A DNA stretch of 64,000 nt. It comes from Isosphaeraceae bacterium EP7. GTDB taxonomy: Bacteria; Planctomycetota; Planctomycetia; Isosphaerales; Isosphaeraceae. Shown here piece after piece: positions 1 to 64,000 of the stretch (positions are counted from its first letter, which is position 1; each line of letters begins with the position of its first letter). The stretch covers positions 5,095,174-5,159,173 of the forward strand of contig CP151667.1 in assembly GCA_038400315.1 (NCBI GenBank). The letters are read 5' to 3'. The position numbers and the translations under genes are program-made. The notes below the pieces were generated by a model that saw only the letters and a program-made list of their open reading frames with translations, did no database searches and was not told where the DNA came from.

Positions 1-1331
1 TGGGCCACCTCAATCGGGCTACCTGATTCCTTCACCTTACGGGCGATCTGGAGGATGCATCCGACGTTGCCGGTGGCCACGCAATCGGCCCCCGTCGCCG
101 CGATCCGGTCCATCTTCCGCCTACCCAGGCGTTCGGACATCTCGGGCTCGGTCAGGTTGTAGGTCCCGGCTGCGCCGCAGCAGAGTTCCGACTCTTCAAG
201 CGGGACCAACTCGACACCGGGGATCATGCCCAGCAACTGCCGGGGCTGGCTCCGGATCTGCTGGCCGTGGCAAAGGTGGCAGGCGTCGTGATAGGTGACC
301 TTCATGGGCACCGGGACCGTCGGAGCGATGGGTCCGAGTTTGACGAGGAACTCGGTGATGTCCATCACCTTGGCGACGAATGCCTTGGCCCGCTCGTGGT
401 CCGGCCCGTGCAGCAGGTGGTCATAATCCTTGAGCATCGCGCCGCAGCCGGCGACGTTCACGACGATCGCGTCGTAGTCTTCCGGATTGAGCGCCTGGAT
501 GTTCTGGCGGGCGAATGCGAGCGCGGGTGCTTCCGAGCCCGAGTGGTAATGGATGGCGCCACAACAGGCCTGGGCGCGGGGGATGTGCACCTCGCAGCCG
601 TTCTTCTGGAGCACCCGGGCCGTTGCGTGATTGGTCTCAGGGAACATGGCGTCGGAGACGCAGCCCAGGAACATCGCCACGGTCGCACGCTTCGGGCCGA
701 TCGCGGGCAGGACCTCAGGGAGCGGCTTGGGCCGGGCCTTCAGGTCCGGCAACATCGACTGCATGCGCTGGAGTGTCGTGGGCAGGAGCCTGGTCAACCC
801 AGACTTCTCGGCGAGGTTCAGTAGGCCTGTCGCCTGCATCAAGCGGGCCGGTAGCAGGCTCAGCTTGACGCGCTTGGTGTAGGGGAAGAGGTGGTGCAAG
901 ATCAGACGCTGGAGCATGCTCGCCTTCTGAGCGGGCGATGCCGAGTGGTGAAGCGCGATCTTGAACGGCTCGATGAGCTTGGCGTATTGCACGCCGGAGG
1001 GGCATGCGCTCTCGCAGGCCCGGCAGTCGAGGCAGAGATCGAGGTGATGTCGGACCTCGGGGGTGACCGCAGTCCGGCCGTCGACGACCGCACGCATGAG
1101 ATAGATGCGCCCACGCGGACCGTCATTCTCGTCGCCGGTCTCGACATACGTCGGGCAACTCGAGGTGCAGAGTCCGCAGTGAATGCAATCCTGGAACTGG
1201 CGATATTCGATCTTCTCGGCCAGCCAGTTCAGGTCGACGCCGGCCTGGGCGGCGGGGACCTGTCGACCGCCGGGATCGGCCAGAATTCCGTGAGGTCCGG
1301 TGACGACCGGCCCGATGGCGGCGCTCGACAT
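1..1331 (-). CDS. glcF: Glycolate oxidase iron-sulfur subunit GlcF (partial)
   Basis: This is the electron-transfer subunit of the three-part glycolate dehydrogenase GlcDEF, which oxidises glycolate to glyoxylate and passes electrons to the respiratory chain at the inner membrane face. The visible 443 codons begin at an ATG at 1331 and run off the left edge, so the C-terminus is missing. Two ferredoxin-type clusters are plain: CIHCGLCTSSCP at residues 49-60 and CLDCRACESACP at 100-111. Two CCG-type cysteine pairs follow, ACCGAIHYH and LCCGAAGTYN, as expected for the two CCG domains of this family. It lies 73 bp after glcE on the same strand. No strong ribosome site precedes the ATG, so the start is the least certain part. 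Confidence 0.93.
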   Translation of the reverse strand, partial: MSSAAIGPVVTGPHGILADPGGRQVPAAQAGVDLNWLAEKIEYRQFQDCIHCGLCTSSCPTYVETGDENDGPRGRIYLMRAVVDGRTAVTPEVRHHLDLCLDCRACESACPSGVQYAKLIEPFKIALHHSASPAQKASMLQRLILHHLFPYTKRVKLSLLPARLMQATGLLNLAEKSGLTRLLPTTLQRMQSMLPDLKARPKPLPEVLPAIGPKRATVAMFLGCVSDAMFPETNHATARVLQKNGCEVHIPRAQACCGAIHYHSGSEAPALAFARQNIQALNPEDYDAIVVNVAGCGAMLKDYDHLLHGPDHERAKAFVAKVMDITEFLVKLGPIAPTVPVPMKVTYHDACHLCHGQQIRSQPRQLLGMIPGVELVPLEESELCCGAAGTYNLTEPEMSERLGRRKMDRIAATGADCVATGNVGCILQIARKVKESGSPIEVA

Positions 1332-1404
1332 GGGGTGGGCCCGTGCGGGTTCGAGGAGAGGAGGAGTCGGCTCGGCTCGCGGCGGCGGGATCGACCGGGC
1401 GTTC

Positions 1405-2649
1405 CTAAATTGTACCGAGGAATCGCCCGGGGTTCATGATCCCGGCGGGGTCGAGCGCCTTCTTGATTCGTTCGGTGAGGTGCCAGTCGGGCCTGGGATC
1501 GCCCCAGACCTTGAGGGCCTCCTTGCGGTCGGCCGGGCAGCGGGTCAGCACCACGCTCCCCTTCCCTCGTGCGGCCTCGGCCCTGAGGGCCGGGATTGCG
1601 GCGTCGGCACGCTCGATGTCGCCAAGGGCATGACCCCGGAGGATGCCCGAGCCCGCGTGGGCGCCTAGCTCCCAGGCTTCGGGGTCGAGCGAGCCTGCGA
1701 GTCCGGCGACTGCCGAAGGGACGACGTTGGCGAGGAACGAGAGCGGGCCCGGCTCGGCGGCCGGGAACTCGGCCAGCGCCGACCAGAGCGGCGCCGACTC
1801 CTGATCGCGGAGTACGGACAAGCACCCGTCCAGCTCCGACTGAAGCCGGTCGACCTGCCAGTCGACAGAAGCCTTGTTATCCTCGAAGCCCACGACGAGA
1901 ACCCATGCCGCTTCCGGCAGCCCAACAGGTCCGCCAACCCGCCGGGCGGCCGCGCGATTGAGCAGCTCGAGCGCGACCGGTCGAGTGCCCGACATGTTCA
2001 AGGAGGCAAGCCGCCGCTCGATCTCCGCGGGATCGTCGATGGGCCGCCAGGCGAGGGCGCAGGCCTCGGGCTTGGGCCTCACCTTCAGAGTCAGCTGGCT
2101 GATGATGCCGAGCGTCCCCATCGAGCCCGTCAGGAGCTTGGGCAGATCATAACCGGCGACGTTCTTGACGACGCGCCCTCCACCCTTGACCGGCTCGCCC
2201 GCGGCGCTCACGTAGCTGATGCCGATGATCTGGTCTCGGGGCCGGCCCCAGCCCAGGCGTTTGGGCCCGGTGGCGTTGCAGGCGAAGATGCCGCCGATCG
2301 TCGCGCGGTCGCCTTGCGGCGCGTCGACGTTCAGCCGCTGGCCGTGCTCGTCGAGCACGCCGGCGATTGCGGAAAGGGTCAGGCCGGCCTCGACGGTGAT
2401 CGTCATGTCGGCGTGGGGGTAGTCGATGACCCGGTTCAAGCCCGTCGTGTCGATGATCACGCCCGGGCGACTCGGGAGGCCGCCATAGTCGAGCGACGTG
2501 CGGCCCCCTTGCGGGTAGATGGCCGTTCCGTCGGCGGCGTGTCGTCCCACAAACTGGCTGAGGGCTTCGACGGACTCGGGGCGTTCGTGGGCGATGGCGA
2601 GGCGGCTATCGCCGAGAGGGCCGGCGGCCGGCGATTCGGGCCAGATCAA
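1405..2649 (-). CDS. glcE: Glycolate oxidase FAD-binding subunit GlcE
   Basis: GlcE is the second, shorter FAD-linked subunit of glycolate dehydrogenase. The 414 residues show the FAD_binding_4 signature: the PQGGRTSLDYGG loop near residue 46, then GDRATIGGIFACNATGPKR and GGRVVKNVAGYDLPKLLTGSMGTLG, both typical of GlcE. Its ATG overlaps the stop of the upstream gene as ATGA (2646-2649), so the two are probably translationally coupled. It sits between the unknown gene and glcF in an all-minus operon. The length is slightly above the roughly 350 residues of the E. coli protein. Confidence 0.93.
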   Translation of the reverse strand: MIWPESPAAGPLGDSRLAIAHERPESVEALSQFVGRHAADGTAIYPQGGRTSLDYGGLPSRPGVIIDTTGLNRVIDYPHADMTITVEAGLTLSAIAGVLDEHGQRLNVDAPQGDRATIGGIFACNATGPKRLGWGRPRDQIIGISYVSAAGEPVKGGGRVVKNVAGYDLPKLLTGSMGTLGIISQLTLKVRPKPEACALAWRPIDDPAEIERRLASLNMSGTRPVALELLNRAAARRVGGPVGLPEAAWVLVVGFEDNKASVDWQVDRLQSELDGCLSVLRDQESAPLWSALAEFPAAEPGPLSFLANVVPSAVAGLAGSLDPEAWELGAHAGSGILRGHALGDIERADAAIPALRAEAARGKGSVVLTRCPADRKEALKVWGDPRPDWHLTERIKKALDPAGIMNPGRFLGTI

Positions 2650-3446
2650 AGGAATCTCTCCGGGGGCGTGGTCGGGGAAGCCTCGCCGGGCAGGTCATGA
2701 TGATCCACGCCTGAGAGGATGCGATCGGCCGCCTCCTGCACCGCGCGGATGGTGGCAAGGGTCCATTCATCGAAGACGCCCGGCCAGGCGTCGGTGTGCA
2801 GAATCTGGCTTTCAAAGGCGAGACGGTAAAGGGCGTGGGCCACGCGGCGGTCGATGGCGGGCGTGTCTCGAAGTTGCACCTCGACCTCGGCCAGGGCCGC
2901 TTCCAACTCGGTCACTGAGGTGAGCGGAACGGCCTCTCCCCGACGGAGCGACGGCAGGAACGCCATCGGGTCCTCGGCGTCGTCGAGGCCGGCGTGGCGG
3001 CGGAGGGCCTGGGCGGCGGGGCTGAGGACGAAGCTCATCGGTCGAACCTCGGCGGGGTTCGCGGGATCCTGGAGCAGGCGGATCGGCGAGAAGGCTTCGC
3101 CCACCGCCGCAGTTGGCTGCATCTCGGCGGACAGCTCGGCCAGGTATTCGGGATCCTCGGAGATTGCGGTGAGACCTTCCAGGGTCCCTCGCCTCGCCTC
3201 CGACTCCTCGACCATCTGCCGCTCCTGGGCGGCCTCGATCGCGCGCCGAAGCAGGCTCGTGCAGTAGTCCTGAACGGAACCGGCGCCGGCGCGTCTCGCC
3301 TGCTCCTGGGCCCAGTCGATGAGGGTCCCGGGCAGATAGAGTGTCAGGCGAAGGGGCTCGGCGTGCGGATCTGGCAGGTGCTCGTCGCCGGTCCGATACA
3401 GGCCCGGCAGGCGCTTCCAGCGGGAATACATCGGTCGCTTGGCCAA
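2646..3446 (-). CDS. Unknown protein with ribbon-helix-helix-like N-terminus, inside the glc operon
   Basis: I do not recognise this 266-residue protein. Near its start it has a strand-like LRLTLYLPG segment followed by helices LIDWAQEQARRAG and VQDYCTSLLRRAIEAAQER, which resembles a ribbon-helix-helix (CopG/Arc) fold. The rest is acidic and mostly helical, with no catalytic motif I can name. I chose the TTG at 3446 because a GGAGG lies eight bases upstream (3455-3459). The frame stays open to 3524, but that would overlap glcD by 43 bp, and an ATG at 3431 has no good ribosome site. It is coupled to glcE by an ATGA overlap. Its place between glcD and glcE suggests a role in regulating, assembling or stabilising the oxidase; this is inference only. 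Confidence 0.72.
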   Translation of the reverse strand: MAKRPMYSRWKRLPGLYRTGDEHLPDPHAEPLRLTLYLPGTLIDWAQEQARRAGAGSVQDYCTSLLRRAIEAAQERQMVEESEARRGTLEGLTAISEDPEYLAELSAEMQPTAAVGEAFSPIRLLQDPANPAEVRPMSFVLSPAAQALRRHAGLDDAEDPMAFLPSLRRGEAVPLTSVTELEAALAEVEVQLRDTPAIDRRVAHALYRLAFESQILHTDAWPGVFDEWTLATIRAVQEAADRILSGVDHHDLPGEASPTTPPERFL

Positions 3447-3481
3447 CGGGGCGGCCTCCGTACGTCGTTCGGTCGCGTGGG

Positions 3482-4942
3482 TCAGGCCGAGGCTCGGTGG
3501 CCCGGATGGCTGCGCTCGATGCACCCGGCGCCCCCGGGAATGACCTTATCGGGGCTGCAACGCCCGTCGGGGTTGAACGCGTTGCGAATCTTGGTCATCA
3601 CCTCGAGATCGATCGGCGTGAAGAGCTTGCTCATGAACGAGATCTTCTCGACCCCAATCCCATGCTCGCCCGTCACGCTGCCGCCGAGGTTGATGCACTC
3701 GTCGAGGATCTCGTGGCTCGCTTCGAGCGCCCGCCGGACCTGATCGGGGTCGCGATCGTCGAACATCAAGATCGGATGGATGTTGCCGTCGCCTGCATGA
3801 AAGACGTTGGCAATCCGGATGTCGTGGCGCCGGCTGACCTGGTTCATAAACTCCAGAATGTCGGGCAGCTTGGTCCGCGGGACGACCCCGTCCTGGGTGC
3901 AGAACGCGGGCGTAAGCCGGCCGATGGCGCCGAAGGCCGACTTGCGACTCTTCCAGATGGCGATGTATTCCGGCTCTTTGCGGGTGTACCAGGCGATCGA
4001 CCGGCTGATCGACCCCTTGCCGCCGCTGACGATGGAGGAGATCGCCTGCGCCTCGCGGTCCATGCCGGCGTCGAGGCCGTCGACCTCGATGATCAAGACG
4101 GCGCCTGCCTCGGTCGGGAACCCGAAGTGAAACGCCTTCTCGACGGCTCCGATCATGAGCTGGTCGAGCATTTCCAGGGCCGCCGGCACGATGCCCGCCG
4201 CGACGATCTGGCTCACGGTCTCGGTGGCGTCGGCCACGCTGTCGAAGACGGCAAGCAAGGTCCGGCCTGCCTCGGGGTCGCGTACCAGGTTCACCGTGAT
4301 CCTGGTGACGATCCCGAAGGTTCCCTCGCTGCCGACCACCAGGCCGATCAGGTCATACCCCGGGCTGTCTTCGGCCAGGCCGCCGATCTCGACAACCTCG
4401 CCGTCAGGCAAGACTAGTTCGACGGCCCGAATGTGATTGACCGTCACCCCATATTTCAGGGTGTGGGGCCCGCCGGAATTGGTCGCCACGTTGCCGCCGA
4501 TGGTGCAGGCGCCCTGGCTCGAAGGGTCGGGGGCGAAGTGCAGGCCGGTGCCGGCCAGGGCGCGGGTCAGCCAGACGTTGACGACACCGGGTTCGACCAC
4601 GGCATATCGGTCGCGGGCGTTGATCTCGAGGATCTTCTTCATCCGGGTCATGCAGATCATCACACCGCCGCCGATGGCAAGCGTGCCCCCCGCCAGGCTG
4701 GTGCCGGCGCCTCTGGGGACGAACGGGATGTTGTGGCGATTGCAGGCCTTGACGACCTCGACCACCTGCTGGGTCGTGGTCGGGAAGACGACGACGTCGG
4801 GGATGCTCTTCTCGATCACGTAGCCGTCGCACTCGTAGACGAGCAGCTCGCTCTCGTGACAGATCAAGCCGTCCTTGCCGACGGCGACGGTGAGCTCGTC
4901 GATGAGCGCTCTGGGGAGAGTCGGAGTCTCGGCGACGGCCAT
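3482..4942 (-). CDS. glcD: Glycolate oxidase subunit GlcD (FAD-linked)
   Basis: This is the catalytic FAD flavoprotein of glycolate dehydrogenase, 486 residues, the normal length. The PP-loop reads PRGAGTSLAGG (about residue 76), followed by CTIGGNVATNSGGPHTLKYG, and the C-terminal GEHGIG motif at 425-430 carries the family histidine. It is the first gene of the operon glcD-unknown-glcE-glcF. The 140 bp upstream contain an AT-rich island with the palindrome GATCATTGATC. Related D-lactate dehydrogenases share this fold, but the adjacent glcE and glcF favour glycolate. Confidence 0.95.
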   Translation of the reverse strand: MAVAETPTLPRALIDELTVAVGKDGLICHESELLVYECDGYVIEKSIPDVVVFPTTTQQVVEVVKACNRHNIPFVPRGAGTSLAGGTLAIGGGVMICMTRMKKILEINARDRYAVVEPGVVNVWLTRALAGTGLHFAPDPSSQGACTIGGNVATNSGGPHTLKYGVTVNHIRAVELVLPDGEVVEIGGLAEDSPGYDLIGLVVGSEGTFGIVTRITVNLVRDPEAGRTLLAVFDSVADATETVSQIVAAGIVPAALEMLDQLMIGAVEKAFHFGFPTEAGAVLIIEVDGLDAGMDREAQAISSIVSGGKGSISRSIAWYTRKEPEYIAIWKSRKSAFGAIGRLTPAFCTQDGVVPRTKLPDILEFMNQVSRRHDIRIANVFHAGDGNIHPILMFDDRDPDQVRRALEASHEILDECINLGGSVTGEHGIGVEKISFMSKLFTPIDLEVMTKIRNAFNPDGRCSPDKVIPGGAGCIERSHPGHRASA

Positions 4943-4998
4943 CGTGGGGCGACCCCTTCGGTCCCGCGTGAAGCCGCGGCCCGACGGGCCCGCGACGC

Positions 4999-5009
4999 GA
5001 TCATTGATC
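4999..5009. promoter_or_regulatory. Palindrome upstream of glcD, possible operator
   Basis: GATCATTGATC is a 5-1-5 perfect palindrome 57 bp before the glcD ATG, in a short AT-rich island (about 4999-5020) within otherwise GC-rich DNA. The position suits a promoter or operator for the glc operon. No particular regulator is indicated. Confidence 0.3.
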
Positions 5010-5082
5010 CTAGATTAACATCCGCCCCGGCCCGCCGCCACGCCGGCATCGCCCCGAGAACCGAGCCCGGCCCGCAGGATCG

Positions 5083-5679
5083 TCAGGCCTGCTTTCCCTC
5101 GACCGCCAGGAGCAGGATGACCATGGCAATCGTCAAGGGACGCGGCATGATCGAGTCCGCGTCTTGGGAAAGCTCGACGTCGAAGGATTGCGTGAACCAG
5201 TTGAAACGCCCCGCGACGGTGGCCACGTTGCGGCCGTCGACCTCGATGTGGAAGGTCTGGGGCATGAGTAGCGCGAGCATCTCGTTGAACCGGCGGAAGA
5301 ATGCCTTCCAGCCGCTGTCCTCGGTGACCCGGCCGCGGACGACCCCATCGGCATCGAGGATCTCCCACTTATCCCGGAACAAGGAACTCCAGCCTTTTCG
5401 CCTGAGCGACCCGAAGCACTCGTTGGTCTGGGCGTCGTAGACATGATAGCTGGCGCTGAAGTCGATGATGCGGTCGGACTTGATTCGCAGGAGCTCATGC
5501 GATTGGGCCTCGTCGGCGAAGACCCGAATATCTTCCTTCAGCCTGAATGCCTTCTGCCGCGAGTAGGCCAGGAGAGTGCCGTCGAAGGCCCTGAGATGGA
5601 ACTGGGCCCCGAGCAAGGTGAAGATCTTCCGCCTCGCCTGGAACTGGTCGACCTGATAAAGCTCGGGCGTGGTCGTCAT
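5083..5679 (-). CDS. LURP-one/scramblase-like protein
   Basis: A 198-residue protein resembling the LURP-one-related (Tubby/scramblase fold) family. It is rich in alternating beta-strand patterns such as ELLRIKSDRIIDFSASYHVYDA, LGSLRRKG-type turns and WEILDADGVVRGRV, with a hydrophobic stretch near the C-terminus (PLTIAMVILLLAV). The ATG at 5679 follows an AGGAA about twelve bases upstream; the frame stays open to 5739 but that start lacks a site. It is a single gene divergent from ridA. The molecular role of bacterial members is not well established, and the assignment rests on fold-like pattern only. Confidence 0.6.
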   Translation of the reverse strand: MTTTPELYQVDQFQARRKIFTLLGAQFHLRAFDGTLLAYSRQKAFRLKEDIRVFADEAQSHELLRIKSDRIIDFSASYHVYDAQTNECFGSLRRKGWSSLFRDKWEILDADGVVRGRVTEDSGWKAFFRRFNEMLALLMPQTFHIEVDGRNVATVAGRFNWFTQSFDVELSQDADSIMPRPLTIAMVILLLAVEGKQA

Positions 5680-5927
5680 CGTCGGGGTCTTTCCTGCCGA
5701 AAAGGGGTCCGGGGCGCGGAGCCGGCATGCGGGCGACATGATATTCGTCGGAGCCGTCCGTGTCTCGCGGCCATCGCCCGAAATCGTTGGGAAAGATCGG
5801 GGAGGCGAGCCGACGGGGGGGCCTTTGGATTGTTGCGTTGAGGAGTCGAGCCGGTTAGCCTTGGCCGTTTGCCCGGAACCTCAGATTTCCGGCCCACCTG
5901 TTTTTCTCGGGGAGCGAGACGTCGACC

Positions 5928-6389
5928 ATGGGTGCTGAAGCGCGTATCGCCGAGCTGAATCTGGAGCTTCCCCCCGCGCCCAAGCCGGTGGCGACGTATT
6001 TGCCCGCGGTGACGACCGGCAAGTTTGTCTACGTCTCCGGCCACGGCCCGCTGCGTCCCGACGGCTCGCTTCACCAGGGAAAGCTTGGCGACGACCTCGA
6101 CGTCGCGGCCGGGCAGGCCGCCGCGCGGCAAACCGGCCTGGCGATCCTGGCCACGCTCCAGTCGCACCTCGGTTCGCTCGATAAGATCAAACGCCTCGTG
6201 AAGGTCCTGGGTATGGTCAACGCCCTGCCCGACTTCGCCGACCATCCTAAGGTGATCAACGGCTTCTCCGACCTCATGGTCGAGGTCTTTGGTGACGCCG
6301 GCAAGGGCGCCCGCAGCGCCGTGGGAATGGGCTCGCTGCCCGGTGGGATCGCCGTCGAGATCGAGGCGATCTTCGAACTGGCTGACTGA
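5928..6389 (+). CDS. RidA family (YjgF/YER057c) protein
   Basis: RidA-type proteins are small trimeric enzymes; the founding member hydrolyses reactive enamine/imine intermediates. The 153 residues match the longer subgroup found beside dehydrogenases: FVYVSGHGPLRPDG near residue 34, then KVLGMVNALPDFADHPKVINGFSDLM, and the C-terminal GARSAVGMGSLPGGIAVEIEAIF. The arginine in GARSAVG corresponds to the conserved substrate-binding Arg region. It is the first of three plus-strand genes (RidA, SDR, SIS) that may be co-transcribed. The substrate is unknown. Confidence 0.88.
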   Translation: MGAEARIAELNLELPPAPKPVATYLPAVTTGKFVYVSGHGPLRPDGSLHQGKLGDDLDVAAGQAAARQTGLAILATLQSHLGSLDKIKRLVKVLGMVNALPDFADHPKVINGFSDLMVEVFGDAGKGARSAVGMGSLPGGIAVEIEAIFELAD

Positions 6390-6449
6390 TCGATCGGGGC
6401 GGCCTCGGACGATTCGGTGTGTCGCGGCTTGGACTCGGAGGACAAGGCA

Positions 6450-7295
6450 TTGTCTCGGGCAGGACGCCTTCAGGGGCTCGGGTGCCTGGTGGTCGGTGGG
6501 ACGAGCGGGATCGGCCTGGCCACGGCCCGGCGATTCGTCGAAGAAGGCGCACGCGTCGTCGTGGTCGGGCGCTCGCGCGCCTCGGCCGAGGCGGCCGCCG
6601 CCTGGCTTGTCGACGAGGGTAAGTCGAGCGGCCAAAGATGCGAGGTCTTTGGACTGGCCGCCGACGTCAACGACGAGCCACGGGTCGAGGCGATCTTCGG
6701 CGAGACGCTCGAACGCCTCTCCGGCCGCCTCGATGTCCTCTTCCATGTCGCCGGCGTCAGTGGCCGCCGGTTCGGCGACGGCCCGTTGCACGAGTGCTCG
6801 GCCGAAGGTTGGGACGTGGTGCTCGGGACTAACACCCGTGGGGTTTTCCTCACGAACCGGGCCGCCGTCAGGCAGATGAGCAAGCAGTCGATCGACGAGT
6901 CGGGCCTTCGCGGGACGATCCTGAATATGGGCTCGGTCCTCTCCTGGTCGCCATCGCCCGACCTCTTCAGCACCTACGCCTACGCCGCGAGCAAGGGGGC
7001 CATCCAGGCGATGACCATCTGCGCCGCGGCCAAATATGCGCCAGAGCGTATCCGATTCAATATGATCGCACCGGCATTGATCGACACTCCCATGGCCTCG
7101 AGAGCCATCAATGACCCGGTGATCCGCGACTATCTGCGGACCAAGCAGCCGATTGCCGATGGGCCGGGTACCGTGGACGACTGCGCCGAGGCGGCTCTCT
7201 ATCTCTGCGAGCCCGCCTCGCGGTTCGTCACCGGCACAATCTTGCCGGTCGACGGCGGTTGGTGCATCTCGGAAGGCAGGCGGGCGAATGGCTGA
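6450..7295 (+). CDS. Short-chain dehydrogenase/reductase
   Basis: A classical SDR with the N-terminal NAD(P) motif GGTSGIG, the structural NVAG-like element as HVAGVSG, a catalytic Ser in NMGSVLSWSP, and the catalytic Tyr-Lys pair in YAYAASKGA. The C-terminus ends with the usual VTGTILPVDGGW. I place the start at TTG 6450, because GGAGG lies eight bases upstream; a GTG at 6417 in the same frame has no ribosome site. The stop overlaps the next gene by eight bases, so it is probably coupled to the SIS gene. The substrate is unknown; a sugar or sugar-acid alcohol is plausible from the SIS partner. Confidence 0.88.
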   Translation: MSRAGRLQGLGCLVVGGTSGIGLATARRFVEEGARVVVVGRSRASAEAAAAWLVDEGKSSGQRCEVFGLAADVNDEPRVEAIFGETLERLSGRLDVLFHVAGVSGRRFGDGPLHECSAEGWDVVLGTNTRGVFLTNRAAVRQMSKQSIDESGLRGTILNMGSVLSWSPSPDLFSTYAYAASKGAIQAMTICAAAKYAPERIRFNMIAPALIDTPMASRAINDPVIRDYLRTKQPIADGPGTVDDCAEAALYLCEPASRFVTGTILPVDGGWCISEGRRANG

Positions 7296-8082
7296 GCCGG
7301 AGAGGCGTGGCGAAGATGTCCTGACCCAGTACCTCCAAGAGGTCCGGGCGATCCTCGACGCCATCGAGGCCACACAGCTCGACCCCATTCGCCTCGCTTC
7401 GGAACGCTTCGCCCGGACGATCGCCGGGGGCCGTCTGGTTCACCTCTTCGGCACGGGCCACTCGCGGATGGCCGTCGAGGAAATGTTCCCCCGCTACGGC
7501 TCTTTCCCGGGTTTCCACCCAATCGTCGAGCTGTCGATGACCTTCCACAATCAGGTCGTCGGGGCCAACGGCCAGCGTCAGGCGATGTTCCTGGAGAACG
7601 TCCAGGGCTTCGGTCCCGTTCTCTGGCGCAACTTCATCACCAGCCCCGACGACTGCCTCCTCGCCATCTCGACCAGCGGCTGCAACGCCGTCACAATCGA
7701 CGTCGCCCTGGAAGCGAAGCGACTGGGGATGTTCGTCGTCGCCCTGACCTCGCTCGCCCATGCCGGGGTGTCGACTTCGCGGCACGAATCCGGCTGCAAG
7801 CTCCATGAAGTCGCCGACCTGGTCCTCGACCAGAAGGCCCCGCCCGGCGATGCCGTCGTCTGGATCGACGGGCTCGCCTCGCCCGTTGCCCCCGTCTCGA
7901 GTATCTCAGGCTGCGCGATCATCAACCTTCTCAAGGCCGATGTTGCCCGCCGACTCGTCGACCTGGGCGCCCCGCCTCACGTCCTGACGGCCTCCTGCCA
8001 CGTCGGCCCGACGCAGGCCGCCGCCATTTTCGAAGCCACATACGACGACTATCGGCGAAGGGTTGGCGTCCTCTCCAGGTGA
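7288..8082 (+). CDS. SIS (sugar isomerase) domain protein
   Basis: The 264 residues carry one SIS domain, the phosphosugar-binding fold of isomerases and RpiR-type regulators. FGTGHSRMAVEEMFPR near residue 45 and CLLAISTSGCNAVTIDVAL near 115 are the two phosphosugar loops. No HTH is present, so this is an enzyme-type or UPF0309-like stand-alone SIS protein. The ATG at 7288 overlaps the preceding SDR stop by eight bases and follows a GGAAGG-like site. With the SDR and RidA it may handle an amino or phosphosugar; the exact reaction cannot be read from sequence. Confidence 0.85.
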   Translation: MAEPERRGEDVLTQYLQEVRAILDAIEATQLDPIRLASERFARTIAGGRLVHLFGTGHSRMAVEEMFPRYGSFPGFHPIVELSMTFHNQVVGANGQRQAMFLENVQGFGPVLWRNFITSPDDCLLAISTSGCNAVTIDVALEAKRLGMFVVALTSLAHAGVSTSRHESGCKLHEVADLVLDQKAPPGDAVVWIDGLASPVAPVSSISGCAIINLLKADVARRLVDLGAPPHVLTASCHVGPTQAAAIFEATYDDYRRRVGVLSR

Positions 8083-8111
8083 GGAGAGAGATCCCACCGA
8101 GCCAGCCTTCT

Positions 8112-8152
8112 CACGGCCAGGCCAGGATTCTGGCCCGTGACGGACCTGGCCA
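8112..8152 (+). terminator. Overlapping hairpins after the SIS gene, possible terminator
   Basis: TCACGGCCAG (8112-8121) pairs with CTGGCCCGTGA (8131-8141) with one bulged base. A competing pairing uses GGCCAGG (8117-8123) with CCTGGCC (8146-8152). No U-tract follows. It lies 30 bp after the SIS stop, so a terminator is the simplest reading. Confidence 0.4.
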
Positions 8153-8159
8153 TCTCTAG

Positions 8160-8241
8160 ACAATTGCAATTCGATTCAGGTTCGCAAGTCGTTGATTGGC
8201 AACACTTTGAAGTAAATATCTTTGAATAAACAATTGCAATT
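8160..8241 (+). promoter_or_regulatory. Control region with two identical palindromes and tandem CTTTGAA
   Basis: ACAATTGCAATT occurs at 8160-8171 and again at 8230-8241, exactly 70 bp apart; its core AATTGCAATT is a perfect 10-bp palindrome. Between them CTTTGAA is repeated at 8205-8211 and 8220-8226. The block is strikingly AT-rich against its surroundings and lies 127-208 bp before the Gly/Tyr-rich secreted-protein gene at 8368. It looks like a promoter with a dimeric regulator bound at two sites; the regulator is unknown. Confidence 0.5.
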
Positions 8242-8367
8242 TTCAGCGATGGCATCAGCCCTGCTTTAGTTCCTCACGGGTCGAACGGAGACGAGAGTCG
8301 GAACGCTCGGCAAGGCGACGATGATCGGCGACTTTCGATGCGGGTCAAGGATCCCAGGGAGCAAACG

Positions 8368-8757
8368 ATGAAGACTAGCATCAAGACAATCGCGTTGGGA
8401 ACCCTTCTGGCCCTCGGCGGCATGGTGGCGATGGGCGGGGCCGAGGCCAAGGCTGATGGCGGTCGTGGCCAGGGCAACGGACACGGACACCACGGCGGCG
8501 GCTACAACGGCGGTCATCACCAGCATCACTCCCGCTGCGGCTGCCCGGGCTACGGCGGCGGATATCGAGGTGGCTACGGCGGCGGTTATCGCCCCGGTTA
8601 CGGCGGCGGCTATGGGCCCGGCTATCCGGTCTATCGCCCCTACGTCCCGACCGGTTACGGCTACCCGGTTCCGTATCGGCCCTACGGCTACCCCGTCTAT
8701 CAGCAGCCCGGCTTCTCCTTCGGCCTGAGCATCGGCCAGCCGGGCTATGGTTGGTAA
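8368..8757 (+). CDS. Small secreted Gly/Tyr/His-rich protein
   Basis: A 129-residue protein with a clear signal peptide (KTIALGTLLALGGMVAMG, cleavage likely after AEA or AKA near residue 31). The mature part is low-complexity: a His/Gly section, one Cys-Gly-Cys motif (CGC), then tandem GGYRGGYGGGYRPGYGGGY-type units and a Pro/Tyr-rich tail (YPVYRPYVP). The ATG at 8368 has an AGGGA about eight bases upstream. Similar Gly-Tyr proteins are common in planctomycetes and may be surface or envelope structural proteins. No enzymatic domain is present. A good terminator hairpin follows. Confidence 0.8.
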   Translation: MKTSIKTIALGTLLALGGMVAMGGAEAKADGGRGQGNGHGHHGGGYNGGHHQHHSRCGCPGYGGGYRGGYGGGYRPGYGGGYGPGYPVYRPYVPTGYGYPVPYRPYGYPVYQQPGFSFGLSIGQPGYGW

Positions 8758-8783
8758 CGCGTCAGGATGGAATGCCCCACATG

Positions 8784-8814
8784 ACCCCGGGAGCCGGATC
8801 GCCGGCCCCGGGGT
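8784..8814 (+). terminator. Rho-independent terminator after the Gly/Tyr-rich gene
   Basis: ACCCCGGG (8784-8791) pairs with CCCGGGGT (8807-8814), and inside it GCCGG pairs with CCGGC around an ATCG loop, with a single bulged A. TTTCT follows at once. It lies 27 bp after the stop and between convergent genes. Confidence 0.75.
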
Positions 8815-8842
8815 TTCTCGCTTCGAAGGCGACCGAGGAAAG

Positions 8843-9766
8843 TCATTTCGAGGCGGCCGGCTCATAGGCCCGGATCTCGGGATGCATCGTGTAGAGCCTC
8901 GATTTCCCGCCCGATTCGACCAGGATCGGGCTCGACGAGTTGTTCGCCGCGATCGGATTGCCGGCGTATTTCTCCCAGTGAATCAGGTCCCTCGAGCGGG
9001 CGACATTCGAGGTCCAATCTCGCCAGGGCAAGGTCGCGTTGGCGTGATAGAACGTGTAATAGAAGCCGTCTCGCTTGATGATCTGGTTCATGGCAACGGC
9101 ATGCAGGTCATAGGCCTCGGGGCCCATCGCCAGCACCGGCTCGTCCTGGACGTTGACCCAGGTCTTGCGGTCCTTCGACGTTGCCAGCCAGACGCCGCGG
9201 TCGCCTCGCTCGTAAAAAAGATACCAGACGCCCCCCTCGACCCAGATCGTCGGCGTTCCGTAAGGGCCGGCCGTGATGGGCGTCCCATCCTTGCGCAGGA
9301 CCTTAAGCGGCCCTTGCTCGGTCCAGTGGATACGATCGGTGGAGGTGAGGAGATGGGCGATGTCCCCCTTCCCCTCGGCAAACATGTAATAAGTCCCGTC
9401 CTGCTTGACGACGCAGACGTCCTCGACCCAGAGGGACGTGAGCAGCGGATTAGCCGGGTCGCGGGTCCAGGTCAGCCCGTCCGGCGAGGTCGCGTGGCCG
9501 AGCATGCGGGTGGGGGAAAGCGAGTCGTTGTAGCCCGTATACCAGAGGTGATAGGTCCCATCCTCGACCAGGATGAATCCGCGTTCCCGGATCTTGTTGT
9601 CCCAGGTCGAGGCGCCCGTCCCTTTGAAGACAGCCCCCTGCGTTCGAGGGGTCCAGGAGACGAAGTCTCTAGGAAATGGGATGACCTGGGCGATCGCAGC
9701 CTGGCCGATCGAGCCGACGAGAAGGAATGCGGCCAGGGTCCGGGCGAGGGGTCGGGATCGGATCAT
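8843..9766 (-). CDS. Secreted glycosidase-like five-bladed beta-propeller protein
   Basis: The 307 residues start with a signal peptide (LARTLAAFLLVGSIGQAAIAQ). The rest is a repeated propeller pattern of the GH43/GH32/GH130-like fold: DGTYHLWYTGYND, GHATSPDGLTWTRDPANPLL, DGTYYMFAEG, ATSKDRKTWV and GFYYTFYHAN, ending with SRDLIHWEKY. Such proteins cleave or phosphorolyse glycosidic bonds, but the catalytic acids cannot be assigned confidently by eye. Export suggests action on polysaccharide in the periplasm or outside. It lies next to a GH1-like gene on the same strand, 50 bp apart, and they may share a transcript. Confidence 0.75.
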   Translation of the reverse strand: MIRSRPLARTLAAFLLVGSIGQAAIAQVIPFPRDFVSWTPRTQGAVFKGTGASTWDNKIRERGFILVEDGTYHLWYTGYNDSLSPTRMLGHATSPDGLTWTRDPANPLLTSLWVEDVCVVKQDGTYYMFAEGKGDIAHLLTSTDRIHWTEQGPLKVLRKDGTPITAGPYGTPTIWVEGGVWYLFYERGDRGVWLATSKDRKTWVNVQDEPVLAMGPEAYDLHAVAMNQIIKRDGFYYTFYHANATLPWRDWTSNVARSRDLIHWEKYAGNPIAANNSSSPILVESGGKSRLYTMHPEIRAYEPAASK

Positions 9767-9816
9767 CGGCGAGTCTCGTGGGTTCTGGGTCCGGTTGATG
9801 CGGCCGTTCGTTCATT

Positions 9817-11145
9817 CTAACGCCCCGCCAGTGCCCGCCCATCCTCCCTGTCCAGCTCGTCGATACGATCCAGCCAGGCGAGGGCCGAGTCGAACGCCAC
9901 GATGTGGCCGAAATCGCGGACCAGCTCGCGGAAGGCCTGGCAGGCGGGCCGCTCGCGGCGGTCGAGGTCGAAAAGGCCGACCGGGTTAACAGTGCCCCGT
10001 ACCTCGCGCAGGGCCACGTCCCAGTCCACCATGTCGACGAGCCCATACCAGGTGAAGCCGACGATGGGGATTTGATCTTCGCGCAATCGCCTGACGTTGG
10101 CCGCCTGCTTCCAGAGCCATTCGCTGGCCCCGTCTGGGTGGGGAAAGTTCGTCTCGGTGTGCATTACGGGAAGGTGATATCGCCGCTCGTAATCGGTCAT
10201 CACCACGTAATAGCCATACACCTCGCCGCCGACGGGCGCCGTGTGGCCGTCGGCGTGGACAAACTGCTCGTTGGTCGAGTAATAATCGGTCCCCAGGATG
10301 CATCGGCCGCGGAGCGCAGGGCCCCGCCGCATGAACTCGTCGTATTCGCCCCGACTCATTCCATTGTCGTTCAGATATTGATAGATGGGCGCCTCGACGT
10401 GGCGGCCGTACGTCAGGTCGAGGGGAAGGAATCGCCTCTCATTGAGAAATGAGGCGCGGGCTTCGACGTTCGGCGAAATCGAGTGGTAATACTCGGTGCT
10501 CTCGCTCTGGATGAAGATGGCGCGGTAGTTCACCGAGAGGATCGCCTCCATGGACAGGATGCTCGCCATGCAGAGGTGTTTAACCGCCGTGACGAACGGA
10601 ATCTCGGCCCCCGGCCCGGCCTCCCAGATGCCTCCCAGAGGCCGATCCTCGGAGTCTTTGCTCTCCACGCCTCGGCTGACCATCCGCTCATTCCACCATC
10701 CCAGCTCGGCGCTGAAGCGAGCGGCGATGTAGATCTCATTCACCGGAGTGTACATGCGAACCCTGCGGTAGCGGAACGCGAAATCCTTGGCATACTCGGC
10801 GAAGTAGCGGGGGAATTCGGAATTCTGGAAGCTATTCCCCAGCCAATCAGGCATGCCGAAATGGCAGAGATCGAGGATCGGCTCGAGCCCGATCTCGTGC
10901 ATCCTGGCGAGGACCTCGTCGGTGAACGACCAGTCGTAATGCCCCGGCCCCAGCCATGTCCGATGAATGGGCGGGCCCCAACGGACATGGGTCAGGCCCA
11001 GGCCCCGCGCCAGGTCCAGGTCTTCCCGCCAGCGTTGGTAGTGCCCGGTCGACTCGAATAAGTCGCGACGGATTGTCCCGCCATGGCCATCGCTGATGAC
11101 GGGGTAGCTCCCCTCAATTCCTACGGCGAACATGAAGCGTGCCAC
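9817..11145 (-). CDS. Family 1-like glycoside hydrolase (divergent active site)
   Basis: A 442-residue TIM-barrel enzyme resembling GH1 beta-glucosidases. YQRWREDLDLARGLGLTHVRWG is the usual first segment, LEPILDLCHFGMPDWL matches the strand 3 region, and YTPVNEIYIAA carries the acid/base Glu at residue 137. The nucleophile is likely Glu331 in VMHTETNF. Both active-site motifs depart from the canonical NEP and TENG forms. There is no signal peptide, so it acts in the cytoplasm. The protein ends with a further acidic segment of about 40 residues. It could be a related clan A family rather than true GH1. Confidence 0.75.
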   Translation of the reverse strand: MARFMFAVGIEGSYPVISDGHGGTIRRDLFESTGHYQRWREDLDLARGLGLTHVRWGPPIHRTWLGPGHYDWSFTDEVLARMHEIGLEPILDLCHFGMPDWLGNSFQNSEFPRYFAEYAKDFAFRYRRVRMYTPVNEIYIAARFSAELGWWNERMVSRGVESKDSEDRPLGGIWEAGPGAEIPFVTAVKHLCMASILSMEAILSVNYRAIFIQSESTEYYHSISPNVEARASFLNERRFLPLDLTYGRHVEAPIYQYLNDNGMSRGEYDEFMRRGPALRGRCILGTDYYSTNEQFVHADGHTAPVGGEVYGYYVVMTDYERRYHLPVMHTETNFPHPDGASEWLWKQAANVRRLREDQIPIVGFTWYGLVDMVDWDVALREVRGTVNPVGLFDLDRRERPACQAFRELVRDFGHIVAFDSALAWLDRIDELDREDGRALAGR

Positions 11146-11294
11146 GGAGTCGCCTCGGGTAGACGGAGAGTCATTCGATCGTCAGGAGCCCTGAGACCCG
11201 CACATCTGACCTCGCCGGGTCACTCTAGGCTGGAACGCTTTGCCTGTGACCTTGCATCGGCAAGCCGGGGTGGCTAAGATTTCTCGAAGTCGAT

Positions 11295-11367
<73 letters not shown>

Positions 11368-11443
11368 CTTCCGGCCGGCTGCATTTTCGGCCCGTCCCTG
11401 GTCCTCGCCTTGATTGGATCGGGCAAAACCGACTCGGGCCTTC

Positions 11444-11454
11444 CGAAACGAACC
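11444..11454 (+). repeat. CGAAACGAACC repeat, single copy
   Basis: One copy of the 11-base motif found six times in the window. It lies 50 bp before the cytochrome c start and reads in the same direction as that gene. Confidence 0.6.
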
Positions 11455-11503
11455 GCCGATTGACGAAGGTCACGGCCAGGCGGTCCTGAGCGAGCTTTAG
11501 CGA

Positions 11504-11971
11504 GTGACGGACGAAGGCACAGTCACGAAGTCGGATGGTTCCTCGAAGGCCGTCGGCTTCGCCATGATCGGCCTCGTCGCGATCGCCGCGACGGTGTTCC
11601 TCACCATGCGGCCGGCCGCGACTCCGCCGCCGGCGGCCCTTGCTTCCGACCCCTTGCTCTTGCAAGGGCGTGAAGTGTTCCTTGATCGTTGCGTGAGCTG
11701 CCACGGCGCCGAAGGCCGGGGTGATGGGCCGCTCGCTAAAACCTTGACCGGTCCGCCGGTCGGCAACCTGGCGTCGGGGCGCTGGAAGCACGGCGATCGT
11801 CCCGAGGACGTCTCCGGCGTGATCGCCAAGGGAACGCCCAACACGATGATGCCGGCCTGGCTGAGCACGATTGGCTCCGAACGTGTCGGCGCTGTCACTG
11901 CATACGTTTACCATCTCGCAGGGCGTCCCATCCCCGTGTCGCTGCGAGAACGCGGCGTCCGCAAGCCCTGA
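11504..11971 (+). CDS. Membrane-anchored mono-heme cytochrome c
   Basis: The 155 residues have one N-terminal membrane anchor (GFAMIGLVAIAATVFLTM, about 18-35), a Pro/Ala linker, and a class I cytochrome c domain with the heme motif CVSCH at 63-67. The distal Met ligand is in GTPNTMMPAW near residue 114. CHGAEGRGDGPLA is typical of small electron carriers of the CccA/CoxB-tail type. It is exported and faces the periplasm. The start is GTG 11504; the ribosome site is weak, so a start further in cannot be excluded. It follows the tRNA by 136 bp and precedes fkpA-like FKBP by 45 bp. Confidence 0.88.
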   Translation: MTDEGTVTKSDGSSKAVGFAMIGLVAIAATVFLTMRPAATPPPAALASDPLLLQGREVFLDRCVSCHGAEGRGDGPLAKTLTGPPVGNLASGRWKHGDRPEDVSGVIAKGTPNTMMPAWLSTIGSERVGAVTAYVYHLAGRPIPVSLRERGVRKP

Positions 11972-12016
11972 AATGGCCTTAGATCACCCGGATTACCCCA
12001 AACGGAGCCAACATCG

Positions 12017-12349
12017 ATGGCGACCTTCAAGACGCAGATCCTCGATTTGAAAGCGGGCACCGGAGCCGAGGCCAAGCCCGGCGACAACGTCACGGTGCAT
12101 TACACCGGCGTGCTCGAGAACGGTACCAAGTTCGACAGTTCGCGTGACCGCGGCCAGCCCTTCTCGTTCCCGCTCGGCCAGGGACGGGTCATCCAGGGCT
12201 GGGACCACGGCGTCGCAGGCATGAAGGTCGGCGGCCAGCGCAAGCTGACGATCCCCGCCGAGGAAGGTTACGGCTCACGCGGAGCCGGTGCGGCCATCCC
12301 CCCCGGCGCCACCTTGATCTTTGACGTCGAGCTGCTCAAGGTCAACTGA
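12017..12349 (+). CDS. FKBP-type peptidyl-prolyl cis-trans isomerase
   Basis: A minimal 110-residue single-domain FKBP, the same size as eukaryotic FKBP12. Core motifs are VTVHYTGVLENGTKFDSS (residues about 24-41), FPLGQGRVIQGWDHGVAGMKVG, and YGSRGAGAAIPPGATLIFDVELL, with the active-site Trp (GW) and Asp (FDS) conserved. It catalyses prolyl isomerisation in folding proteins. There is no signal peptide, so it is cytoplasmic. It is a stand-alone gene after the cytochrome, with a GGAG before the ATG. Confidence 0.95.
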   Translation: MATFKTQILDLKAGTGAEAKPGDNVTVHYTGVLENGTKFDSSRDRGQPFSFPLGQGRVIQGWDHGVAGMKVGGQRKLTIPAEEGYGSRGAGAAIPPGATLIFDVELLKVN

Positions 12350-12473
12350 GCCTGGTCGGTCGCGACTTCACCCCGCGGTTCGTCGCGTCCGGTCCCTTCG
12401 ACTGGACGCACGGCCCGGGGTGGCGGACAATGGCAAGGCGGGTGAGCGGCCCGTGTAACGCCAGGCGGCCCCG

Positions 12474-15400
12474 GTGGCAGACATGGTCCCCGACTACTAT
12501 GCGATGCTGGGCGTCGCCCCGAATGCCGACCGCTCGGAGATCGAGGCAGCCCTCTCTCGCCAGCAGCCCCTCTGGTCCTCGGGCACCCGCAACCCCAAGA
12601 CCAAGCACGCCTTCCAGTCGTACCTCGACCAGATCCCCGCAATCCGCCACGCCCTGCTCGGCGATCCGTCGAACCGCGCCTCCTACGACCTCCAGATCGC
12701 GGCCGTCCGCCAGGCCGAACGCACTCGCAAACTCGACGTTCTCCAGAAGCTCGTGGTGGTCAGGGCCGCGAAGGGAGGCTTGACGGTCTCCGATCGAGCC
12801 TTGCTGCGGGACCGGGCGGCCTCGCTCGGCCTGAACGCCGAAGACCTCGACAAGCTCGCCGAGCCCTTTCCCCTCAAAGCCGAGCCACCGCCGGAGATCG
12901 ACACGCCCGAGGCCCCCGTCGACGCCCTCGACCCGGCAACTCGCCGGCAGATCCGCGTCGGCCTGACCCATCTCGGGCTGCGTCATCTTTATGACGCCCT
13001 GGGCGTCCCCCGCGATGCGGCCGGCGACGCGATCGTCGCTCGTGCCGAGGAAGAACGCGGGCGCTGGATGCGGAAGTCGCAGGTAACCGCCGAGAAGACC
13101 GCCTGGCTGGAAGTGATCTCCTATGCCCAGTCCCACCTCGGGTCTCCGGCCGCAAGGTCGCGCTATGACCGCACGCTCGCCGTTGAGGCCGAGGAGGAGC
13201 TGTCGGAGTTAATCGCATTCGCCCTGGAAGGCAACGAACGGCTCGATCCCGGGACGCGGCAGATCCTGGTCGACGAAGCCTCGGCACGCGGTATCGCGCC
13301 CGTGCGTGCCGATCGCCTGATCCTGCGGGTCTGCAAGACACTCGGAGTCGCCCGCGATGCTCCGTCGCTCCTCCTTGAACCGCCAACCGCGACACGCTGG
13401 CTTCGCTGCCGTTCCTGTGGCGGCCTGAACGACCATACCCTGTTCATCCGCAGGCCCGATCAGCAGGCCCCATGCCGCCACTGCGCCATCGAACTCCGCT
13501 GGAGCTGCCCGGTCTGCCAGCGTTCGCGCTGGCCAGACGAGCCCCGTTGCTCATGCGGTTTTCCCCTGGAGCGTCGAGAAATCCTGGTCCAGACCTTCGA
13601 AGCGGCTCAGCAGGCGTTCAAGGTGCGCGACGATGACTCCGCGCTCGAATCCCTGCGCCGGGTGCAGGAGTTGGCCCCCGGTCATGTCGGGGCACGCAAG
13701 GGGATCGAGAAGATCAAGCATCGCCGGGCCGACCTGGCCAAGGTGGCCCTCGCCTGGAAGACGACCCGCGCGGCTCGTCAGTTTGTGGCTGCCCGCGAGG
13801 TGGTCTCGCAATGGGCCAAGCTGGTCGACCCTGAGACCGCCGAGTTGCAAGCGGCCTGGGCCGAACTGACCAAGGCCCTCCACGAGGCAGGCACCCTGAC
13901 GGCGCGGGCAAGGCGCCTCGAATCGTCCGAACCGAACGCCGCGCGGGCCCTCTACCGCCAGGCCCTGACGCTCGTCTCGGATCTGGCCGAGGCCCGCGAC
14001 GGTCTGCTCCGCAGCCCGCCCGACCCACCGACCGGTTTGACGATCGAGTCCGACGGCGACCTACTCCGGCTCCGCTGGAAACCACCCGCAGACGATGGCC
14101 TGGGCCCGCCGCGGTTCCGGGTCATGCGGATGCGCGCAGGCTCGACGAATTTTTCGGCCCCGGCCGAACTGGTTGCCGAGACCGACGCGACCTTCTGCGA
14201 CGACCCGGGCGCGACGCCCGGAGATTCGGTCGCCTACTCGGTGCACAGTGTGCGCGACGGCGTCCGGTCGTTGACCTCGGCTCAGACCGGTCCGTTGCTC
14301 GTGCTGGGTGAACCTGGAAATTTCATCAGCGAAGGTCGCGACGGGGAAATCGTCCTGACCTGGTCCCTTCCGGCGAAAGCCCTGGGTGCCAGGCTGATCC
14401 GCAAGACCGGTGCGGCGCCAAACGGGCCAGAGGACGGGTTGGTCGTGGACTCCCTGCGTGAGTCCGCCCGCGACGCCGGACTATCCAACGATCAGGTCTA
14501 TCATTACGCCGTGTTCGCCGAGTATCGCGGGCAGGCAGGAGCTGTGGTCCTGTCTCGCGCAACTTCGCTGGCGGCGAGCCCGCACCCGCCGATTGGTGGG
14601 CTCGATGCGCCGAAGCTGGCCCGCGAGCCCGATGGCCGGGTCCGCATCGACTGGCACCAGCCGGAGCGAGGGTCGGTGCGGATCGTCAGGTCAGAAAAGC
14701 CCCTGAATTTCGAGGCGGGCGAGCGCCTCGTCCCGGAACAGCTGAAGACGCTTTCCGCGGACTGGCTCGAAGACAGGGGGGGAAATGCGACGTTCGATTC
14801 GAGCCCTCCGGCCGCGGGCGTCTGCTATTACACGCCATTGACCTCATGGGCCGGCACCTGGACCGTTGGCGCGTCGGCCCCTTATTCATGCGTGCCGGAC
14901 CCGACCGACTTGCGTGCCGTACGAGTCGGAGGCGCTGGCCGGGTTCATCTCCGCTGGCGCTGGAGCCCGCGGGTATCGCAATGCCTGGTCGTCAGCAAGC
15001 CGGGCTCGGCACCGGACGGGCCGGACGACCGGGAGGCGACGGTGCTCCAGGTTTCCGAGGGTGAGTATAGCCGGCAGGGCTACCAGACCCTGACATTGCC
15101 GACGGCGATCGCGGGCCCCTGGCACCTTGCGGTCTTCAGCCTGATGTCGTCGGACGGCGAGCGGCTCGTTTCGCCGGGATTGGAGCCGACTGCACGGACG
15201 ATCGTCCCCGGTCCAAACCCCGAGGTGACCGTCTCGTATACCCTGCGCAAAGGAGGCTTTCCCGGCCGCCCCTGGTCGCTCCTGTTCCGCACCGATCCGG
15301 CCGGCTCAACGATCCCGCCGACGGCGATCGTTGCCCATCCCAGGACGATCCCGCTGTCCGTGGATGACGGCGAGATCGTGGCCCGTCTGCCGGCAACCAG

Positions 15401-15542
15401 GGACGGGGCGAGCTTCCCCATCCCGACGACGATCGACCTGGCCCGTCACCTGGCCCGCGTCTTCCCCGATCCGGCGGCCGACCCCGAGAGTCAGGCCCCG
15501 ATCCGGCTGCGTCATCCCGACGCTGGCCAGACCCGGGCCTGA
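12474..15542 (+). CDS. Large J-like / zinc-ribbon / TPR / FnIII-like protein
   Basis: A 1022-residue multidomain protein. Residues 6-75 look like a J-domain (DYYAMLGVAPNADRSEIEAAL), and 170-235 like a second (HLYDALGVPRDAAGDAI), but neither has the HPD motif needed to stimulate Hsp70. Four Cys pairs at 312/315, 334/337, 345/348 and 359/361 form two zinc ribbons. A helical TPR-like part (about 370-510) follows, then several fibronectin type III-like beta domains (GLTIESDGDLLRLRWKPP from about 515, LVLGEPGNF, and so on). There is no signal peptide or transmembrane helix. The start is GTG 12474, or ATG 12483. The role is unknown; the layout suggests a chaperone-related scaffold. Confidence 0.78.
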   Translation: MADMVPDYYAMLGVAPNADRSEIEAALSRQQPLWSSGTRNPKTKHAFQSYLDQIPAIRHALLGDPSNRASYDLQIAAVRQAERTRKLDVLQKLVVVRAAKGGLTVSDRALLRDRAASLGLNAEDLDKLAEPFPLKAEPPPEIDTPEAPVDALDPATRRQIRVGLTHLGLRHLYDALGVPRDAAGDAIVARAEEERGRWMRKSQVTAEKTAWLEVISYAQSHLGSPAARSRYDRTLAVEAEEELSELIAFALEGNERLDPGTRQILVDEASARGIAPVRADRLILRVCKTLGVARDAPSLLLEPPTATRWLRCRSCGGLNDHTLFIRRPDQQAPCRHCAIELRWSCPVCQRSRWPDEPRCSCGFPLERREILVQTFEAAQQAFKVRDDDSALESLRRVQELAPGHVGARKGIEKIKHRRADLAKVALAWKTTRAARQFVAAREVVSQWAKLVDPETAELQAAWAELTKALHEAGTLTARARRLESSEPNAARALYRQALTLVSDLAEARDGLLRSPPDPPTGLTIESDGDLLRLRWKPPADDGLGPPRFRVMRMRAGSTNFSAPAELVAETDATFCDDPGATPGDSVAYSVHSVRDGVRSLTSAQTGPLLVLGEPGNFISEGRDGEIVLTWSLPAKALGARLIRKTGAAPNGPEDGLVVDSLRESARDAGLSNDQVYHYAVFAEYRGQAGAVVLSRATSLAASPHPPIGGLDAPKLAREPDGRVRIDWHQPERGSVRIVRSEKPLNFEAGERLVPEQLKTLSADWLEDRGGNATFDSSPPAAGVCYYTPLTSWAGTWTVGASAPYSCVPDPTDLRAVRVGGAGRVHLRWRWSPRVSQCLVVSKPGSAPDGPDDREATVLQVSEGEYSRQGYQTLTLPTAIAGPWHLAVFSLMSSDGERLVSPGLEPTARTIVPGPNPEVTVSYTLRKGGFPGRPWSLLFRTDPAGSTIPPTAIVAHPRTIPLSVDDGEIVARLPATRDGASFPIPTTIDLARHLARVFPDPAADPESQAPIRLRHPDAGQTRA

Positions 15543-15560
15543 TGGATCAAGGCCCGTCAA

Positions 15561-17924
15561 TTACTCGGCCTTTGCCGCCGACGCGGTCGCCCCCTTAGCC
15601 GCTTCGGAACGTAGGATCTCGGCGGTCAGGGCTTCGACTTCCTCATTGACGAGTGCGACGCGGGCGATGGCCTGATCGAGGGCAGGTTTGCGGTCGGCGA
15701 GCGCCTTATCGGCGGCAGCCTTCGCGGCCACGACGGGGTCAAGCTCAGCCTTGCGGGCTGCCAACGCCGCTTCGAGCGGGGCGGTTGCAGCCTTGAGATC
15801 GGCGACGAGCTTCTGCTGCACGGCCTTCGCGGCGGTCGCCTGATCGACGACCGCCTTGGCATCGGCCGTCGCCTTGGCGGCGAGGCCGGCCTTCTCGGTC
15901 GCCGCGGCGAGTGCGGCGGGGGCCGCATCGCGGGCGGCGATGGCGGTTTCCAGGGCGGTCTGGGAGGCAATCTGGACCTCGCCCGCGGACGAGATCGCGG
16001 CGATCAGACCGACGGCCTGGCCCGTCTTCTTGGACAGCTCGGCGAGTGCGGCAACAGCTGCGGCTTTGGACTTCGAGTCGTTCATTGCGGCAACGGCCTC
16101 GACGAGTCCCGCGTCGGCGGCAGTCTTGTCCGCCAGGGCCTTGGTCAAGGCTACCTTGGTGGCGGCTAGTCCCTCGGCGGCGGCTTTCTCCGAGGCGATG
16201 GTCGCAGTGACGGCAGCCTCCGCAGCGGTTTTGGCGGCCACGACGGTCGCCTCACCGGCCTGGGCCGCGGTGAGCGCCGTGGTCGCGGCGGTCTCGGCGG
16301 CCGTCTGATCGACGACGGCTTTCTCGGCCGCGGCAAGCTCCGCCTTCTTGGCCGCGACGGCCTGGGCCGCGGCATCGTGAGCCTGCTGAAGAGGCGCGGT
16401 CGCGGCCTGCTTGTCGACGGCCGCTTGGGTGAGTGCCGCTAGCTCTTTTGCGGCGGCATCGGCGGCGGCCGTGGCCGTCGGGATGGACGTGCGTGCCAGA
16501 TCGAGACGAACCGCGACGGGGGCCGGATTGGCGACGAGGTTCGCCAGGCGGCGGCCGTCGGCGGCGGCCCAGACGCGGACCTCGCCCGACCAGTCGCCGG
16601 CGATGATCTTGGTGTCGTCGTGGTTAAAGACGGCCTTCAGGCCGAGATCATTCTGGGCCTCGAAGTCGCGCAGCTTCCCGCCGTTCTGGTCCCAGAGGTG
16701 GGCGATCCGATCGCGGCCCGAGGTGACGAGCCGGCCGTCCTTGGCGAACCGGACCGAAGCGACCCCGCCACCGTTCGCGGCCCACGACTTGATCGCGGTG
16801 CCGTTGTCCATCTCCCAGAGCTTGACCGTGCCGTCCTCGCTGGACGAAGCGACGACATTGGAATCGAGCCGCCAGGAGACCTCGGTGATGGCCGTCGCAT
16901 GGCCACGCAGATCGTAGAACTCGCGGCCGGTCTGGCTTTCCCAGACGACGAGGCCATTGCTTCGGTCTCCACTGGCGAGCAGCACACCGTCGGGGCTGAA
17001 CTCAATGGCCGTGAGCCAGTCGGTGTGCTTCTTCATCTCGAACTGGAGCGAGTTGTCTGCCGTTGAATAGACGCGAAGCACCTTGCCGGGGCCGCCGAGG
17101 GCGACCTGGCCGTGGTCGGCGCTGATGTCGGCGGCCAGGACGACGTCGTATTCCTTGTCCTTGCCGATCTCGAAGACGCGTTTGCCCGTCTTCACGTCCC
17201 AGGCGACGGCAATGCCCGACTGGCCGCCTCGGCCTCCGCCGGCGAGGAGCAGTGCCCCATTCCGGCTGAACTTGAGGACGTTGACGGTCCCCTCGGGGAA
17301 CGGCAGCGTGGCCAGGAGCCTGGAGGTGTCGGCCTGGTAGAGCAGGACTTGCTTGTGGCCGGAGACCGCAACCAATGGAGCCCAGGGGCTGCCGGCGAGG
17401 GCGAGGATCGCATTCGCACGGGCGCTGACGACCACCGGCTCGGTCGAGAGGTTCTCGGGCATGGCCGGCGGGCCGACCGGCTTGCCGAGGGCCGAGGGGT
17501 CGAGCTTGAACTCGAACTTGGGCTTGGCCTTCATCGCGACGACCGCGCCGGCTGTTTCGGGGGCGCCTGCCTCGATCCAGGCCTTGATGACGTCGATCTC
17601 GGCGTCGGGGATCTTGGGCGCATTGGGAGGCATGAACGGCTCTTCGGCGTGGGTGATGACGCTGAAGAGTGTGCTCGCGGCGAAGTCGCCCGGCTCGACG
17701 ACCTTGCCCGAGCCGCCTCCCTGCATGGTCCCGCCGAAATTCTCCAGGTTCAGGCCGCCCTTCTGCTTGTCTGCGTTGTGGCAGGTGTTGCAGCGCTGGC
17801 GGAAGATCTGGGCCACGTCCTCAAAGCCCAGCTTCTTCTTGGCGTCCGCTGCGTTGGCCCGGACGGACAGGCAGGCCAGGGCCGCGAGGGCCACGATCCC
17901 GGTGCGAAGCGGTCTGGCAAACAT
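15561..17924 (-). CDS. Secreted WD40 protein with PSCyt1-type cytochrome and long Ala-rich coiled coil
   Basis: A 787-residue exported protein. After a signal peptide (GIVALAALACLSVRANA) comes a planctomycete cytochrome C (PSCyt1) domain with heme motif CNTCH at 45-49 and the usual end MPPNAPKIPDAEIDVIKAWIEAGA. A WD40 propeller occupies about 160-495 (for example FSPDGVLLASGDRSNGLVVW and VASSSEDGTVKLWEMD). The last 290 residues are almost only Ala, Lys, Glu, Asp, Val and Thr in a predicted coiled coil. The ATG at 17924 has an AAAGGCAG site; the frame is open to 17984. It is the last gene of the DUF1501-PPC-DUF1549/1553-WD40 set. The function is unknown. Confidence 0.85.
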   Translation of the reverse strand: MFARPLRTGIVALAALACLSVRANAADAKKKLGFEDVAQIFRQRCNTCHNADKQKGGLNLENFGGTMQGGGSGKVVEPGDFAASTLFSVITHAEEPFMPPNAPKIPDAEIDVIKAWIEAGAPETAGAVVAMKAKPKFEFKLDPSALGKPVGPPAMPENLSTEPVVVSARANAILALAGSPWAPLVAVSGHKQVLLYQADTSRLLATLPFPEGTVNVLKFSRNGALLLAGGGRGGQSGIAVAWDVKTGKRVFEIGKDKEYDVVLAADISADHGQVALGGPGKVLRVYSTADNSLQFEMKKHTDWLTAIEFSPDGVLLASGDRSNGLVVWESQTGREFYDLRGHATAITEVSWRLDSNVVASSSEDGTVKLWEMDNGTAIKSWAANGGGVASVRFAKDGRLVTSGRDRIAHLWDQNGGKLRDFEAQNDLGLKAVFNHDDTKIIAGDWSGEVRVWAAADGRRLANLVANPAPVAVRLDLARTSIPTATAAADAAAKELAALTQAAVDKQAATAPLQQAHDAAAQAVAAKKAELAAAEKAVVDQTAAETAATTALTAAQAGEATVVAAKTAAEAAVTATIASEKAAAEGLAATKVALTKALADKTAADAGLVEAVAAMNDSKSKAAAVAALAELSKKTGQAVGLIAAISSAGEVQIASQTALETAIAARDAAPAALAAATEKAGLAAKATADAKAVVDQATAAKAVQQKLVADLKAATAPLEAALAARKAELDPVVAAKAAADKALADRKPALDQAIARVALVNEEVEALTAEILRSEAAKGATASAAKAE

Positions 17925-18032
17925 GGGGCGATCTGCCTTTCGGGTCCGGTCAACGCGGGCGGGGCGGCCTGCGAGACGATGCATCTATAGGTGAAACCCG
18001 GCGCCAAGATGCGGCGCCGGGCAGGCTTTCGA

Positions 18033-20453
18033 TCAGTGGTTGAACAGGAACTCGCGGCTGTTGAGCAGGGCCCAGAAGACGTCTTCCAGGGCCTGCGTCT
18101 GGTTAGAACCCTCGCCGAAGGAGGGCATCAGCTTGTCGATCTCGGCGCGGGTCGGCTTGCGAGCCAGGCACCGCTCATAGAGGTCGCTGATCCGTTCCTC
18201 GGGCAGCTTGCGGGTCTTCACCAGCCGCTCGACGACCCCGCCGGCCTTGATCTTGGCGTTGACGGTGTCGCCGTTGAGCAGGTGAAGGGCCTGCGAAAGC
18301 GTGGGCTCCATCTTCACCTCGCACGAGCAGACCGTCTCGCGGGTGGCCCGGCCGAAGGTGGTCAGGAAGTAGGTGGAACTACCGCCGTCGGCGAGCTGCA
18401 CAGCGCGGGCACCAAGTGGGAGGCCCTGGAACTTATCCTTCGTCTCGGTCACGCCGCTGATCGTGTCGAGCAGGTTCTCGGCCTTGATGCGCCTGAGATT
18501 GGCGTGAGCGAAGTTGCGCTCGTCCAGCTCGTTGGTCGCGTTGCGGGCGGTCGAGCGTTGATACGTCCGGGAGTTGCAGATCTCGCGGACCATCGACTTG
18601 AGGTTGTATTTGGAGTCGGTGAACCGCTTGCCCAGCTCCTCGAGCAGCTCGGGGTTGGACGCGGGGTTGGAGACGCGGAAATCGTCGATCGGCTCGACGA
18701 TGCCGACGCCGAAGAAGTGGGCCCAGACCCGGTTGGCGAACGAGGTGGCGAACCAGGGGTTCTTGGACGAGGCAACCCATTCGGCGAGCAGAATCCGGCG
18801 ATCCTTGCCGGCGGTGTCGGGGGCCTCGGCGCCGAGGAACTTGGGCGGCATCACGCGGCCGCCGACGGGATGGTTCATCTCGCCGCCGCCGGAGTTGAAG
18901 ACGATCGTCTCGCGGTAGTCCTCGCCGGTCTTGCGGCCGATCTGCGAGAAGAAGGCGGCGAATCCGTAGTAGTCGTCCTGGGTCCAGCGGTCGAACGGGT
19001 GGTTGTGGCACTGGGCGCACTGGATGCGCATGCCCATGAAGACCTGGGCCACGTTCTCGGTGAGCAGCAGGGTGTCGTTGGTCGCCTGGAAGAAGTTGGT
19101 GGCCGGGTTCTTGAAGGTGCCGCCACTGGCCCCCAGGAGCTCGCGGACCATCTGGTCCATCGGCATATCCTTGGAGACCTTCTCGACCAGCCAGTTGTAG
19201 TACAGGAACATGGCCTTGTAGCTGATCGTGATCGTGCTGCGGACCTGCAGGGCCTCGGCCCACTTGTTGACCCAGATCTCCGAGAACTCCTTGCGGCCGA
19301 GCAGCTCGTCGACCAGCTTGGATCGCTTCTCCGGGTCGGTCGAGGCGACGAACGACTCGAACTCTTCAACCGTCGGGGTCAGGCCGACGACGTCGAGGTA
19401 GACCCTGCGCACGAACGTCTGGTCGTCGCAGAGGCCCGACGGGGTGATCCTCAGTTTCTTGAGCTTGGCCGCGACAAGGCTATCAACGAAGTTGGCCTCG
19501 GGCTCTTCGGGATACTTGAAGTCGAGCCCCTTGGGCAGGACGACGAACTGAGAGCCGACGGTGAAGGTCTCATAGCGGGCCATGACGAAGGCTTCGCCGC
19601 GCTGGCCGGCGGTGACGAGCCCGTCGGGGGTGACGGCGGCGGAGGTCTCGTTGTTGGTCAGGAAGACCGCGAGCTTGGTCACGTCGCGGTCGGTGCCGTC
19701 GGAGTATTTGGCCCGGACGGTCATCTGCTGGGTGGCCCCCTGGCCGTCGAGCACCCCGCCTCGCGGGTAGAGCTCCAGGCCGATGGGCTTGGCCACTTTG
19801 GTCACGTCGTCGTTGGCGGAACCCGCGGTGATCCAGTTGAGGAGCGTGGCGTTCAGCTCACTGTCCGGCTCAAACCGCTTGCCGCCGGTGTGCGGCACGG
19901 CGCCGACGGACTTCTCGACGACCGTGCTGTCGGCGGGGACGGCCATGTTGATCCGCCGGCCGGGCATCTCGCGGGTCAGGCGGAAGTGGTCGCCGTCGGG
20001 ATCGAAGCCGAAGAGGGAGAGGCGGAAGCCGTCCTTGCCGCGGGCGGCGCCGTGGCAGCTGCCGGTGTTGCAACCGGACCGCATGAAGATGGGCATGACG
20101 TCGAGCCGGAACGAGAGCGGCGGGGTGGCCGTGGCCTCGACGACCTTGACCGGCACCTTGACCTCGTGCCCGCCGTAGACCACGGCCAGCGAGGTCTCGC
20201 CGTCGGCAGCCGGGTGGAAGGTCGAACCGTCGCGGCGGAGGAGCGCCGGGTTGGCCGGGGTGATGACGGCCTCGGCGGTGATGTCGCGGGTGAGTCCGTC
20301 GGGATAGGTGGCCTGGACGACCATCGACTGGCGGTCTCGGGCGGTGCTCAGGTGGATCTCGGCCGGGTAGACCTCGATCCGGGCCGGAGCCGGGGCCGCG
20401 GGATCGGCCCAGGCCATCGCGGCAAGCGTCAAGGTGAAGGCGGCGAAAGGCAT
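18033..20453 (-). CDS. DUF1549/DUF1553 (PSCyt2/PSD1) protein with Ig-like repeats
   Basis: An exported 806-residue planctomycete protein. A short signal-like start (FAAFTLTLAAMAWA) is followed by two bacterial Ig-like (BIG2-like) segments (about 25-105 and 225-305). Between them CNTGSCH (128-134) is a CX4CH heme-like motif. DUF1549 covers about 320-510 with CAQCHNHPFDRW, a standard CXXCH heme motif at 479-483. DUF1553 covers about 555-790 with ANRVWAHFFGVGIVEPIDDF and the C-terminal LLNSREFLFNH. It lies between the PPC and WD40 genes on the same strand. The substrate is unknown; the family is tied to exported redox chemistry and possibly to carbohydrate or sulfated-sugar breakdown. Three CGAAACGAACC repeats lie upstream. 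Confidence 0.92.
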   Translation of the reverse strand: MPFAAFTLTLAAMAWADPAAPAPARIEVYPAEIHLSTARDRQSMVVQATYPDGLTRDITAEAVITPANPALLRRDGSTFHPAADGETSLAVVYGGHEVKVPVKVVEATATPPLSFRLDVMPIFMRSGCNTGSCHGAARGKDGFRLSLFGFDPDGDHFRLTREMPGRRINMAVPADSTVVEKSVGAVPHTGGKRFEPDSELNATLLNWITAGSANDDVTKVAKPIGLELYPRGGVLDGQGATQQMTVRAKYSDGTDRDVTKLAVFLTNNETSAAVTPDGLVTAGQRGEAFVMARYETFTVGSQFVVLPKGLDFKYPEEPEANFVDSLVAAKLKKLRITPSGLCDDQTFVRRVYLDVVGLTPTVEEFESFVASTDPEKRSKLVDELLGRKEFSEIWVNKWAEALQVRSTITISYKAMFLYYNWLVEKVSKDMPMDQMVRELLGASGGTFKNPATNFFQATNDTLLLTENVAQVFMGMRIQCAQCHNHPFDRWTQDDYYGFAAFFSQIGRKTGEDYRETIVFNSGGGEMNHPVGGRVMPPKFLGAEAPDTAGKDRRILLAEWVASSKNPWFATSFANRVWAHFFGVGIVEPIDDFRVSNPASNPELLEELGKRFTDSKYNLKSMVREICNSRTYQRSTARNATNELDERNFAHANLRRIKAENLLDTISGVTETKDKFQGLPLGARAVQLADGGSSTYFLTTFGRATRETVCSCEVKMEPTLSQALHLLNGDTVNAKIKAGGVVERLVKTRKLPEERISDLYERCLARKPTRAEIDKLMPSFGEGSNQTQALEDVFWALLNSREFLFNH

Positions 20454-20498
20454 GGGCTTGAGCCTCGGGGGCCGATGCGCCCGGGGGGGCGCCGCTCG

Positions 20499-20552
20499 GG
20501 TTCGTTTCGTGACGGCGGGTTCGTTTCGTCACGCCGCGATGGGTTCGTTTCG
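20499..20552 (-). repeat. Three CGAAACGAACC repeats
   Basis: Read on the minus strand, CGAAACGAACC occurs at 20499-20509, 20518-20528 and 20542-20552, spaced 19 and 24 bp. They fill the 131-bp gap between the PPC gene and the DUF1549/DUF1553 gene and point toward the latter, whose ATG is 46 bp away. Confidence 0.75.
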
Positions 20553-20584
20553 CGCGGCGTGGTGGGTTTGTTCGGCGTACTGGC

Positions 20585-23077
20585 TTACTGGGCGGCCGAA
20601 GCGGTGGCGGGGGCCGGTGCCGGAGCAGGGCCCGGCTCGGCGGCGGCGGCCTTGGCTCGCTCGGCGTGCTCCTTGCGGAGCTTCTCCAGGCGAGTCAGTG
20701 GCTTGGGGGGGGCCGCCGCCGGTGCTGGGGCCGGTGTGGCCGCCGCGGCAACAGGGGCGGGGGCGTTGGGCTTGGCGGGAAGCGGGGCGTCGACCCGGAG
20801 GGTTCCGGTGCCGATGTTGTGGACGATCGGCTCGCCGGCCTGGGTGATGACGACCTGGCAGAAGAGGTTGGCGTGGTTGCCTGCCGGGGTCGCCGCGTCG
20901 GTCTTGATCTTGAAGATCAGGTCGGTCGAGTCCTTGGTGATCGACTTCACCTCGGTGACCGCCTTGTTGGGCAGGCCGATGAGCGTGATCTGCGCGGGGC
21001 CGTCCCAGTCGGCGGCCTTGGCCACCTTGACGAGCATGTCAACTTCCTTGCCCTGCTCCACGCTGGCCGACTGATACGTCAGGGCGACGTACGGGGCGGC
21101 GACCGAGAGCTTGGCAAGCTGCGACGAGACGTAGATGGGGCCGGTGGCGATGCCCGAGTAGCCGTTGACGACGATCTTCCAGGTCGTCAGCGGCGAGCCG
21201 CCGTCGGCATTGATCGGGATCAGGGCCTCGGTCCCCTTCTCGGGGATAACGATGCCGCCGGACGAGCTGACGCCCGGGGGGTTCCAGGGCAGGCTCACCG
21301 CGATCGGGGCGGTGAAGCCCTCTTTCCGCTTGGCGATCACCTTCAGGTTCATCGAACCGCCGCGAACCAGGGGGACCTTCGGCTCGACGATCTCGATCGA
21401 GTAGGGGCACTCGTCGGTGACGGCCACGGCCATGTTGTCCACCGTGCGTGTCCAGACCGGGATCTGGTTCTGCCCGAGGACCATGTCAACCGTGTGGGTG
21501 AACTCGTCGGGGACGATGACCTTGGGATCGACCGGCTTGCCTCGGATCGCGGCGAGCGACCCGGCGGGGGCGGCATCGGCCGTCGCGGTGAACAAGACCG
21601 GCATGGTGGCGATGGCCGCGTTCATCGCGTCGGCCTCGAAGGTGACGCCCGGGGGAAGGTTGAGGGCCTCGAACTTCAGGTCGCCCCCGAAGTCATTGCG
21701 GGCCGCGTTAAGCAGGATCGCGTAGCGGTTGCCACGCGGGACGACGGCGGCGATGTGGCCCGCGCCGCGCTGGAGCGACTCGACGGCCGGGCTGATGACC
21801 AGCTTCGCCTCGACGGGGGCGATCTCGATCCGATAGAACGAGTCGGGCGACCCTTTCTTCAGGTGATCGACGACCCAGATGACGTACTCGCCATCGTCGG
21901 GGGCGGTGAACCGGATGTAGCTGTCCGGCCCGGGGTTGTCGTCGTTGCCGACCAGCGCCCCCTGCCCTTTCTTGCCGATGAAGAGCACGGGATCGAGGGG
22001 AGAGCGGAGCGTCCTGGCGAACACGCGGACGTCGAAGACCTGCCCCTTCTTGGCGTCGAAGACGAAATGGTCTTCATCGCCGGGCTTCTCGATGACCCCA
22101 TTCAGGGCGCCCGGCGCGGTGAATTTCGTCGCGATCCCGTGATTGTCGTTGGGCTCGACTTCCAGGACGTTCGTCAGCGCCGAGAGCCTGAACATATTCG
22201 GGTAGGGCGAGACCCCTTTGTCATCCTGGGCCAGCAGGCCGAAGTTGCGGTCGGCGGTCGCGGGCATGGTGACTTCGGTCGTCTTCTCGCCGAGGACGTC
22301 GCCGATCCACTTCACCGCCAGCTTCTCGCCGGGCTTGCCGCCCGCGGGGATGGTCGCGGTGAAGCGCGGGAAGTCGCCGATGTGAACGCGATAGAGGCAG
22401 GCGGCATTGCCGGCGTAGGCACTCTCGCGCACCTGGATCAGGTAGGTGCCGTCTTCGGGGGCGGTGATCGAGGCGAAGCCGTCCTGCCAGATGAGGGCCA
22501 GGTCGTCGCTGGTGGAGAGCTCGAACCGCTTGGCGTTGATGATGCCGACGTAGGGGTCGAAGGCCGAGATCCCGCCGCGGTTCCCCTCGACCTCCGCGCT
22601 GATGCGCTGGCCCTTCTTAGCCTCGACGGCGAAGTAATCGACGTCCTCGGTCTCGGCCACTCCGTTGACGCAGGTGCCCAGGGCGATGACCTGCGGCTTG
22701 GCGAAGTCGTTGTTGGGCTCGACCTCGGCGACGTCCTTATAGGGTCCGACGCTGAACGTGCGCAGCTCGCTGACTCCCGTGGCACTCCGGACCCGTAGGT
22801 CGTATAGGCCGAGGCGGGCGTCTGGGCTGATCTTGAACATCGCCTTGACGTGGCCGTCGTTAACCACCGTCAGCTTGGTGACGGAGATTCCGGGCTCGTG
22901 GAAGACAACTTCCTTGGCGTCGATCAGGCGGGCGCCCGTCAGGTTGACCTCGATCTCAACGCCGCGCTGGGCCCCGACCGGTCGGATGGCGGAGAAGCCG
23001 GGGGAGGCGGCCTGCGCGTGGGTCGCGGCGAGCAAGATGAGGGACACGCCGGAGAGGAGGGCCAGCCGATGTCGCAT
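20585..23077 (-). CDS. Secreted pre-peptidase C-terminal (PPC) domain protein
   Basis: An exported 830-residue protein beginning with a signal peptide (LALLSGVSLILLAATHAQA). At least two PPC-type beta domains are seen, each opening with the marker EVEPN: AEVEPNNDFAKPQVI (near 118) and LEVEPNDNHGIATKF (near 305), each with a DYFAVEAKKGQ/DHFVFDAKKGQ element. The remainder is beta-rich. The C-terminus is a Pro/Ala-rich tail with LTRLEKLRKEHAERAKA. No peptidase domain is present, so this is a binding or structural partner and not a protease. It is 131 bp before the DUF1549/DUF1553 gene, in the same operon-like block. Confidence 0.86.
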   Translation of the reverse strand: MRHRLALLSGVSLILLAATHAQAASPGFSAIRPVGAQRGVEIEVNLTGARLIDAKEVVFHEPGISVTKLTVVNDGHVKAMFKISPDARLGLYDLRVRSATGVSELRTFSVGPYKDVAEVEPNNDFAKPQVIALGTCVNGVAETEDVDYFAVEAKKGQRISAEVEGNRGGISAFDPYVGIINAKRFELSTSDDLALIWQDGFASITAPEDGTYLIQVRESAYAGNAACLYRVHIGDFPRFTATIPAGGKPGEKLAVKWIGDVLGEKTTEVTMPATADRNFGLLAQDDKGVSPYPNMFRLSALTNVLEVEPNDNHGIATKFTAPGALNGVIEKPGDEDHFVFDAKKGQVFDVRVFARTLRSPLDPVLFIGKKGQGALVGNDDNPGPDSYIRFTAPDDGEYVIWVVDHLKKGSPDSFYRIEIAPVEAKLVISPAVESLQRGAGHIAAVVPRGNRYAILLNAARNDFGGDLKFEALNLPPGVTFEADAMNAAIATMPVLFTATADAAPAGSLAAIRGKPVDPKVIVPDEFTHTVDMVLGQNQIPVWTRTVDNMAVAVTDECPYSIEIVEPKVPLVRGGSMNLKVIAKRKEGFTAPIAVSLPWNPPGVSSSGGIVIPEKGTEALIPINADGGSPLTTWKIVVNGYSGIATGPIYVSSQLAKLSVAAPYVALTYQSASVEQGKEVDMLVKVAKAADWDGPAQITLIGLPNKAVTEVKSITKDSTDLIFKIKTDAATPAGNHANLFCQVVITQAGEPIVHNIGTGTLRVDAPLPAKPNAPAPVAAAATPAPAPAAAPPKPLTRLEKLRKEHAERAKAAAAEPGPAPAPAPATASAAQ

Positions 23078-23232
23078 GGAAGTCTCTCGGGTGGGTGACG
23101 CCCCTGCGGTCGAGCGTCAATGGGGGAAGGGCCCGCTCAAGCGGGCATCGAGCGGTTGGATTCGGAACGACCGACGAGGGACGGCCCGGCAACGGCGGCG
23201 GCCGGCCCGACCCTCGCCAATCATTGGCCGGT

Positions 23233-24540
23233 TCAGGCCAGGAGTTCGGTGCGAACCTTGCCGCCGTCGACGATCTCGATCGGCCGGCCGCCGGGAGCCA
23301 TCAATTCCTTGTCGGCGACGATCCCGAGCTGGTGGTAGACCGTCGTCGCCAGGTCTTCGGGGCCGATCGGGTCTCGTTCGGGCTCGGTCGCGGTGGCATT
23401 GGAGGCGCCATGGATATAGCCCTGCTTGAACCCACCACCGGCCATGACGACCGAGAAGACCTTGGGCCAGTGGTCGCGGCCGGCGTCTTTATTGATCTTG
23501 GGGGTACGGCCGAACTCGCTGGAGACCATGACGACCGTGCGCTCGAGCAGGCCACGACGCGAGAGGTCGTTGATCAAGGCGGCGTAGGCCTGGTCGAAGG
23601 CGGGCATCGAGCCTCGCATCCCGGCGGCGATCCCGGTGTGCATGTCCCAGCCGCCGTATTGCAGGACGACGAAGCGGGCCCCTGCCTCAACAAGCCGGCG
23701 AGCCATCAGCATCCGCTGGCCAGCCTGGTTACGGCCGTACTCGTCGCGGAGCGGTGCGGGCTCGGCGTTGATGTCGAACGCCTGCCGGGCCTTCTCCGAG
23801 CTGAGCAGGCTGTAGGCCCGGTCGTAGAAGCTGTCCATGGCGGCCAGGCCGTCGCCCTTTTCCTTCTCGGCGAAGTGGGCGTTGACCGCCTCGAGCACGT
23901 TGCGCCTGGTGGAGAACCGCGAGGTGTCGATGCCCGCGGGGAGGTCGAGGTCCTGCACCCGGAAGCCGCCGTCGGCCGGGTCGGCCCCCAGGCTGAACGG
24001 GCTGAACGAGGAGCTGAGGTAGCCGGTTCCGGCGTAGACGTTGGGGATGCTGGGGACGCAGACGTAGGGCGGCAGGTTGTTGCGCGGGCCGAACTCGTGC
24101 GATACGACGCTGCCCATGCTCGGGAATTGCAGCGCCGGGCTAGGCCTGTACCCGGTGAACATGTTGTGCGTGCCGCGCTCGTGGGCGGCTTCGCCGTGGG
24201 TCATCGACCGGATGACGGTGAGCTTGTCTGCGACCTGGGCCGTCTTGACCAGGGTCTCGGAGAAGACCTCGCCGTCGATCTTCGTCGGCACGGTCCCCAA
24301 CTCGCCTCGGTATTCAACCGGCGCGAACGGCTTGGGATCGAACGTCTCCTGGTGGGCGATGCCGCCGGGCAGGAAGATGTGGATGACCGAGTCGGCCTTG
24401 GCCTTGATCGGCTCGTATTTCTTCAGGTCCGCGTGGGCCTGGTGCCGAAAGAGATCGGCGAGGGTGAGCCCCATGCCGAAGGTGCCGACGCTCAGGAAGC
24501 CGCGCCGGCCGAATGCTCGACGTGAGATACCTTCAAACAT
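23233..24540 (-). CDS. DUF1501 protein with twin-arginine-like signal
   Basis: A DUF1501-family protein, 435 residues, with the sulfatase/alkaline phosphatase-like fold known for this family. The N-terminus RRAFGRRGFLSVGTFGMG looks like a twin-arginine export signal. Characteristic parts are HIFLPGGIAHQETFDPKP, RSMTHGEAAHERGTHNMFTGY, PPYVCVPS and, late in the protein, VVMVSSEFGRTPKINKDAGRDHWP. I chose ATG 24540 because GGAGG lies eleven bases upstream; ATG 24564 has no site. It is the first gene of the minus-strand module with PPC, DUF1549/DUF1553 and WD40-cytochrome. The biochemical activity is not established. Confidence 0.92.
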   Translation of the reverse strand: MFEGISRRAFGRRGFLSVGTFGMGLTLADLFRHQAHADLKKYEPIKAKADSVIHIFLPGGIAHQETFDPKPFAPVEYRGELGTVPTKIDGEVFSETLVKTAQVADKLTVIRSMTHGEAAHERGTHNMFTGYRPSPALQFPSMGSVVSHEFGPRNNLPPYVCVPSIPNVYAGTGYLSSSFSPFSLGADPADGGFRVQDLDLPAGIDTSRFSTRRNVLEAVNAHFAEKEKGDGLAAMDSFYDRAYSLLSSEKARQAFDINAEPAPLRDEYGRNQAGQRMLMARRLVEAGARFVVLQYGGWDMHTGIAAGMRGSMPAFDQAYAALINDLSRRGLLERTVVMVSSEFGRTPKINKDAGRDHWPKVFSVVMAGGGFKQGYIHGASNATATEPERDPIGPEDLATTVYHQLGIVADKELMAPGGRPIEIVDGGKVRTELLA

Positions 24541-24889
24541 CGACTGGGTCTCCTCCGGGGTCATCCCGAAGCCCGTTGCTGACCCGGCCGGAGCGGTCGT
24601 GAGACGAGCGGCCGGTTAGGGCGAGAGCGGGATCTCGCCGGTTAGAGTCAGCGCGGGGCGAAGTCTGGGGTCGTCCGGGTGGGCTAGGGGGGCGGGCTTG
24701 GCTTGCTGGCGATCCAGGGCCGTTGTTCAACCTTTGCTTGCGGTGGCTTGCCCCTAATACGCGATGAGTGCAAGCGACGTTGGCGCCAATTCTCTGCGGA
24801 TGGAAAATCAATCTTCCGGGTCGCCATACTCGTGCCGTAAATGGATGTCCGTCGCATTGTTGGGCGTCAATCGCGGAGGAGGCGATTCG
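24541..24889. other. Divergent intergenic region (DUF1501 / GT-C gene)
   Basis: A 349-bp gap between divergent genes. CGGTTAG occurs at 24613-24619 and 24639-24645, flanking a 6-bp hairpin (GCGAGA 24621-24626 with TCTCGC 24633-24638), which may be a regulatory site for the DUF1501 operon. A longer plus frame starts at 24764 but lacks a ribosome site. Nothing else stands out. Confidence 0.4.
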
Positions 24890-26107
24890 ATGATTGAAGG
24901 CGACTCAGGTCGAACACCGGGGTATGACCGCGACCAGGGCGCATTCGACGCCCCTGAAGTCGGTTTCTGGTCTCAGCTTGCGGCCGACGTGGGGACCGCG
25001 ACGCTGGCGTTCGTCTGCTGGCGCGGGGTGCTCTTCCTGTTCCAGATGCTGGGCGTCTCGATGACCCAGCTTAATCCGGTCGCCCAGATGGACCCCGCCT
25101 ACGCCTGGAAAGCCTTCCCCAATCATGAGGCGCTCGATAGCTGGGTGCGCTGGGATGCCGGCTGGTACCAGTTGATCGTCACCAAGGGCTATGCGGCGAA
25201 GGCGGGGCAGAGTTCCGTCGCCTTCTTCCCCGGGTTCCCGCTCGTGACCTCGGCCTTGACGAAGGTCATCGGCAACCACTGGGCGGCCGGCCTGATCGTG
25301 TCGAACGTTTCGCTGCTGGCGGCGCTCGTCTACATGCTGCGCATCGCTCGGCCAATGCTGGGCGACGACGGCTCGAGGCGGATGATGGCCTACATGCTGG
25401 CCTTCCCGACCTCGTTCTTCCTCTCGGCCTATTACTCCGAGGGCCTCTTCCTGCTGACGACGCTGGCCTCGTTCCACCACTACCTGTCGGGGCGTTACGC
25501 GAGGTCGGCCATCTGGGGCGCGCTCGCCACCCTGACGAGGCCCACGGGCATGGCCCTGCTGATGGCCTACGGCCTGGGGACGATCTGGAACCTGGCGCGA
25601 GGGCAGGTCAAGTTCACGCCCAGGATGCTCTGGCTGTCGTTCATCCCGGCGGGCCTGCTGACGTTCATGGCGATGCTCTATGTGAAGGTCGGCGATCCCT
25701 TGGCGTTCATTCATGCCCACGGGGCCTGGGGTCGCAGCTCGTCGCTGCCGTTCGTCCCCTTGATCCGCGCCTTGCTGGACGGAGACTGGACCTTCCCGCG
25801 CAACCTGGTCAACACGATCACGTTGATGGAGGCCATCACCGGGGTCATCTTCCTGATCCTCCCCTTCTTCCTGCTGGGGAAGGCCGACATCAGCCTGCCA
25901 ATTTACTCGTGGCTCCTGATTCTGATCCCGCTGGCCACGGCCAACGTGAAGTCGCTGATGCGGCTCGAATGCGTCGCCTTCCCCGCGTTTCTGGTGCTGG
26001 CCCGGTGGGGAGAGAGTCGACGAGTCGATCGCCTGATCATCTTCGCCTCGGCCCTGTTCCTCGGGTTCTTCACGATGCAGTTCGCCAACTGGTACTGGGT
26101 CGGCTAG
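24890..26107 (+). CDS. PIG-V-like mannosyltransferase family membrane protein
   Basis: A polytopic membrane protein of 405 residues with about nine to ten hydrophobic segments. It resembles the GT-C superfamily of PIG-V/COG5542 type: WVRWDAGWYQLIVTKGY early in the protein, with the key RWDAxWY element, then VAFFPGFPLV and FPTSFFLSAYYSEGLFLLTT. Such enzymes transfer sugar from a polyprenyl-phosphate donor on the outer face of the membrane. ATG 24890 is preceded by a strong GGAGGAGG. The gene ends four bases before its convergent neighbour. The acceptor is unknown. Confidence 0.8.
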   Translation: MIEGDSGRTPGYDRDQGAFDAPEVGFWSQLAADVGTATLAFVCWRGVLFLFQMLGVSMTQLNPVAQMDPAYAWKAFPNHEALDSWVRWDAGWYQLIVTKGYAAKAGQSSVAFFPGFPLVTSALTKVIGNHWAAGLIVSNVSLLAALVYMLRIARPMLGDDGSRRMMAYMLAFPTSFFLSAYYSEGLFLLTTLASFHHYLSGRYARSAIWGALATLTRPTGMALLMAYGLGTIWNLARGQVKFTPRMLWLSFIPAGLLTFMAMLYVKVGDPLAFIHAHGAWGRSSSLPFVPLIRALLDGDWTFPRNLVNTITLMEAITGVIFLILPFFLLGKADISLPIYSWLLILIPLATANVKSLMRLECVAFPAFLVLARWGESRRVDRLIIFASALFLGFFTMQFANWYWVG

Positions 26108-26111
26108 GCCG

Positions 26112-27413
26112 CTATCGGGCGTAGGTCGACCACGGGTAGGCCACGAACTTCTGGAGAAACCGGATCGATGGGTCGTTGCGGCTCTCTACCCGACTCCAGG
26201 GGTCCGTCCGCCCGCTCCAGGAATAGATCCCGCTGATGACCAGCAGCACCAGGAATAGCGCCGACACGACGGGGTTTCTCCAGCGGTCGAGTGCCGATGC
26301 CGCGAATAGCCAGACGGGTCCGACCATCGGCAGCAGGTGGCGGACCCCGAACGACTGGCCGGCGAAGTCGGTGCGGCGGACTCCCCAGACATAATAGAGG
26401 ATGAGGATGACAAGGCAGGCGGTGGTCAGCCGGGCGATCGGCTGCAAAGGCTCGTCGCGCGGAGATTGGAGGAGACGGGCCATCGCGGCCAGTCCCAGCA
26501 CAAGGACCGGCGTGACGGTCAACCAGCCTTGCGGTCCGATCAAAAGTTCCAGGGCGAACCGCCAGCGTGGGCCGTGCTCGACCCAGCGTCCTTCGGGGGT
26601 GGTCCAATAGGAGCCTGGATATTCCAGGGCTTGCGGATACATCTCCACCGGCAGCGGAGAGCCTGTCACCATCGACTGCAACCCGATGTGCACCAGCAGC
26701 GGGGGCAGGCAGCCGAGAAGAAAGGCAACCGGCACGTTGCGGCGACCGATGGCGAGCATCGCCAGAATTCCGGCGCAGACCAGGCCGCCGGCCGGCAGGT
26801 CGATCGTCGCGGCCAGGGACGCCAGGAACCCGGCGAGGAACGGGCGGAATTTGCGAACCGCGTCGGTTGGGATCACCAGTGCGATCGCCGCCATGATCAG
26901 GCCGGCGGCGACGCTGTGGTTGTTGAACGTGCCGGCATAGGTCCAGAGCGGCGACGCGAACCCCATCGAGAGCGCGAGAAGGTCCGAAACCCTACGCGAG
27001 AGTCGGGTCCACTGGAGCGCCAGCCGGAGCGAGACGACGGCCAGGGTCGACCCGAGGCCGACGAGCACGATGACCAGGATGCGGTCGACGCGGCTGAAAT
27101 CGCGGGGCGAGCTCATGAAGCGGATGCCGGAGCGGGCCAGCGGTGCGTAAACCAGGGCCCCGATCGCGGGGAGGACCGGCGGCTTGTCGGAGTAAGTCCG
27201 GCCGCCGAAGCGGGCCAGGTCGGGCGTACCGCTCATGGCGAGCATCGGCGAATCGCCGATCGAGAGCGTGCCGCGCTCAACGATCGACTCGACGGTCATG
27301 TACCGCGAGAACACGTTTCCGCTGAGCCTGGGCTGGGTGGCGAAGGCGGCGAGAGCCAGCCAGTAGACGAGTCCGAGCCCCAGGGCGCGGTAGGCGGAGA
27401 TGGGCGTGGGCAT
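26112..27413 (-). CDS. Polytopic membrane protein, GT-C glycosyltransferase-like
   Basis: A 433-residue protein with roughly ten transmembrane segments. The first luminal loop holds TYSDKPPVLPAIGALVY, the D-K-P-P element of dolichyl/polyprenyl-phosphate mannose transferases of the GT39/GT83 type. FGVRHLLPMVGPVW and the C-terminal SRVESRNDPSIRFLQKF fit the same large group. It may glycosylate a lipid or protein in the envelope. It is divergent from the next GT39-like gene and converges with the PIG-V-like gene after a four-base gap. The donor and acceptor are unknown. Confidence 0.65.
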   Translation of the reverse strand: MPTPISAYRALGLGLVYWLALAAFATQPRLSGNVFSRYMTVESIVERGTLSIGDSPMLAMSGTPDLARFGGRTYSDKPPVLPAIGALVYAPLARSGIRFMSSPRDFSRVDRILVIVLVGLGSTLAVVSLRLALQWTRLSRRVSDLLALSMGFASPLWTYAGTFNNHSVAAGLIMAAIALVIPTDAVRKFRPFLAGFLASLAATIDLPAGGLVCAGILAMLAIGRRNVPVAFLLGCLPPLLVHIGLQSMVTGSPLPVEMYPQALEYPGSYWTTPEGRWVEHGPRWRFALELLIGPQGWLTVTPVLVLGLAAMARLLQSPRDEPLQPIARLTTACLVILILYYVWGVRRTDFAGQSFGVRHLLPMVGPVWLFAASALDRWRNPVVSALFLVLLVISGIYSWSGRTDPWSRVESRNDPSIRFLQKFVAYPWSTYAR

Positions 27414-27482
27414 CGGTGGTTGGTCGCGCTCGGGACAGGTTTGGCCGTGCGTCCGCGGGCTCGCTGCGCCGGCCGCTGGCAG

Positions 27483-27488
27483 TATAAT
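27483..27488 (+). promoter_or_regulatory. Perfect TATAAT, candidate -10 element
   Basis: TATAAT stands alone in very GC-rich DNA, 57 bp before the GT39-like start at 27545. No good -35 (CTCGCT at the right spacing) is seen, so it is only a candidate promoter element. Confidence 0.3.
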
Positions 27489-27544
27489 CCAGGCGGCCGG
27501 CGCGCGGCGAGTCGGGGATGGGTTCGTCGAAGAGGGTGTCGGCC

Positions 27545-29293
27545 ATGGATCGTTCGAGAACAGCGGGTGACGGTCCGCCTACCTCCCCGGGAAGTGGCCG
27601 GAGGATGCCGGCCTGGGCTTTGGTCGGGCTGGTCGCAATCCTGGGCTTCGCGCTCTGGTGGAGGGGCCACACCTTTAGCCCAGCCTTACGCGACCGTTAC
27701 GGCTTGGACGTCTGGCCCATCCACGCGGTCGCGTCGGAGCCGATTGATTGCGACGAAGCGGTTTACGTTTACGCGGGGCGTAAATTCCTGCGCGGCGACG
27801 CGATTTACCGCGACCTGACCGAGCCCAAGCCCCCCGCCGGCTACTGGCTGTTCACGCTCGCGGCCTTGCCCGGCGTGGACCCAGAATTCGTCGTCCGCCT
27901 AATCCCGATCCCCTTCGTTCTGGCCACCGTTGCCATGGTCTGGTGGCTGGGTCTGCGGCTGAGTGGCCCGGTCGCGGCATGCCTGGCGGGACTCTGCTTC
28001 GTGCTGATGAGCACCGACCCATTCCTGTTCGGCAATGGGTCGAACCTGGAACATGAGGTGAGCGCATTCTCGGTGGCGGCTCTGTCGGCCATGGTCTTCG
28101 CCTGGGGCAGGCCGGGACGGGGATCGCTCATCCTTTCTGGGGCCTGCCTGGGGCTGGCCTGCCTGTTCAAGCAGGTCGCCGTCGCCGAGTTCCCGCTGCT
28201 AATCGCGGGTGCCTGGCTCCGGCCGGTCACGAGCGGGCGGGCCGCTCGCGGGCGAATTGGCGATGTCGCTGCGGTGTTGCTCGGAGTGAGCATCCCGGTC
28301 TTGCTGGCCGCGGGGTGGCTCGCCGGGCAGGGTGCTCTCGGTGCGGCGTATGAGGAGGTCGTGCGTTATGGGCTCACGATGGCGAAGGAGACCCCGCCAG
28401 AGGCCAATGCACCGCCATTTCTGATGCGGCTCCTGACCGGCAACGCCGATCCGCAAGGGGTGCTCCCCCCGCCCTTCGGCCGGACGAATTACCTGGTCTG
28501 GTGGGGTCGTGGATGCTGGCCAGCCTGGCTGGCGTCATTGCCCGCCCTGTTCTGGCTGTCGACGGTGCGTTCGACCGGGCCACGCAGGTTGGTCGTTGCC
28601 TGGACGATTCTTGCCTGGGTGCAGGTGGCCATGCCGGGCCTGTTCTGGCAGCACTATTACTTGCTGCCAGTGCCCGGTGTGTCGGTTGCCCTGGCCCTCT
28701 GGTCGTCCGATCTGGGACACATTGCAGCGAGAGGAATCCGGCCATACCGACGTCTGGCCGCAGCCTTTCTTGCGCTCGTGCCGGCGGCGGTGCTCCTGAC
28801 AACCGGCTGGATTCAAGTCCGGGAATATCTGCTTAAAGACCCCGTCAAGCTGACGATCGACGACAAAGGGGGGGGACAGTGGGTGATGCTGCGGGAGATG
28901 GGCCGCGAGATCGCCCGGCGGACGATTGGCTGGGATGATCCGAAACTCTTCCTCTGGGGCTGGCAGAGCCCGATCTTCATCTACGGAGACCTCGACGGAG
29001 TTTCGCGGCATTTTTTCGCCGACCCCTTGATGAAGGCGTTCGCCTTGAAGGGGCACCCGCTAATCGGGCCGAGGCTGGAGCGGATCATGGACGACCTGCG
29101 GAGCCGACCACCTGAGTTCGTGCTGGCCGGCGATCCCCCGTTCCCGGCGCTCAGGGCCTATCTCGAGGCGGGCTATCTGCGATCGCCGATGTTCCCACAG
29201 GCGCCGGACGGCCGTGGCTTCTGGGTGGCTCAGGGTCGATATGCGGAATTCGAACGGGCAAAGCGCCCGACGATTGCCCCTGCCCCGCGATGA
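27545..29293 (+). CDS. GT39/ArnT-like glycosyltransferase (polyprenyl-phosphate donor)
   Basis: A 582-residue polytopic membrane protein of the ArnT/PMT group. The first loop carries EPIDCDEAVYVYAGRKFLRGD, with the catalytic-type Asp-Glu, and the EPKPPAGYW motif; repeated transmembrane segments follow, then a C-terminal soluble part of about 150 residues with GWDDPKLFLWGWQSP and PPFPALRAYLEAG. Such enzymes add a sugar to a lipid or protein at the periplasmic face. I use ATG 27545 because GAGGG lies eight bases upstream; the frame opens at 27518. The last 143 bp overlap the opposite-strand GT4 gene. Confidence 0.78.
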   Translation: MDRSRTAGDGPPTSPGSGRRMPAWALVGLVAILGFALWWRGHTFSPALRDRYGLDVWPIHAVASEPIDCDEAVYVYAGRKFLRGDAIYRDLTEPKPPAGYWLFTLAALPGVDPEFVVRLIPIPFVLATVAMVWWLGLRLSGPVAACLAGLCFVLMSTDPFLFGNGSNLEHEVSAFSVAALSAMVFAWGRPGRGSLILSGACLGLACLFKQVAVAEFPLLIAGAWLRPVTSGRAARGRIGDVAAVLLGVSIPVLLAAGWLAGQGALGAAYEEVVRYGLTMAKETPPEANAPPFLMRLLTGNADPQGVLPPPFGRTNYLVWWGRGCWPAWLASLPALFWLSTVRSTGPRRLVVAWTILAWVQVAMPGLFWQHYYLLPVPGVSVALALWSSDLGHIAARGIRPYRRLAAAFLALVPAAVLLTTGWIQVREYLLKDPVKLTIDDKGGGQWVMLREMGREIARRTIGWDDPKLFLWGWQSPIFIYGDLDGVSRHFFADPLMKAFALKGHPLIGPRLERIMDDLRSRPPEFVLAGDPPFPALRAYLEAGYLRSPMFPQAPDGRGFWVAQGRYAEFERAKRPTIAPAPR

Positions 29294-30404
29294 CCCGGAG
29301 ATACGACGACCGAAGGTCGCCCATGATGGCGTGCCAGCTCTGGCTCAGGGCGTATTGCCGCGCAGCATCGGCCATTCTTCGTCGTTCGACGGCGTCATCC
29401 AGCAGTTCAGTCAGGCGATCGGCCAGCGCAGACGGAGGGGCGGCGGGCGGGATGAGCAGGCCAGTCCGGCCCTCCTTGATGGTTTCGCCCACGCCACCGG
29501 CCGCGATGCCAACGACGGGGAGGCCGCAGGACATGGCTTCTAGGACAACGTTGCCGAAGGTCTCGGTCTTGCTGGTCATGGCGAACAGGTCGCCCGACGC
29601 GAAGTGATCGGCCAGGTCGTCGCCGGTCCGGTAGCCGACAAACCGGGCTCGATCGGCGAGCGTGGCCTCCAGCGCGGGGCGGCTCGGGCCGTCGCCGACG
29701 ATCAGGATTCGAGCGAGCGGCATGGCCCGCGCGACGAGGTCGAGGGCCTGGCCCAGGAATTCGACGTTCTTCTCCGGGGCGAGCCGGCCGACGTGGACGA
29801 TGACGGGGGCGTCTGGGGCGAAACCCAGGGCCCGGCGAATCTCGTCTCGTTCCGGTCGATCGGGGCGGAAAAGTTGCGCGTCGACGCCACGGGGCCAGAG
29901 CACCAGGCGGCGGAATCCGCGGGCTTCGAGGTCGGCGATGGTCGAACGGGACGGGACGTAGGTCTCCGAGGTCCGATTATGGAACCACCGGAGATAGCGC
30001 CAGATCAGGCCGCCAATCCATCCGACTCGATAATGCGCCCCATATTGGTCGAAATTGGTGTGGAAGCTGGAGACGACAGGCAGCCGGCGGCGTGTGGCAT
30101 GGCGAAGGACGCTCAGGCCCAGGGTGGCCTCGGTGGCGATGTGAATGAGGTCTGGCCCGAAGGCGTCGATGGCACGATGGACGGCACCGAAGGGGGGGAG
30201 GGCCAGCGAGACTTCTCGGTAGAATGGCAAGGGCCGGGTCGCGACGAGTTGATCGTGGGGAGATTCGGGGGGTCGGCCATAGTCGGGATGGATGAGCTGG
30301 ACCACGTCGCCGGCGGCGCGCAGGCAGCGGACGAGCTCGCCCAGGGTGCGCGAGACGCCGTTGACTTGCGGGGCGTAGGTTTCTGAGACGAGGGTCAGCC
30401 GCAT
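29151..30404 (-). CDS. Family 4 glycosyltransferase (GT-B fold)
   Basis: A 417-residue retaining glycosyltransferase of the GT4 family. The N-terminal SETYAPQVNGVSRTLGELVRCL contains the acceptor-side Gly-rich loop, and the sugar-nucleotide domain shows VIVHVGRLAPEKNVEFL and ETFGNVVLEAMSCGLPVVG, the E-x7-E motif. It is close to the mannosyl/alpha-glycosyl transferases MgtA/PimB. It is cytoplasmic, probably making a glycolipid or cell-surface glycan together with the neighbouring membrane transferases. The C-terminal 47 codons overlap the convergent gene, and that tail (about 50 residues after SSYLRVIAGQ) looks disordered. Confidence 0.88.
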   Translation of the reverse strand: MRLTLVSETYAPQVNGVSRTLGELVRCLRAAGDVVQLIHPDYGRPPESPHDQLVATRPLPFYREVSLALPPFGAVHRAIDAFGPDLIHIATEATLGLSVLRHATRRRLPVVSSFHTNFDQYGAHYRVGWIGGLIWRYLRWFHNRTSETYVPSRSTIADLEARGFRRLVLWPRGVDAQLFRPDRPERDEIRRALGFAPDAPVIVHVGRLAPEKNVEFLGQALDLVARAMPLARILIVGDGPSRPALEATLADRARFVGYRTGDDLADHFASGDLFAMTSKTETFGNVVLEAMSCGLPVVGIAAGGVGETIKEGRTGLLIPPAAPPSALADRLTELLDDAVERRRMADAARQYALSQSWHAIMGDLRSSYLRVIAGQGQSSGALPVRIPHIDPEPPRSHGRPAPVGTSAIADSPPRDRP

Positions 30405-30541
30405 CGTCTGGGTCCGTTCTCGGCTCGGCGGTGGAAACCCGTGCGGTTCGATCGATTCGTGACCGGACGGGGCGCCGGCATCTTAGAATAGCGTGGGCCG
30501 GTGTTCCGGCCGCGAAGGTTCGGTGAGAGCTTGGAGGATGG

Positions 30542-31903
30542 ATGCCGCATGTGCCGAGCGAGCGACTCGCGTGGGAGCTGGCCACCGAGTCGATCGTGGT
30601 CAAGATCCGCTGGTTCGGGATCGTGATGGGATACGTTCTGGTGCAGACGCGGACCGGGTTATATGACCCGAGCGCCGTGAGGGCGTTCCTCGCGCTCGGG
30701 GCCGGGTATGCGGCGCTCGACACGGTGTTCTACCGGCTAGGCGAGGTCTTCCTCAAGCGCGCTCCGCTGTTCGTTTCGCTGATGGAGTCGCTCTTCATCA
30801 TGCTGCTCTGCTACCACGATACAGGGCTCGACAGCCCCTTCCGCTGGTATTATCTGCTCTCCTTGATTTGCTGTGCCATCCGCTACTCGCCCTCGATGGC
30901 CTGGCTGACACTGGGGTGCCACACCCTGAGCATCCTGGCGCTTTATTTCTCATTGAGCCCGGACCGAGGGGCGCTGGTCTCGAGCCTTCCGCAGACGCTG
31001 GCGATCCTGGCCTGGGTGACCTGGGCGAGCGCCTCGCTTGCGGGCGTCTTGCGAGACACCGGGACTCGGCTGGCGCAGACGAATCAGGCCCTGGAGGTTA
31101 CCCGGGATGAGCTTGAGCGTCGGGTCCTGGAGCGATCCGAGGCGCTCAGGGCGTCCCAGGCGAGGATGATCCAGCACGAGAAGATGGCCGCCTTCGGGCT
31201 CCTCTCCGCGGGCATCGCGCACGAGGTGGGTAATCCGCTGGCTGCACTCAGCTCCCTGGTCCAGATGCTCAGGCGGCACCAACCCGATGCCTATGCAGCG
31301 GAGAAGCTCGACCTGGCCGGCAGACAGCTCGACCGGATCCAGCGCACCATCCGCGAGCTGATCACCTTCGCACGGCCCGCCTCCACGGTCGTCGCCCGGT
31401 TCGCCCTGGCCGACGCGGTGGACGATGCACTGGGGATCGCAAAGTATTACCACAGGACCAAGCAGCCGACGATCGTCAACGACCTGAGTCGCGACATCCC
31501 CCTGCTTCGGGGGGTACGCGATCACGTCACCCAGGTGATCTTGAATCTGGTCATCAACTCGATCGACGCGACGGCGAGCAAGGGTGGGACGATCCAGCTG
31601 ACCGAACGAGTAGGAGACGGCTGGATCGAGCTCAGTGTCGCCGACGACGGCCAGGGGATCGCCCCTGCGGACCAGATCCGCCTGTTCCAGGCCTATTTCA
31701 CCACTAAGCCGCGAGGGACGGGCCTGGGCCTGTTCGTCTGCCGTCAGATTGTCAGCGAGATGGGCGGGACGCTCGTCTTCAGAAGCGTTCAGGGAGAGGG
31801 ATCGTGCTTCGTCTTGAGACTACCGACCGAGATCGCCCCGGCGCCGCATCCTCAGAGCCTGACGCCCGCGGGCATCGCGACGGGCGGAGGGGCCGACGAA
31901 TGA
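30542..31903 (+). CDS. Membrane sensor histidine kinase (NtrB-like pairing)
   Basis: A 453-residue kinase. The first 170 residues form about five to six transmembrane segments (for example FVSLMESLFIMLLCYHD), a short coiled coil follows, then HisKA with the phospho-acceptor His227 in GIAHEVGNPLAAL, and a HATPase domain with the N box QVILNLVINSIDAT, G1 VADDGQGI and G2 GTGLGLFVC. It senses an unknown signal through the membrane part. A GGAGG is four bases before the ATG. Its stop overlaps the next regulator's start as ATGA (31900-31903), so the pair is coupled and probably cognate. Confidence 0.93.
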   Translation: MPHVPSERLAWELATESIVVKIRWFGIVMGYVLVQTRTGLYDPSAVRAFLALGAGYAALDTVFYRLGEVFLKRAPLFVSLMESLFIMLLCYHDTGLDSPFRWYYLLSLICCAIRYSPSMAWLTLGCHTLSILALYFSLSPDRGALVSSLPQTLAILAWVTWASASLAGVLRDTGTRLAQTNQALEVTRDELERRVLERSEALRASQARMIQHEKMAAFGLLSAGIAHEVGNPLAALSSLVQMLRRHQPDAYAAEKLDLAGRQLDRIQRTIRELITFARPASTVVARFALADAVDDALGIAKYYHRTKQPTIVNDLSRDIPLLRGVRDHVTQVILNLVINSIDATASKGGTIQLTERVGDGWIELSVADDGQGIAPADQIRLFQAYFTTKPRGTGLGLFVCRQIVSEMGGTLVFRSVQGEGSCFVLRLPTEIAPAPHPQSLTPAGIATGGGADE

Positions 31904-33321
31904 GCCGCACAAATCCGCGAGAGTCCGGCCCGGAGCAGGGTCCGGGGCAATCGTTGAAGGGACGTATCCTCGTCATCGACGACGAGGAGGTGCTGGCGGC
32001 GATGCTCCTGGAATTCCTCCAGGGCGAGGGATTCGAGGTCTGCGCAGCGGGCGATGGCCGGACCGCCCTGGTCCTGGCCGAGTCCTTCGAGCCCGACATC
32101 GTCCTGTGCGACGTGCAACTCCCAGGGATCGACGGCCTGACCCTGCTCGACCGGATGCTTGCCATCCGGCCCGACACGCTCGTGCTGATGATCACCGCCT
32201 ATGCCACCGTCGAGAACGCCGTGGCCGCGTTCCACCGCGGGGCACAAGATTACCTGATGAAGCCAGTGATCTTCGAAGAATTGCTGGCGAAGGTCGACCG
32301 CCTGATGGACCTGCGTCTCTTGATGCGTGAGAACCAGGCGCTCAGGCGCCAGCTCAACGCCCCCTACCGGGACGAGACGCTCATCGGCGACAGCCCCCCC
32401 ATGAAGGCGGTCAAGAACCTGATCGCCAAGATCGGGCCGACGCGGAGCAACGTCCTCATCACGGGCGAGAGCGGGACCGGCAAGGAGCTGGTCGCCCATG
32501 CCCTGCACGCGCAGGGGGCCGACCCCGATAGCCCGTTCCTGGCCATTAACTGCGCCGCGATCCCGCATGATTTGCTGGAAAACCAGCTCTTCGGCCACGT
32601 CCGTGGCGCTTTCACCGGCGCCGACCGCGATCAGGCGGGGCTGTTCGCCGCGGCCGGCCGGGGGACCGTGTTCCTCGATGAGATCGGCGAATTGCCGCTG
32701 CTGACTCAGGCCAAGCTGCTGCGGGCGATCGAGAACAAGGAGGTGCTCCCCGTCGGGGCGATCCGGGCCCAGTCGATCGCCGCCCGGATCGTGGCCGCGA
32801 CCAACAAGGACCTGGATGCCGAGGTGGCCGCCGGTCAGTTTCGCGCCGATCTGTACTATCGCCTCAACGTGGTCTCGATCGCCCTGCCCCCCCTTCGCGA
32901 CCGCCGCGAAGACATCCCCGCGCTGGTCGCAGCCCTCCTCTCCAAACATTCGATCCGACTTGGTCGGCGGGCCAATGGGGTGGACAACGCGGCGATGAGG
33001 TGCCTGATGGCCGCCCCCTGGAAGGGGAATGTGCGCGAGCTGGACAACGTCCTCGAACGCGCCGTGATCCTGGGCGACGGCCCCGTGTTGGGGACCGAGG
33101 ACTTGCCGCCCGGGCTCGGCGACGACGGATCGAGGGGCGGCGATTCGGACCCTCTCGACAGCGAAGACCTCCGCGCCTCGATGCGGGCGTATGAACGCGA
33201 GCACATCCGCAGGGTCCTGGGCAGGCACCCGGATGACAAGCGTGAGGCCGCGCGGCGGCTGGGCCTCGGCCTCTCGTCGCTTTACCGGAAGCTGGAAGAG
33301 CTTGGCCTTCGCGAGACCTGA
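31900..33321 (+). CDS. NtrC-type sigma-54-dependent response regulator
   Basis: A 473-residue regulator in three domains: a receiver with acidic pair DDEE and phospho-Asp71 in LCDVQLPGIDG; an AAA+ activator with Walker A GESGTGKE, the sigma-54 contact loop GAFTGA and the Walker B-type GTVFLDEIGELPL; and a C-terminal Fis-type HTH (KREAARRLGLGLSSLYRKLEELG). When phosphorylated it would switch on sigma-54 promoters. The ATG at 31900 overlaps the kinase stop by four bases. An open frame upstream to 31804 lies within the kinase gene and is not needed. Confidence 0.95.
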   Translation: MSRTNPRESGPEQGPGQSLKGRILVIDDEEVLAAMLLEFLQGEGFEVCAAGDGRTALVLAESFEPDIVLCDVQLPGIDGLTLLDRMLAIRPDTLVLMITAYATVENAVAAFHRGAQDYLMKPVIFEELLAKVDRLMDLRLLMRENQALRRQLNAPYRDETLIGDSPPMKAVKNLIAKIGPTRSNVLITGESGTGKELVAHALHAQGADPDSPFLAINCAAIPHDLLENQLFGHVRGAFTGADRDQAGLFAAAGRGTVFLDEIGELPLLTQAKLLRAIENKEVLPVGAIRAQSIAARIVAATNKDLDAEVAAGQFRADLYYRLNVVSIALPPLRDRREDIPALVAALLSKHSIRLGRRANGVDNAAMRCLMAAPWKGNVRELDNVLERAVILGDGPVLGTEDLPPGLGDDGSRGGDSDPLDSEDLRASMRAYEREHIRRVLGRHPDDKREAARRLGLGLSSLYRKLEELGLRET

Positions 33322-33345
33322 CGATCAACGTCCGAACGGCGATCC

Positions 33346-34413
33346 TCAGTGAGCCAGCCACCAATCCAGCCATTGATACGAGCGAGACTGTGCAAGTGAC
33401 GGGAAGGCGTGCCCCATCCGGTGGTTGACCAGGCCGACCGCAGTCGGGGCCCCTTCCAACGCCCAGACTGGCTTGGTGGTCTCGACGTAAGGCCAACAGG
33501 CATCGCCGTCGGCCGAGTCGCCCCCAACGATGAGGAAGGAGCGGGGCGCCACAAGTGCCATCACCTGTGCGTGGTCGAGCGAAAACCCGGGGCGACGGAT
33601 CGCCTCACCCAGATACCAGGGGGCTTCCCAGTTCGAATACGAGAGGCCGATTCCCCCCTCGCTGAAGACGGCCGCACGCACCCGCTCGTCGAACGCGGCG
33701 AGATACAACGCCTCCTTCGCTCCCAGCGAGTGGCCGATCGCGCCCATTTTCGAAGGGTCGACCCCGGGCCAGGCCGCCAGCACGTCCAGGGCCCTTCCCG
33801 CGTCGAAGAGCATCTTGGCCATGCCGGTGACGCCGGGGTGCCGGCGATTGAGCCAATCGACCGCCGTGCGCAGATCCTTGCGATCGCCGTACTCCCAGAG
33901 GAAACATCGGGGGCAGATGGCGACATAGCCGCGCCTCGCCAGGTGGAGGCCGATGTGCTTCTCGGCCTCGCCGGCGAGCCCCGCAGGCTGGCGGATTGTT
34001 TCGGGAGTCGTCGAGTGCAGCACCACGACTCCCGGTCGTTTCCGGGTCGCTTCGCTCGCCGGCTCGAGGATATACGCCTCCACCGGGAATCCCGGCTCGG
34101 CTTCGTAGACGACCCTCTGACGGATGACGCCGCCGTCCAACTCCTCTCGCTGGAGTACGCGCGGCCTGGGAGGGGCTTGGGGCCTGGGGATCTCTCCCAG
34201 GAATTCGAGCCAGCGGCCACGCAGGGCGGATCGGTGACGCCGCCAGTCGGCACTCGTGCCGATCGGCTTGTGCTCCTGGTCGAAGAGGAGCGGAGCAGGC
34301 CTGTCGGCGGACGCGGGCAATCGCGCCGGTTTCCGCTGAGCCTCGACGAACCAGGAGGGTTCCAGGCCTTCGTCCGGCTCGTCACGCCCTGGCATGTCGA
34401 TGGCGGGTCTCAA
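33346..34413 (-). CDS. Alpha/beta hydrolase, dienelactone hydrolase/acetylxylan esterase-like
   Basis: A 355-residue cytoplasmic hydrolase. The nucleophile is Ser in AIGHSLGAKEALYLA, the strand-5 elbow, and the catalytic His is likely in VNHRMGHAFPS near the C-terminus. PGVVVLHSTTPET gives the oxyanion region and RRGYVAICPRCFLW a conserved part of the family. The start is TTG 34413 with GGGAG eight bases upstream; the ATG at 34395 lacks a site. The gap to the FIST gene is four bases, so the pair is an operon. The substrate is unknown; an acetylated sugar is a guess. It is absent of any signal peptide. Confidence 0.8.
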   Translation of the reverse strand: MRPAIDMPGRDEPDEGLEPSWFVEAQRKPARLPASADRPAPLLFDQEHKPIGTSADWRRHRSALRGRWLEFLGEIPRPQAPPRPRVLQREELDGGVIRQRVVYEAEPGFPVEAYILEPASEATRKRPGVVVLHSTTPETIRQPAGLAGEAEKHIGLHLARRGYVAICPRCFLWEYGDRKDLRTAVDWLNRRHPGVTGMAKMLFDAGRALDVLAAWPGVDPSKMGAIGHSLGAKEALYLAAFDERVRAAVFSEGGIGLSYSNWEAPWYLGEAIRRPGFSLDHAQVMALVAPRSFLIVGGDSADGDACWPYVETTKPVWALEGAPTAVGLVNHRMGHAFPSLAQSRSYQWLDWWLAH

Positions 34414-34417
34414 CGGA

Positions 34418-35596
34418 TCAGACTCCCGGACGCTGTCCGAAAAGGGCCAGGCTCGCGGTGAATCCGTGGAGAAAATTCTTGCCGCCTATGGGGCCGATCT
34501 CCCCCATGGCGAAGAAGCCGGCCACGGGAATCGGTCCGTGAAGGTTCTGGACGGCCGAAATGTCGTGATTCTCGATATTGAACAAACGAGATCCGCGGCC
34601 ATTGCAGCTGAACAGGAGGGCACCGGCAGGCCGCTCCGAGGGGTGGTCCAGCGCGTCACTTTCCAGCAGGTCGCGCAGATCCTCGTCAGCCGCGTCGCCG
34701 TCTCGCACGTGGAACTGGACGGTCTGACCGACCTTCACGTGATCCCCGAGCGCTAAGGCCCCCGTTTTGTCGGCCCCCATGACGTTGCGGATCAGGAAGT
34801 CGCCGCGCCCGAAGGTGTCGCGATATTCGTCGACGGCCCGGCCGACGTGAAGTCCTTCGCGGATGAGTTCCTGGTCCACGGAGTCGAGCTCCTCGAAGAC
34901 CTCCTTGAGTCGTTCGAGCGCGGGGAGACCGCCTAGCTCGCGCAGCAGATTTCCTTCCACCTTGGTGACCACGAACGGCTCGCCGATCGGCCGGCACCCC
35001 TGGCTGACGACAGGTCGGACCCAGGCATTCCCGCCGATCCTGACGCCGACGGCGCCATCGAGATAGCTCTCGCGGTCGAGAATGAAGCGGTTCACGCCTG
35101 GCGCACGCCCGGCGCTGGCCATCCCGCCGAAGACGGGCAGGTGCGGCTGCCTGGTCCTGACCGCTTCGAGCCATTCCTCGGTCGGGAAGGTGAACGGGTC
35201 GCCCAGCATGATGAGCGCCTGGCCCGCGGTGTCCGCATTCGTTGCCAGCGAATCGGGCCAGCCGTCGAAGCCGCCGGCCCGATGCTCGAACCGCAGCGGT
35301 TCAAGCTCGGCACATGGGCTCTGCATGATCCAGAGGCTCAGGGCCGTCGCCCCCTCGATTTCCTGGCCCTCGCCGATGATCGATTCACTCGTGCAGCCGA
35401 TGACGACCCGAGCCAGGCCATGCGCCCGGATCGCCTCGCCGATGGCCGCGAACGAGTCGGCGTGATGGGCCGAGGAGAAGACGACGGCCAGGTCGCCCGT
35501 CGCCGGCTTGCCGAGTTGGGAGGCCGCGCGCTCGAGCACCTCGGCGAGCGCCTCATCGGAATTCCTGGCGGTCGAAAGGGCCGATGCGCACTTCAT
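34418..35596 (-). CDS. FIST N/C domain protein
   Basis: A 392-residue FIST-domain protein, a family proposed as small-ligand sensors and often linked to signal transduction. FIST_N is seen as LAVVFSSAHHAD, RVVIGCTSESIIGEGQEIEG and LPVFGGMASAGR; FIST_C as YLDGAVGVRIGG, FGRGDFLIRNVMGAD and, near the end, ALLFSCNGRGSRLF followed by VAGFFAMGEIGPIGGKNFLHGF. It is cytoplasmic and lacks an output domain, so it may act on a partner. The hydrolase gene follows after four bases. Confidence 0.92.
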   Translation of the reverse strand: MKCASALSTARNSDEALAEVLERAASQLGKPATGDLAVVFSSAHHADSFAAIGEAIRAHGLARVVIGCTSESIIGEGQEIEGATALSLWIMQSPCAELEPLRFEHRAGGFDGWPDSLATNADTAGQALIMLGDPFTFPTEEWLEAVRTRQPHLPVFGGMASAGRAPGVNRFILDRESYLDGAVGVRIGGNAWVRPVVSQGCRPIGEPFVVTKVEGNLLRELGGLPALERLKEVFEELDSVDQELIREGLHVGRAVDEYRDTFGRGDFLIRNVMGADKTGALALGDHVKVGQTVQFHVRDGDAADEDLRDLLESDALDHPSERPAGALLFSCNGRGSRLFNIENHDISAVQNLHGPIPVAGFFAMGEIGPIGGKNFLHGFTASLALFGQRPGV

Positions 35597-35922
35597 CTCG
35601 GTCGGACCTCGTCGGGGGCGGGCGGTCGTGCCATCTGAAGATCAGTTTATCGACCGGCCGGCCGTCTCGGGAGTCAGGAGCGCCCCAGACCGCGCGGCCC
35701 GTCGTCTTAGGCGTGAACGCGCCTGAGATTTTGCTTGCGTCGAGCGATGTGCGCCTTTAGAACGGTTCTCCCCGGCGCGGACCGGTCGTGGCCGTGGTCC
35801 CCCCTGGGCCACGGCGGGAGTCCGCAACGCAATAGCACTGGGCCGCCCGCAGACGCCGCGCGGCGACGTGCTTCCTCGCGGCCGGGTCGAGATGACCTCG
35901 GGTGTGCCGGAAAGGGCGACGG
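35597..35922. other. Divergent intergenic region (FIST / cupin genes)
   Basis: A 326-bp gap that must hold the promoters of the FIST gene (minus) and the cupin gene (plus). A TTGCTT (about 35734) and TTTAGA (about 35756) pair is too widely spaced to be convincing. No repeat, hairpin or coding signature stands out. A short AT-richer part runs from about 35720 to 35765. Confidence 0.35.
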
Positions 35923-37158
35923 ATGAGCGATCAGAACGTGGCCGCGCAAGCTCGCGCGGCGCTGGAAGCGGGCGAAGGCATCCTCCGGCTGGCCCCCACC
36001 TGGGTCCCCCGCTCTTTCCTGATGCCAGGCGCGCGCATCAAGCTTGCTAAGCAAGACTTGTATGCCCTGGGCACCCACCGAGGAGGCATCGACGAGCGCT
36101 GGTTCTCCTCGACCACCGCCGCGGCCAACGAGGGAGCCCCCGCGGACGAGGGGCTCAGCTATGTCGTCCACGAGGGGGCCAAGTTCACACTCAAAGATGC
36201 TGTCGACGCCCATGGCCCCGAGATGATCGGCAAGCCGATCTGGGACAAGTACAAGAAGTGGCCCGTCTACAGCAAGTTCTTCGATAACCTGGGGCCGATC
36301 CCCCACCACATGCACCAGACCGCCGAGCAGGCCGCCAAGCTCGGCCGCGAGGGCAAGCCCGAGAGCTATTATTTCCCGCCCCAGCTCAACCCCAGCGGTA
36401 ACAACTTCCCCTATACGTTCATGGGCTTCGAGCCCGGCACGACCAAGGAAGAGATCCGCCGCTGCCTGGAGCGTTGGAATGAGGGCGACAACGGGATCCT
36501 CGACTACTCGAAGGCCTACCGTCTCAAGCCCGGCACCGGCTGGCTGATCCCGCCGGCCGTGCTGCACGCCCCCGGCTCGCTGGTGACCTACGAGCCGCAG
36601 TGGGGCTCCGACGTCTTCGGCATGTATCAGTCGATGGTCGAAGGCCGCCGCGTCCCCTGGGACCTGCTCGTCAAAGACGTGCCCGAGGACAATCACCACG
36701 ACCTCGATTACCTGGTCGAGCAGCTCGACTGGGAGAAGAACGTCGATCCCAACTTCAAGGCAAACAACTATCTGGAGCCGATCGTCCACTCGGGCGGCGA
36801 AGGCCAGGGGTATGTCGACAAGTGGATCGTCTACGGCCTTGTGGATGGCAAGCAGGTCTTCAGCGCCCGCGAGCTGACGATCGAGCCAGGCGGCAGCGCC
36901 ACGATCAAGGACGACGGGGCCTCGGGCCTGATCGTCACCCAGGGGCGCGGCACCATCGGTAAGCTCGAGGTGGATTGCCCCGTCTTCATCCGCTTCGGCG
37001 AGGTGACCAAGGACGAGGTCTTCATCACGGCGACGCGTGCCAAGGAAGGGGTCACCTTCGTGAACAAAGGTGCCGATCCCTTCGTCAGCCTCCGCTACTT
37101 CGGCCCGGACGTCCACAGCGTCTTGCCGAACGTGGGCGACTACCGCAAGAAGGCCTGA
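35923..37158 (+). CDS. Bicupin, class I mannose-6-phosphate isomerase-like protein
   Basis: A 411-residue protein with two cupin-type beta-barrel regions. The first has a metal-site-like LGPIPHHMHQTAEQAA followed by KPESYYFPPQLNPSG; the mid part GWLIPPAVLHAPGSLVTYEPQ resembles the phosphomannose isomerase family. A second, shorter barrel lies in the last 120 residues (FSARELTIEPGGSATIKDDG). The ATG at 35923 follows AAAGGG. It opens a run of four genes with sugar isomerase and oxidoreductase folds, so a sugar or keto-sugar substrate is likely. The specific reaction is unknown. Confidence 0.75.
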   Translation: MSDQNVAAQARAALEAGEGILRLAPTWVPRSFLMPGARIKLAKQDLYALGTHRGGIDERWFSSTTAAANEGAPADEGLSYVVHEGAKFTLKDAVDAHGPEMIGKPIWDKYKKWPVYSKFFDNLGPIPHHMHQTAEQAAKLGREGKPESYYFPPQLNPSGNNFPYTFMGFEPGTTKEEIRRCLERWNEGDNGILDYSKAYRLKPGTGWLIPPAVLHAPGSLVTYEPQWGSDVFGMYQSMVEGRRVPWDLLVKDVPEDNHHDLDYLVEQLDWEKNVDPNFKANNYLEPIVHSGGEGQGYVDKWIVYGLVDGKQVFSARELTIEPGGSATIKDDGASGLIVTQGRGTIGKLEVDCPVFIRFGEVTKDEVFITATRAKEGVTFVNKGADPFVSLRYFGPDVHSVLPNVGDYRKKA

Positions 37159-37319
37159 TCCGACAGGGCGATTTGTGATTCGCAGGCCGGCCGTCGCCGG
37201 GAACCTAGACGGCCGGCCTGCCTCGCATCGCCGCCGTGTCTTGTCCTCAGGGATGGATGTCTCACGGAACGGGATCGGTCGAAGCCATTGATTTCCGCCG
37301 CAGAAAGGCCGGACCAACG

Positions 37320-38375
37320 ATGAGCGCCAAGCATCCGAACAACTTCCCCAAGCTCCACAACGCCGCCTGGCCCGGCGTCGTCGGCAAAGGCGAAGGCTCC
37401 GAGCCCGCCATCCCGCTCGACACGATGCTCGACCTGACGGCGGCCGCCGAAGTCGATGGCATCAAGTTCGATGGCGTGGACCTCTTCCTGTTCGCACCAC
37501 ACGTCGACATCGACTCGACCGCGGACGACCTGAAGGCGCTGGCCGATAAGGTCGCTTCCAAGGGCCTGGTCATCGGGTCGGTCGTCGCACCCGTCTGGCC
37601 GCCCACCGGCGGCGGTTCGGCGATGGATGAGGGCGAGGGGCGCACCAAGTTCCTGGAGCAGGTCAAGAAGGGCTGCCAGATCGCGGCGACCCTCAAGAGC
37701 CTCGGCATCCGCCCCTACGGCGTGGTCCGGATCGACACGGCGTGCAGCCCGAGCGAGTGGGCGGCTGACCCCGAGGGGAACCAGGTCAAAATCGCCAAGA
37801 CCTTCAAGGAAGCCGCCAAGATCGCCCGCGGTTTCGGAGAGCGGCTGGCCGTCGAGGGCGAGATCTGCTGGGGCGGCATCCATTCGTGGAAGACGATGGT
37901 TGACCTCCTGGAACGGGTGGGCGAGCCCGAGACCGTCGGCTTCCAGGCCGACATGGCCCACACACTGCTCTACACCCTCGGCGAGAATGCCCCCGAGCAC
38001 CGGATCTTGCCCGAGGGATACGACTGGTCCGACCCGGCCGTCCTCGATTCCGCCTACAAGACACTGACCGATGCCCTGCGCCCCTGGACGATCGACTTCC
38101 ACATCGCCCAGAACGATGCGACAGTCTTCGGCTCGGGATCGCACGACCACACGGGACGGCATTGCCTGGCCGACGACCCCAACGGCAAGCTGGACATCAC
38201 ACGCCACGCTGGCTACTGGATGCGTGACGGAGCGGGACAGGTGACCAAGGCGTTCAAGCATATCTGCTGGGACGGCTGCATGTTCCCCAACGCCGTGATG
38301 CACAACCCGAAGACCTGGAATGACATCCTGGCCGCCATGATCGCCGTCCGCGACGCCCACGGCTGGAATGCCTGA
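37320..38375 (+). CDS. Xylose-isomerase-like TIM-barrel sugar isomerase/epimerase
   Basis: A 351-residue member of the sugar phosphate isomerase/epimerase superfamily (AP endonuclease 2 fold). Barrel-like segments include [63 protein letters not shown] and [18 protein letters not shown], where the Glu, Asp and His side chains would bind the metal. The ATG at 37320 follows an AAAGG. It is preceded by the cupin gene at 161 bp and followed by the dehydrogenase at 120 bp on the same strand. The product sugar is unknown. Confidence 0.85.
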
Positions 38376-38495
38376 GCCGACACCGAGCCGGACGGCCTTT
38401 GTCCCGCTCGATCCGAATGAATCGCCGGTACGACTCAACCCGGGCTGGCCCATCGGGCCCCGCCGATCACAGACCACCGAGGATTCGAGACTTCG

Positions 38496-39638
38496 ATGCT
38501 CAAGCCACTGAACATCGGCCTGATCGGCTACGGCTTCATGGGCCGGACCCACTCCAACGCCTACAAGCGGGTCAACGACTTCTTCGACGTGCCGTACCGC
38601 CCGGTCCTCAAGGTCGTTTGCGGCCGGACCGCCGAGGGGGCGAAGAAGTTCGCCGAGAAGTGGCAGTACGAGGGATTTGAGACCGACTGGCGCAAGGTCA
38701 TCGAGCGCAAGGATATCGACGCGATCGACATCTGCACGCCCAATGACTCGCACGCCGAGATCGCCATCGCCGCCGCGCAGGCGGGCAAGATGGTCCTCTG
38801 CGAGAAGCCGCTGGCCCGCGACCTGAAAGAGTCGCTGCCAATGGTCGAGGCGGTCGAGAAGGCGGGCGTGGCCAACACCGTCTGGTACAACTACCGCCGG
38901 GCCCCGGCCGTGACCCTGGCCAAGAAGCTGATCGACGAGGGTCGCCTGGGCCGGATCTTCCACTACCGAGCCAACTTCCTCCAGGACTGGACCATCTCGG
39001 CCGACCTGCCCCAGGGCGGTGCGGGCCTCTGGAGGCTCGACGCCACCGCGGCCGGCTCGGGCGTGACCGGCGACCTTCTCGCCCATTGCATCGACACGGC
39101 CCTCTGGCTCAACGGCAGCATCAGCACCGTTAGCGCCATGACCGAGACCTTCATCAAGGAGCGGACCCACACCGCGACGGGCAAGGTTCAGGCGGTCAAG
39201 ATCGACGACGCCTGCGCCTTCCTCTGCCGGTTCGCGAATGGATCGCTCGGCCTGTTCGAGTCGACTCGCTACGCACGCGGCCACAAGGCGCTCAACACCT
39301 TCGAGATCAACGGCGAGAACGGCTCGATCAAGTGGGACCTGCACGACCTGCACCGCCTCGAATACTTCGACTACAAGGACGAGTCGATCCTCCGGGGATG
39401 GAAGTCGATCCACGTCAGCGATAGCGACCATCCCTACATGAAGAACTGGTGGGTCCCGGGCCTCCAGATCGGCTACGAGCATACCTTCGTCCATCAGGTC
39501 GCCGACTTCCTCCAGAACCTGGGCGACGGCAAGCCGACCAGCCCGACCTTCCGCGAGGCCCTGGAAACCCAGGCCGTCTGCGACGCCGTCCTCGACTCGG
39601 CCGAGGTCGGCCAGTGGCAGACCGTCGTGCCCGTTTGA
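38496..39638 (+). CDS. Gfo/Idh/MocA family oxidoreductase
   Basis: A 380-residue NAD(P)-dependent dehydrogenase. The Rossmann motif is [17 protein letters not shown] at the start, the EKP motif is CEKPLARDL near residue 110, and the C-terminal domain has [18 protein letters not shown] with the usual active-site His. These enzymes oxidise sugars, inositols or deoxy sugars, often in pathways with 3-keto intermediates. It lies between two TIM-barrel isomerases, which fits an oxidation and isomerisation sequence. No signal peptide is present, unlike many planctomycete members of this family. Confidence 0.93.
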
Positions 39639-39732
39639 TTCAAGTCGCACTTTCTTCAAGGGGGTCGAGGCGTCCGCGAGGAACCTCGGCCCTCTCGTTC
39701 GTTCAAGACCTGAGATCCCGAGGAATAACCCG

Positions 39733-40581
39733 ATGAAAACCGGCATGAACCTGCTGCTCTGGACGACCGAGGTCGGGCCCGAGCACGACGGGGTGCTCGA
39801 CCAGCTCAAGGCGTTGGGCTTCGACAGCGTCGAGGTCCCCGTCTTCAACGTGGACAGCACGGCCCCCTACGAGCGGCTGGGCAAGCGGCTGAAGTCGCTC
39901 GGCCTGGGCGCCACCGCGGTGACGGTGATGGGCGAGGCGGCAAACCCGATCTCGCCCGATCCGGCGATCCGCAAGGCGGCCGTCGGGCACATGACGAAGG
40001 TGATCGAATGCTGCTCGGCGTTCGACTGCGAGATCCTCTGCGGGCCAGTCCACTCGGCGATCGGCGTCTTCTCGGGCAACGGGCCGACGGCCGAGGAGCT
40101 GGAGCACGGGGCCGAGACGATGCGCGCCTTCGGCGATGTGTCCCAGGCCGGCAAGGTGCGGATCGCGATGGAGTATCTCAACCGCTTCGAGAATTACTTC
40201 CAGACGACCGCGGCGGATATGGCGAAGTTCGTGACCAAGGTGAACCATCCGAATGTGCGGATGATGTATGACAGCTTCCACGCGCACATCGAGGAGAAGG
40301 GTCAGGCGTCGGCGATCGAGTCATGCATCGACAAGGTGATTCACATTCACTGTTCCGAGAACGACCGGGGCGTCCCGGGGACCGGCCAGGTGGACTGGGA
40401 CGGCTACTTCTCGGCGATCAAGGCGAGCGGTTACGACGGCTATCTGACGATCGAAGCGTTCGGTCGGGCGTTGCCGGCCCTGGCGGCGGCAACGAAGGTC
40501 TGGCGCGACCTGTTCCCGGACGCGATGGGACTCTGCAAGGATGGGCTGGCGTTCATGAAGTCGAAGGGCGGCATCGCCTGA
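39733..40581 (+). CDS. D-tagatose/psicose 3-epimerase-like TIM barrel
   Basis: A 282-residue sugar isomerase/epimerase close to the ketose 3-epimerase group. Metal and active-site segments are IAMEYLNRFENYF (Glu), MYDSFHAHIEEKG (Asp/His) and HIHCSENDRGVPGTGQVDW, followed by the C-terminal Glu in YLTIEAFG. The H-x2-E-x2-RG-x-PG-x-G element is characteristic of D-psicose/D-tagatose 3-epimerases, with hydroxypyruvate isomerase as a more distant alternative. It ends the sugar cluster; a strong hairpin between it and convergent typA follows. Confidence 0.87.
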   Translation: MKTGMNLLLWTTEVGPEHDGVLDQLKALGFDSVEVPVFNVDSTAPYERLGKRLKSLGLGATAVTVMGEAANPISPDPAIRKAAVGHMTKVIECCSAFDCEILCGPVHSAIGVFSGNGPTAEELEHGAETMRAFGDVSQAGKVRIAMEYLNRFENYFQTTAADMAKFVTKVNHPNVRMMYDSFHAHIEEKGQASAIESCIDKVIHIHCSENDRGVPGTGQVDWDGYFSAIKASGYDGYLTIEAFGRALPALAAATKVWRDLFPDAMGLCKDGLAFMKSKGGIA

Positions 40582-40596
40582 CTCAAGGAAACCGAT

Positions 40597-40628
40597 CCCG
40601 CCCCGAGGCTTGAGGGCCTCGGGGCGGG
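40597..40628. terminator. Bidirectional terminator hairpin between the epimerase and typA
   Basis: CCCGCCCCGAGGC (40597-40609) pairs perfectly over 13 bp with GCCTCGGGGCGGG (40616-40628), with a six-base loop. It lies between convergent stops at 40581 and 40635. There is no long U-tract on either side. Confidence 0.75.
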
Positions 40629-40634
40629 CGGGTG

Positions 40635-42461
40635 TCAGACGCTGACTTTCTTGCTGCCGCGGTCGGCCCGCTTGCGGCCGTCTTCGCTCAGGTACTTCTT
40701 GCGGAGGCGGATCTTGGTCGGGGTGATCTCGACCAGCTCGTCGGCCTCGATGTATTCAAGGGCATACTCGAGCGTGATCTGGCGCGGGGGCTTCAGCAGG
40801 ACGTTCTTGTCCGAGCCGGAGGCCCGCATGTTGGTCAGCTTCTTTTCCTTGGCCGGGTTGACGACCATGTCGTCGCCCCGGACGTTCTCGGCGATGATCA
40901 TCCCTTCGTAGATGTCGTCGCCGGGGGAGATGAACATCGTCCCGCGCTCTTGAAGGCTGTCCATGGCGAAGGCCACGGCGGTGCCGCGGACCATGCTGAT
41001 CATGACGCCATTACCGCGGCGCGGGATGTCGCCCTTGAAGGGCTGATAGCCGTGGAAGTTGTGGTGCATGATCGCCTCGCCCTGCGTGCCGCTCATCAGG
41101 CGATTACGCAGTCCGAGCAGCCCGCGAGCGGGGATGGAGAACTCGAGGTGGGCGTAGGCCCCCTTGACGTCCATCCGGATCATCTCGCCGCGCCTGGCTC
41201 CGACGAGCTCCATGACGGGGCCCATCTGGCCGTTGGGGACGTCAACGACCAGGAACTCGTAGGGCTCGTGGACGACGCCGTCGATGTTCTTGAGGATGAC
41301 CTCGGGCTTGCCGACGGCCATCTCGTAGCCCTCGCGCCGCATCGTCTCGATGAGGACCGAGAGATGCAGCAGTCCACGCCCGGAGACGGTGAAGCTGTCG
41401 CGCGTCTCGGCCTCTTCGACCCTCAGGGCGACGTTGGACCGCAGCTCGCGGTCGAGGCGTTCCTTGAGGTGGCGCGTGGTGAGGAAGTCGCCCTCGCCGG
41501 TCAACGGTGAGTCGTTGACGGTGAAGAGCATGTTGAGGGTCGGCTCGTCGATCTCGATACGCGGCAGCGCGACCGGGGTCTCGCCGTCGGCGATCGTGTC
41601 GCCGATGTTGACGTCACCGAAGCCGACCACGGCGACGATGTCGCCCGCCTCGGCCTCGGGAACCTCGACACGGCCGAGCTTCTCGAAGACCATGACGCTG
41701 TCGACGGTGCCCATCGTGATCTTGTTGTCGGCGCCCATAAGGGCAGCACGCTGGCCACGCTTGACGCGGCCCGAGCTGATCCGGCCGATGGCAATACGGC
41801 CGACGTACTCAGAGAAGTCGAGCGTCGTGCAGAGGAGCTGGAGCGGGCCGTCGAGATTAACCTCGGGGCCGGGCACCTTCTCGACGATCAGCTCGAGCAG
41901 CGGGCGGATGTCGCCGCCGGTCGCCTTGGGGTCGTGCGAGGCGAAGCCGCCGCGGCCCGAGGCGAAGATATAGGGGAAGTCGGCCTGCTCCTCGCTTGCG
42001 CCCAGTTCGAGGAAGGTGTCGAAGATTTCGTTGAGCACCTCCTCGGGGCGAGCGTCGGGGCGGTCGATCTTGTTGATGACCACGATCGGCCTGAGGTTGT
42101 TGGCAAAGGCCTTGCGGAGGACGAACTTCGTCTGGGGCATCGGCCCCTCGAAGGAATCGACCAGCACGAGGCAGCCGTCGGCCATCTGAAGGGTGCGCTC
42201 GACCTCTCCGCCGAAGTCGGCGTGGCCCGGCGTGTCGATCACGTTGATCTTGTAATCGCCGAAGTTGATGGCGATGTTCTTGGCCAAGATGGTGATGCCA
42301 CGCTCGCGCTCCTGATCATTGGAGTCGAGGATGCAATCGCCCACGAGCTGGCTGGCCCGGAACTGGCCGGATTGGCGCAGCATGGCGTCGACCAGCGTGG
42401 TCTTGCCGTGGTCAACGTGGGCGATGATGGCCACGTTGCGAATATTATCGCGTCGCGTCAT
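40635..42461 (-). CDS. typA: GTP-binding translational regulator TypA/BipA
   Basis: A 608-residue ribosome-binding GTPase of the translation-factor class that helps ribosome assembly and stress adaptation. G1 AHVDHGKT, the switch ERERGITI, G3 [10 protein letters not shown] and G4 [10 protein letters not shown] are all present. The C-terminal BipA-specific region has [21 protein letters not shown] and [15 protein letters not shown] place the start at ATG 42461, which gives the normal N-terminus ([13 protein letters not shown]); an upstream GTG at 42497 is possible but has no ribosome site. A long AT-rich leader with two repeats lies upstream. Confidence 0.96.
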
Positions 42462-42600
42462 GGGAAAAGAGTCCACCCAGGAGGGGCGGGCCTTCACGGA
42501 AGGAGGGGTTCTGCTCGTGGGACGATCTCAGTCAAACTAACAGATCATACGGTGCCGGGCAAGCTCAGCCGGGCAGAGAGGTCACTTGACCTGGACGCCG

Positions 42601-42642
42601 GGTTCGTTTCGTTTTCCGAGGTCGTACGCTGGGTTCGTTTCG
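42601..42642 (-). repeat. Two CGAAACGAACC repeats before typA
   Basis: Read on the minus strand, CGAAACGAACC occurs at 42601-42611 and 42632-42642, 31 bp apart, 140-181 bp before the typA ATG and in its direction. The same motif occurs at 11444 and three times at 20499-20552. Confidence 0.75.
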
Positions 42643-42903
42643 TATGAATGCCAGATTAATATGAAGTGATTCGATGCAAGTCGTGATAAGGATTCGAGAT
42701 AGCGAATCGTTTAGCTCGGAAGTCTTCTCACAAGAGATTTGAAGGTCGTCAGGCTTTCTCGCCATCTGATTCAAATGGATGTGACCCACCATGAATTCGA
42801 TGTTGAAAAATAATGGATTTCTCTCTGATTCTTTTCTTATTTCCTCAGGCTTTTGAGTGAGACAACCGCATGAATGGGTGAGGAATCAGAGACTTTCGAT
42901 ATG
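42643..42903. other. AT-rich non-coding block between typA and the HEAT gene
   Basis: About 260 bp of much lower GC than anything around it. It contains GATTCG and CGAATC as a 6-bp hairpin near 42690, and TCTCTGATTC (42822-42831) and GAATCAGAGA (42883-42892) as a 10-bp inverted repeat with a 51-bp spacer holding CTCA/TGAG. A 75-codon minus frame (42565-42792) crosses the repeats but has no family signature. It may be a leader or small RNA; nothing decides it. Confidence 0.4.
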
Positions 42904-42934
42904 GATCCGGGCCCGGTTGGGGCGGGCCCGGATC
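42904..42934 (-). terminator. Terminator hairpin after the HEAT-repeat gene
   Basis: GATCCGGGCCCG (42904-42915) and CGGGCCCGGATC (42923-42934) pair perfectly over 12 bp around a seven-base loop, 19 bp after the stop of the minus-strand HEAT-repeat gene. No clear U-tract follows. Confidence 0.65.
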
Positions 42935-42952
42935 GGCGCGACGGAGGAGTGA

Positions 42953-43762
42953 TTAAAGGCCGTAGGCGATTCGGCCCACCATGGCGATCCGAGTGGACAA
43001 CCCCGCAGAACGGAGATGCGAGGCAGTCATTGCCCGGGTTCCGAGGGTCGATCGGCGGGCCCCCGGCAGGTTCGGGCTGAACGGAGAAATGGCCTCGGGA
43101 GCCGGCGGCGGAACTTCTTCGATGGGCGAGAGTTCCGGATTCGCGGGCATCGTCTCGGGGACGATGACGTCACCCGGGACATACTCCATCCGAGGTTGGT
43201 CGGGGGTAGCGCGGCTGGGATCGATGACGATGGGCGGAATGAGGTCAATCGAAGGGCCACCGGCGTAGGCCGGACCCGGGTCGCAGATCTGGCAGTCGCC
43301 CACGCAACGATCTCCCATGCGGGCCAAGGCTTTACGGGCCTGCTTGCGGGTCGCGTGGTCGGGGTCGCGGGCGGCGGCGATCGAGACGGCCTCGTGGGCG
43401 AACGGGTCGCAGGGGGCGAGAACGGCGAGGGTCTCGGCGGCTTCCTCGCGGACTTCTTCGTGGCAGTCCTTGAGCATCGCGAAGGAGAGGGCCGCGACGG
43501 CTTCCGGATGGCACTTCGCTTTGACCTTGCGGAGTGCATGTGCGGCGTTATCGCGGTCTTGCCAGCGGGGACAGGTTTTCAGACGCGCGATCAGGCCGGC
43601 GACTCGGGCCGATTCGATCCCGCAGTCGTCACAGCAATCGGCGGCCGCCGTCTCGACCACGACAACTTTGGCGGCATGATGCCTTGGGAAGAGGCTGTGG
43701 ATGCCGCCACCGACGGCGAGTTGGGCCAAGAGCGTGGCCGTGGTCAGCGAGGCGAAGATCAT
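42953..43762 (-). CDS. Secreted Cys-rich HEAT-repeat-like protein
   Basis: The 269 residues begin with a short signal-like stretch (MIFASLTTATLLAQLAVGGG). Two to three alpha-helical HEAT-type repeats follow: RDNAAHALRKVKAKCHPEAVAALS, EVREEAAETLAVLAP and ATRKQARKALARMG. Cys is frequent (ADCCDDCGIES and DRCVGDCQICD), which may bind metal or form disulfides. The C-terminal 120 residues are Pro-rich and probably disordered. The ATG at 43762 follows GGGAGA; the frame stays open to 44176 but that would overlap the divergent gene. Function unknown. Confidence 0.75.
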   Translation of the reverse strand: MIFASLTTATLLAQLAVGGGIHSLFPRHHAAKVVVVETAAADCCDDCGIESARVAGLIARLKTCPRWQDRDNAAHALRKVKAKCHPEAVAALSFAMLKDCHEEVREEAAETLAVLAPCDPFAHEAVSIAAARDPDHATRKQARKALARMGDRCVGDCQICDPGPAYAGGPSIDLIPPIVIDPSRATPDQPRMEYVPGDVIVPETMPANPELSPIEEVPPPAPEAISPFSPNLPGARRSTLGTRAMTASHLRSAGLSTRIAMVGRIAYGL

Positions 43763-43886
43763 GGTGCCGCATCTCCCGTGGCTAGCAGTTCGTCCCACAA
43801 ACGGGGACGATGGGTGTGGTTTGAATGTACCCGATGATCGGCATAACCTGCAAACTCCCAACCAAAGTTTCCAAAGTCCCCAAACT

Positions 43887-44990
43887 ATGATTTCCGCTTT
43901 CCCCTCAACGTCCGAAATGGCTCGACAAATCCGTCTCATTTCTGGATTTCTGGGAATATTGGGTGGAATAGGATGTCTGCTCTGGAATTCTGAAGGTGCC
44001 CCGTGGTGTGGGATCATGGGGACGGGGCTCGCGGTGATCCCACTGGTCAGGGCCCGTCGGTGGGCAACGGGGACTGAACTCGGCCCTGCCCTGAACTGGG
44101 CGATGGTGGCCATGGTGATTGGCCTGATTTCCCAGTTCGTCGAATTGGGCGAAGTCGCGTCGTCAGGTCGTCCCATGGCGGGTCAGTTGGTTTATCTCAT
44201 GGTGCTGGTGACGTTTGCGGCCTTGATCTCGGTGCTCAATGCGCGAAGTCCCGGCGGAGGAGCCTGGGCGTTGCTGATGGGGTTGCTGGTGCTGGTGATG
44301 CTGGTGCCCTGGCTTGAGGGCTCTGGGCTAGCAAATGCCGGAGACGCCTGGGATCGACTCCGGCTGGATGCACCCTGGACGATTTTCTTCGGGCTGCTCG
44401 TTCTGGCGGGTGGAACGAATCACCTGCCGACGAAATTCGGGCCGTCGTCGCTCGCACTCCTGACAGGATTCGGACTGGAATATCTCGCGCTAACGCAGAT
44501 GGACTGGTCGAGGGAGACCCGAGGTCGGCTCTGGTCGGCGGTCCCCTTGCTGTTCGCTGGGGGGGTCTGGCTGGGAGAATGGCGGGCGGGCAGGCCGGTC
44601 GAGGGGAGCACCGAGCTGGAACGACTCTGGGGCTGGTTCCGCGATCATTGGGGCGTGGCCTGGGCCTTGCGTGTGAATGAGCGGTTCGGCAGGACGGCTC
44701 AAATCGTAAATTGGCCGTTCCGATTAAGCTGGCACGGGGTCGAGGCCGCCGAGGGTGGCCCGTTCTGCGGAGAGGTGCCCAAGGCGGCGGACGCGACCTT
44801 GAAGGGTTTGCTGAGGCGTTTTGCCGATCCTGCGCGATTGGAGCTCGAGGCCAGGAGCAGCGGCCTCGAGGGGCTGGATGTGCCGGGACGCATCCCGGGC
44901 GAGTCGGGTTGCGAGGTCGACCAAGGCGCGGGAAAATCGACGTGCAACGTGGATGAGAACGCGGCGGGACGAGGGGGAGGCGAGGCGTGA
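43887..44990 (+). CDS. Polytopic membrane protein of unknown function
   Basis: A 367-residue protein that I do not recognise. Some seven to eight hydrophobic segments occupy residues 20-245 (LISGFLGILGGIGCLLW, LGPALNWAMVAMVIGLIS, LVYLMVLVTFAALISVL, ALLMGLLVLVMLVPWL), and a C-terminal soluble part of about 110 residues carries WHGVEAAEGGPFCGEVPKAAD. Its GTGA overlap with the downstream AI-2E transporter (44987-44990) implies coupled translation. ATG 43887 is used; ATG 43917 is an alternative. The gene is divergent from the HEAT-repeat gene, with a 7-bp inverted repeat (43790-43796 with 43804-43810) between. Confidence 0.72.
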   Translation: MISAFPSTSEMARQIRLISGFLGILGGIGCLLWNSEGAPWCGIMGTGLAVIPLVRARRWATGTELGPALNWAMVAMVIGLISQFVELGEVASSGRPMAGQLVYLMVLVTFAALISVLNARSPGGGAWALLMGLLVLVMLVPWLEGSGLANAGDAWDRLRLDAPWTIFFGLLVLAGGTNHLPTKFGPSSLALLTGFGLEYLALTQMDWSRETRGRLWSAVPLLFAGGVWLGEWRAGRPVEGSTELERLWGWFRDHWGVAWALRVNERFGRTAQIVNWPFRLSWHGVEAAEGGPFCGEVPKAADATLKGLLRRFADPARLELEARSSGLEGLDVPGRIPGESGCEVDQGAGKSTCNVDENAAGRGGGEA

Positions 44991-46153
44991 ATCGGGGCAC
45001 GAATTACGGGACCGCATCGCTCGTCACCCTGGCCGTCCTGGCGGTCATGGCCGCTCTCTACCTGATGAAGGTGATTCTGATCCCGATTGCGCTGGCCCTG
45101 CTGCTGGCCTGCTTACTCTCGCCGATCACCTCGTTCTTGCGCAGGGTCTTGCCGTTGGGCCCGATCGGCGCGGCGGTGATGCTGTTCCTGTTGGCCGCCT
45201 TCCTGGGCCTTTATGGGGCGAGCCTGACGGCGGAAAGCCTGGTTCAGGCGGGGAATTCGCTCCCGGCGGACGTCGAACGGCTTTCCGGCGGCCTAAGCGA
45301 CCGGATCTCGGACATGATCCGCGACAAGCCTTATTTGCGCGGGATCTTGCCTGAGCCGGGGACAATCGACGTGCTGGGGGACGCGAACCGTAACCTCCTG
45401 ATCGACAAGTTGAGTTACGGGCTGGCCGACCTGACCTGGGGTGTGGCGCAAGGCTTCATCGTCTTGGTCCTTGTCCTCTTCCTGCTGGCTGAGGGTGAAC
45501 TTCTCAGCCCGAAATTGGTCCGATTCTTCGCCCCGACCAGCAACGACGCGGCGTCGGCGCAGGCGACCTTGAACGACCTGACGCGACAGATCAGGGCGTT
45601 CCTCGTGGCCCGGACGCTGATCAATCTGGGACTGGGCGTGGTCTTCGCCCTGATCCTCTGGGCCCTGGGGGTGAAGTTTCCGTTCGCTCTGGGGCTGCTC
45701 GCCGGACTCCTGAATTTCATCCCCTACGTGGGCCAGGCGATCGGCGGCGGGTTGCCGGCCCTGGTGGCCCTGGGGCAGTCGGGCGCGATCGGCGACGGCC
45801 TGATCGTGGCGGCGGTGTTCCTGGGGCTTGCCGGGGTCGAGGGCTATATCATCACGCCGATGGTGCTGGGCCGGTCGCTCGACCTGAATGGCACGACGAT
45901 CCTGATCGCCTGCCTGTTCTGGGGATTCCTCTGGGGGCTGGTCGGCCTGATCGTGGCGATGCCGCTGACGGTCTGCATGAAGCTCGTGTTCCAGAACGTG
46001 CCCGAGATGTATCGCTGGGCGGAGTTGATGAGCAAGGTCTGGCACTCCCCACTTCCCGACCCGAGGCTTGCCGGCGACCCGACGCTGGACGGGTCGGGCG
46101 GGGCCGGCGGGCCGACCCCGGCGGTCGGCGCTGGCGAGATGATCTCGAGCTGA
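44987..46153 (+). CDS. AI-2E family (PerM-like) transporter
   Basis: A 388-residue permease of the AI-2E/PerM/YtvI family, with the usual pattern of two N-terminal helices, a soluble central part and five C-terminal helices. Typical segments are LALLLACLLSPITSFLRRVLP, LGLLAGLLNFIPYVGQAIGGGLPALVAL (the conserved NFIPYVG) and EGYIITPMVLGRSLDLN. Members export autoinducer-2 or act as Na+/H+-type antiporters; the substrate here is unknown. The start is GTG 44987, overlapping the stop of the preceding gene by four bases. Confidence 0.92.
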   Translation: MNRGTNYGTASLVTLAVLAVMAALYLMKVILIPIALALLLACLLSPITSFLRRVLPLGPIGAAVMLFLLAAFLGLYGASLTAESLVQAGNSLPADVERLSGGLSDRISDMIRDKPYLRGILPEPGTIDVLGDANRNLLIDKLSYGLADLTWGVAQGFIVLVLVLFLLAEGELLSPKLVRFFAPTSNDAASAQATLNDLTRQIRAFLVARTLINLGLGVVFALILWALGVKFPFALGLLAGLLNFIPYVGQAIGGGLPALVALGQSGAIGDGLIVAAVFLGLAGVEGYIITPMVLGRSLDLNGTTILIACLFWGFLWGLVGLIVAMPLTVCMKLVFQNVPEMYRWAELMSKVWHSPLPDPRLAGDPTLDGSGGAGGPTPAVGAGEMISS

Positions 46154-46185
46154 TCATAATCGCAGAAAATCACTTTTATGATCAG
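46150..46185. promoter_or_regulatory. 10-bp inverted repeat at the start of the PLP gene
   Basis: CTGATCATAA (46150-46159) and TTATGATCAG (46176-46185) are perfect inverted copies with a 16-bp AT-rich spacer. The site covers the AI-2E stop and the ATG at 46178, and touches the AGGGA (46184-46188) that serves the alternative GTG start. It may be an operator or an RNA hairpin controlling translation. Confidence 0.45.
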
Positions 46186-47389
46186 GGACCATGCCAGCGT
46201 GAACAAGCCGACCGGCCGGAACGAGCCCGAAGATTCAACCCGATGCGCCCGGCCTGCCGAGGCTCCGCCCATGGCGACCGAGCCCCTGGTCCCTCCGCTG
46301 CACTTGAGCGCGGTCTACAAGATCAAAGGGCTCGACCAAGTCGACGCGCTGTATGGGGGAGAGCAGTCTGGCTACATCTACGCACGCGACGGGCATCCGA
46401 ATGCGTCACAGCTTGCGGCCAAGGTCGCGTCGCTGGAAGGGGCCGAGGCGGCCCTGGTCTGTGCCTCGGGCATGGGGGCCGAGGCCGCGCCGCTGCTGGC
46501 ATTGCTCGGGTCCGGCGACCACATCGCCCTGTCCGAAGGGGTTTATGGCCGGACTTCGGTGCTGGTGAACGAACTCAGCCGCTACGGCGTGACTCATTCC
46601 ACGTTCGACCCCACGAGTCCTGAGAGTTTGCAGGATGCCCTCACGGGCAAGACGCGGGTGGTGTTCGCCGAGACGCTTTCCAACCCGCTGCTGCGTCTGG
46701 CCGACCTGCCGGGGCTCGCCGAGGTCGCTCGCGAGGCGGGTGCCACCTTCCTCGTCGACCATACGTTCGCCCCCCTGCTCTGTCGGCCGATCGCGCTGGG
46801 GGCCGACGCGGTGACGCATTCGGCGACGAAGCTGATTGGCGGGCATGCGGACCTGACGCAGGGGGTGCTTGCGGGTTCCAGAGAGTTGGTGACGCGGGCC
46901 GGCTCGCTGGCCTCGACGTTCGGGATGACGGGCAACCCGTTCGAGAGCTGGCTGGCGCTTCGAGGATTGTCGACGCTCGCGTTGCGGGTGGAGCGGACCT
47001 CGACGACTGCTTTGGAGCTGGCAGGGCGGCTGGAAAGGGTGAATCAGGTCTACGCGGTCCATTATCCCGGGCTGGCCGTTCACCCCGACCATGTGCGTGC
47101 CAGGTCGTTGCTGGGGACGAAGTTCGGGGCGATGTTGACCTTCGATCTGGGGAGCCGGGCCGCCGCGGATCGGTTCATCCGGACCCTGGAACATATCCCG
47201 TTCGCCCCGAGTCTAGGGGATGTCTCCACGACCCTGAGCCATCCGGTGACGACCAGCCATCGGTCGTTCACGCCCGAGCGGGCGGCGGCCCTGGGCATTA
47301 CTCCGGGCCTGATCCGGCTATCCGTCGGCCTGGAAGATCCGGCGGACCTCTGGGCCGACCTGTCGCAGGCGCTCGAGGACCTGAAATGA
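46178..47389 (+). CDS. Trans-sulfuration family PLP-dependent enzyme
   Basis: A 403-residue Cys/Met metabolism lyase (cystathionine gamma-synthase/gamma-lyase or methionine gamma-lyase type). The catalytic Lys is in THSATKLIGGHADL, PLP ring-stacking and phosphate contacts in CASGMGAEAA and LSEGVYGRTSVL, and the Asp contact in FLVDHTFAPLL. The active-site tyrosine of the family seems to be in SGYIYARDGHP. The start is ATG 46178 or GTG 46199, the latter with a better AGGGA site. The reaction (gamma- or beta-elimination) cannot be told by eye. It overlaps the next gene by ATGA. Confidence 0.9.
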   Translation: MIRDHASVNKPTGRNEPEDSTRCARPAEAPPMATEPLVPPLHLSAVYKIKGLDQVDALYGGEQSGYIYARDGHPNASQLAAKVASLEGAEAALVCASGMGAEAAPLLALLGSGDHIALSEGVYGRTSVLVNELSRYGVTHSTFDPTSPESLQDALTGKTRVVFAETLSNPLLRLADLPGLAEVAREAGATFLVDHTFAPLLCRPIALGADAVTHSATKLIGGHADLTQGVLAGSRELVTRAGSLASTFGMTGNPFESWLALRGLSTLALRVERTSTTALELAGRLERVNQVYAVHYPGLAVHPDHVRARSLLGTKFGAMLTFDLGSRAAADRFIRTLEHIPFAPSLGDVSTTLSHPVTTSHRSFTPERAAALGITPGLIRLSVGLEDPADLWADLSQALEDLK

Positions 47390-47838
47390 CGGCCGAGCGG
47401 AAAGGCTGGTGGATCGGCGGCGGCGTCGCGCTTCTGTTGCTTTCGGGTGTCGTCGGGCTGGCCGTCTCGACGGGCCCGGTGCGCGGGGCGGTCTCGACTT
47501 ATCACAGGCTGCTGGACGCGGCCAATCGGCAGGATGTCGCCGCGGCCGTTCGGCTGTGCTCGGCCCGCTATCTCGCGGGGCATACGCTTGTCGCCTCGGA
47601 CGAGGGGGGGATCATCGGGCTGCCCCGGAATATCCACAAGAATTTCCAGGCCTGGCGCGAGGGTGCCGAGGTCTGGCTCTGCCCGAGCAACCGGTTGGGG
47701 CCCGTGTATCGCCTGGTCCGGGAAGAGGGCGACTGGAAGTTTGATGGGCCGGTGGGGCTGCTGGGGTCGGGGGGTGAGATGACACCGATGTCCGAGGATG
47801 GGCTGCCTCCCTTGAAGGACGCGGGCTCGGGAAGTTGA
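47386..47838 (+). CDS. Small membrane-anchored protein, possibly NTF2-like
   Basis: I do not recognise this 150-residue protein with certainty. An N-terminal anchor (GWWIGGGVALLLLSGVVGLAV, residues 7-27) is followed by a domain with YHRLLDAANRQDVAAAVRLCSARYL, a pattern often seen in SnoaL/NTF2-like (DUF4878-type) proteins, and ends with a short acidic tail. It is coupled to the PLP gene by ATGA (47386-47389). Possibly a periplasmic ligand-binding or export-stabilising partner. Confidence 0.7.
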   Translation: MTAERKGWWIGGGVALLLLSGVVGLAVSTGPVRGAVSTYHRLLDAANRQDVAAAVRLCSARYLAGHTLVASDEGGIIGLPRNIHKNFQAWREGAEVWLCPSNRLGPVYRLVREEGDWKFDGPVGLLGSGGEMTPMSEDGLPPLKDAGSGS

Positions 47839-47965
47839 TTCGGACGTCGACGGCGTCTCCGGGCCTGGATTGACAGGTTGAGGGGGGCGGCTAGAATCGG
47901 CTCCGAGGCCGGTGTGGCCTCTTGAGGGAGCGGTGCGCCCTGAGTCGGGCACGGAGGAGTCGCCG

Positions 47966-48835
47966 ATGTCGAAGGTTCTGGCCCGGGTGGGGCTCGGGTC
48001 GATGGGGGCCTTCGGGCCTTGCCTGGCATTGGCGCTCTGCCTGATGAGCGTCCCGTCGGAGGCGCAAGAGCCACCCGGCGCGGCGGCCAAGGCCGAGCCG
48101 GCGGCGGGTCGCGCGCGGGCAGGTATGAATGCTCCTGCGGTGGATCGGACGGCGCTGCTGAGGCATTTCAGCCGCAGCCCGATGATCTGGATGCTGGGCA
48201 TCTGCTCGGTGGCGACGATGGGTTTCGCCCTGGAGCGGTTCGTCGCCCTGAGGCGGTCGCGGGTGATTCCCAAGGACTTCACCAACCGATTCCTGGAACG
48301 GCTCTCGGGCGACAAGCTCGACCGCGACCGGGCGGCGGAACTCTGCCGGTCGAATGACAGCCCGGTGGCGCGCGTCTTTGCCTCGGTCGTGCGGCACTGG
48401 GGACAGCCCTCCGCGCAAATCAGGCATGCGGTCTCGCTGGAGGCGTCCGGCGAGGTGGTCGAGCTGAAGCGGAACGTGCGGGTGCTCAACGGCACGACGA
48501 CTCTTGCCCCCTTGCTGGGCCTGCTGGGGACGGTGCTGGGGATGATCGAGTCGTTCGGGGCGCTCGGCGGCAAGTCGGGCGCGGCGCGGGGCGAGGCGCT
48601 TGCGAGCGGGATCAGCCTGGCTCTCGTCTCCACGGCACTGGGGCTGGCAATCGCGATCGTGTCGGTGGTGTCCTACTACTACCTGCTGAACAAGGTGGAC
48701 GTGCTCGTCAAGGCGCTCGATGACGAGGCGGCGAAGGTGATCGAGCTGGTCTCGGCCGAGGCCGGGGTGCAGGCACGCGGGCCTGAAGGCAGGAGGCCGC
48801 TGGAGATGTCGCGGCATGACGTGCGGCCTTACTGA
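47966..48835 (+). CDS. MotA/TolQ/ExbB proton channel protein with signal peptide
   Basis: A 289-residue ExbB/TolQ-like subunit that would use the proton gradient to energise an outer-membrane or envelope process. It has an N-terminal signal-like segment (LARVGLGSMGAFGPCLALALCLMS, cleavage near SEA) ahead of the first of three helices (SPMIWMLGICSVATMGFALERF). The conserved TolQ core follows: LAPLLGLLGTVLGMIESF and ALVSTALGLAIAIVSVVSYYYLLNKVD. ATG 47966 follows a GGAGG. A single ExbD-type gene follows 52 bp later. The receptor it serves is not in the window. Confidence 0.9.
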   Translation: MSKVLARVGLGSMGAFGPCLALALCLMSVPSEAQEPPGAAAKAEPAAGRARAGMNAPAVDRTALLRHFSRSPMIWMLGICSVATMGFALERFVALRRSRVIPKDFTNRFLERLSGDKLDRDRAAELCRSNDSPVARVFASVVRHWGQPSAQIRHAVSLEASGEVVELKRNVRVLNGTTTLAPLLGLLGTVLGMIESFGALGGKSGAARGEALASGISLALVSTALGLAIAIVSVVSYYYLLNKVDVLVKALDDEAAKVIELVSAEAGVQARGPEGRRPLEMSRHDVRPY

Positions 48836-48887
48836 TTGATTGAAGAAGCCAAGCCGCCAGGTCTCGAACCTCCCCGGAGCGACGCCG

Positions 48888-49331
48888 ATGCTCTCGGACC
48901 GGATGCACGCCGACGAGTTGCCTTATGTGAACATGACGCCGATGGTGGACGTCGTGCTCTGCCTGCTCGTCTTCTTCATGGCGGCGACGAAGCTGTATGA
49001 CTGGGACCAGAGCGAGTTCGAGGTGAACGTCCCCGAGGTGACGAGCGCCGCGCCGCTGACGTCCGCGCCCGACGACCTCACTATCACGGTCCTGGGCCCC
49101 GGCCGGGTGGCGCTCGGCGACGAGACGACCGACCTCGCGGGGCTGGGCAAGGCGCTCGACGAGGCCAAGGCCAGGTATGCCGACCAGGGGGTGCTGGTGC
49201 GCGGGGACGCCAAGCTGGCGTACCAGGACCTGGCCGACGTGCTCTCGACGTGCAACGAGGCGGGGATCAAGAATGTCCGCCTGCCGGTCCGGCCGAGGGA
49301 AGCCGGGGCAACGACCGCGCCGGCGCCCTGA
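48888..49331 (+). CDS. ExbD/TolR-type biopolymer transport protein
   Basis: A 147-residue partner of the ExbB-like channel. It has the single N-terminal helix with the channel Asp in NMTPMVDVVLCLLVFFM and a periplasmic domain ending with ADQGVLVRGDAKLAYQDLADVLSTC, the usual ExbD form. The start is ATG 48888 (GGAG eight bases upstream); the frame also opens at TTG 48840. It ends in a TGATG overlap with DedA, so DedA may be translated from the same message. Confidence 0.9.
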   Translation: MLSDRMHADELPYVNMTPMVDVVLCLLVFFMAATKLYDWDQSEFEVNVPEVTSAAPLTSAPDDLTITVLGPGRVALGDETTDLAGLGKALDEAKARYADQGVLVRGDAKLAYQDLADVLSTCNEAGIKNVRLPVRPREAGATTAPAP

Positions 49332-50065
49332 TGGCGGAACCCGGGCCATTCCCCCTTCCATCCATAGCTCAAGGGATCATCGTGCAAGAGTATTTGCAAC
49401 CGTTGCTTGACCTGCTGCACGCCGAGACGGTCGTGAAGGCCGGCTATGTGCTGATGACGATCATCATCTTCGTGGAGACGGGGCTGCTCATCGGCTTCTG
49501 CCTGCCGGGCGACTCGCTGCTGGTGACGGCCGGCATCTTCGCGGCGCGCGGCGACCTGAACATCTGGTGGATCAACGCGCTGCTGATCCCGGCGGCCATC
49601 CTGGGCGACACGGTCGGCTACTGGATCGGCTACCACGCGGGGGGGAGGCTGTTCCAGAAGGAAGCCTCGCTGCTGTTCAAGCCGAAGCACCTGCGGGCGG
49701 CGCACGACTACTACGAGCGGCACGGCGGCAAGACGATCGTGATCGCGCGGTTCATGCCGATCATACGCACCTTCGCGCCGGTAGTCGCCGGCATGGGCCG
49801 GATGGATTATCGCCGGTTCCTGATGTTCAACGTGGTGGGCGGCGTCGGCTGGATCGTGAGCATGTCGCTGACGGGCTATTTCCTCGGGGTCTTGTTCCCG
49901 GGCGCGGTGAAGAAGCTGGAGATCATCATCGTCGTGGTGGTCGTGATCTCGGTCTTGCCGGCGATCATCCACTTCATCAGGCACAGGCTGAAGGGGCACC
50001 CTGAGTCGTTCGTGGAGTCGCTCGCGGACCCCGAGGTGCTCGACGAGCCGGCGACGATGGCCTGA
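49331..50065 (+). CDS. DedA family membrane protein
   Basis: A 244-residue SNARE-associated/DedA protein (VTT domain). The pattern ETGLLIGFCLPGDSLLVTAGIFAARG and GDTVGYWIGYHAGGRLF is diagnostic, and RFMPIIRTFAPVVAGMGRMDYRRF carries the conserved Arg-Pro-rich loop. Recent work links DedA proteins to undecaprenyl-phosphate and phospholipid flipping. The start is ATG 49331, sharing its A with the ExbD stop; GTG 49382 has a better AAGGG site and is equally possible. Confidence 0.93.
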   Translation: MAEPGPFPLPSIAQGIIVQEYLQPLLDLLHAETVVKAGYVLMTIIIFVETGLLIGFCLPGDSLLVTAGIFAARGDLNIWWINALLIPAAILGDTVGYWIGYHAGGRLFQKEASLLFKPKHLRAAHDYYERHGGKTIVIARFMPIIRTFAPVVAGMGRMDYRRFLMFNVVGGVGWIVSMSLTGYFLGVLFPGAVKKLEIIIVVVVVISVLPAIIHFIRHRLKGHPESFVESLADPEVLDEPATMA

Positions 50066-50180
50066 GTCGGCGGAGGCAGGGCTCTACCGGCGCGGGGCTG
50101 GCGCGTTTATGCTGAGGGGGTTCGACCTTCCCCGCCAGCCCGCCCGCCGGTCCTTCCCGCCGCCAGTCGAGGCCCCGCCG

Positions 50181-52661
50181 ATGCATACGCCCCCGCGCCG
50201 CCCATGGGCCATGGCCCACCAGAGCTGTTTGAGAATTGCTGGATTTACGGCAATTGCGTGGATGGCCGGCGTGGCTTCGGCCCAGTTTCCCGAGCCGAAG
50301 CTGGCTGGGCTCTCGACCACCGGAGGCCGGGCCGGCGATTCGGTGTTGCTGACGATTTCGGGGACTGACCTGGAGGGGGCGAATTCCCTCTGGTTCGACC
50401 ATCCGGGGTTCCGGGCCTTCCTGCTCAAAGGGGCGACCTTCCGGGTGGCGATCGGGCCCGACGTGCCCCCGGGGCATCACGACATCAGGGCGTCTGGCCC
50501 CCTGGGGATTAGCAATCCGCGGGTCTTCGTGGTGGGGGATCGGCCCGAGGCGCTCGAGGTCGAGCCCAACGAGACCAAGGCGACCGCGACTCCTCTGACG
50601 CCCAACTCGACGGTCAGCGGAGTGATCGCGACACCGACCGAGCTGGACTTTTACGCGTTCGAAGGCGTGAAAGGCCGCCGGTTATTCCTGGATCTGGCGG
50701 CCGAGCGACTTGATAGCAAGCTCGACGCGACCCTGACGCTTTATGGCCCCGATGGCCGGGCGATGGCCGAGAGCCGGGACGTGCGCGGGGTTGATCCGTT
50801 CCTCGACGTCACCCTGCCGGCGGACGGCCGGTATACCTTGCGGGTACACGACGTCGTCTACGGCGGCTCGCCCCAGCATGTCTATCGCCTGACGATCCAC
50901 GAAGGGCCGCACGTCGACGCGGCGATCCCCAGGGCGCTGGAGCCGGGCAAGACGACCAAAGTCACGTTCTACGGCCGAGGTCTGGGCGGCAAAAATTCGC
51001 CGGGCCTGACCGCCGATGGGATGCCGCTGGAGCAGGTCGAGGTCGACGTGACGATCCCGGCCGACGACCTGAGCTGGCCGGGGCAGGTTGCTGGGGCGGG
51101 TTTGCTGCGTCGGGGGGCCGATTACGTCTACGCCAATGGCTCGGGACGAGCCGAGCCGATCGGCTTTGCCTTGGCGAACGTCCCGGTGACTCTCGAAGTC
51201 GAGCCGAATGACGAGACAAAGCCGCAGACGCTGACCTTGCCGGCGGAAGTCTCGGGGACGTTCGGTGAGCCCTCCGACCTGGACGTCTATCGGTTCAAGG
51301 CGAAGAAGGGAGAAGTCTACTGGATCGAGGCGACCGCGGAGAAGATCGGCTCGTCGGCCGATCCCGTGTTCGTGGTCCAGCAGGTCGACGACAAAGGGGT
51401 GGCGACGGATCTGGTCGTGGGCGACGACCTGGCCGACGCGGGGACGGCTCCGCGTGCGTTGCTCAGCTCCGTCGACCCGGCGATTCGCTGGGAGGCGCCC
51501 GCGGATGGCACGTTCCAGGTGGCGATCAGCGACCTGCTCGGCTCACAGCGCGGGGATGCCCGCCTGGCGTATGTCCTGTCGATCCGCCCCGCCAGAGCCG
51601 ACTATCAACTCATGATCGCCCCCGAAAATCTGGCGCTGGCGTCGGCTCTCACCGTGCGAGCCGGCGGCAAGGCAAGCGCGAGGATTCTGGTCGCCCGCGT
51701 GGACGGGTTCAGCCGGCCGATCCGCGTCGAGGCGGTGGACCTCCCCGCAGGCCTGAAATGCGATCCGACGGTGATCGCCGCCGGGCAGGTGCAGGCCCCG
51801 ATCGTCGTCGAGGCCGATCCGACCGCCAAAGAGGGGATTGTCACTCTCAAACTAGTGGGCCGATCGCTGAACGCGGACGGCAAGGCGGATCCCTCCGAAG
51901 TGGTCATGCCGGCGATGGGTGTGGGGCTGATCGCGGTTGATGTGCCGTCGAAATCGCGGCGGACACGCGGTTTCCCGCTGACGGTGATCGGTGGGGCGCC
52001 GTTCGCGGTCGCCTGGTCGGCCGACACGCTCATCGCGGCCCCCGGTCGGCGACTCGATTTCAAGGCGAACGTGACCCGATTGCCGGGGTTTGTCGAGGCA
52101 GTCGCGCTGGCGAGTGTTGACGTGCCGCCGGGGGTTCCTGCGCTCGCCCTGACGATCGCCAAGGATCAAGGCTCGGCGACCGGATCGTTGCTCCTGCCCA
52201 AGACGGTAACGCCGGGTGTTTATGCCCTGATGGCCAGGGGATCGGGTCCGTTCCCGTTCAGCAAGGACCCGGCGGCCAAGGAAAAGCCGAACGTGACGGT
52301 CAGCGAGCCGACGAACATCCTGTTGCTCGACGTGAGGGCGGCGCCGGCGACGATGGCGGCCGTCATGCCCCCGGGGCCTCTGGCACGAGGGAGCAAGCTG
52401 GAGATCCCGCTGACGATCACGAGGGTCGTCAAAGACTGCGGGCCGGTGACGGTACGACTGATCGCGGAAGCCGACATGAAGCTGAGTGCCGAGGTCGTCG
52501 CGATTGCCGCGGATCAAGGCGCGGGCAAGCTGACGATCCTCGCGGGTGCCGATGCGCCGGAAGGGCCGAAGGCGGTTCTTCTGCGGATCTCGGCGACCGT
52601 GGATGGACAGGTGATCGAGACCGACGAGCCCCTGACCCTGACCGTCGCGCCGAAATCCTAA
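50181..52661 (+). CDS. Secreted PPC-domain protein (second copy)
   Basis: An exported 826-residue paralogue of the PPC protein at 20585-23077. A signal peptide (CLRIAGFTAIAWMAGVASA) is followed by beta-rich domains, of which two PPC domains are recognisable: ALEVEPNETKATATPL with LDFYAFEGVKGR, and LEVEPNDETKPQTLTLPAE with DVYRFKAKKGE. More beta domains fill the C-terminal half. There is no peptidase domain. It precedes the WD40-cytochrome gene by 56 bp on the same strand, so the pair resembles half of the four-gene module. The ATG at 50181 is used; 50211 is an alternative. Confidence 0.85.
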   Translation: MHTPPRRPWAMAHQSCLRIAGFTAIAWMAGVASAQFPEPKLAGLSTTGGRAGDSVLLTISGTDLEGANSLWFDHPGFRAFLLKGATFRVAIGPDVPPGHHDIRASGPLGISNPRVFVVGDRPEALEVEPNETKATATPLTPNSTVSGVIATPTELDFYAFEGVKGRRLFLDLAAERLDSKLDATLTLYGPDGRAMAESRDVRGVDPFLDVTLPADGRYTLRVHDVVYGGSPQHVYRLTIHEGPHVDAAIPRALEPGKTTKVTFYGRGLGGKNSPGLTADGMPLEQVEVDVTIPADDLSWPGQVAGAGLLRRGADYVYANGSGRAEPIGFALANVPVTLEVEPNDETKPQTLTLPAEVSGTFGEPSDLDVYRFKAKKGEVYWIEATAEKIGSSADPVFVVQQVDDKGVATDLVVGDDLADAGTAPRALLSSVDPAIRWEAPADGTFQVAISDLLGSQRGDARLAYVLSIRPARADYQLMIAPENLALASALTVRAGGKASARILVARVDGFSRPIRVEAVDLPAGLKCDPTVIAAGQVQAPIVVEADPTAKEGIVTLKLVGRSLNADGKADPSEVVMPAMGVGLIAVDVPSKSRRTRGFPLTVIGGAPFAVAWSADTLIAAPGRRLDFKANVTRLPGFVEAVALASVDVPPGVPALALTIAKDQGSATGSLLLPKTVTPGVYALMARGSGPFPFSKDPAAKEKPNVTVSEPTNILLLDVRAAPATMAAVMPPGPLARGSKLEIPLTITRVVKDCGPVTVRLIAEADMKLSAEVVAIAADQGAGKLTILAGADAPEGPKAVLLRISATVDGQVIETDEPLTLTVAPKS

Positions 52662-52717
52662 TTCCAATGGCGAGTGATCGCGTAGGAAGACGAGCGATGA
52701 ACTTTGAGGCGTCCGCG

Positions 52718-54988
52718 ATGAAACTTCCTCTCCTGGCCTCGATCATCAGCCTCTCGCTCGCGGGGCTCTCCGCGGCGTCCGAGCCGATCCCGGTGAATCT
52801 GCCGAAACGGACGACGCCGGTCAGCTACGCCAACGATGTGGCCGACCTGCTCGCGGGCAAGTGCGTCGGCTGCCACAGCGAGGGCTCGGCCGGCGGAAAG
52901 CTCGTGATGGAAGACGTCGCCTCGATGCTTAAAGGGGGCAAACGAGGCCCGGCCCTGGTCGCGGGTAAGGCGGACGAGAGCCTCCTCTTCACGATGTCAG
53001 CGCATCGCGTCGAGCCGTCGATGCCCCCCGCGGACAAGAAGGACTCCAAGCCGCTGACCTCCGATGAGTTGGGGCTGCTCAAGCTCTGGATCGACGGCGG
53101 GGCTCTGGATGATTCCGACGCCGAGGGCAAGGCGCCCGAGTCGCTCGTGCTGGGCTCGCTGCCTCCGGGCGTTCAGCCAATCGTGGCCGTGGACATGACC
53201 GCCGACGGGGCCCGCATCGCCGCGGGTCGTGCGAACGTGGTCCACGTCTTCGACGCCGACTCCGGCATGGAGATCGTCTCGCTGGGCGGTCATCAGGACA
53301 TCATCCAGTCGATCCGCTACAGCCCCGACGGCTCGATGCTTGCGGCGGGGAGTTACCAGATCGTCACCCTCTGGAGGACTCCCCGCGGGGCCCTCAAAAA
53401 GACGATGACCGGGCACACCGACGATGTCAATGCCCTGGCAATCTCGGCCGACGGCAACGTCGCCTACTCGGCCGGCTTGGACAAGACGATCCGCGCCTGG
53501 ACGGTCGCCGATGGCAAGGAGACGCGGAAGATCGACCACCCTGCGGCGCAGGTGCTCGCCCTCGCCCTTTCGCCCGACGGCCTGACCCTCCTGACCGGCG
53601 GCGGTGACGGCATCCTTCGTCTCATCACCTTGGCCGACGGCAAGGAGCGTCTCGCCTTGAAGGGGCACGCCGGTCCGGTGCACGACGTCGCCTTCCTGCC
53701 CGACGGGTTGCGGGTCGCCAGCGTCTCCGAGGATGGGACCGGGCGGATCTGGGAGCTTCCCGCCGAGGGTGAAGTGCCCGGCACGCCGATCGTGCTGAAC
53801 GGCCACAAAGGCCCGGTGAGGGCCCTGGTCCTCAGCAAGGATGGTCGGCGGATCTTCACAGGAGGGGACGACCACTCGATTCGCTCATGGCGCACGTTTC
53901 AAGGCGAAGCCGCAACGACTTATGGCGGGCATATCGGTCCGGTTCGTGCGCTCACACTCTCGCCCGACGGCAAAGTATTGCTCAGCGGTTCTGCGGATCG
54001 GTCGGCCAGGCTGCATGACGTCGCCAGCGGGAAAAGCCTCTCGACTCTAGGAGGGCATCCGGGCGAGGTGAATTCGGTCGCGTTCTCGCCGGACGGCAGC
54101 CGGGTGGCGACTGCGGGTGCTCAGGGAGGGGTCAAGGTCTGGGAGACGGCCACCGGCTTGGGGGTGATCGCCTTCGGCCACGCCGAGCCCGGCGTGAAGG
54201 AGGTCAAGCCGATCCGCAAGGTCGCGTTCACCGGACAGGGGACTCTGGTCACGGCCTCGGCGGAGAAGACCCTGAAGTCGTGGGCGTTCGAGGGGACGTG
54301 GTCGGCGATGAAGACGCTCGGCCCGCACGTCTTCCGTGTCCTGGCACTGGACTTCAGTCCCGACGGGACGCTCCTCGCCGCGGGAGGGGGGGAACCGTCG
54401 AGGTCGGGTGAGGTGAAGGTCTGGGAGGTGAACAAGGGGATGCTCGTCCGGTCGATGGACGAGCTGCACAGCGACACCGTCTTCGGTGTCCGCTTCAGCC
54501 CCGACGGTTCGCTTCTGGCCACGGGGTCCGCCGACAAGTTCCTCAAAGTGAGTCGTTTGCTAGGTGGGAAGGATGTTCGGATGTTTGAAGGGCACACGCA
54601 TCATGTGCTGGCCGTTGACTGGGACAAGGAGGGGAAGAGGCTCGTGACGGGCGGCGCGGACAACGTCATGAAGGTCTGGGACCTGGACTCGGGCGAGCAA
54701 CTCAGGACCGCGACACCGGCCGGGAAGCAGATCACAGCGGTGCGCTGGGTCCCGGGTAAGCCGACCCTGATCGCCGCTTCGGGCGATACGAACGTCCGGG
54801 CCTGGAACTCGGAGAATGGCGCGATCGAGCGGACATTCGCCGGCGAGTCCGACTACGTCTTTGGCGTGGCGACCTCGGCCGACGGGTCGCGCATCGCCGC
54901 CGGGGGGGCAGATGGGGTGCTCCTCATCTGGGATGCGAAGGACGGGCGAATCGTCCGCAAGATCGATCCGCCGGCGCCTTCACCCTGA
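52718..54988 (+). CDS. Secreted WD40 protein with PSCyt1-type cytochrome (second copy)
   Basis: A 756-residue relative of the protein at 15561-17924, but without the long coiled-coil tail. The signal peptide is LPLLASIISLSLAGLSAAS. The cytochrome domain has CVGCH at 49-53 and ends with SMPPADKKDSKP and LLKLWIDGG. Two WD40 propellers' worth of repeats follow (for example ISADGNVAYSAGLDKTIRAW, FSPDGSRVATAGAQGGVKVW and TSADGSRIAAGGADGVLLIW). ATG 52718 has GAGG eight bases upstream; 52697 is an alternative with AGGAAG. It is likely co-transcribed with the PPC gene. The function is unknown. Confidence 0.88.
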   Translation: MKLPLLASIISLSLAGLSAASEPIPVNLPKRTTPVSYANDVADLLAGKCVGCHSEGSAGGKLVMEDVASMLKGGKRGPALVAGKADESLLFTMSAHRVEPSMPPADKKDSKPLTSDELGLLKLWIDGGALDDSDAEGKAPESLVLGSLPPGVQPIVAVDMTADGARIAAGRANVVHVFDADSGMEIVSLGGHQDIIQSIRYSPDGSMLAAGSYQIVTLWRTPRGALKKTMTGHTDDVNALAISADGNVAYSAGLDKTIRAWTVADGKETRKIDHPAAQVLALALSPDGLTLLTGGGDGILRLITLADGKERLALKGHAGPVHDVAFLPDGLRVASVSEDGTGRIWELPAEGEVPGTPIVLNGHKGPVRALVLSKDGRRIFTGGDDHSIRSWRTFQGEAATTYGGHIGPVRALTLSPDGKVLLSGSADRSARLHDVASGKSLSTLGGHPGEVNSVAFSPDGSRVATAGAQGGVKVWETATGLGVIAFGHAEPGVKEVKPIRKVAFTGQGTLVTASAEKTLKSWAFEGTWSAMKTLGPHVFRVLALDFSPDGTLLAAGGGEPSRSGEVKVWEVNKGMLVRSMDELHSDTVFGVRFSPDGSLLATGSADKFLKVSRLLGGKDVRMFEGHTHHVLAVDWDKEGKRLVTGGADNVMKVWDLDSGEQLRTATPAGKQITAVRWVPGKPTLIAASGDTNVRAWNSENGAIERTFAGESDYVFGVATSADGSRIAAGGADGVLLIWDAKDGRIVRKIDPPAPSP

Positions 54989-55254
54989 TCATCTGCCCCT
55001 GAGGTCGCCCATCGAAGGGGGACTTCGCGAGTTTCGCCGGGCGGCCCCTGGATCTCGAAGGCGTTTCGTGTCGCCGCCGAATCCGGAGCCATGGGCCAGG
55101 CCCTGGACACAGGTTGGCCGCTGGCCTAGGATTCGCTAGAACTTCGGGTTGACTCACCCTGCCGCGGGCGAGTCTGCGGCGGGGCCCGAACCCCTGTGAC
55201 GCGCGGACGGCCGACCCTGGTCGAACCGACAGTCCATGTCAGGGGAAACGCACC

Positions 55255-56100
55255 ATGGATAAGGCGCTCATCGTCGAGGACGATCTCGACCAGGCCGAGA
55301 TCCTCGGCCGTCTCCTGAGGCATCGAAACCTCGAACCGATCCTGGCCCACGACGGTCGGACGGGCCTGAAGCTCGCCGCAGAGCTTTCTCCGGACGTGAT
55401 CCTGCTCGACCTGATGCTCCCCGACACCGACGGGTTTCTCGTCTGTCAGGAGTTAAGACGCGACCCTCGGACGACCCGGACCCCGGTCGTCATGGTCACC
55501 GCACTTGACGATGCTCAGCATCGGGCTCGTGGATTTCGGGTCGGTGCAAATGCCTACCTGACTAAGCCTTACGACGCCGATTCGCTTTACCAGGCCGTCG
55601 ATCTAGCCAGGTCCTGGAGGAAAGACCTCGACCGGCGGCGGGTCGACGGCGAGATCGTCGTCGAGCTGGACAACGAGCCTGCGTTCCTCGCCGAGGTGAA
55701 CGATTTCTTGATGGGCCTGCGTCTGGCCACCCCGCTGATGCCCGAGCAGGTCTCTCAGCTGCGGCAGGCCCTGATGGAGATGGGACAGAATGCGATCGAG
55801 TGGGGAAACCGTCACCGGTCGGAAGCGCTTGTGCAGATTGTCTATCGAGTTTATCACGATCGGGTCGAGATCCTGGTGAGCGACGAGGGCGAAGGATTCG
55901 ACCGCGAGGATCTTCCCCACGCGGCCTCGCCCGACGACCCGTTGAGTCACATGGACGTGCGCGAGAAATTAGGTCTTCGGGACGGCGGATTTGGGATGAT
56001 GATCAGTCGAGGGATGGTCGATGACCTCGTTTATAACGAGGCCGGAAACCAGGTCACGCTTGTCAAGCGATTCCGCGCCGACTCGGTCCACTCGGGCTAA
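55255..56100 (+). CDS. Response regulator with C-terminal HATPase (anti-sigma-factor-like) domain
   Basis: A 281-residue fusion of a receiver (acidic pair EDD near residue 8, phospho-Asp52 in LLDLMLPDTDG, Lys in TKPYDADSL) with a RsbW-like HATPase domain (EMGQNAIEWGNRHRSEALVQI N box near 175-180 and VSDEGEGFDRED as the G1-type box). No HisKA is present, so this is not a histidine kinase; the output may be a Ser/Thr kinase on an anti-sigma antagonist or an ATP-binding switch. It lies 87 bp before a receiver-kinase gene. Confidence 0.88.
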   Translation: MDKALIVEDDLDQAEILGRLLRHRNLEPILAHDGRTGLKLAAELSPDVILLDLMLPDTDGFLVCQELRRDPRTTRTPVVMVTALDDAQHRARGFRVGANAYLTKPYDADSLYQAVDLARSWRKDLDRRRVDGEIVVELDNEPAFLAEVNDFLMGLRLATPLMPEQVSQLRQALMEMGQNAIEWGNRHRSEALVQIVYRVYHDRVEILVSDEGEGFDREDLPHAASPDDPLSHMDVREKLGLRDGGFGMMISRGMVDDLVYNEAGNQVTLVKRFRADSVHSG

Positions 56101-56187
56101 TTCCGGGCCCTTCGCTTGATAAACGGGCCGCCGCGCGTCAAGCTCGTTGGTCCCATCGCTCTCCCTCGGAGTCGAGGTCACAGGGAC

Positions 56188-57465
56188 ATGACCGGCCCAC
56201 GCCCCACACTCTTGGTCGTCGACGACGAGCCTGAGGTCTTGCGCTCGATGCAGGACCTCTTCCGGCCCGATTATCGCGTGATCGCGTTCGAAGGAGGCCA
56301 GGCCGCCCTCGAAGCGATGGCGGCCGAGCCCGACGTGCACGTCATCATCTCCGATCAGCAGATGCCTCGCATGTCGGGCGTGGAGTTCCTCCGCAGGGCC
56401 AGACTGATTCACCCTCAGGCCACCCGACTGTTGATGACCGGCTTCGCTGACATCCGGGCCGTCATCGGCGCGATCAACGAAGGGGGAGTCTTCCGCTACA
56501 TCACCAAGCCGTGCGACCCCGATGAGCTCATCGGCCTGGTCCGACAGGGGGTCGAGCAGCATAACCTGATCACCGAGCGGACGCGGCTCGTCGACGACCT
56601 GACGCGGACGAATGCCAGCCTGGTCGAGGCCAATCGACTGAAGACGGCGTTCATCGAGGTGGCCAGTCACGAGCTCAATACGCCGGTTGCCGTGGTCCTG
56701 GGGATGAGCGAGCTCTGGCGGATGTCCCAGGGCAAGGAGGCGACGAAGGCCGAACGCGACTGGGTCGACCGGATCCACGCCGCCGGCAAGCGCCTCGCCG
56801 GCTCTGTCGAGCGTATGTTGAAGCTGCTGCGTGCCGACCGTTTCGACCGAACTCTGGACATCCAGGAAGTCGACCTCGGATCGCTCCTGGATCGTTCTCT
56901 GGCCGACCTCGACCCCTTCCTCAGGGCCCGTCATCAGCATGTGGTCGTGAATGCCGACCGTTTGGGATCGGCCGAGGTGGACCCTGCGAAGATGCACGAC
57001 GTCTTCGCCAACTTGATCGTCAATGCGATCAAGTTCACGGCCGACGGCGGCACGATTCGGGTCGATGCCTGCGACGTCGGCGGGAACGCCGTCAAGTTCA
57101 CGGTGATCGACGAGGGAATCGGCATCTGCGCCGACGATCGCCCGCATCTCTTCGAGCCGTTCTTTACCGGCTACGACACGATGCACCACTCCTCGGGCGA
57201 CTTCCAGTACTGCAAGAAGGGGATCGGCCTGGGCCTCTGCCTGGTCAAGGCCTTCGTCGAGTTGCACGGTGGCCATGTCGCCGTGATCAGCAAGCCCGGC
57301 GAAGGCTCGACCTTCTCCTTCACGATTCCCAGGAAGCAGAAATCCTACTCGATCGAGCCGACACCCGCCGCGGCCTCGTTGCCGCTTGCCTCCTCGGTTA
57401 ACCGGTCGACATCGCCGGAGAAGCCCGACGTGCTTCGAGTTGGCCTGGCATCCACGATCCGCTGA
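56188..57465 (+). CDS. Hybrid: N-terminal receiver plus HisKA/HATPase kinase
   Basis: A 425-residue cytoplasmic protein. The receiver has VVDDEPEV, phospho-Asp56 in [12 protein letters not shown] and [19 protein letters not shown], close to the RpfG-type receivers. A short helical linker leads to HisKA with His161 in [13 protein letters not shown] and HATPase motifs [23 protein letters not shown] and [11 protein letters not shown]. The receiver-first order points to a kinase controlled by an upstream phospho-relay, perhaps the neighbouring RR-HATPase. It has no membrane segment. Confidence 0.92.
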
Positions 57466-57510
57466 TTCTTCGGGTGGGTTGATCATGGCCAGTCGTGTGG
57501 CCTCCGACCC

Positions 57511-58029
57511 TCAGGTTGATTCGGCCTGCGGAGGGGTCGCCGGCAGGTTGCTCGTGATGTAGTCGCGGAGATAACGCAGGAAGATGGGGAGCCCTTCGGC
57601 GTCCCAGGCGGACTCGATGGCTTCCTTGTAGCGTTGATTCTCGGATTGGAGTGCCCGGAAGCGATCGGCCTCGGGGCTGTCCGGGTCGATGAGCTGGACC
57701 TGGTCGTGGGTATTCACCGAGAGCAAGAAGCCTGCGGCATTGGGCCAGGGCTGGATCTGCAGCTTCATGTGGGGATAAGCGGCATTGCCCAGCCGCAAGG
57801 CACGAATCGTCACCGGCACCTCGCGGGTCCGGCCCGGTCGTTCGAACTGGGGGAGGTTGAGCAGCTCGCAGGCCTCCAGGTCGGATGGCCACTCGATCCG
57901 CCGCTTCACGGATGCGGGCAGTGCCGCTCCGGCATAGGCGACACGGAGGAAGGTATCGACTGCCTGCCGGAGCAGATCAACGCGAAGACCCTGGAAATCG
58001 GCGGGTTGGTTCGGGCTAGCGGTATCCAT
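57511..58029 (-). CDS. Hypothetical protein
   Basis: I do not recognise this 172-residue protein. It is cytoplasmic, with LRQAVDTFLRVAYAG near the N-terminus, a central TREVPVTIRALRLGNAAYPHMKLQIQ beta-rich part, and a C-terminal helical stretch (RFRALQSENQRYKEAIESAWDAEG) ending in LPIFLRYLRDYI. The codon use is like its neighbours. It is an isolated minus gene. It converges with the kinase gene. No regulatory sign is seen in the 205 bp up to aldose 1-epimerase. Confidence 0.65.
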   Translation of the reverse strand: MDTASPNQPADFQGLRVDLLRQAVDTFLRVAYAGAALPASVKRRIEWPSDLEACELLNLPQFERPGRTREVPVTIRALRLGNAAYPHMKLQIQPWPNAAGFLLSVNTHDQVQLIDPDSPEADRFRALQSENQRYKEAIESAWDAEGLPIFLRYLRDYITSNLPATPPQAEST

Positions 58030-58234
58030 GGAACGTCCCTTGGCCGGCAGCCCCCGCCACGCGGACGGACACTCGCTGGAATGGTCCTCGGCCGGTCGGT
58101 CGATATGGCGGGCGAAAGAGCGGCGCCACCGCCCTTCCCCATCCGCCTCTATCCATCATAGCGCCCATCGGCGACATCGACCATTCTCCTGACCATGAAA
58201 ACTGCCGGAGTGTCGATTTCCGCCGCGAGTCGCG

Positions 58235-59227
58235 TTACCCGACGGTCTGGAAGACAACTTTGAACGTGGCCATCTCGCCGTGCCCGAGGACGCGTAATCC
58301 GGCGTCGACACCCTTCGTCTGGAGATTGATCGCGTCAGTCGTCTGCGTGTAAGGTTCGAGCGAGATGACGTCGCCATCTCCCGGAGGCGTGTAGACGACC
58401 AACTCGCGGAATCCCTTGTCGAAGCTCAGGTGGAACTCGGCACCCAGTGCTTCGTCGACGAGCTTGCAGGTGCATGTGTCGCCCTCGAAGGCCAGGCCGG
58501 TGAGAACATCATCGAGCTTCAGGCCCTTGATCGGCTGGCCCGCGCGGAAGTCAAGGCCGGCGGGGACGTCGACGATCTTGCCGGTGGGCAGGAACTGATC
58601 CAGCTCCCAGAATTTGGACGCGGGGACAATGACCTTGGTCCTGGCCTGGTCCCCGCCGTCGGTGAATGGGAGGTGGAAGTAGGGATGGAAACCGAGCCCG
58701 AACGGGAACGGCTGGGCGGTCGGATTGGAGACCTCGGCCTCCAGGGTGAGCGTCCGTCCATTGAGCGTGTAGCGGATGGAGAGCACGCCATCCGTGGGCC
58801 AGTTGGGCTGCATCGCGGGCGAATTCTTGCTGATCTGGTATCGACCGGCGATCGTGGCCCCCGCATCCGTGACCTTGGCCTCGACGACATCCCAGGGGTC
58901 GGAGATGGCAAAGCCGTGAATGGCGTTGGAACCGTTGGTGGCGGGGAGCGTGTAGTCTTTCCCGCCGTAGGAGTACTTGGCGTCGCGGATGCGGTTGGGG
59001 AACGGGAAGAGGATGGGGATCCCGTTGCGGCCGAAATCTCTCGGCTTATTCGGGAAGTCGGGATAGGAGGAGAGGATTGGGCGGAGGTGGCCCCCGACGG
59101 GAAGTTTCAGGTCGAAGAGGTTGAAGCCCGACTCGGGGAGGATCGACGCCGAGGCGCCTGTGGTCGTGTCGCGCAGGTGGTAGACCTTGCGTCCCGATCG
59201 AACCTCTTCGGAAACCTGGAACGCCAT
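58235..59227 (-). CDS. Aldose 1-epimerase family protein
   Basis: A 330-residue galactose-mutarotase-fold protein that would interconvert the alpha and beta anomers of aldoses. Core elements are FGRNGIPILFPFPNRIRD (sugar-binding Arg), NAIHGFAISDPWDVV with the catalytic His, GLGFHPYFHLPF (second His) and, late, ISLEPYTQTTDAIN with the likely general-base Glu. The start is ATG 59227 with AGGAG six bases upstream. It is divergent from the dehydrogenase gene, 99 bp away, and may belong to the same sugar functions as RbsD. Confidence 0.92.
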   Translation of the reverse strand: MAFQVSEEVRSGRKVYHLRDTTTGASASILPESGFNLFDLKLPVGGHLRPILSSYPDFPNKPRDFGRNGIPILFPFPNRIRDAKYSYGGKDYTLPATNGSNAIHGFAISDPWDVVEAKVTDAGATIAGRYQISKNSPAMQPNWPTDGVLSIRYTLNGRTLTLEAEVSNPTAQPFPFGLGFHPYFHLPFTDGGDQARTKVIVPASKFWELDQFLPTGKIVDVPAGLDFRAGQPIKGLKLDDVLTGLAFEGDTCTCKLVDEALGAEFHLSFDKGFRELVVYTPPGDGDVISLEPYTQTTDAINLQTKGVDAGLRVLGHGEMATFKVVFQTVG

Positions 59228-59326
59228 GGTAGGCTCCTGATAGAGATCGGTCACTTGGAAGTCGCCTCACCTGACGAGTCGGGCGCGAGGAAGTGCAGGG
59301 ATCCAATTCCTGGCGGGAGGCTCGCC

Positions 59327-60376
59327 GTGCCGACGATTGCAGCCGCGGAGTTGACCGAATTTGCCCAGTCGATGTTCGCCGCCGCGGGCGTCCCGCCCGG
59401 GGACGCGCGGGTGGTGGCGGAGGGCCTCGTCGGCGCGAACCTGCGCGGTCACGACTCGCACGGCGTGATGCGGGTTCCGCAGTATATCGAGTTCCTCCGA
59501 GAGGGGCACTATCGCCTCGGTGTCGACCTGATCGTCGAGCATGAGACGGCCGCCGCGGTCACTTGTGACGGCCAGTGGGGCTTCGGGCAGGTGCAGGCGC
59601 ACCGGCTGCTTGGGAAGATTCTGCCCAAGGCAAAGGCCCTGGGCATTGCCGCGGGGACGGCCAGGAACTGCGGGCATATCGGCCGACTTGGCGAATATGC
59701 CGAGCGCGCCGCCGAATCGGGGATCGCCCTGATCGCCACGGTGAACAACAACGGATCGGGCCAGCGCGTGGCCCCACCCGGTGGCCTCGAAGGGCGACTG
59801 GGGACGAACCCGCTCTGCGTGGGGATTCCGACCGAGGACGGACCGGTCGTGCTCGACTTCGGCACCAGCGTGGCAGCCGAGGGGAAGGTCCGGGTTTACG
59901 CGATCAATGAGGCGCAGACTCCCGACGGCTGGCTGTTTGATTCCGATGGCAAGCCGACGAACGACCCGAACGTGCTCTATCGGGCGCCGTTCGGGACCCT
60001 CAGGCCAATGGGCGGCGATCAGGCGTACAAAGGGTTCGGACTGGCCCTGGTACTCGACATGCTGGCCGGCGGTCTCACCGGCGGTCGGGTCGCGCACGAG
60101 GGGGCCCCACCGCCACGCGGAAACAACGTGGTTTTCCTGGCGCTCGATCCCGGGCTATTCGCCGGGCGTGACGCCCTGATCGAGCAGGCAACCTCGCTGG
60201 CGCACTATGTCCGCGGGACTCCGCGTGCGGAGGGTGTCGAGGCGATCCTGCTCCCGGGCGACCCGGAGCGGATTGTGTTGGAGCGAAGGCTCGCCGAAGG
60301 GATCCCGATCGCGCCGGCGCACTGGGCAAGGCTCGCCGAGCTGGCGTTGCAACTCGGCGTGACCCCGCCGGCCTGA
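59327..60376 (+). CDS. Malate/L-lactate dehydrogenase family (YlbC/YiaK type) oxidoreductase
   Basis: A 349-residue NAD(P)-dependent dehydrogenase of the LDH2/MDH2 family, not related to classical MDH. Typical segments are LRGHDSHGVMRVPQYIEFL (the catalytic His), NCGHIGRLGEYAERA, TVNNNGSG, GTNPLCVGIPTEDGP and YKGFGLALVLDMLAGGLTGG. Members oxidise 2-hydroxy acids such as malate, lactate, ureidoglycolate or 2,3-diketogulonate. The GTG start at 59327 has GGAGG six bases upstream. The frame extends far upstream but that is on the opposite-strand epimerase gene. Confidence 0.93.
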   Translation: MPTIAAAELTEFAQSMFAAAGVPPGDARVVAEGLVGANLRGHDSHGVMRVPQYIEFLREGHYRLGVDLIVEHETAAAVTCDGQWGFGQVQAHRLLGKILPKAKALGIAAGTARNCGHIGRLGEYAERAAESGIALIATVNNNGSGQRVAPPGGLEGRLGTNPLCVGIPTEDGPVVLDFGTSVAAEGKVRVYAINEAQTPDGWLFDSDGKPTNDPNVLYRAPFGTLRPMGGDQAYKGFGLALVLDMLAGGLTGGRVAHEGAPPPRGNNVVFLALDPGLFAGRDALIEQATSLAHYVRGTPRAEGVEAILLPGDPERIVLERRLAEGIPIAPAHWARLAELALQLGVTPPA

Positions 60377-60425
60377 TCGCGGGAAGGCCGGCTCAAGGAG
60401 GCGGAGAACGATGCAACGACGTCCT

Positions 60426-60821
60426 TCAGAAGGCGCTTCCGCAGAGGATCCGGATGTTGGCGTAGGGGGTAAATTCGGCGGTGCGGATGACCCCCTTCAC
60501 GGCCAGCGACTGCTCCTTGAATTCGTGGTGCGGGACTTCGTCGATATCGACGTCGCCGAGCATCTTGACGACTTCCTGATACAGCTTCGGGCTGAACTCG
60601 GTCATCTCGGAGGCGATCGATACGGCCTCGATGACCAGCTCCTCGGCGACGGCCCGGAGGACGTCGAGGAAGCGGGGGATTCCGGGGGTCAGGGTGAGGT
60701 CGATGACGTGTCCGTCGGGCGGGAGCGGATATCCGGCATCCACGATCAGGAGTTCGTCGGTATGGCCCAGCTCGGCTAGAAGCGAGCAGATCGACGGGTT
60801 GAGGATGCCACCTTTTTTCAT
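60426..60821 (-). CDS. RbsD/FucU-type sugar pyranase (mutarotase)
   Basis: A 131-residue RbsD/FucU protein that interconverts pyranose and furanose forms of ribose or the anomers of fucose. The conserved His20 (LAELGH), Asp28 in LLIVDAGYPLP and the C-terminal RTAEFTPYANIRILCG are all in place. It is a stand-alone gene with no ribose operon around it. It converges with the dehydrogenase gene. Which sugar it acts on is not determined. Confidence 0.93.
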   Translation of the reverse strand: MKKGGILNPSICSLLAELGHTDELLIVDAGYPLPPDGHVIDLTLTPGIPRFLDVLRAVAEELVIEAVSIASEMTEFSPKLYQEVVKMLGDVDIDEVPHHEFKEQSLAVKGVIRTAEFTPYANIRILCGSAF

Positions 60822-60992
60822 CGGACCAGATCCTCGTTCGCTTCGCGATTACCGGGCTGGGGCACCGCGGACGGCCCCATGCGGGCTGGCCAGGATGCCC
60901 AAGGGCTCAACCAGTGTAGCGGGTTTACCCCGCCGGGGCCACAATGACCCCGTGCCCCGATGTGCCGAAGCCCCCAAGGACTCGGAGACTTC

Positions 60993-63068
60993 ATGAGCGG
61001 CTCGACCCGAACGATCGTCCTGACGACGCTGCTCTCACCCCTGCTTGTCTGCGCTCCGCACCTCGCACCGGCGAGGGCGTTCCAGGCCGACCCGCGGCGG
61101 GCGCCGATCAGCCTGAACGATGAACGGCTCGTCCCGCTCCGCGACGCGGTCGCCGCCTGGGACAATCGGCCCGGGCCAATTCGCAAGGTCGTCGACGTCG
61201 TCTGCCTGGTCCCCGACGTGCCGACGTTCCTCGAGGTCCTCTCGACCTGGGACGCGGACCACTGGTTCCCGATCCTGCTCGACGACGTGCCATACACCTC
61301 CAAATTCCTTCGGGCCTTCCGCCCCTCGCGGGTCGTCCGATATCCGGGACGCGTGCAGGCCTTCAAGCCCGACGTACCCTCGGAAGCCTGGAAGATTGCG
61401 GTGGCTGCGGTGCTGAAGTCGTGGTCGGGGCCCGGGGTCGCCCCTGCGGCCCCGGTCGTTGGCGACGCCATTCATCCGAAAACCGAATTCAATCCCCCAG
61501 GGGTCGTGATGTCCACGCCCGAGAGCCCGACCTTCGCGGCCTCGGCGGCGCTCGCGGCGGGTCGATTCCAGGCCCTGATGCGCTGGAGGAGCTCATTCGC
61601 GGCTGACAAGAACCTGAATCTGGACGAGGTCAATGCCCTGTCCATCTCGCTCAGGAAGCGGATCGCCGAGCACCACCCGGCGCACGGTCGGCTGGGGGAT
61701 TCGTGCGATTTCGTGACCTTCGGCGTCGACATCCCCGACCGGTACACCATCCCGGGCGAGGTGAATTCCCTGGATGACCTGATCACGCGCAATCCGGACA
61801 TGAGCCGCTGGGCTTACTGCGGCCGCCTGATCGGCGATCCCACCGCGAGCGTCTATCGCGCGATGTGCTCGCTGTTCCTCCAGCCCCGGTCGGCCATGCT
61901 CTTCAACGGCTATCCGCAGACCGACCAGCCCTGGATCGACTACGACCAAGAGGCGGCCTCATTGACGCTCGCCCGGGTCATGCCTGTCAGCAAGAGGTCC
62001 CGCGACGCGGCGCGGATCGAGGGATGGCATGAGGGTTTTGATTCGACAAACACGCATGGTTTGATCATGCAGAATTCTTCGGGCGGGGCCGACTACTTCT
62101 CGGTCTTGGCCGGGACCGGCCAGTCGGCCGACATCCCCGCAACCGTGCCGGCGGTCGTCGTGCCCGTCCACAGCTACTCCGCCGCGAATCCCAGGGATGC
62201 CGCGACCATCTCGGGGCGCTGGCTCGTGCACGGGGCCTTCGTCTACTTCGGGTCGATGAATGAGCCCTACCTCGACGCGTTCAGGACGCCGACACTCGTT
62301 GCCGACCTCCTCGTCCGCAAGTTGCCGATTTCGGCCGCGTTGCGCCAGGTCCCCGGCGAGCCGAGGGGCCGCGCCTGGCGACTGACCCTGATCGGAGATC
62401 CTCTCTACCGGGTCGCCCCTGACTCGGTGAAGCAACCTCGCATCGCCTCCTGGGAGCCGGTTGCAGGCTGGCCCGTCTATGTTGAATCCGAGGCACCCAA
62501 AGCGGGTGCCAGCGACGCCGATCGGCTCGCATGGGCGCTGAAGACGGCAGTCGCTCGCGCGTTCCGGACGAGGCCAAAGGGGAACGGCAGGACTCAGGAC
62601 GGCTGGCTCGGACAGATCGCGACCCTGGACCGCGCGCGGATCCCGGCCGGACTGAGGCGAACCCTGGATGAGCTGACGGTCGACGCAATGCACGAATCGG
62701 GGCGGCCCGGCGATGTCCGGGAGCGGATCATGGTGATCCCGAAGGGAGAGCGATCGGTCTGGTTGCAGGCGATGCTCGAATGGTCCAGGGCCCATCAACT
62801 CATCGAGTCGGTCGGCTCGAAGGACCTGAAGGTGGCGATGACCATCTGGGATGAGGTCATGCGATCCGACGGGGCAAGGAACCTCAAGGAGCAGTCAACC
62901 GCCAGGATCCACGGCCTCGCACGGGAGGGCGCCGAGCCGATCCGGTGGCGCTCGCAGCTCCGGGCGACGATCCGGGCGATGGGCTCGTCCGCCGACGCTG
63001 AGATCGCTTCGAAGGAGCTGAAGGAGTTGGAGGAGACGAATCCGACCTTCAAGGCGGGGCGGCGATGA
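60993..63068 (+). CDS. Large secreted protein, C25/caspase-like fold suspected
   Basis: A 691-residue exported protein with a signal peptide (IVLTTLLSPLLVCAPHLAPARA). The middle shows VPAVVVPVHSYSAANP, then GRWLVHGAFVYFGSMNEPYLDAF and LTLIGDPLYR, a series that reminds me of gingipain-like (C25) and caspase-like planctomycete proteins. The Cys nucleophile was not found with confidence, so this could be a non-enzymatic relative. The C-terminal 200 residues are helical. It is alone on the plus strand; ATG 60993 has GGAG upstream. Function unknown. Confidence 0.65.
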   Translation: MSGSTRTIVLTTLLSPLLVCAPHLAPARAFQADPRRAPISLNDERLVPLRDAVAAWDNRPGPIRKVVDVVCLVPDVPTFLEVLSTWDADHWFPILLDDVPYTSKFLRAFRPSRVVRYPGRVQAFKPDVPSEAWKIAVAAVLKSWSGPGVAPAAPVVGDAIHPKTEFNPPGVVMSTPESPTFAASAALAAGRFQALMRWRSSFAADKNLNLDEVNALSISLRKRIAEHHPAHGRLGDSCDFVTFGVDIPDRYTIPGEVNSLDDLITRNPDMSRWAYCGRLIGDPTASVYRAMCSLFLQPRSAMLFNGYPQTDQPWIDYDQEAASLTLARVMPVSKRSRDAARIEGWHEGFDSTNTHGLIMQNSSGGADYFSVLAGTGQSADIPATVPAVVVPVHSYSAANPRDAATISGRWLVHGAFVYFGSMNEPYLDAFRTPTLVADLLVRKLPISAALRQVPGEPRGRAWRLTLIGDPLYRVAPDSVKQPRIASWEPVAGWPVYVESEAPKAGASDADRLAWALKTAVARAFRTRPKGNGRTQDGWLGQIATLDRARIPAGLRRTLDELTVDAMHESGRPGDVRERIMVIPKGERSVWLQAMLEWSRAHQLIESVGSKDLKVAMTIWDEVMRSDGARNLKEQSTARIHGLAREGAEPIRWRSQLRATIRAMGSSADAEIASKELKELEETNPTFKAGRR

Positions 63069-63075
63069 GCAAGTT

Positions 63076-64000
63076 TCAGGGGAGGGTGAGCGAGGGCCGA
63101 TGCGGGCCGACGAAGGCCTCGACCACCTCGGGCAAGGCGGCCAGGTGCAGGTGAAGCAGACCGCCGACCGCGTGATGATACTTGTACATGTCAAGTTCAC
63201 CGCAGAGTGGGGCGGCCCGGCCGGGGCAGCGGCCGGGGTGGTCCGCCGGACTGAATTTCCAGCGGCCCGAGCTGTAGCCCCTCACGGTCGTCCCGCGAGG
63301 GCCGAGCCACGAGTCATTCGTGAGAGTTCGGATCACGGGCCAAGGCGGGGGCTGATTCATCTGGAGGACGGCATTCAGGGGGAGGATCCCCACGCCGTTG
63401 TGGATGCGGCCATCGATGGACATCGTCTGGCCGAGATAGGCGGCCCCTCCCCCTTCGGCATAGATTCGCCGCCCATTGCAGACGTGGCTGGAGAGGGCCG
63501 TGATCATGCTGACATTCTCGGTCAGCGCCTCGATATGATTGTCCGGGAACCCGCAGCCGATCATGACGAGGTCGGGATGGTCGGGAAGCGCCCCGTCGTG
63601 AATCGGCGAGAACTCGACGAGCTCGGCCCCCAGAGAGCTGAGGGTCTCGAGGGTGTCGGGGAAGTAACCACCAAACGCTTCGTCGCGGGCATAGGCGACT
63701 CGAAATCGGCTCCGGTCGGCCCGGACGCGCGCACCGAGCTCGCCGCTCCAGCTGAACGGCCTCGAATCGGCGAGGGCGGCGATCGCCGCCCAGTCGGCGT
63801 AGGCATCGAACTCCGTCGCCAAGGCGTCGATCAGGTCGGTTGGCATGGGCATCCCCGGGGGAACTTCCATGACAGCCTGGCGGAGCTTCGGGGCCGCCGA
63901 CATTCCGCCAAGGACCGCGCGGCCGCAGGTCATCCGGATGAAGGAGCGGAACTGGTCGAACTGCTCACGGGTCTCGAAGCCGTCGAGCATCAGGCCCTCG
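63076..64000 (-). CDS. CbiA/CobB-like cobyrinate a,c-diamide synthase (partial, Cys to Gly)
   Basis: The last 308 residues of a protein that starts beyond the right edge. They match the C-terminal glutamine amidotransferase part of cobyrinic acid a,c-diamide synthase: FRVAYARDEAFGGYFPDTL, then PDLVMIGCGFPDNHIEALTENVS, and near the end GLLHLHLAALPEVVEAF with the late His. In the elbow the usual AECGG reads AEGGGAAYLG, so the Cys nucleophile is Gly (codon 63451-63453). The N-terminal ATP-binding half is not in the window. Amidation would thus need free ammonia, or the protein may do something else. Confidence 0.8.
   Translation of the reverse strand, partial: EGLMLDGFETREQFDQFRSFIRMTCGRAVLGGMSAAPKLRQAVMEVPPGMPMPTDLIDALATEFDAYADWAAIAALADSRPFSWSGELGARVRADRSRFRVAYARDEAFGGYFPDTLETLSSLGAELVEFSPIHDGALPDHPDLVMIGCGFPDNHIEALTENVSMITALSSHVCNGRRIYAEGGGAAYLGQTMSIDGRIHNGVGILPLNAVLQMNQPPPWPVIRTLTNDSWLGPRGTTVRGYSSGRWKFSPADHPGRCPGRAAPLCGELDMYKYHHAVGGLLHLHLAALPEVVEAFVGPHRPSLTLP

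Follow-up and report, generated by a model that had tools for sequence, protein, structure and literature searches.

A conserved four-gene unit in Isosphaeraceae bacterium EP7 unites a DUF1501 protein of predicted alkaline-phosphatase-like fold with probable c-type cytochromes

The planctomycete-specific cytochrome families have long been named, and the available text of He et al. assigns no function to them (PMC5615132). In the window, which is the whole 64,000-nt stretch analysed here (Isosphaeraceae bacterium EP7, GCA_038400315.1, contig CP151667.1, positions 5,095,174 to 5,159,173 of the forward strand), genes of such families stand beside genes for a PPC protein and a DUF1501 protein. This raises the question of whether the four genes form one unit and what their products may do together. 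The genes are arranged as follows:

23233..24564, minus strand: DUF1501 gene, 443 aa, with a possible inner ATG at 24540
20585..23077, minus strand: PPC gene, 830 aa, with two PPC domains and a probable signal peptide (recognised by eye)
18033..20453, minus strand: PSCyt2/PSD1 (DUF1549/DUF1553) gene, 806 aa
15561..17984, minus strand: PSCyt1-WD40 gene, 807 aa from the ATG at 17984 or 787 aa from the ATG at 17924

The preliminary description of this locus had reported four genes in one direction, separated by 100-155 bp. All four do lie on the minus strand and belong to the Pfam families that it named. The gaps between the longest ORFs are 155, 131 and 48 bases, and the last becomes 108 when PSCyt1-WD40 starts at the inner ATG at 17924, which brings all three into the reported range; similarly, the end that it gave to the module, 24540, fits the inner ATG of the DUF1501 gene. 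No promoter-like site was found at the locus, and the three terminator-like sites (6.1 expected) are all on the opposite strand. NCBIfam provides no name for any of the four proteins.

Related loci were sampled as the best 80 of 450 relatives, so that the locus counts are biased towards the ortholog group of the window. The orthologs that passed the length and score limits, and on which the conservation counts are based, numbered 80 for PSCyt2, 70 for WD40, 64 for PPC and 59 for DUF1501. All four genes were found in order on one strand at 58 of the 80 loci; 20 loci were truncated by contig ends and two (L072 and L088) are true exceptions, which means that, among the 60 loci whose sequence is long enough, 58 keep the complete order. 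The PPC ortholog is present at 70 loci, cut off at nine and absent from one, and the PSCyt1-WD40 ortholog is present at 75, cut off at four and absent from one. PSCyt1-WD40 and PPC are fused into a single ORF at L009, as are PPC and PSCyt2 at L172. Loci L174 to L177 were also considered as PPC-PSCyt2 fusions and were rejected as extended frames, since both domains are in one frame only at L172. A conserved fifth gene was likewise rejected, as the top flanking families occur at only 11, 9 and 7 of the 80 loci, the most common of them being another DUF1501 copy. The preliminary description had held that random separation of the genes in relatives would speak against a module; the gene order favours the module, and in one genus (G065 and G078) the genes are separated, DUF1501 lying at another place and the stretches sampled yielding no PPC gene.

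The co-occurrence profiling that had been proposed over planctomycete genomes gave a similar picture. With PSCyt2 orthologs defined by at least 777 bits, which excludes a partial match in G045 (47% identity, 706 bits), 64 of 294 genomes of the phylum contain both the DUF1501 and the PSCyt2 ortholog, three PSCyt2 only, none DUF1501 only, and 227 neither; all 64 genomes with the DUF1501 ortholog thus hold its partner. The PSCyt2 ortholog lies immediately downstream of 60 of 65 DUF1501 orthologs and was found in 48 of the 52 genomes sampled from the class. Pairwise distances among the four proteins are correlated (0.83-0.96, 53 rows). The EP7 genome contains 75 DUF1501, 48 PSCyt2 and 47 PSCyt1 domain matches. 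Of the 48 PSCyt2 domains, 47 have a DUF1501 on the same strand no more than 6 kb away, whereas 2000 random placements gave 3.3 on average and 12 at most. The converse is weaker, since 29 of the 75 DUF1501 matches lack a PSCyt2 on their strand at up to this distance. With families this numerous and one genus separated, four unrelated exported proteins might be neighbours by chance; however, the pairing, the same order in distant genomes and the co-occurrence counts led us to reject this explanation, which is exceedingly improbable. The evidence that the four genes are one ancient unit is therefore strong.

The DUF1501 protein scores 371.3 bits against its Pfam family (PF07394, curated cut-off 27 bits). 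Its AF2 model (pLDDT 87) matched nucleotide phosphodiesterases in VIA-align with a Z score of 20.4 over 246 residues (rmsd 3.3); in Foldseek the best E-value was 4.6e-7, but with a low TM score (0.41) and a poor rmsd. The DUF1501 profile was linked to sulfatases at 95.3%, compared to 0.2% when reversed. A single-sequence search of the PDB gave no credible relative, and a PDB search with the profile gave weak sulfatase matches in one stretch, with a best E-value of 0.11. By model and profile, the protein belongs to the alkaline-phosphatase-like fold, which it shares with the NPP phosphodiesterases, sulfatases and LtaS. The following positions of its gene were then considered:

24502..24507, minus strand: twin-arginine pair R20-R21, a Tat-type signal by motif
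24181..24183, minus strand: H128 codon, where the alkaline-phosphatase fold has its nucleophile
23638..23646, minus strand: D307 and H309 codons, probable metal ligands
23512..23517, minus strand: E350-F351 codons, at the position of the sulfatase metal-binding D-H or D-N pair
23470..23472, minus strand: H365 codon, probable metal ligand

Residues were counted over 84 proteins, comprising 45 DUF1501 proteins of alignment A2 (which used 31 of the 59 orthologs and 13 genes from the same genome), 32 DUF1501 proteins beside DUF1800 (30 from those best matches that had loci and two from the EP7 genome) and seven DUF1552 proteins, a wrong-frame ORF of L156 inside the DUF1552 profile set being omitted. 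Both arginines are present in 45/45 proteins of A2 and 7/7 DUF1552 proteins, and in 30 and 31, respectively, of the 32 proteins adjoining DUF1800, which suggests a Tat-type start. The nucleophile position, whose register was taken from the sulfatase profile alignment and not from coordinates, is occupied by histidine in all 84 proteins (45/45, 32/32 and 7/7), and the classical Ser, Thr or Cys (formylglycine) is thus missing from DUF1501. H309 and H365 are also kept in 84/84. D307 is kept in 77/77 DUF1501 proteins; in DUF1552 its position is Asp in 2/7 and Glu in 3/7, so that the complete ligand set is not universal. The Asp and two His ligands of the first metal were assigned by their order along the chain and not from coordinates. 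E350-F351, present in 77/77 DUF1501 proteins and not kept in DUF1552, aligns with the sulfatase G-D-H-G-R both in the weak PDB match (E 0.11) and in the sulfatase profile alignment, and DUF1501 therefore lacks the second-metal Asp-His or Asp-Asn pair of the classical enzymes. The classical phosphatase or sulfatase mechanism uses the nucleophile together with the second-metal D-H pair. As far as the aligned residues tell, DUF1501 is unlikely to be an ordinary phosphatase or sulfatase, and H128, D307, H309 and H365 most likely hold one metal ion. The phosphatase fold with its replaced nucleophile does not figure in the preliminary description.

The other three proteins supply the probable heme sites and several binding domains. 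The heme-related positions are:

20052..20072, minus strand: PSCyt2 heme motif 1, C128-x4-C133-H134, invariant in the window and 80/80 orthologs
19890..19892, minus strand: H188 codon, probable second axial ligand of heme 1
19005..19019, minus strand: PSCyt2 heme motif 2, C479-x2-C482-H483, in the window and 80/80 orthologs
17778..17792, minus strand: PSCyt1 heme motif, C65-x2-C68-H69, invariant in the window and the 70/70 orthologs used
17631..17633, minus strand: M118 codon, probable axial Met, invariant in the window and the 70/70 orthologs used

The PSCyt2/PSD1 protein scores 174.4 bits for PSCyt2 (PF07583, cut-off 29.8) and 153.3 bits for PSD1 (PF07587, cut-off 28.5). Its domains are, in order, Ig-like, PSCyt1-like (supported by a profile link to PSCyt1), Big_2 Ig-like, DUF1549 and DUF1553. 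The two heme-like motifs noticed earlier in this protein are fully conserved; H188 is invariant in the window and 80/80 orthologs. In alignment A1 (39 of the 80 orthologs and 13 genes from the same genome), motif 2 is found in 53/53 rows and H188 in 51/53, with two gaps. In the PDB sequence search only the Ig domains gave clear matches, and the listed structure matches of the AF2 model (pLDDT 88) also lay on them, outside the helical DUF1549/DUF1553 part (residues ~310-806); similar Ig domains occur in S-layer and Leptospira surface proteins. PSCyt1-WD40 scores 87 bits for WD40 (cut-off 27) and 52.7 bits for PSCyt1 (cut-off 22), its WD40 part matched many propellers in the PDB, and its final ~300 residues are Ala-rich and unconserved. 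Its PSCyt1 domain combines CXXCH with a distal Met, as in class I c-type cytochromes. The PPC protein has two stretches matching its family (PF04151, 48.7 bits, cut-off 25.9) and no credible match in the PDB sequence search. Two matches to cytochrome c assembly genes were found in the EP7 genome. Together, the motifs make heme in proteins of the module likely.

The partner of DUF1501 may also be traced beyond the cytochrome families. PSD1 was linked to DUF1800 by hhalign at 96%, and DUF1800 (PF08811) scores 15 bits on the PSCyt2/PSD1 protein, below its cut-off of 26.1; by these profiles, the protein is a distant DUF1800 homolog and not a member of that family. The N-terminal half of the helical part was not significant alone against DUF1800 (11%), and the homology therefore rests on the C-terminal half, with colinearity over the whole length only suggested. 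DUF1501-DUF1800 pairs are documented, for example with chitin synthase in Dickeya and relatives (PMC5122149), and share with the window the partner superfamily and the apparent Tat-type start. They differ in that CXXCH is absent from all 32 DUF1800 partners examined, and that neither PPC nor PSCyt1-WD40 is described in the available text of PMC5122149. As DUF1800 adjoins DUF1501 in 32/32 loci examined, heme seems to have been added to a core of two proteins, and electron transfer would not be the core of every pair. In a third arrangement, DUF1552 (HXXSHH) is adjoined on the same strand by PSD4 and PSCyt3 (DUF1592/DUF1588) in 7/7 cases. In small alignments (8 rows for DUF1552, 7 for the PSCyt3 type), each half matches its counterpart at 93%, and the partner carries two CXXCH motifs; unlike in the window, E350-F351 and D307 are not kept and the Pfam families differ. 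The direct comparisons of DUF1552 to sulfatases (4.3%) and of the PSCyt3 type to DUF1800 (15.6%) were not significant, so that these links run via DUF1501 and PSD1. Given the PSD1-DUF1800 homology, three diverged gene pairs draw on the same two superfamilies; heme motifs occur in two of these pairs and are lacking in the third.

An exported redox complex, as the preliminary description proposed, is plausible on these residues and motifs. Binding of metal and heme, assembly into a complex, the path of electrons and the substrate are inferred as follows. At the core, DUF1501 would have PSCyt2/PSD1 as its partner. In the former, the invariant H128 would replace the nucleophile and hold, with D307, H309 and H365, a single metal ion; the latter would be a helical protein of the DUF1800 superfamily that binds c-type heme at two places, with bis-histidine ligation at the CX4CH motif of the PSCyt1-like domain and with a CXXCH motif in the DUF1549 domain. 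For the PPC protein, a role in binding either the substrate or a surface is probable, and PSCyt1-WD40 would carry its His/Met cytochrome c on a scaffold formed by the propeller. The substrate, exported and probably containing sugar, would be oxidised at the DUF1501 metal site, and its electrons would travel through the hemes of PSCyt2 to the cytochrome of PSCyt1. A sugar-like substrate is suggested by the CBM60 or PA14 domains that 2/7 relatives of the partner protein carry, and carbohydrate-binding modules in PSCyt genes have been reported (He et al. 2017, PMC5615132). This reading, one ancient operon for an exported complex in which DUF1501 is a metal-site oxidoreductase with c-type hemes as electron exit, is tentatively preferred, at somewhat less than an even chance.

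Alternatively, DUF1501 might still be a hydrolase or transferase that attacks exported polymers at their phosphate or sulfate esters. H128 would then serve as an unusual nucleophile, and the heme proteins would be auxiliaries, for example sensors of redox state or carriers that serve a different step. The alkaline-phosphatase fold, the 95.3% sulfatase link, the conserved H309 and H365 (and D307 in DUF1501), the lack of CXXCH in DUF1501-DUF1800 pairs and the sulfatase genes noted near PSCyt genes (He et al. 2017, PMC5615132) are all consistent with it, but both the nucleophile and the second-metal D-H pair are replaced, the replacements are invariant in DUF1501, and three probable heme sites are retained without loss, so that this alternative appears rather unlikely. 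Less probable again is an envelope or attachment structure built of the Ig-like, PPC and WD40 domains, with DUF1501 as a dead-enzyme scaffold and the hemes structural or minor. The numerous binding domains, the lost nucleophile, the S-layer- and Leptospira-like Ig domains and the unconserved C-terminal part of the WD40 protein would suit it; however, conservation of H128, H309 and H365 in 84/84 proteins across the three types of pair would be unexpected in a dead enzyme, as would conservation of the probable axial ligands around a structural heme.

As for previous work, the domain families and the association with DUF1501 were already known. DUF1501-containing clusters in PVC bacteria (Kamneva et al. 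2012, as cited in PMC4452313) resemble the window in placing DUF1501 in a conserved cluster of exported-protein genes, and in Verrucomicrobia the PSCyt2 genes have a fixed neighbour from an unnamed family (PMC5615132). The available text of these sources describes no four-gene order with PPC and PSCyt1-WD40, no class-wide presence such as the 48/52 found here and no residue analysis, and that of the Planctopirus limnophila essentiality work (PMC10632474) contains nothing on the four genes. No paper was found on the PSD1-DUF1800 homology, the DUF1501 fold with its replaced nucleophile or the four-gene order.

The analysis singles out one copy from the unexplained cytochrome families, defines its gene set and ties it to the wider DUF1501-DUF1800 pairs. 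The residues H128, D307, H309 and H365 of DUF1501, H134 and H188 of PSCyt2 and M118 of PSCyt1-WD40 are handles on metal, heme and function. In the broadest reading, which we consider unlikely, DUF1501 and DUF1552 would be a branch of the alkaline-phosphatase fold turned to redox or other non-hydrolytic chemistry. A metal-binding histidine would have taken the place of the nucleophile, so that three histidines and one acidic residue hold a single metal, and the enzyme would act together with a partner superfamily of its own (DUF1800, DUF1549/1553, PSD4/PSCyt3), whose planctomycete member gained hemes and so gave rise to a new class of oxidoreductases. If this were true, an exported oxidoreductase class would have expanded to dozens of copies per genome, and the four-gene operon would be its most conserved form.

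The module occupies the minus strand of the window (contig C1, 5095174-5159173) in this planctomycete genome of 7.2 Mb, and comprises four genes:

24564-23233, minus strand, DUF1501
23077-20585, minus strand, PPC protein
20453-18033, minus strand, PSCyt2/PSD1 (DUF1549/DUF1553)
17984-15561, minus strand, PSCyt1-WD40

The intergenic gaps are 155, 131 and 48 bases, the last widening to 108 if translation of the WD40 protein begins at the ATG at 17924. Several of these families have been described before. In R. baltica, PSD1 and PSC2 domain proteins, for which redox reactions were suggested, are present in 41 copies each (PMC2754498, citing Studholme et al.), and two unnamed families adjoin PSCyt2 and PSCyt3 genes in Verrucomicrobia (PMC5615132). 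WD40 genes were noted near DUF1501 in planctomycetes (PMC5587647), a chitin synthase accompanies DUF1501-DUF1800 pairs (PMC5122149), DUF1501 clusters of PVC bacteria are cited in PMC4452313, and PSCyt1 serves in the relevant part of PMC11495043 only for cytochrome classification. Judged by title and abstract, none of the open-licence papers listed by the searches deals with the order of the four genes, the homology to DUF1800 or the site with the histidine.

The PSCyt2 protein was searched in 84,980 species genomes, and the best 80 of 450 relatives (61-76% identity), with titles including Isosphaeraceae, Gemmatales, Planctomycetales, Pirellulales and Schlesneria, were taken as loci; the nearest are Isosphaeraceae records (75-76%). 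Of these best 80, 58 have the complete set of four genes on a single strand with the gene order unchanged, the contig ended too early in 20, and two were real exceptions, with neither DUF1501 nor PPC nearby (L072) or no WD40 protein (L088). Little else is common to the flanks, which extend for at least 3 kb upstream in 55 loci and downstream in 48, the commonest families beyond the module occurring in 11, 9 and 7 of the 80 loci. Pairwise distances were compared between the four proteins over 53 rows and gave correlations of 0.83-0.96, matching the expectation for joint inheritance of the genes. Outside the class, the order was kept in six loci (L172, L173, L174, L175, L176 and L180), and L177 had no WD40 gene within the stretch taken. 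The module was also present, at 63-69% identity, in four loci from metagenome bins labelled Candidatus Kuenenia stuttgartiensis (L034, L035, L061 and L062), a species label that looks doubtful.

Two other features of the window were recorded. Convergent to the module, 12474-15542 (+) encodes a protein of 1022 residues whose start weakly resembles DnaJ (23.2 bits for a cut-off of 27.8); as a query it matched nothing in the 80 loci. At 50109-54988 (+), a second PPC-like protein (50109-52661) lies immediately before another PSCyt1-WD40 protein (52667-54988, CVGCH), with neither DUF1501 nor PSCyt2 nearby; these two genes make up half of a module.

In an even sample of 294 genomes across the phylum, PSCyt2 orthologs (minimum 777 bits and 47% identity; paralogs are mostly at about 40%) were found in 67 genomes, namely 48 of the 52 that share the class of the source genome and 19 of the 242 outside it. 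DUF1501 orthologs (E up to 1e-150) occurred in 64 genomes, all 64 of which had the PSCyt2 ortholog, a co-occurrence for which the Fisher test is descriptive only, the genomes being related by descent. Three genomes had PSCyt2 without DUF1501 at this threshold (G013, G184 and G106). In G013, a below-threshold DUF1501 adjoins PSCyt2 (L180), and G184 (L178, C1 1850000-1866000) has an open frame of 4900 residues whose final 234 match DUF1501 and which immediately precedes a PPC-PSCyt2-WD40 row that is normal in other respects; this frame would be either a fusion or a rearranged gene. PSCyt2 followed within 7.5 kb downstream of 60 of 65 DUF1501 orthologs. Four of the five unpaired cases had the two genes on different contigs (G218, G065, G139 and G063), and in the one-contig genome G078 they lie far apart; neither of the stretches taken in the genus of G065 and G078 yielded a PPC.

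The source genome holds 75 DUF1501 matches (some are fragments of the same gene, and one scores under the cut-off), 48 PSCyt2, 47 PSCyt1 and 2 DUF1800 matches. By score, PSCyt2 splits into 34 strong and 14 weaker members, the latter including the window copy, and of the 47 PSCyt1 matches, 33 are no more than 1.5 kb from a strong-class PSCyt2. A same-strand DUF1501 was found at most 6 kb from 47 of the 48 PSCyt2 genes (3.3 expected), and 29 of the 75 DUF1501 matches had no same-strand PSCyt2 within 6 kb. DUF1501 can stand beside another DUF1501, as in two side-by-side pairs with no PSCyt2 within 6 kb (C1 276228-278993, plus; 2204240-2207006, minus). A further match, with one internal TAG stop (C1 4732865-4734010, minus), is probably a decayed copy. 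A giant gene, an open frame of 10,255 residues (C1 ~2594895-2609429, minus), contains eight PPC domain matches. Among 12 weaker-class loci other than the window, PPC and PSCyt1-WD40 also occur in L001, L003 and L009. They share a single 1186-aa frame in L009, as do PPC and PSCyt2 in L172 (1672 aa), and fusions of this type usually indicate a shared task.

The PSCyt2 protein contains a domain resembling PSCyt1 (94.3% in profile comparison) with a C-x4-C-H motif and H188 within PHxGG, at the place taken by MPP in the PSCyt1 of the WD40 protein. The motif and H188 are fully conserved, in the window and all 80 orthologs. In an alignment including paralogs (39 orthologs and 13 same-genome genes), H134 and H188 were present in 51 of 53 sequences (2 gaps), C128 in 50 (3 gaps) and C133 in 50 (one Arg, 2 gaps), and the CXXCH of DUF1549 in 53 of 53. 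Because H134 and H188 are conserved, a bis-histidine heme site is predicted. CXXCH and M118 of the WD40 protein, found in the window and all 70 orthologs used, are a combination typical of class I cytochrome c. The source genome gave two cytochrome c assembly matches.

The AF2 model of DUF1501 (pLDDT 87) matched nucleotide phosphodiesterases with Z 20.4 (246 residues, rmsd 3.3), and Foldseek placed sulfatases and LtaS on top (best E 4.6e-7), with low TM-scores and large rmsd. The DUF1501 profile matched 20 sulfatases of the source genome at 95.3% (E 2.3e-8; reversed profile, 0.2%). DUF1501 has the fold of phosphatases, but its site is altered. The register is fixed by a common T-G, and the sulfatase Cys that precedes P-S-R by two residues lands on H128 if ungapped, hhalign itself having placed a gap between Cys and P; the nucleophile of E. 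coli alkaline phosphatase and NPP also lies nine residues before that T. His occupies this position in 45 of 45 aligned DUF1501 proteins, 32 of 32 beside DUF1800 and 7 of 7 DUF1552. E350-F351 lies opposite the sulfatase D-H pair (a weak match, E 0.11, also seen in the profile alignment with sulfatases) and is kept in 77 of 77 DUF1501 proteins but not in DUF1552. H309 and H365 are present in all 84 proteins aligned, and D307 in 77 of 77 DUF1501 and 2 of 7 DUF1552. Because of the H128 and E350-F351 replacements at the nucleophile and D-H positions and this conservation pattern, DUF1501 was not assigned as a phosphatase or sulfatase. H128, D307, H309 and H365 likely hold one metal in a putative site. 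Tat exports folded, cofactor-loaded proteins, and the twin arginines of DUF1501 would fit such export.

In profile comparisons, PSCyt2/PSD1 matched 32 DUF1800 proteins, drawn from the best DUF1800 matches rather than at random, at 95.9% (E 5e-9) across the C-terminal halves. Residues 315-806 gave 96.1%, the alignment spanning the length of both proteins; their N-terminal half by itself gave only 11%, and control profiles (DUF1501, PPC, WD40, sulfatases, reversed) less than 1%. A DUF1501 frame was found at 32 of 32 DUF1800 loci, and CXXCH in none of the 32 DUF1800 proteins. PSCyt2/PSD1 is related to DUF1800 and appears to have gained heme motifs. In a third pair, DUF1552 and a partner carrying PSD4 and PSCyt3 (7 of 7 partners) are adjacent on the same strand (7 of 7), each half matching its counterpart in the DUF1501-PSCyt2 pair at 93%. 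Given the PSD1-DUF1800 match and these half-by-half matches, three diverged pairs keep the same two superfamilies together, heme motifs being present in two of these pairs and absent from one. CBM60 or PA14 domains on 2 of 7 third-pair partners hint at sugars.

The conserved gene unit, its homologies and its fixed residues are established here. Under the main rival to a redox function, a histidine would serve as the nucleophile of an ester hydrolase or transferase, and the DUF1800 pairs devoid of CXXCH are the strongest argument against electron transfer as the core of the whole system. In the proposed redox working, the four proteins would form one complex outside the cytoplasm, in which DUF1501 would perform chemistry at its metal, the PSCyt2 hemes would take up the electrons and the PSCyt1 cytochrome would hand them on, while the PPC, Ig and WD40 parts may hold substrate and partners.
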